Positions 1-50,752 of a stretch of DNA of 50,752 nucleotides are shown here, piece after piece. The notes under the pieces were generated by a model. That model did not search any database and was not told the origin of the DNA. It saw nothing but the letters and a program-made list of their open reading frames with translations. Made by a program: the position numbers and the translations under genes. The stretch lies in NCBI GenBank assembly GCA_902630715.1, contig CACOVO010000010.1:1-50752 (forward strand), read 5' to 3'. Source of the DNA: an uncultured SAR86 cluster bacterium. Lineage in GTDB: Bacteria; Pseudomonadota; Gammaproteobacteria; Magnimaribacterales; Magnimaribacteraceae. Numbering within the stretch: position 1 is the stretch's first letter; the number at the start of each line of letters is the position of its first letter.

Positions 1-521
1 GTAAACTTTTCGAAGAAATAGACAAAACTCAAACTGTATTGAAATCAGTCATTTATAACGCTGGAAATAATAATGCAAGTCCTTTCCTTGAAATGGACTT
101 AGCTTTTTTTCAAGATCTATGGGAAGTTTGTGCAAAAGGGGCATTTCTAATTTCACAGCAAGCTATTCCTAGACTTTTGAATCAAGGTGGTTCGCTTATT
201 TTTACTGGTGCCACCGCTTCTATAAGATCCAGACCTCCGTTTACTGCCTTCGCAGCAGCTAAAAGTGCAGAGCGGTCTCTTGCTCAAGGACTATCAAAAG
301 AGTTTGGGCCACAAGGCATCCATGTAGCTCATGTCATCATTGATGGAATTATTGACGGCGATAAGGTTAATCTAAGATTCCCCGAATTTGCTAATAGCAA
401 AGGCGAAGACGGAAAACTAAATATTGAAAGTATCGCAGAAAACTTTTTGATGCTTCACAATCAAAAAAGAAGTACTTGGTCATTTGAAATTGATCTAAGA
501 CCTTGGTCGGAGAATTGGTAA
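1..521 (+). CDS. SDR-family oxidoreductase, 5' end cut by window
   Basis: The reading frame is open from base 3, so the cofactor-binding N-terminus lies outside the window; 172 residues remain. The NAG motif of short-chain dehydrogenases is near fragment residues 19-21, and an AxxGP-type C-terminal half follows. The usual catalytic YxxxK reads F-A-A-A-K (fragment residues about 83-87), so the proton-donating tyrosine is phenylalanine. Subfamilies carrying FAAAK are known to me among proteobacterial SDRs, so this may be a divergent or non-canonical reductase rather than a broken gene. The next gene, an esterase lipoprotein, starts 5 bases after its stop, which suggests co-transcription. Substrate unknown. 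Confidence 0.85.
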   Translation, partial: KLFEEIDKTQTVLKSVIYNAGNNNASPFLEMDLAFFQDLWEVCAKGAFLISQQAIPRLLNQGGSLIFTGATASIRSRPPFTAFAAAKSAERSLAQGLSKEFGPQGIHVAHVIIDGIIDGDKVNLRFPEFANSKGEDGKLNIESIAENFLMLHNQKRSTWSFEIDLRPWSENW

Positions 522-526
522 AGATT

Positions 527-2404
527 GTGAAAATCAGAATCTATATTTCTTTTTTTTTATTCATCATCCTTACCGGGTGCAATAAATCTCTAGAACAAGA
601 CTCTTTGAGGACAATCTCCGAAGGTTCTTTGATTGGCAAAATGGGCAAAAATGAAACCTTTAGCTGGAAAGGAATCCCTTTTGCTGCACCCCCAATTGGA
701 GATTTGAGATGGAGAGCCCCACAACCAGTTGAAAACTGGTCAGGTATTTTTGAAGCTAGTGAGTTTAAGTCTGCGTGTTTTCAGGGTTCTAGCGGTATAC
801 AAGGAGACTCTAACGAAAAATGGTCTGGAGACGAGGACTGTTTATATCTTAATATTTGGACTCCGAGATTTACTCAAGAAGATATAACCAATCTTCGGGA
901 TAAGTTGCCCGTCATGATGTGGATTCACGGTGGAGGTAATACTGTTGGTAGCGCTCATGTGTATGATCCAAGTCTTCTGGTATCAACACATGATGTAATT
1001 GTTGTCACCATCCACTACAGAATGGGGTCTTTGGGTTGGTTTAGACATCCTGCTCTTCACAATCTAAATGCATCAAAAGAAGATATATCTGGTAATTATG
1101 GAACTTTAGACACTATCGAAGCTTTAAAGTGGATACAAAAAAATATTCAAAATTTTGGAGGGGATCCAAATAATGTGACTGTATTTGGTGAGTCAGCTGG
1201 CGGCCATAATGCCGCTGCTATATTTGCTTCTCCCATGGCAGATGGCCTTTACCATAAAGTAATAATTCAAAGTGGAATAATGTCATCTGCATCAATAGCT
1301 GCTTCTGAAAGTTATTTGCCTGAGACTGGAATAGCTCCGTCCTTAAGTGGGTTAGAGGTATTCAATCGTATTTTAATAGCCAATGGTTCGGCTTCTGATC
1401 TAAATGAAGCTAGATTGAAACAGGATCAAATGTCAGATTATGAAATTCGGACAATCTTATATGATACTGATGCGGATATTTTATTGCAGGCTTCTAGAGA
1501 CTCCAGACCGAAGCGAAGTGGCATGACGAGAGTTTATCCTGATGGCTATGTAATTTATGAAGGAGGTATCGAGGAAGTCTTGACAAATCCCTCTTTATCC
1601 AGAGTTCCGGTCATAACGGGAACTAACAAAGATGAGAATAAATTCTTCAATTCAATGAACAGAAATTTTGTTGAGTGGGGACCTGCAAACTCTATTTATA
1701 GAGCGGTTGGAATTGACGAGATGCCCCTTAAAATATTAGATCTCGATTATTATGAGGCTATAAATTTTTACGGATCCTCCTTTTGGAAACAAAGGGCAGT
1801 TGATACTCCCTCACGCCAATTAAACCAATCTGGACACTCTGATATTTATGCATACAGATTTGATTGGGACGAACTTCCCACAATAGATTCTATGGATTTT
1901 TCAAAGCTAATTGGCGCTGCCCATGCCATGGAAATACTTTTTGTTTTTGGCTCCTTTGACAATTACATAGTTAAAAATTACTTGTTTGCTGAAGGTGCTT
2001 ACCCTGCAGGAAAAAAACTTTCTGATCAAATTCAATCTTATTGGGCTGAATTTGCTTATACAGGTAGTCCTGGTCAGGGTAGAGAAGGAAACCTGCCCGA
2101 GTGGAAAGCTTGGTCTGACGGTATTGGGCCTAAGTATCTAGTTCTTGATTCACAAAATGATCAAGGCGTTTACATGTCCGAAGAGGAATATACGCAAGAT
2201 TTTATTCTCAATAAACTTTCAAAGGACAATAGACTTGATGAGAAAGAGAAATGTGAAACTTTATTTGGTTTATCTTATGGAGATGGAAATGGAGTTTCAA
2301 CGAAGAAATTCAATCAGTTCATGAACGGCTCTTGTGAATATCGTGATTATTCAGAGATTCTTGATATGATTGAGTCAACAGATGATGAACAAGAAAAAGA
2401 TTAA
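527..2404 (+). CDS. carboxylesterase type B lipoprotein
   Basis: A 625-residue alpha/beta hydrolase of the cholinesterase/carboxylesterase B family, expected to hydrolyse carboxylic esters at the cell envelope. From the GTG at 527 the N-terminus is short and basic, then hydrophobic, ending in the lipobox LTGC with Cys18, so it should be lipid-anchored. Upstream TTG codons (503, 515) are possible but give a worse signal peptide. The oxyanion motif HGGG is at 134-137, nucleophile Ser223 lies in GESAGG, the likely acid is Glu370 in NKDEN, and the likely histidine is His466 in AAHAMEI, all in the family's order. The last 60 or so residues are acidic and unassigned. It sits between an SDR and a GSH-dependent isomerase homologue, consistent with a small catabolic run. 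Confidence 0.9.
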   Translation: MKIRIYISFFLFIILTGCNKSLEQDSLRTISEGSLIGKMGKNETFSWKGIPFAAPPIGDLRWRAPQPVENWSGIFEASEFKSACFQGSSGIQGDSNEKWSGDEDCLYLNIWTPRFTQEDITNLRDKLPVMMWIHGGGNTVGSAHVYDPSLLVSTHDVIVVTIHYRMGSLGWFRHPALHNLNASKEDISGNYGTLDTIEALKWIQKNIQNFGGDPNNVTVFGESAGGHNAAAIFASPMADGLYHKVIIQSGIMSSASIAASESYLPETGIAPSLSGLEVFNRILIANGSASDLNEARLKQDQMSDYEIRTILYDTDADILLQASRDSRPKRSGMTRVYPDGYVIYEGGIEEVLTNPSLSRVPVITGTNKDENKFFNSMNRNFVEWGPANSIYRAVGIDEMPLKILDLDYYEAINFYGSSFWKQRAVDTPSRQLNQSGHSDIYAYRFDWDELPTIDSMDFSKLIGAAHAMEILFVFGSFDNYIVKNYLFAEGAYPAGKKLSDQIQSYWAEFAYTGSPGQGREGNLPEWKAWSDGIGPKYLVLDSQNDQGVYMSEEEYTQDFILNKLSKDNRLDEKEKCETLFGLSYGDGNGVSTKKFNQFMNGSCEYRDYSEILDMIESTDDEQEKD

Positions 2405-2424
2405 AACCCAAAGGAGAAACTATT

Positions 2425-3027
2425 ATGTCTAAAAAAGTAGATTTTTATTTTGATTTTGCAAGTCCTAATGCCTATCTTAGTCACAAAGTAATACAGTCAA
2501 TCAAAGAGAGGACAGGCGCTGAAATAACTTATATTCCAGTTTTGTTAGGAGGTATATTTAAGCTTACAAATAACAAACCTCCCATGGAGCAGTTCTTTGG
2601 AGTTAAAAACAAAAATGAATATCAAAATCTGGAGATGGAACGTTTTATAGCAAGACATGGCTTAGACAAGTTTCAAATGAATCCACATTTTCCTGTCATA
2701 AGTTTGCAAATCATTAGAGGTGCTGTGGCGGCAAATATGGATGGCTATCTTGAGGATTATATTGATAAAGTTTTAGTTCACATGTGGGAAGAGCCAAAGA
2801 AAATGGATGATCCTGAGGTCATCAAAGCTGCTTTTGAAGAGTCTGGTCTTGACGCAGAAAAACTTATGGCTCAAATGCAAGATCCGCAAGTCAAATCTAC
2901 GCTCATATCAAACACTGAAGCTGCAGCCGAAAGAGGAGTTTTTGGGATACCAACTTTCTTTGTTGGCGAAGAAATGTATTTTGGCAAGGATACTTTATGG
3001 CAAGTTGAGGAAAAGCTTAATGAATAA
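2425..3027 (+). CDS. 2-hydroxychromene-2-carboxylate isomerase-like (GST kappa/DsbA fold)
   Basis: A 200-residue thioredoxin-fold protein of the HCCA isomerase / GST kappa family, normally GSH-dependent and active in aromatic ring degradation. The N-terminal FDFASPNAYL carries Ser13 at the position that activates glutathione in this family, and GIPTFFVGEE near the C-terminus is the conserved cis-proline loop. The length is typical. A strong ribosome binding site (AAGGAG at 2411-2416) fixes the start. It overlaps the next gene by 8 bases, so the two are translationally coupled. No ring-cleavage dioxygenase is visible nearby, so classical naphthalene degradation is not supported and the real substrate is open. 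Confidence 0.88.
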   Translation: MSKKVDFYFDFASPNAYLSHKVIQSIKERTGAEITYIPVLLGGIFKLTNNKPPMEQFFGVKNKNEYQNLEMERFIARHGLDKFQMNPHFPVISLQIIRGAVAANMDGYLEDYIDKVLVHMWEEPKKMDDPEVIKAAFEESGLDAEKLMAQMQDPQVKSTLISNTEAAAERGVFGIPTFFVGEEMYFGKDTLWQVEEKLNE

Positions 3028-4129
3028 GATACTGTCTCCCTTAAGCTTTACTCGTGGACCTGTCATGAAAAATAGATTTATGTTGGCACCATTAACCAAT
3101 TCACAAAGTCATGAAGATGGTGTTATGTCGGAAGAAGAATTCAAATGGCTTACCATGAGAGCGAAAGGCGGTTTTGGATTAACAATGACCTGTGCCTCAC
3201 ATGTTCAAGCCATCGGGAAGGGGTTTCCCGGTCAAATGGGAGTTTTCTCAGATGATCATTTAGAAGGCCTGACCAGATTAGCTAAAGAAATAAACGATCA
3301 AGATAGTATATCTATAGTTCAACTCCACCATGCTGGAATGCGATCTCCGAAAGAACTTATAGGAGAAAATCCTGTATGTCCGTCAGATAATGAAGAGTTT
3401 TCTGCACGAGCTTTAACTCTTGATGAGGTCAAAATCCTTAGAGATGACTTTATATCAGCAGCTAAAAGGTCAGAAAAGGCAGGTTTTCATGGAGTAGAAC
3501 TGCACGGAGCACATGGCTATATTATTTGTCAGTTTCTAAGTGATGAAGTTAACTTGAGAGATGATGAATATGGAGGTGACCTTGAGGGTCGAGCCTTATT
3601 GCTAAATGAGATTATTGATGGAGTCAGGTCTGAATGTTCCAATGAGTTTATGCTTGGTGTAAGACTTTCATCCGAGAGATTTGGCATCAAGTTGAGCGAA
3701 TCAAAGAAACTTGCCCAACAACTTATGCTATCGAATAAGTTAGATTTTTTAGATATGTCGCTATGGGATTGCTTTAAAGAACCTCAAGAGGAAAAATTTA
3801 AAGGAAAGACTCTGCTCGAGCATTTTTCTGAGTTAAAAAAAGGAAATACAAGACTCGGAGTAGCTGGAAATATAAGAACTCCTCAAAATGCTATTAAAGC
3901 AATTGAGCATGATATAGATTGGTTAATGTTAGGTAGGGCAGCAATTCTTAACCATAATTTCCCAAAACTGTTCGAGGAAAATCATGAATTTACCCCACCA
4001 GAAATTCCTGTAACTGAGGAATACCTTTCACAAGAAGGATTATCTCCTAAATTCATAGCCTATATGTCTAATTGGGGATTTGTCGAAGGTTACGACAATA
4101 AAATGAAAGAAGCTTTGAAGAAAGCCTAG
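3020..4129 (+). CDS. Old Yellow Enzyme-family NADH:flavin oxidoreductase
   Basis: A 369-residue FMN-dependent TIM-barrel oxidoreductase. The barrel starts at NRFMLAPLTNSQS (18-30); QLHHAG (101-106) and HGAHGY (162-167) are the flavin and substrate-contacting motifs; LRDDEYGG and WLMLGRAA follow in the usual order. The ATG at 3020 overlaps the previous stop by 8 bases; an apparently longer frame reaching back to 2807 is only the shadow of the upstream gene. Family members reduce activated alkenes or open rings. Pairing with a GST-kappa isomerase suggests conversion of an unsaturated or aromatic compound, but this is inference. It ends convergently, overlapping the stop of the minus-strand gene by 4 bases. 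Confidence 0.9.
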   Translation: MNKILSPLSFTRGPVMKNRFMLAPLTNSQSHEDGVMSEEEFKWLTMRAKGGFGLTMTCASHVQAIGKGFPGQMGVFSDDHLEGLTRLAKEINDQDSISIVQLHHAGMRSPKELIGENPVCPSDNEEFSARALTLDEVKILRDDFISAAKRSEKAGFHGVELHGAHGYIICQFLSDEVNLRDDEYGGDLEGRALLLNEIIDGVRSECSNEFMLGVRLSSERFGIKLSESKKLAQQLMLSNKLDFLDMSLWDCFKEPQEEKFKGKTLLEHFSELKKGNTRLGVAGNIRTPQNAIKAIEHDIDWLMLGRAAILNHNFPKLFEENHEFTPPEIPVTEEYLSQEGLSPKFIAYMSNWGFVEGYDNKMKEALKKA

Positions 4130-4923
4130 TTCAGGAAACTGTCATCTTTTTCGAGCATCAAATCAAATATGGGTTGGTAACTTGCCCACATACCAAATGG
4201 GGAGCCAACCTGGCCCCGTGTTAGTTCAGCAACTTCATCGGGTATTCTTTGCATTTGCCCAAGAGTTTCTGCCATTATCTGAGATTGACAACATCTATCC
4301 ATAGAAAGAAAGCTCCAAGCTGCCTCATCTACGGTTTCGCCAGTTGTAAGCAGTCCGTGATTTTTTAAAATCGCTGCCTTCTTATCACCCAAGGCTGCAG
4401 CAATTCTATCACCCTCATCAGTCTCAAGAACTACACCTGTGAAATCATCAAAAAGAACATGATTATCATAAAAAGCGCAAGAATCTTGTGTAATGGGCTC
4501 TAGCAACCTACCCATAGTCGAAAAAGTTTTTCCATACATTGAGTGAGAGTGTGCTGCAGCATTAAGATTTGGATGATTCATATGAAGTCTGGAATGGATC
4601 GCAAAAGCTGCATTATTCACAGGCCTTTCTCCTATGACAATCTCTCCATCATGACTTACCAAAAGCAAATCCGAGACTTTCATTTGTCCAAAATGCACGC
4701 CAAAGGGATTAACCCAAAAATGATCTTTATGTTCCGGGTCTCTCAAAGTTATGTGACCTGCTAGACCTTCATCAAAACCAAAATGTGCAAACATACGAAA
4801 AGCACTTGCCAGGCGTTCTAAACCATGCCTTCTTTCTTCTTCAACTGAATCAAATTCAGGTGGGTTGAGATTTCCTTTACCTCTTTGTTCTTTTTTTCCT
4901 TTAGTGACGTCAATTTCTATCAT
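4126..4923 (-). CDS. class II aldolase/adducin domain protein
   Basis: A 265-residue protein with the class II aldolase/adducin fold. The zinc ligands are recognisable as His125 and His127 (AHSHSMYG) and His189 (KNHGLLT), the spacing seen in fuculose-phosphate aldolase. The catalytic glutamate of sugar aldolases, normally in an SSE-type segment before the first histidines, is absent: that segment reads NNAAFAIHSRLH. This pattern is typical of adducin-like bacterial homologues of unknown reaction. The start is supported by GGGGA just upstream of the ATG. It is transcribed divergently from fumC across 93 bases. Substrate not predictable. Confidence 0.87.
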   Translation of the reverse strand: MIEIDVTKGKKEQRGKGNLNPPEFDSVEEERRHGLERLASAFRMFAHFGFDEGLAGHITLRDPEHKDHFWVNPFGVHFGQMKVSDLLLVSHDGEIVIGERPVNNAAFAIHSRLHMNHPNLNAAAHSHSMYGKTFSTMGRLLEPITQDSCAFYDNHVLFDDFTGVVLETDEGDRIAAALGDKKAAILKNHGLLTTGETVDEAAWSFLSMDRCCQSQIMAETLGQMQRIPDEVAELTRGQVGSPFGMWASYQPIFDLMLEKDDSFLN

Positions 4924-5016
4924 TTTTTCCCCAATATGTTTCTGCCATTAAATACAAATAAATAATCTAGCATATTTGCTAAAATATATCCTATTCAATC
5001 ATAAAGGCAAATTTTA

Positions 5017-6423
5017 ATGGCAACGAAGAATTACAGAATTGAGAAAGACAGTTTAGGAGAAGTAAGAGTTCCAAAAAAAGCCCTGTGGGGCGCTCAAACT
5101 CAAAGAGCCGTAAATAACTTCCCCATAAGTGGTATAAAGATGGATTTTCCTTTTACGAAATCATTCATAAATTCATTAGGCCTAATTAAAGATGCAGCAG
5201 CTAGAGCAAATTCAAAATTAAAATTATTGCCACAAAATAAAGCTAGAGCTATTTCGAAAGCTTCTAAAGAGGTATGGCAACAAAAACATCATAACGAGTT
5301 TCCCATCGACGTATTTCAAACAGGCTCTGGTACAAGCTCTAATATGAATGCAAATGAAGTAATCGCAAATTTAGCCTCAAAGAACTCCAAAATTTCAATA
5401 GGATCTAATGATGATGTAAATATGAGTCAGAGTAGTAATGATGTGATACCAACTGCCATAAAAGTTTCTGCCCATATGGATTTAACGAATAAGTTATATC
5501 CTGCACTAGATAAGCTAATTAATGAAATAGAGAAAAAAGCAAAATCTGTTGAAGGTATAGTTAAGACTGGAAGAACTCACTTAATGGATGCTATGCCTGT
5601 TGATATGTCAGATGAGCTTCGTGCTTGGAAAAGCCAACTTATTGCCTCTCGCAAGATGTTAGGAGTCATTGAAGAAAGATTTCTTGAATTGCCGCAAGGT
5701 GGAACTGCTGTTGGAAGTGGAATTAATGCTCATAAGCAATTTGCAAAAATATTTGCTCAAGAGTTAACCAAGTTGTTAGGCAATAAATATAAATCTATCC
5801 CAAGTTCAAATTTCTTTCACGAGTTGAGTGCACAAGATTGTTCTGTTCAGCTATCAGGAGAGTTAAAAAATCTTGCAGTTATACTTATGAAAATTTCTAA
5901 CGATCTTCGATGGATGAATAGCGGCCCACTGGCGGGATTGTCAGAAATTGAATTGCAGGCCTTACAACCTGGAAGTAGTATTATGCCTGGAAAGGTCAAT
6001 CCTGTAATACCTGAAGCAGTCACAATGGTCTCTGCAGATGTCATAGGGAACGATGTTTCTATATCTGTAGCTGCCCAAGCTGGAAATTTTCAATTAAATG
6101 TCATGCTGCCTGTGATAGCTTATAACTTGCTTAAAAGCATAAATCTTTTATCTGGAGCAATGGATGTCCTTTCTAATAAAGCCATCAAAACTTTTAAGGT
6201 AAACAAGAAAAACCTTGAGGCTTCATTGTCTAGAAATCCTATTTTAGTAACAGCTTTAAATCCGATTATTGGTTACGAGAAAGCTGCAGAGATCGCCAAA
6301 AGGGCATATAAGTTAGGAAAACCAATAATTGAGGTTGCAAGCCAAGAAACTAATCTTTCTGAGGCGCAACTTAAAAAGTTATTAAATCCATCAAAACTCA
6401 CCAAGGGAGGTATAAGTAAATAG
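5017..6423 (+). CDS. fumC: fumarate hydratase class II
   Basis: A 468-residue iron-independent fumarase catalysing reversible hydration of fumarate to L-malate in the TCA cycle, working as a cytosolic tetramer. Family landmarks are TGSGTSSNMNANE (102-114), GRTHLMDA with His188, and the signature loop GSSIMPGKVNP (319-329) carrying the catalytic serine. The length matches class II fumarases. Aspartase is the main alternative; the motifs do not separate them absolutely, but the overall sequence reads as FumC. The site AAAGG at 5003-5007 supports the ATG. phhB begins 2 bases after the stop, an unusual operon partner. Confidence 0.93.
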   Translation: MATKNYRIEKDSLGEVRVPKKALWGAQTQRAVNNFPISGIKMDFPFTKSFINSLGLIKDAAARANSKLKLLPQNKARAISKASKEVWQQKHHNEFPIDVFQTGSGTSSNMNANEVIANLASKNSKISIGSNDDVNMSQSSNDVIPTAIKVSAHMDLTNKLYPALDKLINEIEKKAKSVEGIVKTGRTHLMDAMPVDMSDELRAWKSQLIASRKMLGVIEERFLELPQGGTAVGSGINAHKQFAKIFAQELTKLLGNKYKSIPSSNFFHELSAQDCSVQLSGELKNLAVILMKISNDLRWMNSGPLAGLSEIELQALQPGSSIMPGKVNPVIPEAVTMVSADVIGNDVSISVAAQAGNFQLNVMLPVIAYNLLKSINLLSGAMDVLSNKAIKTFKVNKKNLEASLSRNPILVTALNPIIGYEKAAEIAKRAYKLGKPIIEVASQETNLSEAQLKKLLNPSKLTKGGISK

Positions 6424-6425
6424 CC

Positions 6426-6764
6426 ATGGAAGATTTGTTAAAACAAAAGTGTGTTGCTTGTAGAGCAGATGCTCCTAGGGTTACAGATGACGAGTTACCA
6501 GATTTACTTAAATCCATACCCGATTGGCAACCAATTACGAAGGATTCGGTGCTTATGCTTAATAAAGTTTTTAGCTTCGATGATTATGCTCAATCTTTAG
6601 CCTTCACTCAAAAAGTTGCAGAACTGGCTGAGGAGGAAGATCATCATCCTTCCATTATTTTGGAATGGGGCAAAGTAGAGGTTACCTGGTGGACACATAA
6701 AATTGGTGGGTTGCACAAGAATGATTTCATAGCTGCTGCAAAGACAGATGCCCTTAACTCCTAA
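6426..6764 (+). CDS. phhB: pterin-4a-carbinolamine dehydratase
   Basis: A 112-residue PCD/DCoH-family protein that dehydrates 4a-hydroxytetrahydrobiopterin and so recycles the pterin cofactor of aromatic amino acid hydroxylases. The active-site region EEDHHPSIILEWGKVEV (about 70-86), with His73, His74 and the later WWTH His91, is complete. The N-terminal CVAC pair is also common in bacterial members. It follows fumC by 2 bases and probably shares its transcript. No phenylalanine hydroxylase is in the window, so its partner enzyme must be elsewhere, or it may act in another pterin context. Confidence 0.93.
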   Translation: MEDLLKQKCVACRADAPRVTDDELPDLLKSIPDWQPITKDSVLMLNKVFSFDDYAQSLAFTQKVAELAEEEDHHPSIILEWGKVEVTWWTHKIGGLHKNDFIAAAKTDALNS

Positions 6765-6826
6765 ATTTGAGGTTTAAAAAACTAGAAGAATCTTCTAATA
6801 TCGGCGCTTTTTTAAAAATTAACAAG

Positions 6827-7714
6827 ATGGAACTTATTACTGAAAATCCTCAATGGTTCAATGATGCTTTGGCAAAAGACCATGAAACTAAATTTGTCGA
6901 GGTCAACGGCGCTCGAATTGAATATATGGAATGGGGAAATCCGGAAAACCAAAGTGTAATAATGTTGCATGGTACAAATGCCCATGCTCATTGGTTTAAA
7001 TTTATAGGAGGGATGCTTTCAGACAAATACCACTTTGTAGTTATGAGTTTTTCAGGAATGGGTGGAAGTGACTGGCGATCTTTTTATACCCGAGATACCT
7101 TTGTTGATGACGTTTGGGGAGTAGTCGAAGATGCAGGAATGGAAAATCCAATTATTGTAGGGCACAGTTTTGGAGGCATGGTCTCTTTAATAACTGCATC
7201 AAAATACAGTAAAGAAATGTCTGGCCTTTTGCTAGTCGATTTTGTTGTCTATAGACCAGAAGAGCATCACGAATGGTACGAAGGCCGAACACCTGCAAGG
7301 CCACCTCGTATAGTTGAACAAAAAGAGGAATTGCTTCAGCGGTTTCGACTTATGCCTCCTCAATCATGTGTGAATCAATATTTGGTTGACTACATTGCGA
7401 ATCACTCTATAAGAGAGACCGAAGAGGGTTGGGCATGGACTTTTGACCCTGCCGCCTACGACGGTCTGGTGATTGGTGCAGATCATTCAAAAATTTTATC
7501 TGAGCTTAATTGCCCAGTTGGATTTTACTACGGTGAGCATACAATAGAGTTCAATGCGAGGTCTGGTGTAAAAGGTATGTCTGATCTCCTTCCAAAAGGT
7601 TCACCAATTTTTGGATTAAAAGATGCTCAACATCACTTAATGTTAGACCAACCTTTATCTTTTATAGAAAATCTAGATAGGCTTATTCAAGAGCTTCTTT
7701 CAAGTTCTACTTGA
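6827..7714 (+). CDS. alpha/beta-fold hydrolase
   Basis: A 295-residue alpha/beta hydrolase, probably cytoplasmic since there is no signal peptide. The oxyanion strand VIMLHGTNAHAH is near 45-55, nucleophile Ser114 sits in GHSFGG, and the terminal histidine is in DAQHHLML. I chose the ATG at 6827 because MELITENPQWF begins the conserved cap-less fold; a TTG at 6767 right after phhB would add 20 residues of low quality, and neither start has a strong ribosome binding site. The 3' end overlaps the convergent MFS gene by 28 bases. Substrate unknown; esterases, epoxide hydrolases and C-C hydrolases share this layout. Confidence 0.87.
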   Translation: MELITENPQWFNDALAKDHETKFVEVNGARIEYMEWGNPENQSVIMLHGTNAHAHWFKFIGGMLSDKYHFVVMSFSGMGGSDWRSFYTRDTFVDDVWGVVEDAGMENPIIVGHSFGGMVSLITASKYSKEMSGLLLVDFVVYRPEEHHEWYEGRTPARPPRIVEQKEELLQRFRLMPPQSCVNQYLVDYIANHSIRETEEGWAWTFDPAAYDGLVIGADHSKILSELNCPVGFYYGEHTIEFNARSGVKGMSDLLPKGSPIFGLKDAQHHLMLDQPLSFIENLDRLIQELLSSST

Positions 7715-8928
7715 GGTTTCATTAGCCAAATAATAAACATTGCTAGTACAACCATACCTGTGAGAAGCAAAAAAGCATTATCGTAGTTACCGTAATGCTC
7801 AAATAACAAAGCTACGCCGGGAGTCCCAGTCGCCTGAAAGAGAAATATAAAAGGCTGAGATAGACCTCTCGAAGTACCAAAACTTCCAGGACCAAATGTA
7901 TTTCTGAAAAGAATATTACTCATAGGAAGCCCTGCACCGCCACCAAAGCCAAATAATGCTATTACCAAGGCTAATTGAGTGGGGCTCTTTGTGAGGGTAA
8001 TCATTAATAGACCGGCAGCTTGTAAACCAAGAGAAATGAACACAGCCATTTTTGGATCAAGCTTCTTTTCTACTAACCAACCAAAAACAATTTTGCTCAA
8101 CATTGCAGGAATGGCATACATGCCGAAAATAAATGCTGCTTGATCTATCCAACCTCTTTCGGAGGCATAAAAGGTTAGGTGAGCTAGGATAGCCATCATT
8201 GAAGAAAACTGTAAGGCAAAGACAGCAGTCAAAATCCAAAAATTTCTATTTCTTAGTAGGTCTTTTATTTCCCATTCAGTACCAAAATTTTCTTCTAGCT
8301 CATCAGATTTTACAATTAGACCTCCATCTATTTCCTGGCCAACATCACTGGGTTTGTCAATGACAAGTAAATAAATTAACGGCGTTATTATGACTAATAG
8401 AAATATTCCAAATACAAGATAAACCTCTCTCCATTCAAGAAGCATAATGTCCATTAAAAAGTACTGAGTAAAATTAGGAAAAATGAAACCAGCAAACGAA
8501 ACGCCAACGGCTGCAAATCCTAGCGCTCTTCCCGCTTGTTTTTCAAACCAGGAAGAGACTAATTTTGACGTTGCAAGATTTCCCATTAGAGTTGCACCTA
8601 AAGCTATTGGCAGACCATATATAAATATGAATGTCAGGTAGTTAACACTGAAATAGAGGGTCATTAAACTCAGCGAATAAATAAAACCACCCCAGACAAT
8701 AATCTTTCTTACAGAGTATTTATCAAGAAGCCTCCCAACTATAGGAAAGAAAATTGCTGAACACATCATAAATATAGGGATGGTTAGAGTAGTAACGAGC
8801 CTTGAAAGTTCAAGCTCCTTTTCAAGATGTAGCTGAATAACTGGGTAAGTTTGGAAGGCGAAGCCCACGGCAAAGAAGTCTATAGCTACGGCTATAGCCA
8901 CCATGCGCCATCCAAAGAAAGTGTTCAT
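7687..8928 (-). CDS. MFS transporter, monocarboxylate/oxalate-formate antiporter type
   Basis: A 413-residue inner-membrane carrier with about 12 hydrophobic segments in two six-helix halves separated by a hydrophilic loop (about residues 195-225, ELEENFGTEWEIKDLL). The major facilitator signature between helices 2 and 3 reads GRLLDKYSVRKI. The N-terminal FFGWRMVAIAV and the general layout resemble the monocarboxylate porter / oxalate-formate antiporter branch, so an organic acid is a plausible substrate, but that is inference. It is the last gene before the guaB promoter region and converges on the preceding hydrolase. Confidence 0.85.
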   Translation of the reverse strand: MNTFFGWRMVAIAVAIDFFAVGFAFQTYPVIQLHLEKELELSRLVTTLTIPIFMMCSAIFFPIVGRLLDKYSVRKIIVWGGFIYSLSLMTLYFSVNYLTFIFIYGLPIALGATLMGNLATSKLVSSWFEKQAGRALGFAAVGVSFAGFIFPNFTQYFLMDIMLLEWREVYLVFGIFLLVIITPLIYLLVIDKPSDVGQEIDGGLIVKSDELEENFGTEWEIKDLLRNRNFWILTAVFALQFSSMMAILAHLTFYASERGWIDQAAFIFGMYAIPAMLSKIVFGWLVEKKLDPKMAVFISLGLQAAGLLMITLTKSPTQLALVIALFGFGGGAGLPMSNILFRNTFGPGSFGTSRGLSQPFIFLFQATGTPGVALLFEHYGNYDNAFLLLTGMVVLAMFIIWLMKPQVELERSS

Positions 8929-9110
8929 TTAAGGTTTAGTATGAGTTGAGCCTATTTTAACTCAAAGACGAAAATATGTGCTCATAAGTATTTCCTTTGG
9001 CTCGCTTTTAGCTCCAAAACCTGAATTTATTGGACGCTATTGTTCTGAAATCATCTTTTCCTATTTTAGCTTGCTTTGCAGTAAGAAGAGGCAATTAATG
9101 TACTAGGTGA

Positions 9111-10610
<1,500 letters not shown>

Positions 10611-10615
10611 TCTCC

Positions 10616-12175
10616 ATGGCAAAGAATATCCTTGCCGATAAAATTTTGATAATTGACTTCGGCTCGCAGTACACTCAACTTATTGCCAGAAGAGTCAGAG
10701 AACTAGGCGTTTATTGCGAGATTTATAACCATCAAACTTCTTTGCAGTCTATAAAGGACTTTAATGCTAAAGGCATCATTCTTTCAGGAGGACCAGAAAC
10801 AGTAAAACAAAAGGGTTCCCCAAAAATACCGGATAAAGTATTTGATCTAGGCATCCCACTTCTTGGTATTTGCTACGGCATGCAATCCATAGCAAAACAA
10901 CTAAAAGGAAAAGTCGAATTAGCCCACAAAAGAGAATTCGGACATGCAGATTTATTATTGAAAAATCAAGGATCAGGACTATTTAAGAGCATAAACGCAA
11001 AAAAAATTAGTGTCTGGATGAGTCACGGAGATCATGTTTCTAAACTTCCCAGAGGTTTTGAGATTTGTGCAACAACCAGCAACAGTCCTATAGCGGCATT
11101 TTACCATCCAACAAAGAGGATATTTGGTCTTCAGTTTCATCCTGAAGTTACCCATACACCTCAAGGGAAGAAAATACTAAAAAACTTTGTGAGGGATATT
11201 TCAGGTTGTAAGGGTTTATGGAATTCTAGAAATATCATCGACAGAGCGGTGAGTGAAATTAGAGATCAGGTAGGAGGTCAAGAAGTATTATTGGGCTTGT
11301 CAGGAGGTGTGGATTCAGCCGTCGTAGCAGCATTACTCTCAAAGGCAATTGGTAATCAGTTGAATTGTATCTTTGTAGATAATGGACTTCTTAGGCTCAA
11401 TGAGGGTGATCAAGTTATGGAAACTTTCAAAGGTAAGTTTGGAATTAAAGTTAAAAGAGCCAATGCAGGTAATCAATTTCTTAGGGATTTGAAAGGAAAA
11501 AAAGATCCAGAACAGAAACGTAAAGCTATTGGTAAAACTTTTATTGATGTTTTTCTGAAAGAAGCAAAAAGAAATAAAAAGATTCAGTGGCTGGCGCAAG
11601 GAACAATTTATCCTGATGTCATTGAATCAGCCGGCACAAAGAATGGTTCAGCACATGTAATAAAATCTCACCACAATGTTGGAGGCCTCCCCAGTTACCT
11701 GAATTTACCTGTCATTGAGCCTTTAAAAGATCTTTTTAAGGATGAAGTAAGAAAGATTGGTTTAGAGCTTGGTTTACCAAAAGAGATCTTATTTAGACAC
11801 CCTTTTCCAGGTCCAGGTTTGGGTGTTCGAATTCTGGGTGAAATCAAAAGACCTTATATAAAAACTTTACAATTAGCTGATGACATTTTTATAAGTGAGT
11901 TAATTAAAGAAGGTTACTACGAAAAAGTAAGTCAAGCTTTCGCAGTATTTTTACCGGTTAAATCTGTTGGAGTAGTAGGAGATGGAAGGCGTTATGAGTA
12001 TGTAATTTCGCTTAGAGCAGTTGAAACCATCGATTTTATGACTGCAAAGTCCGCCAAACTTCCCCATGCTTTCTTAGAAAAAGTTTCTAATAGAATTATT
12101 AATGAAATTCCAGAAGTATCTAGGGTAGCCTATGATATTTCCAGTAAACCCCCAGCTACTATTGAGTGGGAATAA
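10616..12175 (+). CDS. guaA: GMP synthase (glutamine-hydrolysing)
   Basis: A 519-residue two-domain enzyme aminating XMP to GMP with glutamine and ATP. The N-terminal class I amidotransferase has Cys86 in GICYGMQ and His175/Glu177 in QFHPEVT. The ATP pyrophosphatase loop SGGVDS is at 229-234, and the C-terminal dimerisation domain ends in PPATIEWE, the family's conserved terminus. The last 13 bases plus one after the stop are repeated near 12978, as described in the repeat entries. Co-transcribed with guaB. Confidence 0.97.
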
Positions 12176-12176
12176 A
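12163..12176 (+). repeat. 14-bp direct repeat, left copy, in guaA 3' end (att-like)
   Basis: TGAGTGGGAATAAA covers the last codons and stop of guaA and recurs identically at 12978-12991, 815 bases away. The 3' end of guaA is a known target of tyrosine-recombinase genomic islands, which leave such duplications. No integrase is present between the copies, so at most this is a remnant. Confidence 0.65.
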
Positions 12177-12205
12177 GTCAATAAAATCAATAACTTAAGA
12201 AATTT

Positions 12206-12904
12206 ATGACTTGTTCAGAAAACTTTAACGAATATTTCAATCAAATAAAATTAATTTGGAAGAAACTTGATAATCCCAACAGGATAATTCCATTTTGTAC
12301 TCCTATTATCTTAAATCCAAAGTTTCTGATCGTTGGTACAAATCATTCAGATAATTTTCATCCTAATGATGAAGATGAGAATATCCGAATTGCAGATTTA
12401 TTTTCAAATCAAATTTCTACTAAAGAACATACATTTCTTGATCATCACCATCCCTTTGCGGAAGGTTTGAGAGAAGTAGTGTCTGAGATTCAGAAAGATT
12501 ATAAAGAATTTAAAATAACCAAAGAGTGGTTAGGCACAAACAGATGTGCCATCCAAACAAATAGTAGTGGTTTGGGGGACGAAATCTTAAAACATCCAGA
12601 ATATGTAGACTGTCAAAAAGAAATGGATAATCTTTTAAAAAATTTTATAAAGTTAATTAAACCTAAAAATGTAATTCTTACTGGGAAGGTTGCTTGTGAA
12701 CTTTATTATTCTGAAAATAAATTGAAGGATATGAAGTGCAAAAAATTATTGTTTGGAAAAGAGTCAAAAGATACTTTCAATCTAATACCTATTTGGCAAC
12801 TATCTAATCTTTGGAGACATGATAGATATGATGGTGAATCTTTTAAGGAAAAAACCGTCAAGAGATTAAAGAATGCTATTGAAGATGGATTATGCGAACT
12901 ATAA
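12206..12904 (+). CDS. conserved hypothetical, possibly uracil-DNA-glycosylase-like fold
   Basis: A 232-residue protein, markedly lysine- and AT-rich compared with guaBA. Segments that recall the uracil-DNA glycosylase superfamily are KFLIVGTNHSDNF (about 49-61), a central TNRCAIQTNSSG, KPKNVILTGKVACE (about 152-165) and a late IPIWQLSNLWRHDRY; the order resembles that of the UDG-like fold but no catalytic motif is certain. It is the only gene between two identical 14-bp copies of the guaA 3' end, which suggests acquired cargo. No Shine-Dalgarno precedes the ATG. I would treat the function as unknown; a nucleic-acid-related role is a guess. Confidence 0.6.
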   Translation: MTCSENFNEYFNQIKLIWKKLDNPNRIIPFCTPIILNPKFLIVGTNHSDNFHPNDEDENIRIADLFSNQISTKEHTFLDHHHPFAEGLREVVSEIQKDYKEFKITKEWLGTNRCAIQTNSSGLGDEILKHPEYVDCQKEMDNLLKNFIKLIKPKNVILTGKVACELYYSENKLKDMKCKKLLFGKESKDTFNLIPIWQLSNLWRHDRYDGESFKEKTVKRLKNAIEDGLCEL

Positions 12905-12911
12905 AAAAATT

Positions 12912-12930
12912 GATACAAAGTAGATACAAA
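12912..12930 (+). repeat. tandem GATACAAA motifs, 11-bp period
   Basis: GATACAAA occurs at 12912-12919 and 12923-12930, one helical turn apart, just after the stop of the preceding gene. Such phased repeats often bind a dimeric regulator or a recombinase. The second copy is the start of the element shared with 19590-19626. Confidence 0.45.
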
Positions 12931-12957
12931 CTTTTTTTAGATGCTTTAATATCAAGT
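12921..12957 (+). promoter_or_regulatory. promoter-like element A, shared with 19590-19626
   Basis: This 37-base segment matches 19590-19626 at 30 positions by my count. Both copies contain GATACA or GAGACA, an 18-base spacer, and TAATAT (here 12947-12952), so they can be read as related sigma-70-like promoters. Here it would drive the acetyltransferase at 12998 with a leader of about 40 bases. Confidence 0.45.
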
Positions 12958-12977
12958 GTTTCAGGGCGTTGTTTTGC

Positions 12978-12991
12978 TGAGTGGGAATAAA
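12978..12991 (+). repeat. 14-bp direct repeat, right copy (att-like)
   Basis: An identical copy of the guaA-terminal TGAGTGGGAATAAA, located 6 bases before the ATG of the acetyltransferase gene. Together with 12163-12176 it brackets a single AT-rich gene. Confidence 0.65.
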
Positions 12992-12997
12992 ATTACT

Positions 12998-13645
12998 ATG
13001 AGTAGAGATAATATTAATATCATCAAAGCAGAAGGCGAACTCATAGAATTATATGCGGATGAAATCCCTGAACTAGCCTGGTCAACCGGTCCTGCGTCTT
13101 ACGAATACTACATGAAACGTCGATCCCTGTTTGATGCTTGGGTACTTCGCTTATGGCGAGCCCCGGGTACTATTTTTAGCTCTGATTCGGCAATATTGAG
13201 TATTAAAGAAGGTAAATTACTTGGAGTTGCAATTGCTTTTGATGGAGGCAAATACAGAGAACGCATCAGAGCAGGAGGACTTTTATGGGAAGACATGTTA
13301 AAAGCTAAAGAGGTTAGTTCTGAAGAGATTACCGGGGTTACCGAAAGGGCAAAATTAGCCAGTTGGCTGAATCCTGTGATCCACTCTAATACTTTCTATG
13401 TTCATGCCTTAGCAGTAAAACCGGAAGCTAGAGGTCAACGTATAGGTTACTCAATGATGGAGTACTTATTTGATAAAGCTAAAGAGCTTGGCTATCAAGA
13501 ATTTCAACTTGATGTTCTATCCGATAACCCCGCCGTAGGATTTTATCTGTCTCTTGGTTTAGAAGTACTTGCTGAAACTAGGGCTCCAAAACCAGCTAAA
13601 TCAGGTGTACCTATAGAATTTCGCATGGGTAAACTTCTTAATTAA
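12998..13645 (+). CDS. GNAT-family N-acetyltransferase
   Basis: A 215-residue protein whose C-terminal half is a GNAT domain. FYVHALAVKPEARGQ leads into the acetyl-CoA pyrophosphate loop RGQRIGYSM, and DVLSDNPAVGFYLSLG is the usual last strand-helix unit with the family's N-x-x-x-x-x-Y pattern. The N-terminal 100 residues are less typical and presumably form the acceptor side. The frame is open back to 12956 (GTG), but that extension would be encoded by the att-like repeat and promoter-like element, so the ATG at 12998 is preferred. Acceptor substrate unknown. Confidence 0.85.
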   Translation: MSRDNINIIKAEGELIELYADEIPELAWSTGPASYEYYMKRRSLFDAWVLRLWRAPGTIFSSDSAILSIKEGKLLGVAIAFDGGKYRERIRAGGLLWEDMLKAKEVSSEEITGVTERAKLASWLNPVIHSNTFYVHALAVKPEARGQRIGYSMMEYLFDKAKELGYQEFQLDVLSDNPAVGFYLSLGLEVLAETRAPKPAKSGVPIEFRMGKLLN

Positions 13646-13652
13646 AAGATTA

Positions 13653-13685
13653 AGCTGGAAAACTATTAATTAGCTTCTTCCAGTT
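13653..13685. terminator. weak inverted repeat between convergent genes
   Basis: AGCTGGAA at 13653-13660 can pair with TTCCAGTT at 13678-13685, with one wobble and a 17-base loop. It lies between convergent stops and could end both transcripts, but the loop is long and no T-tract is clear. Confidence 0.25.
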
Positions 13686-13711
13686 CTGCTTACAGTATTG
13701 GAAAGAAAACT

Positions 13712-14071
13712 CTAGAACAACATAATATCCCGAGGGTTTTCACAATCTATTTCCATTATTAACTCTTCAAGCATACCGTAACTCATTTCTTTTGACGGTG
13801 TTATTTCTGAAAGACCATTTTCGCTTATTGCGAGTCCTTCATAAGATTGTAATGAGTAATCAATATTAGCCTGATGAAATTCTTCTTTTGTGTACCATTT
13901 TTTTGCTTTTAAAAATGGAAATATTATGTTGTCACTTAAAACTCTATATTCATCGGTAGAGCAGTTATATTCATAAGTGCCATATATTTGAACAACAACA
14001 TCCGAATCACTGCATGACGTTATGAAGAAAATAAACAAGAGCGTAAATGAAATGTTTTTAAGCTTTTTCAC
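13712..14071 (-). CDS. small putative lipoprotein
   Basis: A 119-residue protein with no recognisable family. From the GTG at 14071 it begins MKKLKNISFTLLFIFF and reaches a lipobox ITSC, so it should be exported and lipid-modified. The mature part has a few cysteines (NCS near the start, DCEN near the end) that could form a disulfide. Upstream TTG codons add only three residues. There is no Shine-Dalgarno; a -10-like TATATT lies 7 bases before the GTG, consistent with a leaderless transcript. Function unknown. Confidence 0.65.
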   Translation of the reverse strand: MKKLKNISFTLLFIFFITSCSDSDVVVQIYGTYEYNCSTDEYRVLSDNIIFPFLKAKKWYTKEEFHQANIDYSLQSYEGLAISENGLSEITPSKEMSYGMLEELIMEIDCENPRDIMLF

Positions 14072-14271
14072 GATCAACAATATAATTTATTTTATAAATC
14101 GTTGGGAGTATTTTACTCATAAATTATGACTTTTTTATTGTCTTGCTGATTTGTTAAATAACTTTACTATTGAACAGGAGTTATTATTTGCAGTCTCATG
14201 AATAATTTACTCTTATTAAAAGACCATCGGAGAACCAAAAAAAACTATGGGACCAATACCGAGGTGAATAT

Positions 14272-15066
14272 ATGAATCAAAATTCAAATGGCATAGTGAG
14301 AACAGAAAGAGAAGGGCGCACTCTGATTATCGAAGTTGACCGGCAAGACAAGATGAACGGCTTTACTCCTCAAATGTTTGAAGGAATAACTACAGCTTTT
14401 GAACTGCTTGAAAAGGACCCGGAACTTTGGGTTGGTGTTCTTTGTTTTGCAGGACAACATTCTACGGCTGGATTAGACCTTCCTCGTTTTTTTGGTCCGA
14501 ATTCCGATTCTGGCCAAGACTCTACACTTTCAGAAAATCGACCCGATGCCTTCGCCTTAAAGCGTAGATGTAGTAAACCTATTGTTGCAGCTGTGCAAGG
14601 CATAACTTATACCATTGGTATTGAAATATTATTAGCTGCAGACATTGTTATCGCCGCAGATGATTGCCGTTTTTGTCAATTAGAACCCAAAAGAGGCTTG
14701 GCTGTTTTCGGAGGAGCACACGTTCGATATATTCAACGAGCTGGTTGGGGGAATGCTATGTATCACCTACTCAGAGCTGATGAATTCGATGCATCTAGGG
14801 CCAAGGAGTTAGGGTTTGTACAAGAGGTAGTATCTGCAGGATCACAATTAGAAAGAGCTAAAGAGATTGCATATGAAATAGGGCGGTGCGCTCCTGTGGC
14901 ACTTCAGGAAATAAAGAGAGCTTCCCAAGTTTATTTAGAATTCGGAGAAGCAGCAGCCTTTGCGGAAATTGACAATATGAGAAAAGTAACCCTATCCACC
15001 GAGGATGCTAAAGAAGGCATGCAATCCTTCATTGAAAAGCGAGATCCAGAGTTCAAAGGTTCATGA
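14272..15066 (+). CDS. enoyl-CoA hydratase/isomerase family protein
   Basis: A 264-residue crotonase-fold enzyme acting on an acyl-CoA. The oxyanion segments (VGVLCFAGQHSTAGLDL and AVQGITYTIGIE) are visible. The glutamate equivalent to rat hydratase Glu144 is kept (CQLEPKRG), but the second catalytic position, usually MEM, reads MYH, so a straightforward hydratase reaction is doubtful; isomerase or hydrolase activity is possible. A strong site GAGGTGA at 14261 supports the ATG. A 25-codon frame (14198-14275) ends on the start codon and might couple translation. The gene stands alone. Confidence 0.88.
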   Translation: MNQNSNGIVRTEREGRTLIIEVDRQDKMNGFTPQMFEGITTAFELLEKDPELWVGVLCFAGQHSTAGLDLPRFFGPNSDSGQDSTLSENRPDAFALKRRCSKPIVAAVQGITYTIGIEILLAADIVIAADDCRFCQLEPKRGLAVFGGAHVRYIQRAGWGNAMYHLLRADEFDASRAKELGFVQEVVSAGSQLERAKEIAYEIGRCAPVALQEIKRASQVYLEFGEAAAFAEIDNMRKVTLSTEDAKEGMQSFIEKRDPEFKGS

Positions 15067-15102
15067 AATGTACATCATTGAGGATATTATGAAATCTTAA
15101 AA

Positions 15103-16011
15103 TTACTTACTTTTCTTACGTGACCATCTAAGAACTAAAAGAAATAACATTAAAAATACTGGAAAATCAAGAAAGGTGGTGTAAGTGAGCCAAAAGTCTT
15201 CAGAGAAATTTTCTGCTACGAAATAATTGCTCAAAGCACCAAAAACACCAGTTAAACTCATCCCAATGGCAAGTCTGTTATGTTGTAGCGCTCCTCCGGG
15301 TATATAACGCTCGAATCGAGCCCCAAAGTAAGCTCCTTGCCTAAAGACTCCATCAATAAGAAAAACCAAGGCAATTAATAGTCCAAGTAAGGTACCTTTC
15401 ATTTGTACCCAGTAATCATCTTGTAAGACCCAAGAGAAAATACCTGATATGAGTAGCATGATTGTGCCGAAAACTGCGAATCCGCCCAAAATATCAACTT
15501 TTACAAAACGCTGCAAAAGAACTAAGCTTAAGCCTGCAACTACGCCGACTATTGTTGCAAAAACCAAGTCTCCAGTAGCTCTCCCTACGATAAAAAATAA
15601 AGCTCCTAAAATAAGATCTGCAAAAACCGAGTGCTTATTTTTTTCCCATTTGTCCTTTTGGATGCTTTTAATGTCTGTAGTTTCCCCATACATTTTTTTA
15701 ACTAATTTTTCGCCGTAATGAACATCTTTCCCAGGATGACTTTCATAAATCATCTGCCCATTCTCAATTACAGCGATGCCAGTATTCCACCAATTGAAAT
15801 AGCCTGACACAACCTTAGCTTCTGTATTATGCAATGATTTTAGGGAATGAGTAAAAGTGGTTGATCCTTCCATATAACTCATTGACTTCTCATCGAACAG
15901 CCTTTCGTTGACATATAAGCTTGATGTGACTTTACTTAAGGTTAAAGTCACTTTAACTAGACACTTATATTCGCGAAAATTAAAAGGTCTTAAATAACTC
16001 CAAATTTTCAT
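15103..16011 (-). CDS. membrane protein with C-terminal YciB/IspZ-like domain
   Basis: A 302-residue protein in two parts. Residues 1 to about 120 are hydrophilic with no family I recognise. From about 128 (DLILGALFFIVGRATGDLVF) to the end there are five or so membrane segments whose order and motifs (ATIVGVVAG, VFGTIMLLISG, MKGTLLGLLIALVFL) resemble the intracellular septation protein A family (YciB). YciB proteins are normally about 180 residues, so the extra N-terminal domain is unusual. It lies 15 bases downstream of a MAPEG-family gene on the same strand and is probably in its operon. A role in envelope biogenesis is inference only. Confidence 0.7.
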   Translation of the reverse strand: MKIWSYLRPFNFREYKCLVKVTLTLSKVTSSLYVNERLFDEKSMSYMEGSTTFTHSLKSLHNTEAKVVSGYFNWWNTGIAVIENGQMIYESHPGKDVHYGEKLVKKMYGETTDIKSIQKDKWEKNKHSVFADLILGALFFIVGRATGDLVFATIVGVVAGLSLVLLQRFVKVDILGGFAVFGTIMLLISGIFSWVLQDDYWVQMKGTLLGLLIALVFLIDGVFRQGAYFGARFERYIPGGALQHNRLAIGMSLTGVFGALSNYFVAENFSEDFWLTYTTFLDFPVFLMLFLLVLRWSRKKSK

Positions 16012-16026
16012 CTAGAGTGGAACACA

Positions 16027-16428
16027 TTACAGCAGTTGAGAAAATGCCATAAAGGCAATAATTAACCAACCAATTGCAAAAATAGCAAATCTCAATAAGA
16101 CAATATTTATAGTAAGCTGAACAAGTGAGTGTATTATTCTAACTATGACAAATGCCCATGCTAATTGGACCATTAAGGGTTCAATATTATTTATTAATGC
16201 AATAGATAGAATAACAACATAAAAAGCTACTGGTTGTTCAAAAAGGTGATTATAGTTATCTGCAGTTCTCTCAACCCAAGCCGGCATTATTCCTTTCAAA
16301 TCTTTTGTGTGAGCCGCATCCTGAGGGTCTTTTGTAAATTTAACTCGCCCATAAGCCATTATTAAAGTGATAACAAAAGTCCAAAGCACTAATGTAAATA
16401 CTGGTGTTAAAAGTTCGATCTGATTCAT
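16027..16428 (-). CDS. MAPEG-family membrane protein
   Basis: A 133-residue protein with about four membrane helices. The conserved ERTADNYNHLFEQPVAFY loop and RIIHSLVQL are typical of the MAPEG family, which in bacteria includes small glutathione- or quinone-linked membrane enzymes of unclear role. The ATG at 16428 is chosen over a GTG six bases upstream because AAGGAG lies at the right spacing (16435-16440). It leads a two-gene minus-strand unit with the YciB-like gene. Confidence 0.85.
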   Translation of the reverse strand: MNQIELLTPVFTLVLWTFVITLIMAYGRVKFTKDPQDAAHTKDLKGIMPAWVERTADNYNHLFEQPVAFYVVILSIALINNIEPLMVQLAWAFVIVRIIHSLVQLTINIVLLRFAIFAIGWLIIAFMAFSQLL

Positions 16429-16491
16429 AAACACTCCTTATTGATATTATATGCGAGTTATATTTAATTTTTACCTCTAGGATGCTGAACT

Positions 16492-17568
16492 GTGGCTTAT
16501 AAATTATTTACATATTACCACCTTCACCGTGTTGTTTTGATCTGCAGTTTCGCACTTCTTACGGGTTTTCAAGGCAATCATCAAAATAATATTTCTCAGG
16601 ACCATCTTAAAACAGATGAACTTAAAGCTATTGCCAAAGAAAATGAAGAAAAAGTAGTGCCAATCTCACTCAATAGTGCAGAAATTCGCATCAATCACAT
16701 TCAATTTGTTGGAAGTCATAATAGTTACAAGCGTGCTATGCCAGATGGCTTCATTAAGCATCTAATGAAAGTAAATCCTAAATTATTGAAGAGTCTTGAG
16801 TATGAGCATATCCCATTAAGTGACCAACTTGACTTGGGTATACGGAAGTTAGAATTAGACGTTTTTTATGTTGCAGATGAAGAAAGATTTCCGGTTGGTC
16901 ATATTCAACAGATCGATATGAATAGCAATTGCTCAACATTGCGCATCTGCCTAGCCCAAATAATTTCTTGGTCAAATAATAATTCGACTCACCCGCCTAT
17001 ATGGATCAGCTTCAATGCCAAGGATAGCTACATTTTAGGCTTACCGAAACCTGAGACATTTACTCCAAAAGCATTTGCATTGATGGATTCAATCTTCGAA
17101 GAAATATTAGGTGAAAAACTAATTCGCCCAGGTGAAATAGTTGATTTGCATTGGCCTTTATTAGATGAGGCTAGAGGTAAGTTTATTTTGATTCTAGATG
17201 AGGTAGGTAAGAAGCGCGATATATACCTAAACAATTGGAAGAGTCGTCCTATGTTTACTAATGTTAATGAGGGGCATCCCGCTGCTGCAATCATGATTAT
17301 CAATGATCCAATTGGACAATTTAAAGAGATTCAAAGGCTGGTTCGGGCTGGTTATATGGTGCGCACTCGCGCGGATGCTGATACTCTTGAAGCTCGCCAA
17401 AATGATTCAAGTCGAAGAGAAGCTGCTTTCGATAGCGGCGCACAGGCAGTCAGCACAGATTATTACTTACCCGCAAATCATTTTGGAAATCAATATCAGG
17501 TTAGCTTACCTCATTCAGTAATATGTAACCCTGTTACTGCCCCTGTAACCTGTAAGCCTATTGAGTAG
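16492..17568 (+). CDS. exported phosphatidylinositol-specific phospholipase C-like protein
   Basis: A 358-residue TIM-barrel phosphodiesterase homologue of the Ca2+-dependent PI-PLC type found in bacteria. The first catalytic histidine is His76 in IQFVGSHNSYK; QLDLGIRKLELDV (112-124) carries the acidic metal ligands; and the second histidine is His137 in FPVGHI. ARGKFILILDE and the C-terminal DYYLP segment are also typical. The N-terminus has a hydrophobic stretch (about 13-25) that fits a signal peptide or anchor. The start is a GTG with AGGA at 16479. The substrate could be a phosphoinositide, a glycerophosphodiester or another polar lipid headgroup; the sequence does not decide. Confidence 0.82.
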   Translation: MAYKLFTYYHLHRVVLICSFALLTGFQGNHQNNISQDHLKTDELKAIAKENEEKVVPISLNSAEIRINHIQFVGSHNSYKRAMPDGFIKHLMKVNPKLLKSLEYEHIPLSDQLDLGIRKLELDVFYVADEERFPVGHIQQIDMNSNCSTLRICLAQIISWSNNNSTHPPIWISFNAKDSYILGLPKPETFTPKAFALMDSIFEEILGEKLIRPGEIVDLHWPLLDEARGKFILILDEVGKKRDIYLNNWKSRPMFTNVNEGHPAAAIMIINDPIGQFKEIQRLVRAGYMVRTRADADTLEARQNDSSRREAAFDSGAQAVSTDYYLPANHFGNQYQVSLPHSVICNPVTAPVTCKPIE

Positions 17569-17642
17569 GCAATACAAAATCTAAGTTCTTTGAGATTGGC
17601 AAAAAATGAAATATATAGAAGAAATTCGATAAACTTATATTT

Positions 17643-18743
17643 TTAAACTGAAGTGATTCTGTCTAAATATTTTTTTCCTATACTCTCAATACTATAGTTC
17701 AGGGATAGTTCTCTGATCTCATCCTTTTTACTCGCAGTTAAATTAATTTCAGATAATTCTAAGATTCCATCCAAAAAATCATTCGGGTTGTCATTCGGGC
17801 TGTCTATTACTTTTACAAAGTCTCTATTTTTGAGAATATCTTCAACACCACCATCTGAATATTTTGCACATATCGGCAAACCACAAAATAATGCCTCAAC
17901 TATAACATTGCCAAAACCTTCAAAGCTTGATGTTAACAGAAATAATGAACCTGGCTTTATATCTTCCAGTAAATCGAAACTAAAGCCTGGCATAGATACT
18001 GTCTTTATAAGACCCTTTTTTTCAATGTATTTCTCTAATTTTTCTCTTTCCGATCCCATTCCATAAATAATCATTTTAAATTTCTTATTTATTTGTGAGG
18101 AATTTAAGGCATGAACGATATCAATTGCCAATTGAAAATTTTTTTGTTTTTCGAGTCTACCTGCGCAAATAATTGTATTTTCATCATCGATAACTAATTC
18201 CTTTTCAAATGGATTGGACTCTATCACTTCTTTTGATAGCACGGGATTACCTATTACTGTGACCTTAGATTCTTTGCAGATATGGTTCACAAGAAGGCTT
18301 TTCTTTGTGCCGGTAGAATTAGCAATAATGTGCGTTGAAAATGAGTAGCTAAATTTAACAAAAATGAGAGATATCAGTTTCTGAAAAAAATTATAATATA
18401 CAAGAGGGTTTACCTCCCTAAAAATCAATTTCACATTCTTTTTCCAAGAGAAAAACTTTGCTATGCCCATCACAATATTTATTTCTCTTTTTGTTGATAA
18501 AAAAATCGATTCTGGATTAGCTTTAATCAATTTTATGAGATTTGGTAGAGCTGACCTTGCACTGTTCTTATTTAAAAATGTAATTTTTTGATCATCTATA
18601 AGGTCTAAATAAGCACCATCTTTTTGAAAAATAACTAGTTCAACTTTTTCTCCAATAGAAGAAAAGTAATCATAGAGATTTAACGAAACTCGCTCGGCTC
18701 CTCCTCCTCTCAATGAGGCAGAAATAATAAAAATCTTTTTCAA
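17643..18743 (-). CDS. glycosyltransferase family 4 (GT-B fold)
   Basis: A 366-residue GT-B glycosyltransferase. The N-terminal ISASLRGGGAERVSLNL is the family's acceptor-domain glycine loop; GRLEKQKNFQLAI and SSFEGFGNVIVEALFCGLPI (E-x7-E-type nucleotide-sugar motif) mark the C-terminal donor domain. The start is a TTG at 18743: an in-frame stop three codons upstream rules out a longer form, and there is no ATG nearby. No sugar-metabolism neighbour is present, and the gene is more AT- and lysine-rich than its flanks, which may hint at transfer. Probably adds a sugar to a surface glycan or lipid. Confidence 0.86.
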   Translation of the reverse strand: MKKIFIISASLRGGGAERVSLNLYDYFSSIGEKVELVIFQKDGAYLDLIDDQKITFLNKNSARSALPNLIKLIKANPESIFLSTKREINIVMGIAKFFSWKKNVKLIFREVNPLVYYNFFQKLISLIFVKFSYSFSTHIIANSTGTKKSLLVNHICKESKVTVIGNPVLSKEVIESNPFEKELVIDDENTIICAGRLEKQKNFQLAIDIVHALNSSQINKKFKMIIYGMGSEREKLEKYIEKKGLIKTVSMPGFSFDLLEDIKPGSLFLLTSSFEGFGNVIVEALFCGLPICAKYSDGGVEDILKNRDFVKVIDSPNDNPNDFLDGILELSEINLTASKKDEIRELSLNYSIESIGKKYLDRITSV

Positions 18744-18793
18744 AATAATTTAAATTCAACATTAATCATGCTACTGAGAACTTATTAGTAATG

Positions 18794-18809
18794 CAAACTA
18801 GACAGTTTG
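18794..18809 (-). terminator. hairpin directly after the crotonase stop
   Basis: CAAACT and AGTTTG form a 6-bp stem with a 4-base loop immediately downstream of the stop at 18810 on the minus strand. No T-tract follows, so it may be only a weak terminator. Confidence 0.3.
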
Positions 18810-19532
18810 TTAGGATTTAAAGTCTTTAGAGTTTTTTAACATGTAGGCAGGTCCATGATTACAATTAATAGCAGCGTTCTCGCCGAAAAGCATCTCTTTT
18901 TGGCGACCGAAGTTTTTTCTATTATTGGCAAGAGGCGCTAATTCTTCAGCTTTTTTTCGAGCTAATTCAGGCAATTCTTCTAAAGAGCTCAACTTTTGAA
19001 CAATGCCCGCATTAAAGGCGCCAGAACCTGTCCATCGTTTTGATAACTGTACAGTCTCAAAAAAAGTATTAGCAGGAAGTTTGTGCTTGAACAAGGCGAG
19101 TTCTGGTCTTGGGATTGGTAAGCCAAGTTGCATTTCATTAGCGCAGAGAAAACCTCTGTCTTCTCTCATTATCCTAACATCATGTGAAAGAGCAAACATA
19201 AAGCCTGCACCAAATGCATGTCCATTTATGGCGCAAACTGTTGGTATTTGAAATGTAATCATCCTTCCCATTAAATACATAAACTCTTCACCAAATACCT
19301 CTCTATCTCCTCCATTTGGACGGCTTTCATGAGATTGTATCCAATCGAGATCTAGACCATTTGAAAAAAACTTCGGATTTGCAGAGGAAGTTATAAGTGC
19401 TCCCGGCCCTTCATCATTTTCAACTTCATCTAGGACATCAGCAATTTCTCTTACGAATGTTGTATTCCATCGATTCTCATCAGCATCCATGGTTAAAAAA
19501 TAAATAGATTCTCTTTTTTCTAGTTTTATCAC
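18810..19532 (-). CDS. enoyl-CoA isomerase-like crotonase
   Basis: A 240-residue crotonase, close in layout to delta3,delta2-enoyl-CoA isomerases of the ECI type. FFSNGLDLDWI and CAINGHAFGAGFMFAL form the oxyanion pocket; ANEMQLGLPIP keeps the first acidic position; the second canonical hydratase glutamate is not conserved. Such enzymes shift double bonds so that unsaturated fatty acids can enter beta-oxidation. It starts at a GTG (19532) with a weak AAGAGA site. It is monocistronic on the minus strand, downstream of nothing related. Confidence 0.85.
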   Translation of the reverse strand: MIKLEKRESIYFLTMDADENRWNTTFVREIADVLDEVENDEGPGALITSSANPKFFSNGLDLDWIQSHESRPNGGDREVFGEEFMYLMGRMITFQIPTVCAINGHAFGAGFMFALSHDVRIMREDRGFLCANEMQLGLPIPRPELALFKHKLPANTFFETVQLSKRWTGSGAFNAGIVQKLSSLEELPELARKKAEELAPLANNRKNFGRQKEMLFGENAAINCNHGPAYMLKNSKDFKS

Positions 19533-19589
19533 AATATTTCTCTTTAAAAGCTCAGTGAGAAATTACTATACAGAAAAATTTATTCAAAC

Positions 19590-19626
19590 TAGAGACAAAC
19601 TTTTGTCACATCCTTTAATATCCAAT
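19590..19626 (+). promoter_or_regulatory. promoter-like element B, shared with 12921-12957
   Basis: It matches element A at 30 of 37 positions by my count. It contains the inverted repeat GACAAA-CT-TTTGTC (19594-19607) between GAGACA (19592) and TAATAT (19616-19621). Transcription from TAATAT would begin about 4 bases before the ATG at 19632. Confidence 0.45.
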
Positions 19627-19631
19627 ATCTC

Positions 19632-20015
19632 ATGACGCTGAAAAACTTTAAGACTCTTTATTTTATCTATAATGCAGATAGTGGATACTTCATTGAACTT
19701 AAGTACTGGATAGATAAGAACATCTTAAAAAAGCAGACTTCCTGTGAGCTTTGTGACATATCTCATGGCAAAATATTTGTCAGATCTGAATGGTCAAAAT
19801 TCATTAAGGATCTTAGGAAGGACTTTAATGTAGAGGTATTACATAGAGATGAAATCCCAAAAAAAATTTTAGAGAAAAATTTTAGATTTCCGAATGTAAT
19901 TGGAGAAACTGAAAATGATTTGATAGAAATAATAGACAATGTTTCTCTAAGTAATTATGAAAAAAAAGAAGGTTTGGAAAAATTAAGAAAAAAGTTACGC
20001 TTGAAAACTTTATGA
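19632..20015 (+). CDS. small CxxC protein, unknown function
   Basis: A 127-residue cytoplasmic protein. It begins with a strand-rich YFIYNADSGYF, then CELCDISHG (Cys38, Cys41), then W-S-K-F-I and a basic C-terminus. The YNADSG / CxLC-x-S-H-G pattern recurs in uncharacterised bacterial proteins; I do not know a proven function. The CxxC plus His could bind a metal. There is no Shine-Dalgarno, and the promoter-like element just upstream is shared with the region before the acetyltransferase at 12998. Strongly AT-rich. Confidence 0.7.
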   Translation: MTLKNFKTLYFIYNADSGYFIELKYWIDKNILKKQTSCELCDISHGKIFVRSEWSKFIKDLRKDFNVEVLHRDEIPKKILEKNFRFPNVIGETENDLIEIIDNVSLSNYEKKEGLEKLRKKLRLKTL

Positions 20016-20079
20016 TTAATCCAATGTCGAGTAAATTTGTTTTTTTTATTTCTCAACGAATTAATCTTTAACCAAAAAA

Positions 20080-21090
20080 ATGGATCCACTATCTCAAGGT
20101 ACAGTCGGCGCAGCGTTTGCCCAGTCCACCGGCAACAAAAATAATCTCTTAAAAATAGCTATTATCGGTTTTTTAGCAGGCATGGCACCTGATTTAGATG
20201 TATTGATTCAATCCTCTACAGATCCAATCTTATTTCTTGAATATCACAGACAATTTTCACATTCACTTTTTTTTATTCCCTTTGGATCTTGGATTATCGC
20301 GCTTCTTATTTTTCCTTTGGTTAAGAATTCTATGAACTTTAAGACCACCTACATTGCAAGTTTTTTGGGATACGCCACACACGGACTTCTAGACGCTTGT
20401 ACCTCCTATGGAACATTACTTTTTTGGCCTTTCTCATATGAGAGAATTGCTTGGAATAATATATCTATTGTTGATCCGATCTTTACAATTCCAGCTTTAA
20501 TTCTCGTTGGAATAGCCATAAAAACTAAAAACAGAAGGTATAGCTTTTATTCAATTGGCTGGATAATTTTTTACCTTTCTCTTGGTTTTGTGCAGTATGA
20601 AAGAGCCTTATCGACTGCTCATTTACTGGCTGAATCAAGAGGGCATAATGCTGAGCGAGTCACTCTTAAACCATCTTTCGGGAATTTAATTTTATGGAAG
20701 TCTATTTATGAATATGATGGTTCATACTATATTGATGCGATTAGAACAGTTCAGTCATCAAGTGTTTGTTTGGGGGAAAGTATAAGGATATTTGACTATG
20801 ACCGACACTTACCGACTCTTGATAAAAATAGCCAACAAGCTAAAGACATAGAGAGGTTTAGATGGTTTTCTCAAGACTATTTAGGTTTTGATGAAGAAAA
20901 AAATCTTGTTACAGATGTTCGTTATTCAATGTTACCAAATCAGATTGAACCAATGTGGGGAGTCATCATTGATGATAAAAGACAACCCCGAGAACATGCA
21001 ATTTGGTGGACAGGACGCGATTTAAACCAAAGTGAATGGAATGTATTTACTGACATGTTAAGTGGAAGGGTTTGTAATATGTATCCATGA
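20080..21090 (+). CDS. membrane-bound metal-dependent hydrolase, YdjM/DUF457 family
   Basis: A 336-residue integral membrane protein. DPLSQGTVGAAFAQ at the N-terminus, the histidine pair in HRQFSHSLFF, HGLLDACTSYGT and FWPFS are the conserved metal-ligand motifs of the DUF457 family, with four or so membrane segments in the first 170 residues. The C-terminal 150 residues are soluble and contain a YDRHLPTLD segment. Family members are called hydrolases from the metal motif; the substrate is unknown. The FAD oxidoreductase gene follows after 57 bases. Confidence 0.83.
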   Translation: MDPLSQGTVGAAFAQSTGNKNNLLKIAIIGFLAGMAPDLDVLIQSSTDPILFLEYHRQFSHSLFFIPFGSWIIALLIFPLVKNSMNFKTTYIASFLGYATHGLLDACTSYGTLLFWPFSYERIAWNNISIVDPIFTIPALILVGIAIKTKNRRYSFYSIGWIIFYLSLGFVQYERALSTAHLLAESRGHNAERVTLKPSFGNLILWKSIYEYDGSYYIDAIRTVQSSSVCLGESIRIFDYDRHLPTLDKNSQQAKDIERFRWFSQDYLGFDEEKNLVTDVRYSMLPNQIEPMWGVIIDDKRQPREHAIWWTGRDLNQSEWNVFTDMLSGRVCNMYP

Positions 21091-21147
21091 GATTTTATTT
21101 AAGTACACAAGATCTTAAAAGATGTTTTTCTAAGGAGGAAGAAGTTT

Positions 21148-22509
21148 ATGGCAACTATTAATGAACCTATTCGAGAAACTCCAATTATTCACCAAACAGA
21201 GGTATTGGTTGTTGGAAGCGGTCCTGGTGGATTGGCAGCTGCTATTGCCTCAGCAAGAGCAGGCGCACAGACAACTTTACTTGAAAGATATGGCTGTTTC
21301 GGAGGAAATCTTACACAAGTAGGTGTAGAAGGCCTTGCTTGGTATAGACATGATAAAACTGTAGACTCAGAAGGTATTGGCATCGAGTTTGAAGAACGAG
21401 CAAAATCTATGGGAGCATCTAATCCTGAACCCCAATCTAATAGTCATGCAATTGATGGCGAAGCATTCAAATACGTTGCAGATGTATTGGTTGAAGAGGC
21501 TGGTGTAACTCCAATGTTACATAGGACAATGGTTGCCACCATAGTTGAGAATAAAGTCATTAAAGGTGTCATTGTAGAAAGCAAGGCTGGTCGCGAGGCG
21601 ATTATGGCAAATCGAATTATAGACGCAACAGGTGATGCGGATATCGCTCATAGAGCAGGCGCAATTGTTCACAAGACACCAATTGAGGAAATGATGGCTG
21701 CTTCAGTTATGTTTTCAATGAACGGTGTCGATAAAACCCGTTTTATTGAAGATGTTAAATCTGATCCGCATACCTACAGTGATTGGTTCGGCCCAGGGTG
21801 GGCAATGAAAACCTCAGGCAAAGAAGATGAATTATTTTCTCCTTATCTCAAAAAGCCATTCAAAAAAGCTATCAAATCAGGATTAATACCAAAGAACTTA
21901 ACTACCATCACCGGCACTTGGGGGGCTATAAGCGATCAAGGTGATCTGAGTTATTTAAACATAATCCATCTCGCCGGACTCGATGCAACCAATCCAGATC
22001 ATCTTACGAAAGGTGAAATGGAAGGTAGAAGACAAGCAATGTTGGCCATTAAAGCACTGAAAGAATATAACCCAGGTTGTGAGGACGCCAAATTAAGGAA
22101 CTTCGGTATGACTTTGGGAGTTAGAGACACAAGAAAAATCGACGCGGTTTATAACATGACTACCCATGACGTTCATAATGAAGCTAAATTTGAAGACAGC
22201 ATAGGTATATTTCCTGAGTTTATAGATGGATACGGTGTGCTGGTCTTACCCACTACAGGGCGTTACTTCCAATTACCTTATCGCTCCATGTTACCAAAAG
22301 ACATAGCAAATTTGTTGGTCACTGGTAGGTGTGTAGGAGGTGATAAAGGCTCTCATGCTGCTGTCCGCAATATGATGTGTTGTGCAGTAAACGGCCAAGG
22401 CGCCGGTGTTGCTGCAGCTATTTCAATCCAGACAAAAGTAAATGTTGCAGACGTAGATATCAACAAAGTACAGAAAGCATTGATCAAGCAAGGAGCTCGA
22501 ATACACTAA
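21148..22509 (+). CDS. FAD-dependent oxidoreductase (FAD_oxidored family)
   Basis: A 453-residue flavoprotein. The Rossmann ADP-binding motif is VVGSGPGGLAAAIASARAG (21-39), followed by the ERYGCFGGNLT segment usual in this family; IDATGDADIAHRAG and the C-terminal VTGRCVGGDKGSHAA close the FAD site. A very strong site AAGGAGG at 21133 fixes the ATG. Related proteins act on diverse substrates, including thioredoxin-reductase-like and fumarate-reductase-like reactions, and the fusion-free single domain does not tell which. The next gene encodes an outer-membrane barrel. Confidence 0.85.
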   Translation: MATINEPIRETPIIHQTEVLVVGSGPGGLAAAIASARAGAQTTLLERYGCFGGNLTQVGVEGLAWYRHDKTVDSEGIGIEFEERAKSMGASNPEPQSNSHAIDGEAFKYVADVLVEEAGVTPMLHRTMVATIVENKVIKGVIVESKAGREAIMANRIIDATGDADIAHRAGAIVHKTPIEEMMAASVMFSMNGVDKTRFIEDVKSDPHTYSDWFGPGWAMKTSGKEDELFSPYLKKPFKKAIKSGLIPKNLTTITGTWGAISDQGDLSYLNIIHLAGLDATNPDHLTKGEMEGRRQAMLAIKALKEYNPGCEDAKLRNFGMTLGVRDTRKIDAVYNMTTHDVHNEAKFEDSIGIFPEFIDGYGVLVLPTTGRYFQLPYRSMLPKDIANLLVTGRCVGGDKGSHAAVRNMMCCAVNGQGAGVAAAISIQTKVNVADVDINKVQKALIKQGARIH

Positions 22510-22627
22510 TTTTAGTTTTCTTTCCTGTTTTATAAGTAAAACTATCCCTCTAATAAGTAATGACTCATATAAGTGCCTGATTTACCATAGGATTTCGTTA
22601 AGCGTTAAATCTAAAGGGAAAATATAT

Positions 22628-24919
22628 ATGTCAGTATGGGAGAAGAGGTTAATAATATCTGTAGTTGCCTTTTGCCCAACACTCTTTACTGAAATTGTAG
22701 TAGATGGTCTCTTGGACGAGGAAGAATGGACAACTGCGAAAGAGATTAGCGAGTTTTATGAAGTCTATCCTTATTCGCTAGAAACTGGACATAACGATAC
22801 TAGAATTCTCATTCAAGAGAACGAAAAAGGAATCTATTTTGGTTTCATAAACACCCAAGTAAGAGAAACTATTAGACTTAACCAACATCAAAGGGATCAA
22901 GGAGTTAGACCTCCTATAGGTGATCAAAATGGAGTAACAATAGATTTCGATAATGATGCAAGGACAGGTTACCGCTTTATCGTTAATGCTGGAGGCTCGA
23001 TTAATGACGGCGTAATTGTTAATGAGAATGAAGGTAATGATGACTGGGACGGAGATTGGAAGCAAGCTACTGCAGTTCAAGATAATGGCTGGACATCGGA
23101 GATATTAATACCTTGGTCTATTGCTCCTATGAAATCAGTAAGTACAGAGGAAAGAGAAATTGGAATCTGTTTTTATAGATTAATAATCTCTGAATTTAGA
23201 GTTTTTGCTACATGTGAAGGGAGTCCTTATCAAGAAAAGTTTTTGTCTATCTTTCCAAAAATTAAAGTAAAAAAATACGAATCCTCTCAACTTGATATTT
23301 TTCCTTATGTCACTTTTTCAGACGACTCTGCGGCGGAACTCTCCGATACAAAGGGAGGCGCCGAGATTTTTTGGAAAATTGACTCCTCTAAACAACTAAA
23401 TGCAACAATAAACCCCGATTTTGGTCAGGTAGAAAGTGATGAGTTGGTTGTAAATTTTTCTGCTTATGAAACTTATTACTCGGACAAGAGACCGTTTTTC
23501 GCTGAGAATCAGTCTTTGTTTAACATTCAAGGTTATGAGACATTCTATATAATTAATACCAGAAGAATTGGGGCATCACCAGATTACAATTGTTCAAATT
23601 TCTCGCCTTCCAAAGCTGATTTATGTAATAAAACCCAAATTGGCACATCAGATATAGATTTTGCTCTTAGATATATTCAGCAAACGGAAAGCTTAGATAT
23701 AGGATTTCTGGGAGCAAGTGAAGCAGATGAAAATTTCAGTCAGGGAAGAGATTTTTATGCCTTAAGATTAAGAAATAACTCTGAAAATCTCACTTTGGGT
23801 TATTTAGGTACACATGTCGATAGACCGGTTTTAGACAGAGAAGCTACTGTTCATACTAGTGATTTTGAGTATAAACCTAATGAAAACATAAGAGTGAATG
23901 GTGCTCTGATTAATTCAAAAATCAACAGTGAAAATGGATATGGGCTTAGAGTTGGATTTTTGAATAATCCTAATAAAAACTATTCTAATGGTGTAGGTAT
24001 TTATTATTTCGATGACAGAATTGATTTAAGCGACATGGGCTATCTATGGAAGAACGACTATCTAATGCTAACAGGAAGAACACAATTTAAGAATACAGAC
24101 TTACCTTCAAGTTCTTGGAGTAGGGAAAGAAACTATACCCTCGATTATGCGATTATGACTGATACAGATTGGAATAAAGAACCATCAAGTTTTTCAGCGA
24201 CATTAGATAATGGTTTTAAAAATTTTACGGACTTGAAATTTAAGACTTTTTACAGAACTTCAGGAAGGGACAATCAAATAACCAGAAAATACAAAGACTC
24301 TCCGTATATCAAAATGCCAAAAGGTTATGGTTATGAAATTCAATATATGAATATGTCTGGGAAGAAGTATAAATATATGGCTAACTTCATGAGAAGAAAA
24401 GGCGAAGAATATATCTCAGGGCTCGGTTGGAATAAAGCCTATGATTTTTTGGTTGAGTACACTCCCACCGACTCAATTTCTTATTCTATCTTTTATCAAG
24501 ATTTACAAGAAAAGGATTGGTTAAATTGGTTAGAAAATAATTTATTGGGGACATACGATAAAAGACAAAGGTTAACTGTAGCAGGGATCAATTGGTTTAA
24601 GGGAGACAAGCATGAATTGAGGCTAAAGGCACAGATGGTTGCATTTACAGCTAGATCGCCGAAGGCTTATTTGGCTAATAATTTCGGAGACTTGATTAGA
24701 GCTGATATTCCAATACCACCAATAACATTAAGTGACCTAGCTTTTCAAATAAGATATAGGTACGAAATAAAACCTCTTTCATACTTTTATCTAGTTTATA
24801 CAAAAGGCGGACGTGTTGTTCAATATGATGAAGAGGATAACTTAGGTGAGATATATCAAAGACCTTGGGATGATCCGGAAACAGATACCATTACAGTTAA
24901 ATTAAGATATAGATTTTAA
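22628..24919 (+). CDS. outer-membrane barrel protein with CBM9-like N-terminal domain (DUF5916 type)
   Basis: A 763-residue protein. After a short hydrophobic N-terminus, VDGLLDEEEWTTA begins a carbohydrate-binding family 9-like domain (about 24-210), including IDFDNDARTGYRF. The rest is beta-rich with aromatic alternation, SAYETYYSDKRPFFAENQ near 278-295, and ends in a terminal phenylalanine (LRYRF), as outer-membrane barrels do. This architecture matches DUF5916-type proteins. It may bind or admit an oligomeric substrate, but that is inference. The start ATG at 22628 has AAAGGG upstream. The protein-tyrosine-phosphatase gene follows by 35 bases. Confidence 0.8.
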   Translation: MSVWEKRLIISVVAFCPTLFTEIVVDGLLDEEEWTTAKEISEFYEVYPYSLETGHNDTRILIQENEKGIYFGFINTQVRETIRLNQHQRDQGVRPPIGDQNGVTIDFDNDARTGYRFIVNAGGSINDGVIVNENEGNDDWDGDWKQATAVQDNGWTSEILIPWSIAPMKSVSTEEREIGICFYRLIISEFRVFATCEGSPYQEKFLSIFPKIKVKKYESSQLDIFPYVTFSDDSAAELSDTKGGAEIFWKIDSSKQLNATINPDFGQVESDELVVNFSAYETYYSDKRPFFAENQSLFNIQGYETFYIINTRRIGASPDYNCSNFSPSKADLCNKTQIGTSDIDFALRYIQQTESLDIGFLGASEADENFSQGRDFYALRLRNNSENLTLGYLGTHVDRPVLDREATVHTSDFEYKPNENIRVNGALINSKINSENGYGLRVGFLNNPNKNYSNGVGIYYFDDRIDLSDMGYLWKNDYLMLTGRTQFKNTDLPSSSWSRERNYTLDYAIMTDTDWNKEPSSFSATLDNGFKNFTDLKFKTFYRTSGRDNQITRKYKDSPYIKMPKGYGYEIQYMNMSGKKYKYMANFMRRKGEEYISGLGWNKAYDFLVEYTPTDSISYSIFYQDLQEKDWLNWLENNLLGTYDKRQRLTVAGINWFKGDKHELRLKAQMVAFTARSPKAYLANNFGDLIRADIPIPPITLSDLAFQIRYRYEIKPLSYFYLVYTKGGRVVQYDEEDNLGEIYQRPWDDPETDTITVKLRYRF

Positions 24920-24954
24920 ATTGAGGTCATAAGTCCACAGAATTAGGAGCGTAT

Positions 24955-25707
24955 ATGATTAATGATTACTCAGATAGGCATTATCCTTTTGAAGGGTGCT
25001 TTAATTTCAGAGACATAGGCGGATATGTAAATAAGGAAGGAAGGAAAGTAAAAGATGGACTCTATTTTAGAGCCGGAAGACAAGATAGGATGAGTCAGAA
25101 GGATCTTAAGCAATTAGCGGACCTTAATATTTCAACTCAAATAGACCTTCGTAAGCCCGATGAGGTTTTGGATCAAGGAAAAGGACCTTTAGAGTCCATG
25201 GGGGCTCATTATATTAATATAGCTGTTATTCCAGAAGGTGGAAGTGATCAGTTAAGCAAATTAGTAGGGGATACGGGAATTTCTGGAAAAAGATATTTGG
25301 GTTACCTAGAATTTGGACCTACATCATGGTTGAGGCTATTTGGTATTTTAGCTGAGGAAAGTAATTTACCAGTTGTATTGCATTGTACTGCAGGCAAGGA
25401 TAGGACTGGTGTTTCAACCGCTTTCTTATTATCAATACTAGGAGTTAGTCGCAGTTTGATAGAGGCTGATTACTTACTTACAAATCTCGATACAGAACGA
25501 CAGGCAGATTTTATAGAAAATACTGTGGGGTATCCGGAAGGTTACAATAGAGAAAAAATGATTTCTGCCGCAGGAGTTCCTGTAAATGCAATGAAAGATT
25601 TTTTAGATGGAATTGAATCAAAATGGGGTAGCGCGACAGAATATCTTGAAAAGATCGGTATTACCAAAGAACAAATGAAATCTATTCAAGATAATTTTTT
25701 AGATTAA
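24955..25707 (+). CDS. tyrosine-protein phosphatase family protein
   Basis: A 250-residue phosphatase of the bacterial Y_phosphatase3 family, with the P-loop HCTAGKDRTG (Cys144, Arg150) and the upstream FNFRDIGGY and IDLRKPDE segments typical for it. Homologues dephosphorylate phosphotyrosine or phosphoinositides. The ATG at 24955 has TAGGAG 8 bases upstream. It probably shares a transcript with the barrel gene before it; whether the substrate is a protein or a lipid is not visible. Confidence 0.9.
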   Translation: MINDYSDRHYPFEGCFNFRDIGGYVNKEGRKVKDGLYFRAGRQDRMSQKDLKQLADLNISTQIDLRKPDEVLDQGKGPLESMGAHYINIAVIPEGGSDQLSKLVGDTGISGKRYLGYLEFGPTSWLRLFGILAEESNLPVVLHCTAGKDRTGVSTAFLLSILGVSRSLIEADYLLTNLDTERQADFIENTVGYPEGYNREKMISAAGVPVNAMKDFLDGIESKWGSATEYLEKIGITKEQMKSIQDNFLD

Positions 25708-25745
25708 AGGCTACTTTTAAAGTTAATTAAATACTGTTGTAGTCG

Positions 25746-25755
25746 ACGTATACGT
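25746..25755. promoter_or_regulatory. 10-bp palindrome upstream of the aldehyde dehydrogenase
   Basis: ACGTATACGT is perfectly self-complementary, set in an otherwise AT-rich 90-base gap 43 bases before the start codon of the downstream gene. A regulator half-site pair is possible. Confidence 0.3.
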
Positions 25756-25797
25756 TAGGTATAGTCAAAATATTATTCATCTGAAGTGGAGTTTAAT

Positions 25798-27186
25798 ATG
25801 AGTACAGAAGAATCAATAACGAGTAACGATTCGTCAATTCAAGAGTTAGTTGCAAAAGCGCGTGTAGCTCAATCATCTTACGAATCCTTCAAGCAGGATC
25901 AAGTTGATGCGATAGTTCGGGATATAGGTAAATACGTTTACGATAATGCAGAGATGTTGGCAAGAATGGCTGTTGACGAAACTGAAATGGGCTCTTACGA
26001 CGACAAAGTTCTCAAAAATAAGGGAAAAGCGAGAGTTATCTGGAATAACTTAAAAGATAAGAAATCTCGTGGAGTTATAGGTGAAGATTCAGATGCAAAT
26101 CTTGTAATGGTCGCTAAGCCAATGGGAGTCGTTGCTGCTGTCACCCCAGTAACTAATCCAATTGTTACTCCTATGTGTAATGGTATGTTTGCTCTTAAAA
26201 CTGGAAATGCGGTAGTTTTCGCTCCTCATCCTAAAGCACAAAAGTGTACGGAGCATCTTACTTCTGAATTTATGAAGATCGTTAAATCTCATGGTGGCCC
26301 TGAAAATTTAATTCAGGTTGTTACTAAAGGCTCAGTTGAAAAGACACAAGAGCTCATGCAATCAGCAGACGTCGTTGTTGCTACCGGTGGCGGAGCAATG
26401 GTTAAGTCTGCTTATTCATCTGGAAAGCCCTCTTTTGGAGTCGGTGCGGGCAATGTCCCGGTGATTATTGATAGAAATATTGATTTACAAGAAGCTGTTG
26501 AAAAAATTGTTGATGGTGCATCATTTGATCATGGAATAATTTGCTCTCATGAGCAGTTCGTAATTGCTCCAGAGGAAGATTATGATCAAACTGTTGAAAC
26601 TTTCACAAATACGGGAAAAGTCTGGTTTACAGATGACAAAACTCAAATTCAGACTTTACGTGAAGTAGTTTTCCCAGACGGGCATTTAAACAAAGATGTT
26701 GTTGGTAGATCTGCAAGCGAAGTTGGTAAAATGGCTGGTATTGATGTACCGGAATCAGCGAGATTGATTTTACTACCTGCGGACGGATCTGGAACAGAGG
26801 ACATATTAGCTAAAGAAAAACTTTGTCCGGTTATAGCCATAGTTCCTTATTCAAATTTTGACGACGCAGTAGGGATGGCAAAAGCTAATCTTCTTGTTGA
26901 AGGTGCTGGACATTCAGCAGCTTTGCATTCAAATAATGATGATCACATTGAACAGGCAGGCCTTGAATTACCTATAAGCCGTTTAGTTGTCAATCAACCG
27001 AGTTCTACTACCGCAGGCGGATCGCTTACAAATGGCTTTGCTCCAACAACGACCCTTGGGTGTGGTTCTTGGGGAGGTAATTCTATTTCGGAGAATCTTG
27101 ATTATAAGCATCTTATGAATGTTTCTCGTATCGGAAAAGTTATTGCTGATAAGAAAGTTCCTACTGACGAAGAAATTTGGGCTTAA
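25798..27186 (+). CDS. CoA-acylating aldehyde dehydrogenase
   Basis: A 462-residue NAD(P)+-dependent aldehyde dehydrogenase of the short, CoA-acylating branch (AdhE N-domain / EutE / SauS type), converting an aldehyde and CoA to acyl-CoA. Catalytic Cys249 lies in DHGIICSHEQ, the cofactor region is GVVAAVTPVTNP, and ATGGGAMVKSAY and GVGAGNVP are family-specific. The start is the ATG at 25798 behind GTGGAG; a GTG at 25786 is in frame but is the ribosome binding site itself. The aldehyde is unknown; acetaldehyde, propionaldehyde or sulfoacetaldehyde fit the family. It precedes a methyltransferase gene on the same strand. Confidence 0.9.
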   Translation: MSTEESITSNDSSIQELVAKARVAQSSYESFKQDQVDAIVRDIGKYVYDNAEMLARMAVDETEMGSYDDKVLKNKGKARVIWNNLKDKKSRGVIGEDSDANLVMVAKPMGVVAAVTPVTNPIVTPMCNGMFALKTGNAVVFAPHPKAQKCTEHLTSEFMKIVKSHGGPENLIQVVTKGSVEKTQELMQSADVVVATGGGAMVKSAYSSGKPSFGVGAGNVPVIIDRNIDLQEAVEKIVDGASFDHGIICSHEQFVIAPEEDYDQTVETFTNTGKVWFTDDKTQIQTLREVVFPDGHLNKDVVGRSASEVGKMAGIDVPESARLILLPADGSGTEDILAKEKLCPVIAIVPYSNFDDAVGMAKANLLVEGAGHSAALHSNNDDHIEQAGLELPISRLVVNQPSSTTAGGSLTNGFAPTTTLGCGSWGGNSISENLDYKHLMNVSRIGKVIADKKVPTDEEIWA

Positions 27187-27222
27187 ACTTTTAAATTCCA
27201 AATGCATATAGGATAGGACATC

Positions 27223-28125
27223 GTGGCTCAATCCTTTTTCGCGAAAGATGGTACTGCTCAAGGCGTAGCTAAACAACGCTACATTGAGACATTAGCTAAG
27301 CCTGAATATCGCATAATCAATGATCCTTACTCAAAGAGTTTTGTGCTCGGTTCAGGAGTCATTAAATTAATGGGCCACAAATTAAATTCTTGGTTAAGTC
27401 AAAAGTTAGCTCCGGGTTTTCATGAGCACTTAATCTCACGAACTCGTTTTATAGACGAGTTGGTAGAAAAATGTTCCAGAGATGGTAAGCAACAATATGT
27501 AATTCTAGGTGCTGGATACGATTCACGAGCTCATAGGTTGGAACTTTCACCCTCATTAAAAATTTTTGAAGTAGATCAAAAGGAAGTACAAGACAGAAAG
27601 CTTTCTAAACTTCCATCTGAAGTTCCAAATTCTGAAAACATCACTTATGTGAGTATAGATTTTTCCAATCAATCTTTATCAGAACAGCTCTTAGATGCAG
27701 GCTTCGATCAAAGCAAAAGTACAGTTTTCACACTTGAAGGAGTTGCACAGTACGTTTCAAAAGAAGCACTTACTACAACTATCAAAGAAGTTGAAATTTT
27801 AAGCAAAGACAGCGAATCAATTTTTTTCTTGTCTTACGTCAACGAACTTCTATCAAAAAATCCTGAAGCCTGCTTTGGTAAAGGTTATAGAAACCCTGAA
27901 AAAAAAGCGGCACTGATTCAAAGCTTGTCTGAAAAGGCTGGAGAACCTTGGATTTCTTTATATAGCAACGAGGAGATAGAAGACTTACTTACTTTGCACG
28001 GGTTCTCTATTGAAGAAAATATAACTTTTTCTGAATTGAATTCTCGTTTTTTCGCACCACTGGGAAGAGATCTTCCGGAGGATCAAATATTTAAACTTGA
28101 ACAACTATTAGTTGCGAGATCTTAA
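27223..28125 (+). CDS. SAM-dependent methyltransferase, LCM (PPM1) family
   Basis: A 300-residue class I methyltransferase resembling leucine carboxyl methyltransferases. VILGAGYDSRAHRL (about 91-104) is the SAM glycine loop, EVDQKEVQDRK supplies the acidic ribose contact, and EGVAQYVS is characteristic of this branch. The start is a GTG at 27223 with AGGATAGGA upstream. In bacteria these enzymes methylate small-molecule carboxylates or hydroxyls, not a phosphatase. It follows the acylating aldehyde dehydrogenase by 36 bases. Confidence 0.88.
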   Translation: MAQSFFAKDGTAQGVAKQRYIETLAKPEYRIINDPYSKSFVLGSGVIKLMGHKLNSWLSQKLAPGFHEHLISRTRFIDELVEKCSRDGKQQYVILGAGYDSRAHRLELSPSLKIFEVDQKEVQDRKLSKLPSEVPNSENITYVSIDFSNQSLSEQLLDAGFDQSKSTVFTLEGVAQYVSKEALTTTIKEVEILSKDSESIFFLSYVNELLSKNPEACFGKGYRNPEKKAALIQSLSEKAGEPWISLYSNEEIEDLLTLHGFSIEENITFSELNSRFFAPLGRDLPEDQIFKLEQLLVARS

Positions 28126-28145
28126 ATTCTTTTTTTATATCTTAA

Positions 28146-28197
28146 TAACTCAAATTTCTATGCCTCGCTTTTGAGTTACAAATACTTTTATGTATTT
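28146..28197. other. two consecutive inverted repeats in the gap before 28249
   Basis: TAACTCAAA at 28146-28154 pairs with TTTGAGTTA at 28170-28178, and AAATAC at 28180 pairs with GTATTT near 28192-28197. The 123-base gap otherwise contains only the promoter. They may end the methyltransferase transcript; the first loop is long (15 bases). Confidence 0.3.
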
Positions 28198-28233
28198 AGG
28201 TTCTCTGATTTTGATTAAATCAAAATAATAGAA

Positions 28234-28242
28234 TGCTAATAT
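28234..28242 (+). promoter_or_regulatory. extended -10 promoter of a leaderless gene
   Basis: TGCTAATAT is an extended -10 (TGn plus TAATAT) ending six bases before the ATG at 28249, the same geometry as guaB. No Shine-Dalgarno is present. Confidence 0.5.
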
Positions 28243-28248
28243 AGTGTT

Positions 28249-29283
28249 ATGAATAAACTTCTTAAAATCAGTATTTCAATTTGTTTAAGCTTTGTCGTTA
28301 TTGGTTTTTTAATAACCAGAGACGGTAAATTATTTACTCCCAAAGGAAGTGGGGAAATATCTTTAGATTCAGGCACGTATGAAGCTTTTCCTCTACCTGA
28401 ATATGCTGCAAATATGGTTAATTCTAGTTATAAAAGTTATTTCATTGAAGTAGAAAAGGGCATCAAAGTACATATTTTAGAGACAGGTAAGGGATTTCCA
28501 ATATTTTTGATGCATGGAAATCCAACTTCTGGATTCTTATACAGAAAAGTTGTCGAAAATTTGCCTCTTGATAAAGTCAGAGTAATTATGCCTACTACTC
28601 CTGGCCTTGGATTTTCAACAAAGATACCAGCAAGTGAACATACCTTAGAGAACCATATTGGCTGGATAAACAAGGTGCTGAAAGAGTTAGAATTGACTGA
28701 GCTAGTTTACTCGGGTCAAGATTGGGGTGGGCCAATTGGGATGGGAGCTTTAGCGCTTTCATCAGACCTTCTAAAAGGGGCCGTTTTAATGAATACAGGA
28801 TTCAATGCTCCTACCATGAATACTGATCTTTCTCCTGCGCATGCAACAGTAAAAACTCCCGTTATCGGAGAATTAATAGTTGAGGTATTTTTTTCAATTT
28901 TTGGTCGTTTAGGAAGAGTTCAAGGTGATCCGGAATCTTGGACACCTGAGGTAATAAAACTTTATGGCAAGCCTCTTTATGAAGATGGTAATTCAAAAGC
29001 TCCTTTAGCAATGATGAGAATGGTTACCGATGGTCCTGATCACCCAAGCACACCCTCAATGAAAAAAATTGAGAACTACGTAAAAACTTTAGATATCCCA
29101 GTCGAGATAATATGGGGTATGAATGATCCGATACTCGGAAAGGCTCTTCCCAACATGAAAGCAAACTTTCCTGATGCTCCAGTTGTTGAAACCTCTGCTG
29201 GACATTTCCTTCAAGAAGAAGTCCCAGTTCAGATTGCAGAATCCTTATTAAGGGTATTGGAAAAGGTAGATAATATTTATTAA
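28249..29283 (+). CDS. membrane-anchored haloalkane-dehalogenase-like hydrolase
   Basis: A 344-residue alpha/beta hydrolase with a hydrophobic N-terminal segment (about 5-22) that looks like an uncleaved anchor or signal peptide. The catalytic pattern is that of haloalkane dehalogenases: nucleophile Asp158 followed by Trp159 in GQDWGG, Asn91 in HGNPTSGFLY (halide-binding pair Asn/Trp), likely acid Asp293 in WGMNDPI and His319 in AGHFLQEE. Fluoroacetate dehalogenases and epoxide hydrolases share parts of this; the Asn-Trp pair favours a dehalogenase. An exported location is unusual for the family. It is followed at short distance by two small exported proteins. Confidence 0.85.
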   Translation: MNKLLKISISICLSFVVIGFLITRDGKLFTPKGSGEISLDSGTYEAFPLPEYAANMVNSSYKSYFIEVEKGIKVHILETGKGFPIFLMHGNPTSGFLYRKVVENLPLDKVRVIMPTTPGLGFSTKIPASEHTLENHIGWINKVLKELELTELVYSGQDWGGPIGMGALALSSDLLKGAVLMNTGFNAPTMNTDLSPAHATVKTPVIGELIVEVFFSIFGRLGRVQGDPESWTPEVIKLYGKPLYEDGNSKAPLAMMRMVTDGPDHPSTPSMKKIENYVKTLDIPVEIIWGMNDPILGKALPNMKANFPDAPVVETSAGHFLQEEVPVQIAESLLRVLEKVDNIY

Positions 29284-29300
29284 ATTAAGGGTTACACATT

Positions 29301-29798
29301 ATGAGAATAATAACCAAATTAATATTCCTAATATCACTATTTTTTTTCAACTCAATTTTTCCTGATTCCAAAGGTAATTTAGCTCAATACCCTCCTAAAA
29401 ATAAAGACATAACTATCAGCACTAAAGCCGATGGAATGCCTAGCATAGAACCTTCTGAAATTGATTTATATACTGGAAATTATTACCGCTTAAATATTAA
29501 TTGTACCGATGTTAAAGATGATTTAACTGGTTGGCGAATTGAGATGAATGAGCTCTTGGGCAATTCCCACCTACGTCTTGTCACTGTCGGTGATATTGAA
29601 ATTCACTTACAAGGATTGAGTTTTAATGCAATCGAATGCGACGAAATTGGGTTTGCACATGTTAGCTTGGTTCCAATAAAACCCGGAAAATATAGATTTT
29701 ATGTTGGAAATGTTCCTAGTGCAGTTGGAAGACCTATTGGAGAAGCTGGTATCCAAGAAGAAGGTAAGTTTGACTTCGGCTATTTTGTGGTTAAATAA
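29301..29798 (+). CDS. small exported protein, possible beta-sandwich domain
   Basis: A 165-residue protein with a cleavable-looking signal peptide (IITKLIFLISLFFFNSIF). The mature part has two cysteines (INCTDV and IECDEI) and a YRFYVGNVP terminal strand. The strand pattern FAHVSLVPIKPGKYRFYV recalls exported cupredoxin-like beta-sandwich proteins, but the usual Cu ligands (His, Cys, Met) are not in place. Function unknown. It starts 17 bases after the dehalogenase-like gene and is probably translated from the same message, which makes a periplasmic partner role conceivable. Confidence 0.7.
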   Translation: MRIITKLIFLISLFFFNSIFPDSKGNLAQYPPKNKDITISTKADGMPSIEPSEIDLYTGNYYRLNINCTDVKDDLTGWRIEMNELLGNSHLRLVTVGDIEIHLQGLSFNAIECDEIGFAHVSLVPIKPGKYRFYVGNVPSAVGRPIGEAGIQEEGKFDFGYFVVK

Positions 29799-29843
29799 CC
29801 TTACTAATTTGAAACACAGAGTATTATCAATATAGGAGATAAA

Positions 29844-30299
29844 ATGAAATACTTAATAATTTTACTAGCTACTTTTTCATTTAATATTTTTTCTGCTGAT
29901 ACAAAGAAATTAGATCCTATAATTTTTATGCTTGATTTATCTATAGTTGATTCTCAAAATGAAGAAGCAAAAAAATTCACTTATGAAATAACAAATAAGG
30001 TTAAAGCCAATGAACCTGATACTATCATCTATCAGTATTACTTTGACTCAGACAAAGTTTTTCTTTATGAGGTCTATAAAGGTAATGATGCTGCAATCAA
30101 GCACGTAAAAGATTTTAGAGGAAGTGAATGGGAAAAAAGATTTGGTAGCCTCTTCGTTATTGATAATTTCTCAGTCTTAGGAAATTATTCTAACGCCTTA
30201 AAAAAATCTCTTGAAGGTTATCCAGCTAGTTTTAGAGGTATTGAAGGAGGCTTCAGTAGACCTGCAGAATCACTGGGTGAGGAAATATACGAACTTTAA
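29844..30299 (+). CDS. exported ABM-like alpha-beta barrel protein
   Basis: A 151-residue protein with a signal peptide (KYLIILLATFSFNIFSAD). The mature domain resembles the dimeric alpha-beta barrel fold of antibiotic biosynthesis monooxygenases: a central VKANEPDTIIYQYYFDSD, then LYEVYKGNDAAIKHVK. In this fold the core is a small ligand-binding cavity; no cofactor motif is needed. The ATG at 29844 has GGAG upstream. Export of this fold is uncommon. It is 45 bases behind the preceding exported gene. Confidence 0.72.
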   Translation: MKYLIILLATFSFNIFSADTKKLDPIIFMLDLSIVDSQNEEAKKFTYEITNKVKANEPDTIIYQYYFDSDKVFLYEVYKGNDAAIKHVKDFRGSEWEKRFGSLFVIDNFSVLGNYSNALKKSLEGYPASFRGIEGGFSRPAESLGEEIYEL

Positions 30300-30362
30300 G
30301 ATACCGATTCTCGGCGTGTAGTTCGATAAACTTAATAAACTAATTCATCAACTTAAATTTAC

Positions 30363-31478
30363 GTGAAGATCTCTTTTTTACCTGTTTCAGATCATAGATT
30401 TAAAAAGTCTCCCTTTTTTGAATGCAATAACAGAAAGGACACTTTATATGGTTTGTACAATAATAGGCTTTATCCCATCGATTCGTCCTATGACGAGATT
30501 GAACATTACAAACACATGCGATCCAAATGTTGTTTGTATGATGTACCTGAGACTCCTTTGAAAATAGTTGGCAAAGATAGTGTTAACTTCCTAAACAAAT
30601 TATTCACGAGAGATATTAGTAAATTAGAGATTGGTAAAGCTGGTTATGCCATTGCTTGTAATCATCAAGGTGGTGTTGTTATGGATGGCGTGTTGATGAA
30701 ACCTAATCAAGACGAATTCATATATGTACAAGCAAATGGTGATTTTTTAAATTGGGCCGAAGCTCATATTGAAGATTTTGATGTTTCTATTAGTGATTTT
30801 GACTCTTGGGTACTACAAATCCAAGGACCAACTTCTTTAGATGTTTTGGAGGCAGTCACAAGCATCAAGACAAAAGATTTCCCTTACTATGCTGTTAGAG
30901 AAACTGAAATAAATGGCACTTCGTTTTACATATCACGTTCGGGATGGACAGGTGAGAGGGGTTTTGAAATTTATTCGAAGAATGCTGATTTTGATGGCGT
31001 AGAACTATGGAATTATTTACTGAACAAAGGAAAATCTGCCGGATTAATGGCTTCTGATGTTTCTTCAATGCATATTAGGAGGATTGAAGCAGGAATTCTT
31101 GATTACGGCACAGATATCGATAAATCGCTTAATCCTTTCGAACTTGGGCTTGAGCGTTTAGTGCATGTTGATAAAGATGAATTTATAGGTCGCGACGCTC
31201 TGATCAAAACTAATGAAAGATCTGTCAGATTAAAAGGTGTGATTTGTGAAGATACTCCTTTAATAAGAGGCAATAAATTAGTGGATTCTGAGGGCGATCT
31301 AGGTTTTGTAAGTGCAGGTGCATGGTCTCCGACTTTAGATAAAGGTATTGGTCTTGTAAGATTGGAAAAATCAAAACCTGCTGGCTATAAGGTCAAAGCT
31401 ATAACATCTTCAGGAACATACGATGCTGAAATAGTTGAACTCCCCTTTTATGATGCTGAAAAAAAGTTAACAAAATAG
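30363..31478 (+). CDS. GcvT/DmdA-family tetrahydrofolate-dependent methyl- or aminomethyltransferase
   Basis: A 371-residue protein of the glycine-cleavage T-protein fold. The order is a DHRFKKSPFF N-terminus, LYDVPETPLKIVGKDSVNFL, FTRDISKLEIGKAGYA, LQIQGPTSLDVL and the conserved ISRSGWTGERGFEIY (RSGWxxxxGxEIY), then SLNPFELGLE. The N-terminus and RSGW motif are closer to DMSP demethylase (DmdA) and related demethylases than to GcvT, whose motif is normally TGYTGE. The start is a GTG at 30363. A methylenetetrahydrofolate reductase homologue starts 3 bases after its stop, which strongly suggests that the methyl or C1 unit is passed to tetrahydrofolate. Whether the donor is DMSP, a methoxy- or an N-methyl compound is open. 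Confidence 0.85.
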   Translation: MKISFLPVSDHRFKKSPFFECNNRKDTLYGLYNNRLYPIDSSYDEIEHYKHMRSKCCLYDVPETPLKIVGKDSVNFLNKLFTRDISKLEIGKAGYAIACNHQGGVVMDGVLMKPNQDEFIYVQANGDFLNWAEAHIEDFDVSISDFDSWVLQIQGPTSLDVLEAVTSIKTKDFPYYAVRETEINGTSFYISRSGWTGERGFEIYSKNADFDGVELWNYLLNKGKSAGLMASDVSSMHIRRIEAGILDYGTDIDKSLNPFELGLERLVHVDKDEFIGRDALIKTNERSVRLKGVICEDTPLIRGNKLVDSEGDLGFVSAGAWSPTLDKGIGLVRLEKSKPAGYKVKAITSSGTYDAEIVELPFYDAEKKLTK

Positions 31479-31481
31479 AAA

Positions 31482-32342
31482 ATGTTTGAGAAAAAAGATT
31501 TTATATTTACATCAGAATCTACTCCTGCAATAGATACTGATCTGTCCGCAAGCACTGAGCTCGCTTTTGAACTGATTGGAGTTGCAGATGCAATAAATGT
31601 TACTGATTCACCAAACTGTAAAGCTCGACTAAATAGTTTAATAGTAGCTTCTGAATTGAAAAGAAATGGCTTAGATGTAATTCTTCAACTAACTGGCAGA
31701 GATAGAAACTTAATTGCTTTAGAATCAGAACTTTTAGGGGCACTTTCTGTAGGTATAAATAAAATTTTATGTCTGAGTGGAGATCAACCAGGAGAGGATG
31801 GTCCTAAGGTAGTTAATGAGTTAGATAGCAATGGTTTAATTAACCTATGTACGACTATGACAAATGGCTCCCTAAGTGATGGAACTCAAATCAAGAATCA
31901 TCTTCCTATCTATCCTGGTGCTGCAGACGATATTTATACCCAACTATCAAGTAGCGACACCATTCAAAAATTGATCTCAAAGATAGATCAAGGTGCAAAA
32001 TTTATTCAAACTCAGTACTGCTTTGATCTTGATGCTATTGAGAGATATGCAGAATTAATAAACCAACATAGCAATTTTGATGACTGTTTCGTTCTTATTG
32101 GCATGGGGCCGTTAAAATCAGCGAAACAAGCTGACTGGATGAGAAAGAATCTTTGGGGTGTCAACATATCAGATGATATTTTGTACGAGCTAGAAAACAG
32201 TAATGATCCTATTCAAAAAGGTGAAAACATTTGCATTGAGCTTATCGAAAAGATAAAAGACTTTCCTGCAATTAATGGTGTGCATTTAATGGGCCCCAAA
32301 TGCGAAAAAGGCTCTGCAAGAATAATCTCCCATTTTAAGTAA
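31482..32342 (+). CDS. methylenetetrahydrofolate reductase-like protein
   Basis: A 286-residue homologue of MetF-type 5,10-methylenetetrahydrofolate reductase, a FAD TIM barrel. FIFTSESTPA near 8-17 carries the catalytic glutamate position, DAINVTDSPN and VILQLTGRDRN line the folate site, and LCLSGDQPGEDGP is the family's conserved GD-P loop. It is of normal MetF length but shows the more distant variant seen beside demethylases. Directly downstream of the GcvT/DmdA-like gene (3 bases), it would oxidise methyl-THF to methylene-THF for re-entry into C1 metabolism, an inference from context. Confidence 0.85.
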   Translation: MFEKKDFIFTSESTPAIDTDLSASTELAFELIGVADAINVTDSPNCKARLNSLIVASELKRNGLDVILQLTGRDRNLIALESELLGALSVGINKILCLSGDQPGEDGPKVVNELDSNGLINLCTTMTNGSLSDGTQIKNHLPIYPGAADDIYTQLSSSDTIQKLISKIDQGAKFIQTQYCFDLDAIERYAELINQHSNFDDCFVLIGMGPLKSAKQADWMRKNLWGVNISDDILYELENSNDPIQKGENICIELIEKIKDFPAINGVHLMGPKCEKGSARIISHFK

Positions 32343-32368
32343 ATAAAACACTCAATCTTTTTAAAGAC

Positions 32369-32383
32369 ACTTCTTGAAGAAGT
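32369..32383. terminator. short hairpin after the MTHFR-like gene
   Basis: ACTTCT and AGAAGT form a 6-bp stem around TGA, followed by TTCTCTT. The low stem stability makes it a weak candidate terminator between the C1 gene pair and the aminotransferase. Confidence 0.3.
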
Positions 32384-32499
32384 TTCTCTTAGTCAAACCT
32401 ATTAAATAGACAGATCTAATCAAGAATTTTGCTTCTATAGCTATTTGATTATTCACTGGGTATGTATTATTGTTTTATTGCTCAAATAAAGGAGAGGTA

Positions 32500-33864
32500 A
32501 TGGGAGTAGCGCAAACAGATAATTTAAGAGAAAAATCTCAAGCTGTTAGACAGAAACTGATCGGAAGGACAAAAAATTGCGAAAAAGTCGCTAGTAGTGG
32601 ACAAAAGGTTTTGGCACAAGAGGTTGTTCAGACTGTAGACTTACCCCATCAAATATACATAGATTCTGCAGAAGGACCTTATCTAACTGACATTGACGGA
32701 AATCAGTATATTGACCTCACTGCAGGTTTCGGACCAAATATTCTTGGAAATAAACCAGAACCAGTTGAAAGGGCTCTCGCCTCTCAAATTAAAAAAGGTT
32801 GGCACTTTGGTATTCCAGGAGACGGTCAAGCACAATTGGCTGAACTTATAAAAGATTCTGCTCCTGCAATAGATGAGGTGATGTTTTGTAACTCAGGAAG
32901 TGAAGCTACAATGTTTGCGTTTCGAGCAGCTAGAGCATTTACAGGAAAAAAAGTTGTTGCTTTATTTGATGGATCTTACCACGGCATTCACGACTATGCT
33001 TTGATAAGGGCTGATATGAAAAGCGAACGCTCTACACCTTCAAGTATAACCTTAGGAGCTGGAATACCAGACCAGGTTTCTCAAGAACTAATGATGATGT
33101 TGCCATATAGAGATGAGAATAGTTTTGAGCTAATTCGCAAACACCAAGAAAATCTAGCAATGGTAGTTATCGAGCCGGTGCAAAGCTCTAATCCTCGTTT
33201 GGATAATCAAGAATTTTTAGACGGTCTCAGAGAGGTTTGCACTGAATGTAATGTGTTATTGATGTTTGATGAAGTAATAACAGGTTTTCGCATAGAGTAC
33301 GGTGGCTGCCAAGAATATTACAACATAGAGCCTGATTTAGTTACTTATGGAAAGGCTGCAGGAGGGGGAATGCCCATTGGCATTGTGGCTGGTTCAAAAA
33401 AGGTAATGAATACCTTTTCTGGAGCTGATGATACACCAGCTATATTTGCTGGTGGAACTTTTAGCGGGAATCCTCTAACAATGGCAGGTGGAATAGGAAT
33501 ACTGGAGTATTTAAAAGAGAACAAAGATCTCATATACCCTTACTTACATGAACAGGGTGATAGATTGTCCAAAGAGATAAATGATTACTGCAAATCTAAT
33601 AATATCCCAGCACAGATGATGAATGCTGGATCTATGATGCACTTAATATTCGGGGGTGAAAACATTGATTCATCGAGAGATATTGATCGAAGTCATTACA
33701 AGCTGGAGAGAGAATTTTACCTCCATTTACTTGGACATAATGTATTGGTCCCAGGTATCCACCTAGCATTTATTTCTTATGCACACACTCCTAAGATAAT
33801 TGATCAAGTAATAGAAGCTTTTAAAAATACTTTTGAAGATTTAAGAGCGGACGGATATTTGTAG
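32500..33864 (+). CDS. class III aminotransferase, glutamate-1-semialdehyde aminomutase-like
   Basis: A 454-residue PLP enzyme. The CNSGSEATMFAFRAARAF motif, DEVITGFR and the PLP lysine in TYGKAAGGGMPIG are all present, and the overall shape is that of the HemL-like branch of class III. The ATG at 32500 is chosen because AAAGGAGAGG stands immediately upstream; ten extra residues from a TTG at 32470 are unlikely. It is not the housekeeping hemL on present evidence, since a second homologue lies at 48533. It probably transaminates a catabolic amine or semialdehyde. The GST-like gene follows 17 bases later. Confidence 0.88.
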   Translation: MGVAQTDNLREKSQAVRQKLIGRTKNCEKVASSGQKVLAQEVVQTVDLPHQIYIDSAEGPYLTDIDGNQYIDLTAGFGPNILGNKPEPVERALASQIKKGWHFGIPGDGQAQLAELIKDSAPAIDEVMFCNSGSEATMFAFRAARAFTGKKVVALFDGSYHGIHDYALIRADMKSERSTPSSITLGAGIPDQVSQELMMMLPYRDENSFELIRKHQENLAMVVIEPVQSSNPRLDNQEFLDGLREVCTECNVLLMFDEVITGFRIEYGGCQEYYNIEPDLVTYGKAAGGGMPIGIVAGSKKVMNTFSGADDTPAIFAGGTFSGNPLTMAGGIGILEYLKENKDLIYPYLHEQGDRLSKEINDYCKSNNIPAQMMNAGSMMHLIFGGENIDSSRDIDRSHYKLEREFYLHLLGHNVLVPGIHLAFISYAHTPKIIDQVIEAFKNTFEDLRADGYL

Positions 33865-33881
33865 TCTTAGTAGAAAAAATC

Positions 33882-34694
33882 GTGAATGACAAAGATATGA
33901 AATCTCCTAACTTCATTTCATTGGATGAGGCGGCTGAAATGGAAAGTGGCACAAGAGTCACTTTTATTCCAGGCATGCAAGCACTATACGCTGAAGCATT
34001 AAAAAATATTTGTTACGTAAAAGAAATCCCACTCATCAGAGCACTTCATCCCTTAATGGGAATTGATAAGGAAACTGGAGAAGATAGACAGGCTAGATTG
34101 TACGAACTCACCAGCCAGACAAGCTTGCCAACTATGTTTCATGATCAGGACAGACCGAGGAATGTGTGGATAGAGCAGTTATCTTTGGCGGAAAATATAG
34201 GAAAAGATGATAGTCCCAAACTAATACCTGATAACCTTCAAGATCGCGTAGATATGTTTGGATTATGTGCTGTTATCCTAGGTGAGGACGGTCTGGTGTG
34301 GAATATTAGAATTCTTAATGATAGTCCATTAGCAAGAAAATATGGCTATAGTGAAAAAGCTAGCTCTGAGGCCACCGGTAAGATTGTAGATATAATAGAT
34401 TTGATAAATAATCGTCTCGAAGATCAAGAAAAAATTGGGTCTCAATATTTGATAGGTCAGTCTCTCACAGCGGCAGATATATATTGGGCTACAATGCTCA
34501 TGAGCACTATAGCAACTCCTGAGGATATCATGCCAAGAACCGAGCAAAATCAAGGAATGTTGATGTGGTTTGAAGCAAATTCAAAAATACCTGAAATTGA
34601 CAATGCCTTGACCAAGAAGATTCAAGACCATCAACACTACATTCTCAAAACATACTGCGAAACACCTGCAGTCTTGGGCGGTACTCCATTGTAA
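33882..34694 (+). CDS. glutathione S-transferase-like protein
   Basis: A 270-residue GST-fold protein. The C-terminal all-helical domain is clear from SQYLIGQSLTAADIYWAT (about 185-202), the GST N-capping box region. The N-terminal half carries IPLIRALHPLMG and is only distantly thioredoxin-like; an obvious SPxP cis-proline motif is lacking, though LPTMFHDQ may be its counterpart. The start may be the GTG at 33882 or the ATG at 33897. It lies between the aminotransferase and a CoA-binding protein in the same run. Substrate unknown. Confidence 0.8.
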   Translation: MNDKDMKSPNFISLDEAAEMESGTRVTFIPGMQALYAEALKNICYVKEIPLIRALHPLMGIDKETGEDRQARLYELTSQTSLPTMFHDQDRPRNVWIEQLSLAENIGKDDSPKLIPDNLQDRVDMFGLCAVILGEDGLVWNIRILNDSPLARKYGYSEKASSEATGKIVDIIDLINNRLEDQEKIGSQYLIGQSLTAADIYWATMLMSTIATPEDIMPRTEQNQGMLMWFEANSKIPEIDNALTKKIQDHQHYILKTYCETPAVLGGTPL

Positions 34695-34718
34695 AAAATA
34701 GAGACGAAGTATGTTCAG

Positions 34719-35123
34719 ATGGAATACTCTAACAGTCATATCAAGAAAATTCTCAAGGAAGTAAAAACCATTGCCTTAGTTGGCGCTAGCTTAAATTCAA
34801 AAAAAGATAGTTATAAAGTTATGCAATTTCTTTTGGAAAATAATTATCAGGTTTTTCCTGTAAATCCTAATGAAGCCGGTAAATATATTTTGGGGCAATA
34901 TTGCTATGCTGATTTACATTCAATAGAGGAAAATATTGATATGGTTGATGTTTTTAGAAAATCCGAGGCAGTATTTCGTATAGCAAAGGATGCCATGAGA
35001 ATAGGGTCAAAAGTTCTTTGGACTCAATTAGGTGTTGCTGATGAACAAGCAGCTTTAATGGCAAGACAAGCTGGTCTAGAGGTAATAATGAATAAATGTC
35101 CAAAAATAGAATTACAAAAATAA
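34719..35123 (+). CDS. CoA-binding domain protein, YccU-like
   Basis: A 134-residue Rossmann-fold protein. KTIALVGASLNSKKDSYKV (about 16-34) and the later VFPVNPNEAG, VDVFRKSE, WTQLGVADEQAA and CPKIEL are the conserved features of the YccU/CoA_binding family. The role of the stand-alone form is not well defined; it may bind an acyl-CoA. It lies 25 bases after the GST-like gene and 37 before a crotonase, consistent with an acyl-CoA-linked pathway. Confidence 0.88.
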   Translation: MEYSNSHIKKILKEVKTIALVGASLNSKKDSYKVMQFLLENNYQVFPVNPNEAGKYILGQYCYADLHSIEENIDMVDVFRKSEAVFRIAKDAMRIGSKVLWTQLGVADEQAALMARQAGLEVIMNKCPKIELQK

Positions 35124-35160
35124 ATCTACGTGTTTAAAATTTTTGTAAGATAACAAACTT

Positions 35161-35961
35161 ATGGCGCAAGAAAAAAATATTTTATCTGCTGATCTAAGTG
35201 AGGAGGGAGTTTTACGCTTGACAATGGACGATCAAAAGTCAAAAAATGCTCTTTCAGAAGAAATGATGACTTTTTTGATGAATGAATTACACCAATCAAT
35301 GAAAAATCATCTCGTAAAGGTCATCGTAATTGCTGCAAAAGGAGATGTCTTTAGTGCAGGGCATGATTTAAAGGAAATTACTCAGGCTAGAAAAGATACA
35401 AATGAAGGCGAGCTTTATTTCAAAAAATTGTTTGATCAGTGCTCGTCTCTTATGCAGTTTATAGTTACTTGCTCTAAGCCCATTATTGCCGAGATAGCTG
35501 GAACGGCTACTGCTGCAGGCTGTCAGTTAGTTGCATCATGTGATTTAGCATTAGCTTCTGACGAAGCTAAATTCGCAACTCCTGGAGTCAATCTGGGACT
35601 TTTTTGCTCTACTCCGATGGTTGCCCTAACTAGAGCAGTGAAGAACAAACACGCCATGGAAATGCTTCTTACGGGTGATTTTATTGATGCAACCAAAGCA
35701 AAGGAAATTGGCTTGATCAATAATCATTATCCGAAAGACGTCTTAGAAAAAGAGACAACAAAGCTCGCGAATAAAATATCTCATAAATCATCCATTGCAG
35801 TCTCAACTGGCAAGGAAGCTTTTTATACACAGTCATATCAAGATTTATCTGGAGCTTATGAATTCACTTCCAAGATAATGGTCGAAAACCTCTTAAAAGA
35901 AGAAGCTAAAGAGGGCATTGGCGCATTCTTAGAAAAGCGTAAACCGAACTTTGGAAAGTAA
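35161..35961 (+). CDS. enoyl-CoA hydratase family protein, ECHDC3-like
   Basis: A 266-residue crotonase. The distinctive FATPGVNLGLFCSTPMVALTRA reads like ECHDC3 proteins: the first catalytic glutamate of rat hydratase (PE) is PG here, while the second is kept in HAMEMLLTG. Classical hydration is therefore doubtful. The oxyanion regions FSAGHDLKE and EIAGTATAAGCQLVA are normal. There is no Shine-Dalgarno; TAAGAT occurs shortly upstream. Part of the 32500-38674 run. Confidence 0.88.
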   Translation: MAQEKNILSADLSEEGVLRLTMDDQKSKNALSEEMMTFLMNELHQSMKNHLVKVIVIAAKGDVFSAGHDLKEITQARKDTNEGELYFKKLFDQCSSLMQFIVTCSKPIIAEIAGTATAAGCQLVASCDLALASDEAKFATPGVNLGLFCSTPMVALTRAVKNKHAMEMLLTGDFIDATKAKEIGLINNHYPKDVLEKETTKLANKISHKSSIAVSTGKEAFYTQSYQDLSGAYEFTSKIMVENLLKEEAKEGIGAFLEKRKPNFGK

Positions 35962-35988
35962 ATTAATTTGATCTCTATTTTAAATATT

Positions 35989-36396
35989 ATGAATCTTCCT
36001 AAAGGTATTCTTAGGAAGTTGTCTGTATTTACCCTATCAGTTTTTTTCATAAGTTTCGGAATAGATCATTTTGTTAATCCTGAATTCTATCTTTCGATAA
36101 TGCCTCCTAATTTGCCGCTTAAACTTGAAGCGGTATATATCAGCGGACTTTTTGAAATCCTAGGTGGTGTTGGTGTTTTGATAGCATCAACTAGAAAAAT
36201 TGCTAGTCTAGGCCTAGTTGCACTTTTGGTTGCAGTCTATCCTGCAAATATCTTCATGGCATTAAACCCGGAAAGATTTCCTGAAGTATCTATTTATGTG
36301 CTGTATTTCCGTCTCATTTTGCAGTTTTTTTTCTTTTACTGGGCTTACTCTGTTTCACGCCCTTCCTTTAATCCACCGCACAAGAGGAGGACTTGA
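35989..36396 (+). CDS. DoxX-like membrane protein
   Basis: A 135-residue protein with four predicted membrane helices. SFGIDHFVNPEFYLSIMPPNLP and SGLFEILGGVGVL are typical of the DoxX/DoxD-like family, small membrane proteins linked to quinone-dependent redox processes in some organisms. I prefer the ATG at 35989; a TTG at 35968 would add seven residues. It is followed directly by a gene for a membrane-anchored NTF2-like protein whose Shine-Dalgarno (AGAGGAGG) lies inside its end. Function unknown. Confidence 0.82.
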   Translation: MNLPKGILRKLSVFTLSVFFISFGIDHFVNPEFYLSIMPPNLPLKLEAVYISGLFEILGGVGVLIASTRKIASLGLVALLVAVYPANIFMALNPERFPEVSIYVLYFRLILQFFFFYWAYSVSRPSFNPPHKRRT

Positions 36397-36398
36397 GT

Positions 36399-37052
36399 TT
36401 GGAAAATTATTTTTTTGTATTGCAATATGGCCAATGGCTGATTCTTGTCATAAGTATATGGGCACTGTATTTGGTTAGCTCAATTAAACATAAGATAAGA
36501 TTAAAAGGTTACCTCATGACCGCCTTAAGCCGATTCTCAGGGGCAGTAATATTTTTGTTCGTTGACTTATTTGCCTTTGTCATTGCCAACTTGATTCAGA
36601 CTTACATTGCTATAAGGGGATATTTACAAAATAAAAAGGTTGAAGGTGAATCTTCCATTAATCAAGAAGATATCGTGAGGAAGGCTCTGCAGGTTATATG
36701 GACCGAAGGAGACATTTCAAGAGTAGAAGAATTTTATGCAAAGAACTTCAAGGCTGACTATCCCTTTCCTGACTGGGGAGAAGGCATTGAAGGAGTATCA
36801 AATTTAGTACTGAAGGTAAGGGAAGACTTACCTGGTTATAGAGAAGACATAGAGGAACTATTCACCTCTGGTGATGAAGTAATTGTTGTTCTAAAAATCA
36901 GTGGCTTTCATCCTTCTACGCAGGAAAAAATTAGCTTTAGAGACATAACGATACTTTCCTTAGATAGGGGAAAGATAATTAAACAGCGAGGACTGTCAGA
37001 CTTGTTTAGCATGTACCTCAAACTAGGCCTCATCGAGATGCCACAAACTTAA
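36399..37052 (+). CDS. membrane-anchored NTF2/SnoaL-like domain protein
   Basis: A 217-residue protein. The N-terminal 70 residues contain two hydrophobic stretches, then a SnoaL/NTF2-like domain starts at about 85 (VRKALQVIWTEGDISRVEEFY) and runs to the end (FRDITILSLDRGKIIKQRG), a cone-shaped barrel used by polyketide cyclases and small-molecule isomerases. The TTG at 36399 lies 8 bases after AGAGGAGG; another TTG at 36393 is only 2 bases from it. It starts 2 bases after the DoxX-like stop, so they are coupled. The ligand is unknown. Confidence 0.75.
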   Translation: MENYFFVLQYGQWLILVISIWALYLVSSIKHKIRLKGYLMTALSRFSGAVIFLFVDLFAFVIANLIQTYIAIRGYLQNKKVEGESSINQEDIVRKALQVIWTEGDISRVEEFYAKNFKADYPFPDWGEGIEGVSNLVLKVREDLPGYREDIEELFTSGDEVIVVLKISGFHPSTQEKISFRDITILSLDRGKIIKQRGLSDLFSMYLKLGLIEMPQT

Positions 37053-37075
37053 TTTTTAATAAATTAGAGAATAAT

Positions 37076-37858
37076 ATGGATAACAGTCTTATATATGAAA
37101 CAGATGATGCGGTTGCGATACTTACAATAAATGATTTCCCATATAACCGAATGTCTCTTAACTTCATGGATGAACTTGAAGATCGGGTTTACAAAATTGC
37201 TGAAGATGACTCCATAAGATCAGTAGTTTTAACTGCTGCCGGATTAGACAACTTTTCTGTTGGCATGAATTTAAAGCAATTCGCAGAAGGAGTTGAAAGG
37301 AAAGGTAGTTCAGATGCATTGTTTGATCAACGTTTGAGAGTTATAAAAACAATTGAAGATATGCAGAAGCCTTGGATAGTGACTTTATTTGGTTACTGTC
37401 TGGGCGGTGGTTTAGAGTTGCCTTTAGGATGTCATTTTCGTCTTGCAGCAGATGAAGGGGCGCATATTGGATTACCAGAACTTGATTTGGGAGCTGTTCC
37501 TGCATGGGGTGGAAGCGCTCGACTAGCAAAATGCGTAGGAGAGAATCACGCCATGGACATGATCTTAAGATCTAAAAAGATATCTGGAAATGAAGCTTTA
37601 GCAATTGGACTAGTGCATGAGGTATGGCCTTTAAAAGAGCTAAAGGAAGCAGCCTTATCCTTAGCACATGAACTTGCTTCTCAACCGGCTCAGGCAGTAA
37701 AAAGTATGATGAAAGTCCTTGTGAATAGCAGTGATCGAGAATTAGAAGATCTTCTTATGGAAGAACGTAAAGCAGTCAAAGCTAACTCCGAAACAAAAGA
37801 TTCTAAAGAAGGGATGTTGGCCTTCCTAGAAAAGAGAAAACCAATATTTAATAAATGA
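37076..37858 (+). CDS. enoyl-CoA hydratase family protein
   Basis: A 260-residue crotonase. It retains PELDLGAVP (equivalent of Glu144) and has HAMDMIL at the second position, so the acid is Asp in place of Glu164; hydratase activity is plausible. FSVGMNLKQ and LFGYCLGGGLELPLG are the oxyanion segments. The C-terminal EERKAVKANSETKDSKEGMLAF is the usual helical tail. It starts 23 bases after the NTF2-like gene, as part of the run ending at the SIP-type flavoreductase. Confidence 0.9.
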   Translation: MDNSLIYETDDAVAILTINDFPYNRMSLNFMDELEDRVYKIAEDDSIRSVVLTAAGLDNFSVGMNLKQFAEGVERKGSSDALFDQRLRVIKTIEDMQKPWIVTLFGYCLGGGLELPLGCHFRLAADEGAHIGLPELDLGAVPAWGGSARLAKCVGENHAMDMILRSKKISGNEALAIGLVHEVWPLKELKEAALSLAHELASQPAQAVKSMMKVLVNSSDRELEDLLMEERKAVKANSETKDSKEGMLAFLEKRKPIFNK

Positions 37859-37885
37859 TAATATCTTTTTACTGAGTTTAATAAG

Positions 37886-38674
37886 ATGGCAGTAACAATT
37901 AGAAAACTAAACGTCGTAAAAGCTTCTGAACTAGGAAAAAGTATGAAGAGAATCACTCTTCAGGGAGATGACCTAGCCGATTTTCCTGAAAATCAAGAAA
38001 GTGGGTATGTAAAAATACGTTTTCCAAAAAATTTGGATAACGAGCCTACAAACTCAAATAAAGATTATGATCTTCGTTCATATACGATCAGAGCATTTGA
38101 TTTAGAAAAAAGAGAATTGGTTTTAGATTTTCTATTACATGGAGATAGTGGTCCGGCAAGTAAATGGGCTTCTTCGGTGCAAATAGGGGATAGCATTGAG
38201 ATAGCAGGTCCAGGTCCGGCTATCTTGGCAGCGCCCGCTGATTGGTATTTATTCGTTGGTGACATGACTGCTTTGCCAGCGATTGCAGTTAATCTTGAAA
38301 AATTACCTCCTGAATCTAGGGGATTAGCTTTACTGGAGATTAATTCCTCGGAAGATATACAAGACTTAATTAAACCAGATGCTTTTGAGGTAAAGTGGAT
38401 AATAAATTCGAATCCTTTAAATGGTTGCGAAGACCTGATTCAAGCTTTTAGTTGCGTTGATATAAAAGGTGAAAATCCTTATGTTTGGGTTGCTGGCGAA
38501 TTTGAATTGTTGCGTTTTGCAAGAAAACTTCTCAAGCATGACAAGTCTCTACCTAAAGAATCCCTATACTTGAGTTGTTATTGGAAGATAGGAGCAAATG
38601 ATCCGGAAATGAAAAAAGCTAAGGCAGCATTAATTTTATTCGATTCAATTAAAAACCTCTTCAGTTTCAATTAA
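37886..38674 (+). CDS. siderophore-interacting protein family flavoreductase
   Basis: A 262-residue SIP/ViuB/YqjH-type flavoprotein. LRSYTIRAF is the FAD-binding RxYT motif, DFLLHGDSGPASKWA and GDSIEIAGP bind the flavin phosphate region, GDMTALPAI begins the pyridine-nucleotide half, and YWKIGAND near the C-terminus is characteristic. Family members reduce ferric siderophores with NAD(P)H in the cytoplasm. The ATG at 37886 lacks a good Shine-Dalgarno. The gene is the last of the plus-strand run and overlaps the convergent NTF2-like gene by 8 bases. No siderophore receptor is adjacent. Confidence 0.87.
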   Translation: MAVTIRKLNVVKASELGKSMKRITLQGDDLADFPENQESGYVKIRFPKNLDNEPTNSNKDYDLRSYTIRAFDLEKRELVLDFLLHGDSGPASKWASSVQIGDSIEIAGPGPAILAAPADWYLFVGDMTALPAIAVNLEKLPPESRGLALLEINSSEDIQDLIKPDAFEVKWIINSNPLNGCEDLIQAFSCVDIKGENPYVWVAGEFELLRFARKLLKHDKSLPKESLYLSCYWKIGANDPEMKKAKAALILFDSIKNLFSFN

Positions 38675-39113
38675 CTGGGGAAGAATGGTGCACTTTAATT
38701 TTCATTGCCTCTCCGACTTTAGTGAATAAGAATGTAAAAGCAACAAGAGTTGTTTCTTCCTTTTTATAAGGTTTAAACTTAAGCGTACCCATTGCCCCAA
38801 TTAGATCTTCTTCAATCAAAGTATTTAATTCCTCAAGCTGAATGCTTTCCCATGGTTTAAGCGCAAAGCCATTATCCTCAGAGATATCTCCTCCGACAAA
38901 ATATGACAAAGCATCTTTTATGTTATTTCTAAAAACTATTTCCTTTGTGAAAGTGGGTTTGAATAAAACATCTGTCTCATTAAAAGCGTAATGTTTTTTT
39001 AGGAACTCAGTCGCATTAATTATATACTCACCACCCTCTAAATAGATTCTACCAATTTCGATAACTCCATTTTTCCAAGAGTTTAGAAATTCTTCTATTT
39101 TTTTTATATCCAT
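38667..39113 (-). CDS. conserved NTF2-like small protein
   Basis: A 148-residue soluble protein. FNETDVLFKPTFTKE, ALSYFVGGDISEDNGFALKPW and VHHSS match a family I recall from marine bacteria, sometimes mislabelled phosphoribosyl-AMP cyclohydrolase, with an NTF2/SnoaL-like fold. The central GGDISEDNGFAL loop and terminal HHSS are conserved. No catalytic motif is known. It stands alone on the minus strand and ends convergently with the SIP-type gene. Function unknown. Confidence 0.75.
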   Translation of the reverse strand: MDIKKIEEFLNSWKNGVIEIGRIYLEGGEYIINATEFLKKHYAFNETDVLFKPTFTKEIVFRNNIKDALSYFVGGDISEDNGFALKPWESIQLEELNTLIEEDLIGAMGTLKFKPYKKEETTLVAFTFLFTKVGEAMKIKVHHSSPVN

Positions 39114-39206
39114 TCTTAGTTCTGTTTTCTAATTTAAGTTTCTAATTTATATTACACTTAGAGAAGAGAATATTATGATTATAAAACAGAATAATCGGGA
39201 GTTTTT

Positions 39207-40052
39207 ATGAGTGATCCAAAATATGTTCCACCAAAAGTTTGGACTTGGGACACTGAAAGTGGGGGAAGATTTGCAAATATAAATAGACCAATAGCTGGCG
39301 CTACACATCAAAAGGAATTACCTGTAGGTAAACACCCTTTGCAACTCTATTCGTTGGGAACCCCAAATGGGATAAAGGTAACTATACTACTGGAAGAACT
39401 TTTGGAGTTGGGATACGAAGGTGCAGAATATGATGCATTTATAATAAACATTGGCGAGGGCGCACAATTTAGTAGTGGTTTTGTTGAAATAAATCCTAAC
39501 TCAAAAATACCTGCGTTACTTGATATGAGTACGGACCCCTCAACTAGAGTTTTTGAATCAGGCGCCATATTGGTTTATCTGGCTGAAAAATTTGGAGAAT
39601 TTCTTCCTACTGAACCCTCTGAAAGAGCGGAGTGTATGTCGTGGATATTTTGGCAAATGGGAAGTGCTCCATATTTAGGAGGCGGTTTTGGTCACTTTTA
39701 TGCATATGCACCAGAAAAGTATGAATATCCAATTAATAGATACGCAATGGAGGTCAAACGTCAATTAGATTTATTAGATAAAAATCTGAGTAATAGAGAA
39801 TATATCTGTGGAGATAAGTACAACATCTCTGATATAGCAATTCATTCATGGTATGGAACCTTGGTCTTAAATAACGCTTATGACGCCTCGGAGTTTCTAG
39901 AAGTAGATTCGTATAAGAATTTGGGACGATGGGCTAAACAAATAACTGAACGCTCTGCGTACAAAAGAGGTTCTTTGGTTAACAGAAAGCCTAATAGCCC
40001 AGACGGCAAAGAAGTGTTAGAAAGACATGACGCAAGTGATATAAAGGTTTAG
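39207..40052 (+). CDS. yghU: YghU-type glutathione S-transferase / disulfide reductase
   Basis: A 281-residue GST of the nu class. The N-terminal KYVPPKVWTWDTESGG, THQKELPVGKHPLQLYSLG, TPNGIKVTILLEELL, FSSGFVEINPNSKIPAL and GGGFGHFYAYAPEKYEYPIN closely follow E. coli YghU along the whole length, including the extended C-terminus ending HDASD. YghU binds two glutathiones and has disulfide-bond reductase activity. The ATG has GGGAG upstream (39198). It is transcribed convergently toward the nucleobase permease, whose stop is 3 bases away. Confidence 0.95.
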   Translation: MSDPKYVPPKVWTWDTESGGRFANINRPIAGATHQKELPVGKHPLQLYSLGTPNGIKVTILLEELLELGYEGAEYDAFIINIGEGAQFSSGFVEINPNSKIPALLDMSTDPSTRVFESGAILVYLAEKFGEFLPTEPSERAECMSWIFWQMGSAPYLGGGFGHFYAYAPEKYEYPINRYAMEVKRQLDLLDKNLSNREYICGDKYNISDIAIHSWYGTLVLNNAYDASEFLEVDSYKNLGRWAKQITERSAYKRGSLVNRKPNSPDGKEVLERHDASDIKV

Positions 40053-40054
40053 CT

Positions 40055-41353
40055 CTAAAGAAATACAAATTTAGCTACAAATATTACCGTTAGGAACCAA
40101 GCGCCTAAGGAGATTTTAGATATTTCACCCACAAATACTTTTAAAGATACGTAAGCTAAAAATCCAAGGGCTATACCGTTTGCTATAGAAAAAGTAAGAG
40201 GAATCATAACCACTATAACTAATGCAGGTAAAAGTTCAGATTGGTCATTCCAATTCAAGCTTTCCATTCCGCTTAACATCAATATAGAAACGTAGATTAG
40301 AGCTCCTGAGGTAGCATAGGCAGGGACAGCTGCAGCTAGCGGTGAGAGAAATGTAGCTAAAAGAAATAAAATTCCTACAATTACAGCGGTAAGTCCCGTT
40401 CTTCCTCCTGCTTCGATTCCTGACGAGCTTTCCACATAACTTGTTACAGGAGCGCAACCGAGGAAAGAGCCAAAAATACTTGAACTACTATCCACCTTCA
40501 ATGCTTTATCTAAATCTTTAATATCTCCTGAGTCTTGGACAAGATTTGCCCGAGTTGCTACTCCGAAAAGAGTACCAGCGGTATCGAATAAATTTACAAA
40601 AAGAAAAGACATAATCACACTTATCATTGCGATATCCAATGCACCTAGAATGTCCAATTGCATAAGTACAGGAATAACATCAGGAGGAAGAGCAAAGATT
40701 CCTTCAATCTCTACTAATTCTAGCAATACACCAATCAAAGTTACTCCTAATATTCCTATCATAATGGCTCCTGGTATTTTTCTAATTGAGAGTATTGAAA
40801 TGAGCAAAAAACCTAGGCCTGCTAATAATGTGCTTAGATTTGTGAAGTCTCCTAAGCTTAAAAAAGTTGCACCATTAGCAACAATAATTCCTCCGTTTTT
40901 GAGACCAATGAAACCAATGAATAACCCAACGCCAGCACCCATAGCAATTCTTAAATTGAGTGGAATGCTATCCAGCATCCATCTCCTGAGTGAAGTAATG
41001 CTCATAATAAAGAACAGCGTGCCTGCTATAAAAACTGCGCCTAGTGCCACTTCCCAGGTATATCCCATTTCTCCCACAACTGTATAAGTGAAAAAAGCAT
41101 TAAGTCCCATACCAGGAGCAAGACCAACTGGCCAATTTGCGTAGAGCCCCATGAACAAACAAGCAAAAGAAGCTGCTAAACATGTTCCTACAAATATTGC
41201 ACCATAATCCATTCCTGACTGCGCCATCATTTGTGGATTGACGAATATGATGTAAGCCATCGTTACGAATGTAGTTATTCCAGCAAGAATCTCCTTTTGA
41301 AGAGTAGTTTGATTTTCTTCAAAAGAAAAAAATTGCTCCAAAGCTGATTTCAT
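40055..41353 (-). CDS. NCS2-family purine permease (AzgA-type)
   Basis: A 432-residue inner-membrane nucleobase transporter of the AzgA branch (guanine/hypoxanthine/adenine proton symporters). TTLQKEILAGITTFVTMAYIIFVNPQMM near the N-terminus, LAPGMGLNAFFTYTVV and the TGLTAVIVGILFLLATFLSPL segment are typical, with about 13 membrane spans. I chose the ATG at 41353 (AGGAG upstream); a GTG at 41380 would add nine residues but sits before that site. It is divergent from the TonB receptor, and a purine-type phosphoribosyltransferase lies beyond the receptor, consistent with nucleobase uptake. The substrate among purines is not decided. Confidence 0.9.
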   Translation of the reverse strand: MKSALEQFFSFEENQTTLQKEILAGITTFVTMAYIIFVNPQMMAQSGMDYGAIFVGTCLAASFACLFMGLYANWPVGLAPGMGLNAFFTYTVVGEMGYTWEVALGAVFIAGTLFFIMSITSLRRWMLDSIPLNLRIAMGAGVGLFIGFIGLKNGGIIVANGATFLSLGDFTNLSTLLAGLGFLLISILSIRKIPGAIMIGILGVTLIGVLLELVEIEGIFALPPDVIPVLMQLDILGALDIAMISVIMSFLFVNLFDTAGTLFGVATRANLVQDSGDIKDLDKALKVDSSSSIFGSFLGCAPVTSYVESSSGIEAGGRTGLTAVIVGILFLLATFLSPLAAAVPAYATSGALIYVSILMLSGMESLNWNDQSELLPALVIVVMIPLTFSIANGIALGFLAYVSLKVFVGEISKISLGAWFLTVIFVAKFVFL

Positions 41354-41496
41354 AATCTCTTTGAACTCCTTTATATACACTTTAAAGATTTATAGATTAG
41401 TTACTACAGAATTTTTAAAAAAAAGTGAAATTAAGAAAAAAAAAGGTACTTTGAGTATAAAAATACACAAAATTTTACCTTTCTTTGCCTGAAGCC

Positions 41497-41524
41497 TTGC
41501 AAGACGAATATTCGACGTTAGAAT
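41497..41524 (+). promoter_or_regulatory. promoter and operator-like palindrome of the TonB receptor gene
   Basis: TTGCAA (41497-41502), a 16-base spacer and TAGAAT (41519-41524) give a sigma-70-like promoter. Between them lies the perfect palindrome CGAATATTCG (41505-41514), a classical repressor position. TTGCAAGAC at 41497-41505 recurs at 41535-41543. Confidence 0.5.
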
Positions 41525-41554
41525 ATTATTTTGGTTGCAAGACAAGGATTTTTA

Positions 41555-43894
41555 ATGAAATTATCAAATTCCCTTTTTAGGTCTTTCCTCTCAACCTCCC
41601 TTGCGCTCTCAATAACCTTGATTAGTTCGAATGTCATCTCGAATGAGTTGGTCATCGATGAGGTTACTGTTACTGCGGAGAAAAGAGTAGAAAGTTTACA
41701 AGACGTTTCTAAAGCCGTCACAGCTCTTAGCAGTGATGAAATAGAGAGAAAAAACATTGTTGATTTTGTTGGCCTCAGCGCGATAGCGCCAGGGGTTACA
41801 GTTGCAAAAAACGAAGGATATAAAACAATTATATCTATTCGTGGGGTCGGGGACGAAACGAATCAAAATGCTATTGCTGCTCCATCAGTTGCACTTCATA
41901 TGGATGGTATATTCATAGCCTCGAAGTTCTCTTTAAGAACTGATTTTATTGATCTCGATAGAATTGAGGTGCTTAGAGGTCCGCAAGGGACACTTTTTGG
42001 ACAAAACTCCACCGGAGGTACGGTCAATGTAATAAATACCCTACCTTCATTTGATGAAATGACTGGTAAAGTCGACTTAACTCTCGGTGATTACGATTTA
42101 ACTAAAGCTAGAGGAGGAATAAATATTCCTATAACTGAATCTGTCGCTACAAGATTTTCTTGGGTTACAACAGATCAAGACGGTTTTTCCGAAAACTTAG
42201 TAAACGGACAAGACTTAGATGATACGAATCATACTACTCTTCGAACAGATTGGCTTTTTGATATAGGTGATTCTTCAAGTTTGAGGGTATTTGCACAGTA
42301 TTTTGATGCTGAAAATAATGGTGCAGCCATGAAGGGTCTTGATGATCCTACCCCAGACCCTAGACAGCTTAGGCAAGACTCAGCTTCAGTATATGAACTT
42401 ACTTCAGAAATTTTTGCGGGAATTTTTAATACCGATTTAGGTTTTGCAAATCTAAAAATTCTTGCAAGTATGCAAGAGGATGATATTTACGTCATGAGAG
42501 ACAATGACAGACATAATTTTGGTGATGTGCATGCAGATGGACCTATGGCGGGCTTTCCTTATAACAGAGCTGAGTACAGACCCGAGACCTCGTTAGTAGA
42601 AACTTCTACCTTAGAAATAAATCTTATTTCTAATGAACCCCTTTTTGGAAATACCGACTGGATCCTTGGTGCCTTTTACTTTGATCATGAGATTGAAAAC
42701 AACATTTATGAAGTCAAAGATGTTAATAATAACAAACAAGCTGCGTTAATGGATGGCCAGTTTACGCCTTATGTTCATGCATCTGTTTGCGCATCTAATC
42801 CTTTCGCTGGTCCATGTTTTGCGGCTTACGACGCAGAACTTGGATTTGTATCTGAAGCTTATCCAACAAGAGAGTCTCAATCTCTTTATGGTCAAGCTAC
42901 AGTTAATATCAATGATATGAACAGAATAGTTTTCGGATTGAGGTATACAGAAGACGAGTTTTCAAGTGATGTAACTAACTTTTTTGGACTTCAAAAGTAT
43001 CTTATTCAAGACGAGTTGGACGAAACTACTGGTAGATTGGCTTACGAGCATGATTTAAATGACTCCACAATGGTATACATATCTTACACAAAAGGTTTCA
43101 AGCCCGGAGGTAGTAATTTAACTTTTGGATATCCAGAGGATGATGAAGGTTTTGGGGCGGCTCCGGCACCTCAATTGATTTTTCCTTTCTTTGAAAGTGA
43201 AATGATTGATGCTTACGAAGTTGGCCTTAAAACAGATTTCCTTGAAGGAAGAATGAGAGCAAATGTTTCTGCATTTACTTATGACTACGAGAATCTCCAA
43301 TTTCAATCAACTGATCCTGATATATACAGAGGAGGAGTAGCGAACATTCCTGAATCTGAAATGAAAGGTATAGAGCTTGAACTGATAGGTCTTATCTCAG
43401 AGTCTCTATCTTTTGATTTAAGACTTGCATACTTGGATACAGAAATTACTTCTTCTTATGAGGCTCTTGATAATCTAAATGCAGAATTGTATTTTTTCGG
43501 TGAGGAACCAATCCGCTATTCGCTTAGAGAAAACTTAAGAGGTAATAAACTGGCTAAAAGTCCCGAGTTAACAGGGAACCTCGGCATTGAGTACAATACA
43601 GATACTACGTATGGTCTTTTCACTGCAACTGCAGAATTGATATACAGGGGAGACTTCCAACAGAGAGTTTTTAATAATCCTTTTGTCGATCAAGTTGATT
43701 CTTACTCAATAGTTAATTTCACAGCTAGCCTAGACTTAGTCGGAGACGAGTGGGGAATAGATTTAATGCTTCTTAATGCTGGAGATAAAGACGGAATGAA
43801 TTCGAGTATGACAGATGTATTTGGAGTAGCTGGTACGGGTATTGAATACATTCCTCCTAGACAGTTAATGGGCAGAGTAAGTTACAAGTTTTAA
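41555..43894 (+). CDS. TonB-dependent outer-membrane receptor
   Basis: A 779-residue receptor. A signal peptide (SFLSTSLALSITLISSNVIS) precedes a TonB-box-like VIDEVTVTAEKR and the plug domain with RGPQGTLFGQNSTGGTVNVIN. The barrel fills the rest and ends in GRVSYKF with the terminal aromatic. The ATG at 41555 has AAGGA upstream. The substrate is unknown; it is divergent from a purine permease and followed by a phosphoribosyltransferase, so nucleobases or nucleosides are a hypothesis. Siderophores, vitamin B12 or other ligands are equally possible from sequence alone. Confidence 0.92.
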   Translation: MKLSNSLFRSFLSTSLALSITLISSNVISNELVIDEVTVTAEKRVESLQDVSKAVTALSSDEIERKNIVDFVGLSAIAPGVTVAKNEGYKTIISIRGVGDETNQNAIAAPSVALHMDGIFIASKFSLRTDFIDLDRIEVLRGPQGTLFGQNSTGGTVNVINTLPSFDEMTGKVDLTLGDYDLTKARGGINIPITESVATRFSWVTTDQDGFSENLVNGQDLDDTNHTTLRTDWLFDIGDSSSLRVFAQYFDAENNGAAMKGLDDPTPDPRQLRQDSASVYELTSEIFAGIFNTDLGFANLKILASMQEDDIYVMRDNDRHNFGDVHADGPMAGFPYNRAEYRPETSLVETSTLEINLISNEPLFGNTDWILGAFYFDHEIENNIYEVKDVNNNKQAALMDGQFTPYVHASVCASNPFAGPCFAAYDAELGFVSEAYPTRESQSLYGQATVNINDMNRIVFGLRYTEDEFSSDVTNFFGLQKYLIQDELDETTGRLAYEHDLNDSTMVYISYTKGFKPGGSNLTFGYPEDDEGFGAAPAPQLIFPFFESEMIDAYEVGLKTDFLEGRMRANVSAFTYDYENLQFQSTDPDIYRGGVANIPESEMKGIELELIGLISESLSFDLRLAYLDTEITSSYEALDNLNAELYFFGEEPIRYSLRENLRGNKLAKSPELTGNLGIEYNTDTTYGLFTATAELIYRGDFQQRVFNNPFVDQVDSYSIVNFTASLDLVGDEWGIDLMLLNAGDKDGMNSSMTDVFGVAGTGIEYIPPRQLMGRVSYKF

Positions 43895-43903
43895 TGTTCT
43901 TAA

Positions 43904-43931
43904 GCCTCCTAATCTATGTGTATTGGGAGGC
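43904..43931 (+). terminator. hairpin after the TonB receptor gene
   Basis: GCCTCCTAAT (43904-43913) pairs with ATTGGGAGGC (43922-43931), giving ten pairs including one G-T wobble and an 8-base loop, 10 bases after the stop. The T-run downstream is weak. A good candidate terminator separating receptor and phosphoribosyltransferase transcripts. Confidence 0.6.
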
Positions 43932-43988
43932 ACTCTTAAAGTCAAATAATTTTAAGCTCAACGATTTCTTCCTGTAAGATTACTCTTT

Positions 43989-44558
43989 ATGGAAAAACAC
44001 TACATTGGAGCAGCGGAATTACTTGAAGATTCCTATAAGCTTGCATGGAAAGTATATGAGAGCGGCTACAGACCAAATTATCTTGTTGGAGTTTGGCGAG
44101 GAGGTGCACCGGTTGGAATAGCTGTACAGGAGCTCTTTGATGTGCTGGGAGTCGAGTCAGATCATATTGCCATTCGAACTTCTTACTACTCTAGCCTTGG
44201 AAAGACCAATGAAAGTGTTCAAGTTTATGGTTTAAGTTATTTGATAAAGAAACTTGAATCAGAAGACTCATTGCTGATAGTTGATGATGTCTTTGACACT
44301 GGAAAATCGATAGACCAAATTATCATAGATTTGTCTACTGCATGTAAAAAAAATACACCTGAAATTCGTATTGCAACCCCTTATTTCAAGCCCTCAAAAA
44401 ATAAAACACATAGAAAGCCTGACTATTTTCTGCACCAAACTGACAAATGGCTTGTATTTCCGCATGAACTTGAGGGTCTTTCTGCCAATGAATTAATTGA
44501 AAATAAGCCTGAATTAAAAGATCTTATTGATCATATAATTCCAAAAATTAAATCCTAA
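43989..44558 (+). CDS. type I phosphoribosyltransferase, hypoxanthine/guanine-type
   Basis: A 189-residue PRTase. The PRPP loop is LLIVDDVFDTGKSID (about 96-110) and VGVWRGGAPVG (about 34-44) is the pyrophosphate-binding region. Such proteins convert a purine base plus PRPP to a nucleotide, and neighbouring an NCS2 permease makes a salvage role likely; the family also includes other 6-oxopurine and uncharacterised PRTases. There is no Shine-Dalgarno, but TGTAAGAT ends 8 bases before the ATG, so the transcript may start nearly at the codon. Confidence 0.85.
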   Translation: MEKHYIGAAELLEDSYKLAWKVYESGYRPNYLVGVWRGGAPVGIAVQELFDVLGVESDHIAIRTSYYSSLGKTNESVQVYGLSYLIKKLESEDSLLIVDDVFDTGKSIDQIIIDLSTACKKNTPEIRIATPYFKPSKNKTHRKPDYFLHQTDKWLVFPHELEGLSANELIENKPELKDLIDHIIPKIKS

Positions 44559-44676
44559 TTTCCTCTAAATGATAATATTTGAGAAATGTAAGAAAGATAT
44601 ACTTAAAAGATTTTCTTTTTTGATATTAATCTCACTTAATTCATTTTTTTTTTGATCTCCTTGGAAACAAAAGACA

Positions 44677-45429
44677 ATGAGCAATAAAATAATTTATGGA
44701 GTACCTTTCTCTCAGCCTGTGAGAGCTGTTCTATGGTTGTGTATGATTAAGAAATTTCCATTTGAGTTAAAACTAACAAATCCTGGATCTTCTTCAGAAG
44801 GAGGAAGTAGACATCCTAAATACCTAGAAAAATTCCCTACCGGAACCATACCAAGCTTTGAGGATCCAGAAACTGGATTTGTTCTTTCTGAATCTCATGC
44901 GATTATGTGTTATCTATGCAACAAATATAATTGGAATGACCTCTATCCTGATAATTTAGAAGAAAGAGCAAAGGTAGATTCTTATCTTCATTTACACCAC
45001 AGAAATGTCAGAGAGGCCTCAATTGGCTTAGTTGCGCCGAAGGTGAGAAAAGACCTGTATTTTTCTGAGGATTTTATCAATACATCGAGAGGTAATGTTG
45101 AAAAGGCATTTAAGGCAATGGAAGAAGGATGGTTATCTGAATCACGATTCTTAGTTGGAGACAATTTAACCATTGCTGATATTTCTGCTTACGTAGAAAT
45201 AGGGCAACTACAAAAATCATTTACGAATGTCTATGACTTCGGATCTTTACCAAATATACAAAGATGGCTTGGCGAAATGAGAAATATAGATTCGCATGAT
45301 GATATTCACATAGCTCTCTATGAACTAGGTGATATTAGTAAAGAGGCTCCTTCAATGGAAACTATTAAGAATGCCAATAAGAAAGCTTTTGCAGCCATAC
45401 AGGATAAATTATCTAATATGAAAAATTAA
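44677..45429 (+). CDS. glutathione S-transferase
   Basis: A 250-residue GST, theta-like. IIYGVPFSQPVRAVLWLC starts the thioredoxin domain, FPTGTIPSFEDPETGFVLSESHAI carries the cis-proline and the E-S pair contacting GSH, and ESRFLVGDNLTIADISAYVEI is the C-terminal N-capping box. Ser/Cys in the first segment (PFSQP) would be the GSH-activating residue. It is the first gene of a same-strand run ending in a PhoD-like gene, with an SDR 10 bases downstream. Its electrophilic substrate may be an intermediate of that pathway (inference). Confidence 0.9.
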   Translation: MSNKIIYGVPFSQPVRAVLWLCMIKKFPFELKLTNPGSSSEGGSRHPKYLEKFPTGTIPSFEDPETGFVLSESHAIMCYLCNKYNWNDLYPDNLEERAKVDSYLHLHHRNVREASIGLVAPKVRKDLYFSEDFINTSRGNVEKAFKAMEEGWLSESRFLVGDNLTIADISAYVEIGQLQKSFTNVYDFGSLPNIQRWLGEMRNIDSHDDIHIALYELGDISKEAPSMETIKNANKKAFAAIQDKLSNMKN

Positions 45430-45439
45430 AGGAGCTTAA

Positions 45440-46327
45440 ATGAAAAATTTTGAAGGGAAAACTGCTGTTGTAACTGGTGCGGCTAGTGGAATAGGTAAAG
45501 CACTAGCTCATAAATTTGCCAACGAAAAAATGCAGGTCGTTTTGGCAGATGTAGAGGAAGATGCTTTAGAAAATACTGTAAAGGAATTAAGGCAATATCA
45601 ACATAGGGTTATCGGAGTTAAGACAGACGTTTTAATTGAGGAGTCCATACAAGAATTATTTTCTAGGGCAAGTGAGGAGTATGGAAATATTCATATTCTT
45701 TGCAACAATGCTGGTATAGGTGCTAATTCAGGAGATAAGGCTATTTGGGAAATAGAAAAACATGATTGGGACTGGGTTATGGGAGTAAATTATCAAGGAG
45801 TACTCAGTGGCATTCAAAATTTTCTACCACATATGCTAGAACACGGTGAATCTGGTCATGTAGTCACAACTGTATCATTGGCAGGATTATTGCCTGGAGC
45901 AGGAACATACGGTGTAAGCAAGCATGCAGTTTTAGCTCTTACAGAGGCTTTAAATAGAGATCTATTAGCAAGAAATGCAAATATAAGTGCTTCTGTGTTA
46001 TGTCCAGGTTTTGTTGATACAAATATAGACAAATCAGAGAGAAACAGACCCAACAGCTATGGTGAACCAAGAGAAACCCTCCCAGAAGTCGGTGCAGAAT
46101 TTCTGTCTGCCATGTTACGCCAAGGAAAGAAACCTGACGAAATTGCTGATATTGTTCTTCAGGCTATAAAAGATAATGTCTTTTACATCCTAACCCATCC
46201 AGCTTGGGATGACACACTTAGATCTCATTTCGACAATATACTCTCTAGGAAAGAAATTGATAGAAGTACAGAAGAGGAAGAGCTTGCTAAATTTTTTACT
46301 CCACGTGAGGATGGTGAAAAATACTAA
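45440..46327 (+). CDS. SDR-family NAD(P)-dependent oxidoreductase
   Basis: A 295-residue classical SDR. TGAASGIGKALA is the cofactor glycine motif (12-23), NNAG (about 89-92) and the catalytic serine/tyrosine/lysine in TTVSLAGLLPGAGTYGVSKH are complete, so it should be active, unlike the variant at the window start. ADVEEDA near 35 suggests NAD over NADP. GGAG precedes the ATG at 45440. It overlaps the next oxidoreductase by 17 bases, showing translational coupling. Confidence 0.92.
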   Translation: MKNFEGKTAVVTGAASGIGKALAHKFANEKMQVVLADVEEDALENTVKELRQYQHRVIGVKTDVLIEESIQELFSRASEEYGNIHILCNNAGIGANSGDKAIWEIEKHDWDWVMGVNYQGVLSGIQNFLPHMLEHGESGHVVTTVSLAGLLPGAGTYGVSKHAVLALTEALNRDLLARNANISASVLCPGFVDTNIDKSERNRPNSYGEPRETLPEVGAEFLSAMLRQGKKPDEIADIVLQAIKDNVFYILTHPAWDDTLRSHFDNILSRKEIDRSTEEEELAKFFTPREDGEKY

Positions 46328-47645
46328 TAACATGATAGAACTAACAGACAAATTGGATTTACCCTGTGGCGCTAAAATAAAAAATCGTATATGCAAAGGT
46401 GCAATGACAGAAGGTTTGGCAGATGAACAAAACAGAGCAACTCATAAGCATGTAAATTTATATGATAAATGGTCCGCAGGAGGAGCAGCGATTCTTTTGA
46501 CAGGTAATGTTCAAATTGATCATAGGTATCTTGAGAGACCCGGAAATGTTGTAATAGAAGGAACTCAAACTAATGAACAAATATCAAGACTAACTTCTTA
46601 CGCTGAAGCTGGTACAAAAAACGATACCCACTTATGGATGCAAATTTCTCATGCTGGAAGACAAACACCTGCGTCAGTATCAGATGAGCCTGTTGCACCC
46701 TCTGAAGTCCAACTTAAAATGCCAGGCGCACAATTTGGAAAGCCCAGAGCACTGAGCCACGAGGAGATATTGGATATCATTGATAGGTTTGCCTACTGCT
46801 CAGCTATTGCAAGAGATACAGGATTTACAGGAGTTCAAATTCATGGAGCTCATGGATATTTAGTTTCAGAATTCCTCTCTCCTGATATTAATTTACGGGA
46901 AGATGATTGGGGTGGATCATTAGAAAAAAGAGCTAAACTTCTCCTAGAAATTATTAGATCAGTCAGAAATACAGTGGGAGATAAATTCCCCATTTCATTG
47001 AAATTAAATTCTGCAGATTTTCAAAAAGGGGGATTTTCTCATGAAGATTCTATTCAAGTTGCTTCTTGGCTAAACGATGAGGGCTTAGATCTTTTAGAAA
47101 TCTCTGGAGGAACTTATGAACAACCTCACCTCGTGGGTCTTGATGATATGAGCATGAATCCCGAAAGAGCTGAGAAGAGAAGAGAAAGTACAATTGCAAG
47201 AGAGGCATATTTTCTTGATTACGCAAAAGATATAAGGAATGTTTTTAAGGGACCCCTTATGGTTACTGGTGGGTTTAGAAGTACAAAGGGTATGACCGAT
47301 GCCCTAAATGCAGACGCGTGTGATGTAATTGGAATTGCGCGCCCTTTTTGTATAGACCCAAACATAGCGAATAAGCTGCTCGAAAAGGAGATTTCAAAAA
47401 CACCAGTTTTGGAAAAGACCATGCAAATAGGACCTGGTTGGCTAGGTGTGAATTCTCCCTTTAGGATTCTCAAAGGTATAAATGGTTGGGGACAACAAGC
47501 CTTTTGGTGTCTAAACCTTATTAGAATGGGAGAAAATCTAGATCCAGATTTAGATCTTGGAGTTTTTAAAGCATTTTTGGATTATCAAAAGAACGAAAAA
47601 AAGTCTGCCAAAAAGTATAAAGAATTTAGGCAAAGCTTATATTAG
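46311..47645 (+). CDS. Old Yellow Enzyme-family NADH:flavin oxidoreductase
   Basis: A 444-residue FMN barrel enzyme. KIKNRICKGAMTEGLAD starts the fold, LWMQISHAGRQTP and IHGAHGYLVSEFLSPDINLR are the flavin/substrate motifs, and VTGGFRS with IGIARPF ends the barrel; the 70 C-terminal residues are an extra helical extension. The ATG at 46311 overlaps the SDR end; an ATG at 46332 beginning MIELTDK is nearly as good and closer to where homologues usually start. A second member of this family lies at 3020. It probably reduces an alkene within the GST-SDR pathway (inference). Confidence 0.9.
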   Translation: MVKNTNNMIELTDKLDLPCGAKIKNRICKGAMTEGLADEQNRATHKHVNLYDKWSAGGAAILLTGNVQIDHRYLERPGNVVIEGTQTNEQISRLTSYAEAGTKNDTHLWMQISHAGRQTPASVSDEPVAPSEVQLKMPGAQFGKPRALSHEEILDIIDRFAYCSAIARDTGFTGVQIHGAHGYLVSEFLSPDINLREDDWGGSLEKRAKLLLEIIRSVRNTVGDKFPISLKLNSADFQKGGFSHEDSIQVASWLNDEGLDLLEISGGTYEQPHLVGLDDMSMNPERAEKRRESTIAREAYFLDYAKDIRNVFKGPLMVTGGFRSTKGMTDALNADACDVIGIARPFCIDPNIANKLLEKEISKTPVLEKTMQIGPGWLGVNSPFRILKGINGWGQQAFWCLNLIRMGENLDPDLDLGVFKAFLDYQKNEKKSAKKYKEFRQSLY

Positions 47646-47721
47646 AGCTTGAGGATTCTTAAATTTTTCCTAATTAATCATCACTAAGTAAAAAATGATG
47701 TAATATGTTTAGTTATAAATT

Positions 47722-47727
47722 TATAAA
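47722..47727 (+). promoter_or_regulatory. -10 box of a probable leaderless gene
   Basis: TATAAA ends six bases before the ATG at 47734, the same geometry as guaB. No Shine-Dalgarno is seen. It would be an internal promoter in the GST-SDR-OYE-aminotransferase run. Confidence 0.45.
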
Positions 47728-47733
47728 TTAATC

Positions 47734-48528
47734 ATGAATATTGAAGCAGAATTTAATTATAGAAATCCTTTAAAAGAAAATGAAAGTAAGCCTGCATTTG
47801 GACTTTCCGAAGAAGATCCAAATATGCCTGACCACAAATCCTTCAAAAAGACCGTTCATAATGCTAGAGAGTTGGGCTTTGATATAAGTATGGGCGGCTT
47901 TGAACTACTCGATCATAAATCTTCAGTAGTTGATTTTTATAATGATGAAGAAGTTGCTAATACATACTACGGTGAAATGACAGATCTTGTTAAACAAAAA
48001 GTTGGTGCTGATCTGGTACAAATTGTTTCTCATATAACTAGGAATGAAGCTCAGGCTGAATCTGGTGAAAGAAAGGGCGGACATAGATTGGTACACAATG
48101 ACTTCACCACTAGCTTTGGCAAAACACTAGATCCTTTCTTGCAAGAGACTGGGATGAAGCCAAAAAGAATAGTTGTTTATAATCTTTGGAGACGGTTTGA
48201 TAAAGATGGATTAGACACTCCTTTTGCTGTTTGTGACAAGAGGACAGTAACTGAGAAAGAGTTAATTCCTACAGACCTCTTTAATTATCTTCCAGATCAA
48301 ACTCAATCCTTGACAGTTGAAATTTGTCAGTCTTCTAATAGCGATGCACATAAATGGTATTTTTATCCGAATATGCAAAGAGACGAAGTTCTTATGTTTA
48401 GCACCTATGATTCTGATGAAAATCCTTTCATACCAACTCTGCATAGCGCTTTTGATTATCCCAATTGCCCCGAAGGAGTGACACCAAGAGAAAGCATTGA
48501 AGTTAGGGCGGTGTGTTTTTTTAATTAA
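47734..48528 (+). CDS. CmcJ/AsaB/NvfI-family oxidoreductase
   Basis: A 264-residue protein resembling the CmcJ (cephem methoxylase P8 chain), AsaB and NvfI group. VHNDFTTSFG carries the first histidine, YNLWRRF and FAVCDKRTV follow, then MQRDEVLMFSTYDSDE and SAFDYPNCPEGVTPRESIEVR, the conserved C-terminal block. Members are cupin-fold enzymes, some non-heme iron/2-oxoglutarate-dependent, making hydroxylations or rearrangements in secondary metabolism and degradation. Promoter geometry suggests a leaderless message. The aminotransferase gene starts 4 bases after its stop, implying co-operation on one pathway. Substrate unknown. Confidence 0.82.
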   Translation: MNIEAEFNYRNPLKENESKPAFGLSEEDPNMPDHKSFKKTVHNARELGFDISMGGFELLDHKSSVVDFYNDEEVANTYYGEMTDLVKQKVGADLVQIVSHITRNEAQAESGERKGGHRLVHNDFTTSFGKTLDPFLQETGMKPKRIVVYNLWRRFDKDGLDTPFAVCDKRTVTEKELIPTDLFNYLPDQTQSLTVEICQSSNSDAHKWYFYPNMQRDEVLMFSTYDSDENPFIPTLHSAFDYPNCPEGVTPRESIEVRAVCFFN

Positions 48529-48532
48529 CTAA

Positions 48533-49750
48533 ATGAAAAATACTACCTACGAAGTAAAAAAATCTGACGAGTTCTTTAAAAAAGCGAAAGAAGTTATTCC
48601 TGGTGGTATCTTCGGACATTACAAATATGCCGTAAGGGACTCAGGTCCTAAGTTTTTTTCAAAATCTGAGGGGGCATACTTTTGGGATCTCGATGATAAT
48701 AGATACGTCGATCTCATGTGTGGATATGGGCCATCTATTTTAGGTTACAACCATCCAGAGGTAGAAGAGGCTTTTAAATCTTCATCAATGAAAGGGAACA
48801 CAGTGAGTGTCGCCTCACCGGTGATGGTAGATTTAGCTGCTAAATTAGTTGAAATGGTTGATATTGCTGACTGGGCTCTTTTCGGAAAGAACGGAGGAGA
48901 TGCAACCAGTCTCGCAGTTATGATAGCAAGAGAGTTCACTGGAAAGAAAAAAATTATCAAAATAGATGACGGCTATCACGGTGTTGCACCATGGATGCAG
49001 GATAAAGATAGACCAGGCATTATCTCGTCTGACAGCGAACACGTGCTAAAAGTAAAGTGGAACGATATAGGCAGTTTAGAGAAACTCCTTACCCTAAATA
49101 ATGATGTAGCTTGTTTTATTTCCTCCCCATACGATCATCCGGTAATGAGAGATAACTCTATAGCGGAAACTGGTTATTGGGAAAATGTGACAAAATTATG
49201 TAAGAAACACAATGTTCTTACAATTGTCGATGATGTGAGGGCCGGATTTAGAATAAATTTAAGAGGTTCAAATGTGTCATTTAATTTTGAGCCAGATATG
49301 ATTTGTTTTGGTAAAGCTATTGCAAACGGTCATCCTCTGGCTGCATTAGTTGGAAAAGAAGCATTGAGAGAGGCGGCTGAAAGCGTTTACTTCACAGGAA
49401 CCCAATTTTTTAGTGGACCTCCAATGGCAGCCGCATTAGCTACTCTTGAAGAACTTGAAAAGGTAGATGCTCCTTCAGTTTTGATCAAATATGGGGAGAA
49501 ATTGAATCAAAGGTTAGAGGGAGTTGCATCTGAAAAAGGGTTCAATCTCATAGCATCAGGAATGCCTTCCATGCCTTATTACCGTTTAGAAGGTGTAAGT
49601 TTCGAAACTCATATTAAATGGATAGATGAGTGTGTGAAACGCGGAGTATATATGCTTGCCTATCATAATCACTTTGTTTCTTTAGCTCATACAGAAGAGG
49701 ATATTGATTTTATTGAGTCTGCTGCCAAACAAGCTTTCGAGAATTTATAA
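48533..49750 (+). CDS. class III aminotransferase, glutamate-1-semialdehyde aminomutase-like
   Basis: A 405-residue PLP enzyme. VIPGGIFGHYKYAV opens the protein, LFGKNGGDATSLAVMIAREF corresponds to the phosphate-binding loop, VDDVRAGFR to the DE-V motif (with Glu replaced by Asp), and the PLP lysine is in CFGKAIANGHPLA. The N-terminal layout resembles HemL-like and other aminomutases. A paralogue lies at 32500. It is 4 bases from the CmcJ-like gene upstream and 7 from the PhoD-like gene downstream. Either transamination or 1,2-amino shift is possible; the amine is unknown. Confidence 0.88.
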   Translation: MKNTTYEVKKSDEFFKKAKEVIPGGIFGHYKYAVRDSGPKFFSKSEGAYFWDLDDNRYVDLMCGYGPSILGYNHPEVEEAFKSSSMKGNTVSVASPVMVDLAAKLVEMVDIADWALFGKNGGDATSLAVMIAREFTGKKKIIKIDDGYHGVAPWMQDKDRPGIISSDSEHVLKVKWNDIGSLEKLLTLNNDVACFISSPYDHPVMRDNSIAETGYWENVTKLCKKHNVLTIVDDVRAGFRINLRGSNVSFNFEPDMICFGKAIANGHPLAALVGKEALREAAESVYFTGTQFFSGPPMAAALATLEELEKVDAPSVLIKYGEKLNQRLEGVASEKGFNLIASGMPSMPYYRLEGVSFETHIKWIDECVKRGVYMLAYHNHFVSLAHTEEDIDFIESAAKQAFENL

Positions 49751-49757
49751 GACTCAA

Positions 49758-50752
49758 TTGTATTCAAGAAGAACCTTCTTAAAACTTTCCGCTGCACTTA
49801 CTGCAATACTTGCTGGAGGGTTTTTTTTTAAAGGATCAAAAGATCAAAAGGTAAAACATATTCTCTCTTCTGCTAGCCATGAAAAACTAGCAGTAACTCT
49901 TTCGTTGTCTCAAGCAACCAGCGAAATGGGTCTCTTACTGGATGATGATTACATGGTAAAGGGCGTTAGTACGGATTCGGAAGGGAAGCATTGGCAGTTT
50001 ATAGTCAATAATCTATCACCGAATAAATCCTATAAACTCCAGTTAGTATCAGAAAACGTGAATATTTATAAAGCCTGGTCACTTAAAACATTTCCTGAAC
50101 CCCATTCGGAGATTGATTCATTAAAAGTCATGTCTTTTACATGTCCAGGTGGAGGAGATGGCTTTAGAGCTTCAGGAAGAGAATTCTTCAAGCCTTTTAA
50201 ATTCAGACAAAATATATTCGAGGAAGGATTATCAAAAAATCCTGACATAGTTATTTCTATTGGTGATCATGTTTATTGGGATTTGAGGGGACAAGACTCT
50301 CCGCCTGTTGGAAGAAATAGTAAATTAATCAAATTTTTTTTAGGAGGATATCTTCGATTGAGATATGGCGCCTTTAATAGAAATGAGACAGTAAATAGTA
50401 TAGTTAATGAGAAGGTCCTGAAAAGAATTGGTAACGAACAAATTGCCTCTTTATATGGAACGAAATTCAAAAGTGTACCCATTTTTTTCATCCCAGATGA
50501 CCATGATTATTTTGAGAATGATGACGCCGAAGAGGAAATTGTTACTTTTCCAGCAGATAAATTTAGTAAATACGCTTTTAGAAAAATGGCCGATTTATTC
50601 TATCCACCTTTATTAGACACACCTGATGGTGAACCTGGCAGACACACTGGGAGAATTAGATATGGAAATATCTTTGAAGGCTTGATGGCAGATTGCGCAG
50701 GGAATATGACTCTTGGTAATGATAAAGCACTACTTATTTCTAACGAAGATGA
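49758..50752 (+). CDS. Tat-exported PhoD-like metallophosphatase, 3' end cut by window
   Basis: The frame starts at a TTG (49758), 7 bases after the aminotransferase stop, and stays open to the window end (331 residues so far). SRRTFLKLSAALTAIL near residues 3-18 is a textbook twin-arginine signal, so it should be exported folded. Later SFTCPGGGDGF, ISIGDHVYWDL and FIPDDHDYFEND match the metal-ligand motifs of PhoD-type alkaline phosphatase / phospholipase D families (GDxxY and DDHD). The start assignment rests mainly on the Tat motif, since no ATG lies near and no Shine-Dalgarno is seen. The substrate (phosphomonoester or phosphodiester) is unknown. Confidence 0.8.
   Translation, partial: MYSRRTFLKLSAALTAILAGGFFFKGSKDQKVKHILSSASHEKLAVTLSLSQATSEMGLLLDDDYMVKGVSTDSEGKHWQFIVNNLSPNKSYKLQLVSENVNIYKAWSLKTFPEPHSEIDSLKVMSFTCPGGGDGFRASGREFFKPFKFRQNIFEEGLSKNPDIVISIGDHVYWDLRGQDSPPVGRNSKLIKFFLGGYLRLRYGAFNRNETVNSIVNEKVLKRIGNEQIASLYGTKFKSVPIFFIPDDHDYFENDDAEEEIVTFPADKFSKYAFRKMADLFYPPLLDTPDGEPGRHTGRIRYGNIFEGLMADCAGNMTLGNDKALLISNED

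What the first reader, a model, noticed from the sequence alone, without database searches (positions are those of the whole stretch)
44677..49750. GST-SDR-OYE-CmcJ-aminotransferase operon of unknown pathway
Five enzymes sit in one direction, with coupling by overlap (45440/46311) and 4-base spacing (47734/48533). The set combines glutathione conjugation, redox, ene-reduction, an AsaB/NvfI-type oxidoreductase and PLP chemistry. No known pathway I recall uses this exact combination, and a Tat-exported PhoD-like gene follows. It may degrade or make a small specialised metabolite.
Basis: inference. Interest (0 to 1): 0.6.

Follow-up and report, generated by a model that had tools for sequence, protein, structure and literature searches.

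The report
Shuffled enzyme cassettes in SAR86 hotspot
Five neighbouring enzyme genes in an ocean SAR86 bacterium are real, but relatives show they were assembled piece by piece in a variable stretch of the genome rather than inherited as one pathway, and the gene labelled heme-type is most like an enzyme that strips nitrogen from fumonisin-type toxins.

Summary
The five genes and their spacing are as described. The window is a whole contig of a SAR86 draft genome. The single-pathway reading is not upheld. In 19 genomes of the same genus, GST, SDR+OYE and PhoD come and go between fixed anchors (TonB receptor and phosphoribosyltransferase upstream; TauE/SDR/photolyase downstream); one genome lacks the block. 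CmcJ-aminotransferase is the only constant pair, and only in this genus: elsewhere in the order the two lie 60-70 kb apart or on different contigs, each occurs without the other, and in the second SAR86 family their presence is uncorrelated (Fisher p=0.64). The 'HemL-like' aminotransferase is not HemL: it groups with FumI (38% identical, 100/100 support, fold Z 49.6 versus 44 for the next). CmcJ keeps the iron and 2-oxoglutarate residues of NvfI. Two partnerships recur: GST beside CmcJ in three unrelated gammaproteobacteria and in SAR86; OYE beside CmcJ in a second SAR86 family in opposite order. Best reading: a modular hotspot of oxidation/deamination enzymes for lipophilic compounds, substrate unknown. 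Each enzyme belongs to a known family; new are FumI-type transaminases in two SAR86 families and the cassette hotspot.

The parts
41531..43894 (+). TonB-dependent receptor, left anchor of the variable region
   Evidence: Pfam; 86-91% identical at the same place in relatives
43989..44558 (+). Phosphoribosyltransferase-domain protein, left anchor; cassettes follow it
   Evidence: PF00156; conserved in relatives
44677..45429 (+). GST; optional cassette
   Evidence: Pfam GST_N/GST_C; absent in G023; next to the aminotransferase in genus g6
45440..46327 (+). SDR (closest NCBIfam PRK06194); gained/lost together with OYE
   Evidence: absent together with OYE in G022, G023, G030
46311..47645 (+). Old-yellow-enzyme type ene-reductase (HGAHGY active-site motif); start ATG 46311
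   Evidence: PF00724; closest solved 7FEV; sequence
47734..48528 (+). CmcJ/NvfI-family Fe(II)/2-oxoglutarate oxygenase; H121, D123, H237, R252 conserved
   Evidence: NF041278; NvfI alignment; invariant in 23 sequences
48533..49750 (+). FumI-type class-III aminotransferase (PLP Lys261), not HemL
49758..50752 (+). Tat-signal PhoD-like protein, cut by contig end; optional
   Evidence: absent in G032

Best explanation
A cassette hotspot in SAR86. Between fixed anchors (TonB receptor and phosphoribosyltransferase on the left; TauE permease, SDR and photolyase on the right) each lineage carries its own set of small-molecule enzymes. In this genus the constant core is CmcJ plus a FumI-type aminotransferase, with GST, the overlapping SDR-OYE pair, an amidohydrolase, a TPR protein, a PhoD-like protein and a further GST as optional additions. 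Inferred mechanism: the CmcJ protein oxidises (hydroxylates or desaturates) a lipophilic compound using Fe(II), O2 and 2-oxoglutarate; the aminotransferase removes an amino group from a bulky or long-chain amine, giving a ketone and passing the nitrogen to a keto acid; SDR and OYE, where present, interconvert alcohol/ketone and reduce activated C=C; GST handles electrophilic products. Shown: gene content, modularity, FumI grouping, conserved active-site residues. Inferred: substrates, joint action, import by the receptor.
For: Presence/absence of modules between fixed anchors in 19 genomes of the genus. The anchors hold different cargo in genus g6: SOUL, beta-lactamase-like, GST, aminotransferase, penicillin amidase, DAPG hydrolase. 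CmcJ and aminotransferase unlinked and separately absent elsewhere in the order. FumI clade 100/100, 38% identity, fold Z 49.6 vs 44.4. CmcJ invariant Fe/2OG residues. GST directly upstream of CmcJ in 3 of 16 non-SAR86 genomes (GST about 0.5% of genes; binomial p 7e-5 to 5e-4). CmcJ next to OYE in f2 genus g9 with opposite order.
Against: Within the genus CmcJ-aminotransferase stays together in every genome where both sides are visible, so the pair could be a real functional unit there. No substrate evidence of any kind. FumI identity of 38% is too low to carry over the substrate. Recurrent neighbours could reflect a shared insertion region rather than shared chemistry. Most genomes are incomplete drafts.
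Confidence: 0.6

Rival explanations
1. One dedicated five-enzyme pathway: the genes form an operon that makes or degrades one specialised metabolite, and genomes lacking some genes have a shortened version.
For: One strand, short gaps, 17-nt overlap; full set in most genomes of the genus.
Against: GST and SDR-OYE lost without disturbing the rest; CmcJ and aminotransferase each occur alone elsewhere; aminotransferase sits beside LysC-AlaS, often with a GMC oxidoreductase, in family f2; 88-nt gap before CmcJ.
Confidence: 0.12
2. Degradation of sphingoid-like or other long-chain amino-alcohols: the receptor imports the lipid, CmcJ/SDR oxidise it, and the FumI-type enzyme removes the amino group, as FumI does with hydrolysed fumonisin.
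For: FumI clade membership; FumI transfers the C2 amino group of hydrolysed fumonisin B1 to pyruvate (PMC2933618); some related alphaproteobacterial genes also lie near TonB receptors.
Against: No carboxylesterase of FumD kind among the annotated genes of 30.4-50.7 kb; 38% identity only; substrates of the SAR86 enzymes untested.
Confidence: 0.15
3. The aminotransferase is a heme-pathway glutamate-1-semialdehyde aminomutase and its neighbours are unrelated.
For: Best NCBIfam model is the HemL subfamily; no gene above the HemL cut-off in 35 related genomes.
Against: Score 211-224 bits versus cut-offs 398-527; FumI scores twice as high as HemL (298 vs 157 bits); tree excludes HemL; the gene is absent from several relatives.
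Confidence: 0.03

Closest known systems
FumI aminotransferase of Sphingopyxis MTA144 (PDB 6HBS/6HBV)
   Same: 38% identity over 390 residues; same clade; shared KNGxDAT, DDVRAGFR and GK..ANG motifs; best fold match
   Different: Substrate unknown; no fumonisin esterase among annotated neighbours; SAR86 sequences form their own branch
CmcJ/NvfI/EfuI oxygenase family (NvfI, PDB 7DE2)
   Same: Over the family cut-off; conserved H-x-D...H and Arg of the iron/2-oxoglutarate site
   Different: Only distantly like NvfI (80 bits); product unknown; bacterial genomic setting
Old yellow enzymes (7FEV; YqjM; 2,4-dienoyl-CoA reductase)
   Same: FMN ene-reductase domain with H..H.Y active-site motif
   Different: Lacks the second domain of 2,4-dienoyl-CoA reductase; optional gene, substrate unknown
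SAR86 peripheral catabolism and high GST copy number (PMC11582366)
   Same: Many GSTs, TonB receptors and oxygenases described across SAR86; GSTs proposed to process hydrophobic compounds
   Different: The passages found in that paper do not describe this locus, its cassette variation or FumI-type enzymes (term search only)

Membership tests
FumI-type class-III aminotransferase | Groups with FumI apart from HemL | tested here: met
   Tree 100/100; 298 vs 157 bits; Z 49.6 vs 44.4
FumI-type class-III aminotransferase | PLP lysine and motifs shared with FumI | tested here: met
   K261, N120-G121-x-D123, V235-R236 invariant in 17 sequences and present in the aligned FumI sequence
FumI-type class-III aminotransferase | Deaminates a hydrolysed fumonisin-like amino-alcohol with pyruvate | not testable with these tools
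   needs an enzyme assay
HemL (TIGR00713) | Score over curated cut-off 527.3 | tested here: not met
   211 bits
CmcJ/NvfI family (NF041278) | Score over curated cut-off 80 | tested here: met
   205.8 bits
CmcJ/NvfI family (NF041278) | Fe(II)-binding H-x-D...H and 2OG-binding Arg | tested here: met
   NvfI iron triad positions 135, 137, 250 (PMC8292354)
Fumonisin (fum) degradation cluster | FumD-type carboxylesterase beside the aminotransferase | tested here: not met
   none among annotated genes of 30.4-50.7 kb
Lignin beta-ether (Lig) pathway | Calpha-dehydrogenase plus LigE/F/G-type GST | tested here: inconclusive
   SDR matches Calpha-dehydrogenases (130-142 bits) but 5IG2 better (212); no Lig GST recognised among the 60 listed GST matches
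Single conserved operon/pathway | Genes kept together across relatives | tested here: not met

The most novel reading that the evidence does not exclude
SAR86, among the most abundant ocean bacteria, uses a FumI-type transaminase fed by a TonB receptor and an NvfI-type oxygenase to break down a hitherto unnoticed class of marine long-chain amino lipids (sphingoid-like or polyketide amines).
Probability: 0.13. Interest if true: 0.65.

Novelty: new member of a known kind. Interest (0 to 1): 0.35.

Why it matters
It corrects an easy annotation error (HemL for a FumI-type enzyme) in an abundant ocean clade, gives testable enzymes for turnover of lipophilic amines, and shows that gene spacing in streamlined genomes can suggest pathways that relatives do not support.

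Tried and rejected
HemL role of the aminotransferase: rejected. Lig-type beta-ether cleavage: considered because the SDR resembles Calpha-dehydrogenases; the GST shows no such match in the listed hits. CmcJ-aminotransferase co-occurrence as a pathway sign: significant in f1 only because of this genus (p=0.0017 with it, 0.23 without it, 0.64 in f2). Co-occurrence outside SAR86: none of the CmcJ-positive genomes of the class sample has the aminotransferase at E<=1e-60. Structure of the PhoD-like protein: model too poor to use (mean pLDDT 43.5). Paper search for SAR86 with fumonisin: nothing relevant. A TonB receptor in the fum cluster, recalled from memory, could not be confirmed in held papers. 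The origin of the OYE's closest solved relative 7FEV could not be confirmed.

Full report
Setting. The window is a whole 50,752-base contig of a 1.26 Mb draft genome, 64% complete. Close relatives in public collections are SAR86-cluster Gammaproteobacteria at 77-82% protein identity.

Observation. The five genes, their strand, the 17-nt SDR/OYE overlap and the 4-nt CmcJ/aminotransferase gap are as stated. Family assignments hold. Two details change: an 88-nt gap separates OYE from CmcJ, and the PhoD-like gene is cut by the contig end and scores below Pfam's cut-off even when complete.

Conservation inside the genus. Reading the same region in 18 further genomes shows fixed anchors and exchangeable cargo. 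Left anchors: permease, TonB receptor, phosphoribosyltransferase. Right anchors: TauE-type permease, SDR, photolyase, DUF4396, ACT, GST. In between: amidohydrolase and TPR genes in some; GST absent in G023; SDR and OYE both present or both absent wherever both sides are visible (absent in G022, G023, G030); PhoD absent in G032; an extra GST in most. CmcJ-aminotransferase is the only constant pair. In G021 no CmcJ, FumI-type gene, GST or OYE was found, and the 20 kb beyond its second aminotransferase holds none of the block; that genome is 74% complete.

Conservation outside the genus. In genus g6 the same anchors hold SOUL, beta-lactamase-like, GST, aminotransferase, penicillin amidase and DAPG-hydrolase genes, while CmcJ lies elsewhere beside PEP carboxykinase. 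In family f2, CmcJ (33 of 40 genomes) and the aminotransferase (31 of 40) lie 60-70 kb apart in the genomes where both positions on one contig were compared (for example G040, G061, G063, G068); the aminotransferase is beside LysC and AlaS, often with a GMC oxidoreductase, and CmcJ lies within several genes of a GST. CmcJ without the aminotransferase: G036, G051, G055-57, G059, G070. The reverse: G001-4, G014, G015, G037, G039, G044, G065, G074. Their presence is uncorrelated in f2 (p=0.64) and not significantly associated in f1 without this genus (p=0.23). The other 128 genomes of the order have neither. The CmcJ tree places f1 genera g3 and g4 among f2 sequences, which fits movement between lineages (moderate support).

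Aminotransferase. The closest solved structure is FumI (6HBS, 298 bits) against 157 bits for HemL proteins. A tree puts the SAR86 sequences with FumI and alphaproteobacterial relatives, apart from HemL (100/100; the program warns of long branches at that join). A predicted model (pLDDT 87.7) matches FumI best (Z 49.6, rmsd 1.7, 394 aligned; next 44.4). FumI moves the C2 amino group of hydrolysed fumonisin B1 to pyruvate (PMC2933618). At 38% identity the reaction type is a fair inference; the substrate is not.

CmcJ. Over the family cut-off. H121, D123, H237 and R252 are invariant in 23 sequences, including distant ones, and align with the iron and 2-oxoglutarate site of NvfI. PMC8292354 gives the iron ligands at positions 135, 137 and 250; its text names 137 as His and 250 as Asp, whereas the aligned chain, allowing for a 20-residue numbering offset that I inferred, has Asp and His there.

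Partnerships. Outside SAR86, three of 16 CmcJ-positive gammaproteobacterial genomes, in different families, have a GST directly upstream on the same strand. With GSTs at about 0.5% of genes (gene totals estimated from genome size) that is unlikely by chance. In SAR86 genus g8 another GST is directly beside CmcJ, and in this genus GST is directly upstream when SDR-OYE is missing. In f2 genus g9, CmcJ is followed by an OYE that is 55% identical, in the opposite order to here. These suggest that CmcJ products often need GST or ene-reductase follow-up; this is inference.

Conclusion. The string of genes is real, its reading as one pathway is not supported, and the best description is a modular hotspot of peripheral small-molecule enzymes with a FumI-type transaminase and an NvfI-type oxygenase as the genus-level core.

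Noticed in passing
window 32470-33864: A second class-III aminotransferase (330 bits to HemL, below the 527 cut-off; closest solved are a mycosubtilin synthase aminotransferase domain and HemL, about equal). No gene in 35 related SAR86 genomes reaches the HemL cut-off, so the route to heme precursors in this family is unclear.
   Followed up: partly
L038:7748-14516; L040: In genus g6 the same hotspot carries SOUL heme-binding, beta-lactamase-like, penicillin amidase (closest solved: D-succinylase) and DAPG-hydrolase genes, suggesting amide and aromatic-ketone hydrolysis.
   Followed up: partly
window 30363-40052: Upstream same-strand run: GcvT, MTHFR, aminotransferase, CoA-binding protein, two enoyl-CoA hydratases, SnoaL-like, siderophore-interacting flavoprotein, GST; largely conserved in the genus.
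   Followed up: no
L149, L150, L154: FumI-like aminotransferases in other Pseudomonadota lie within a few kb of TonB receptors (L149, L150) and PfkB-type kinases; L150 and L154 also carry DMFA2_C (dimethylformamidase-like) genes.
   Followed up: partly
L056:1027-2364: G031 has a second OYE (54% identical to the window's, 61% to the f2 g9 OYE) beside a gene of the same cluster (saccharopine-dehydrogenase-like) that neighbours OYE in g9.
   Followed up: no
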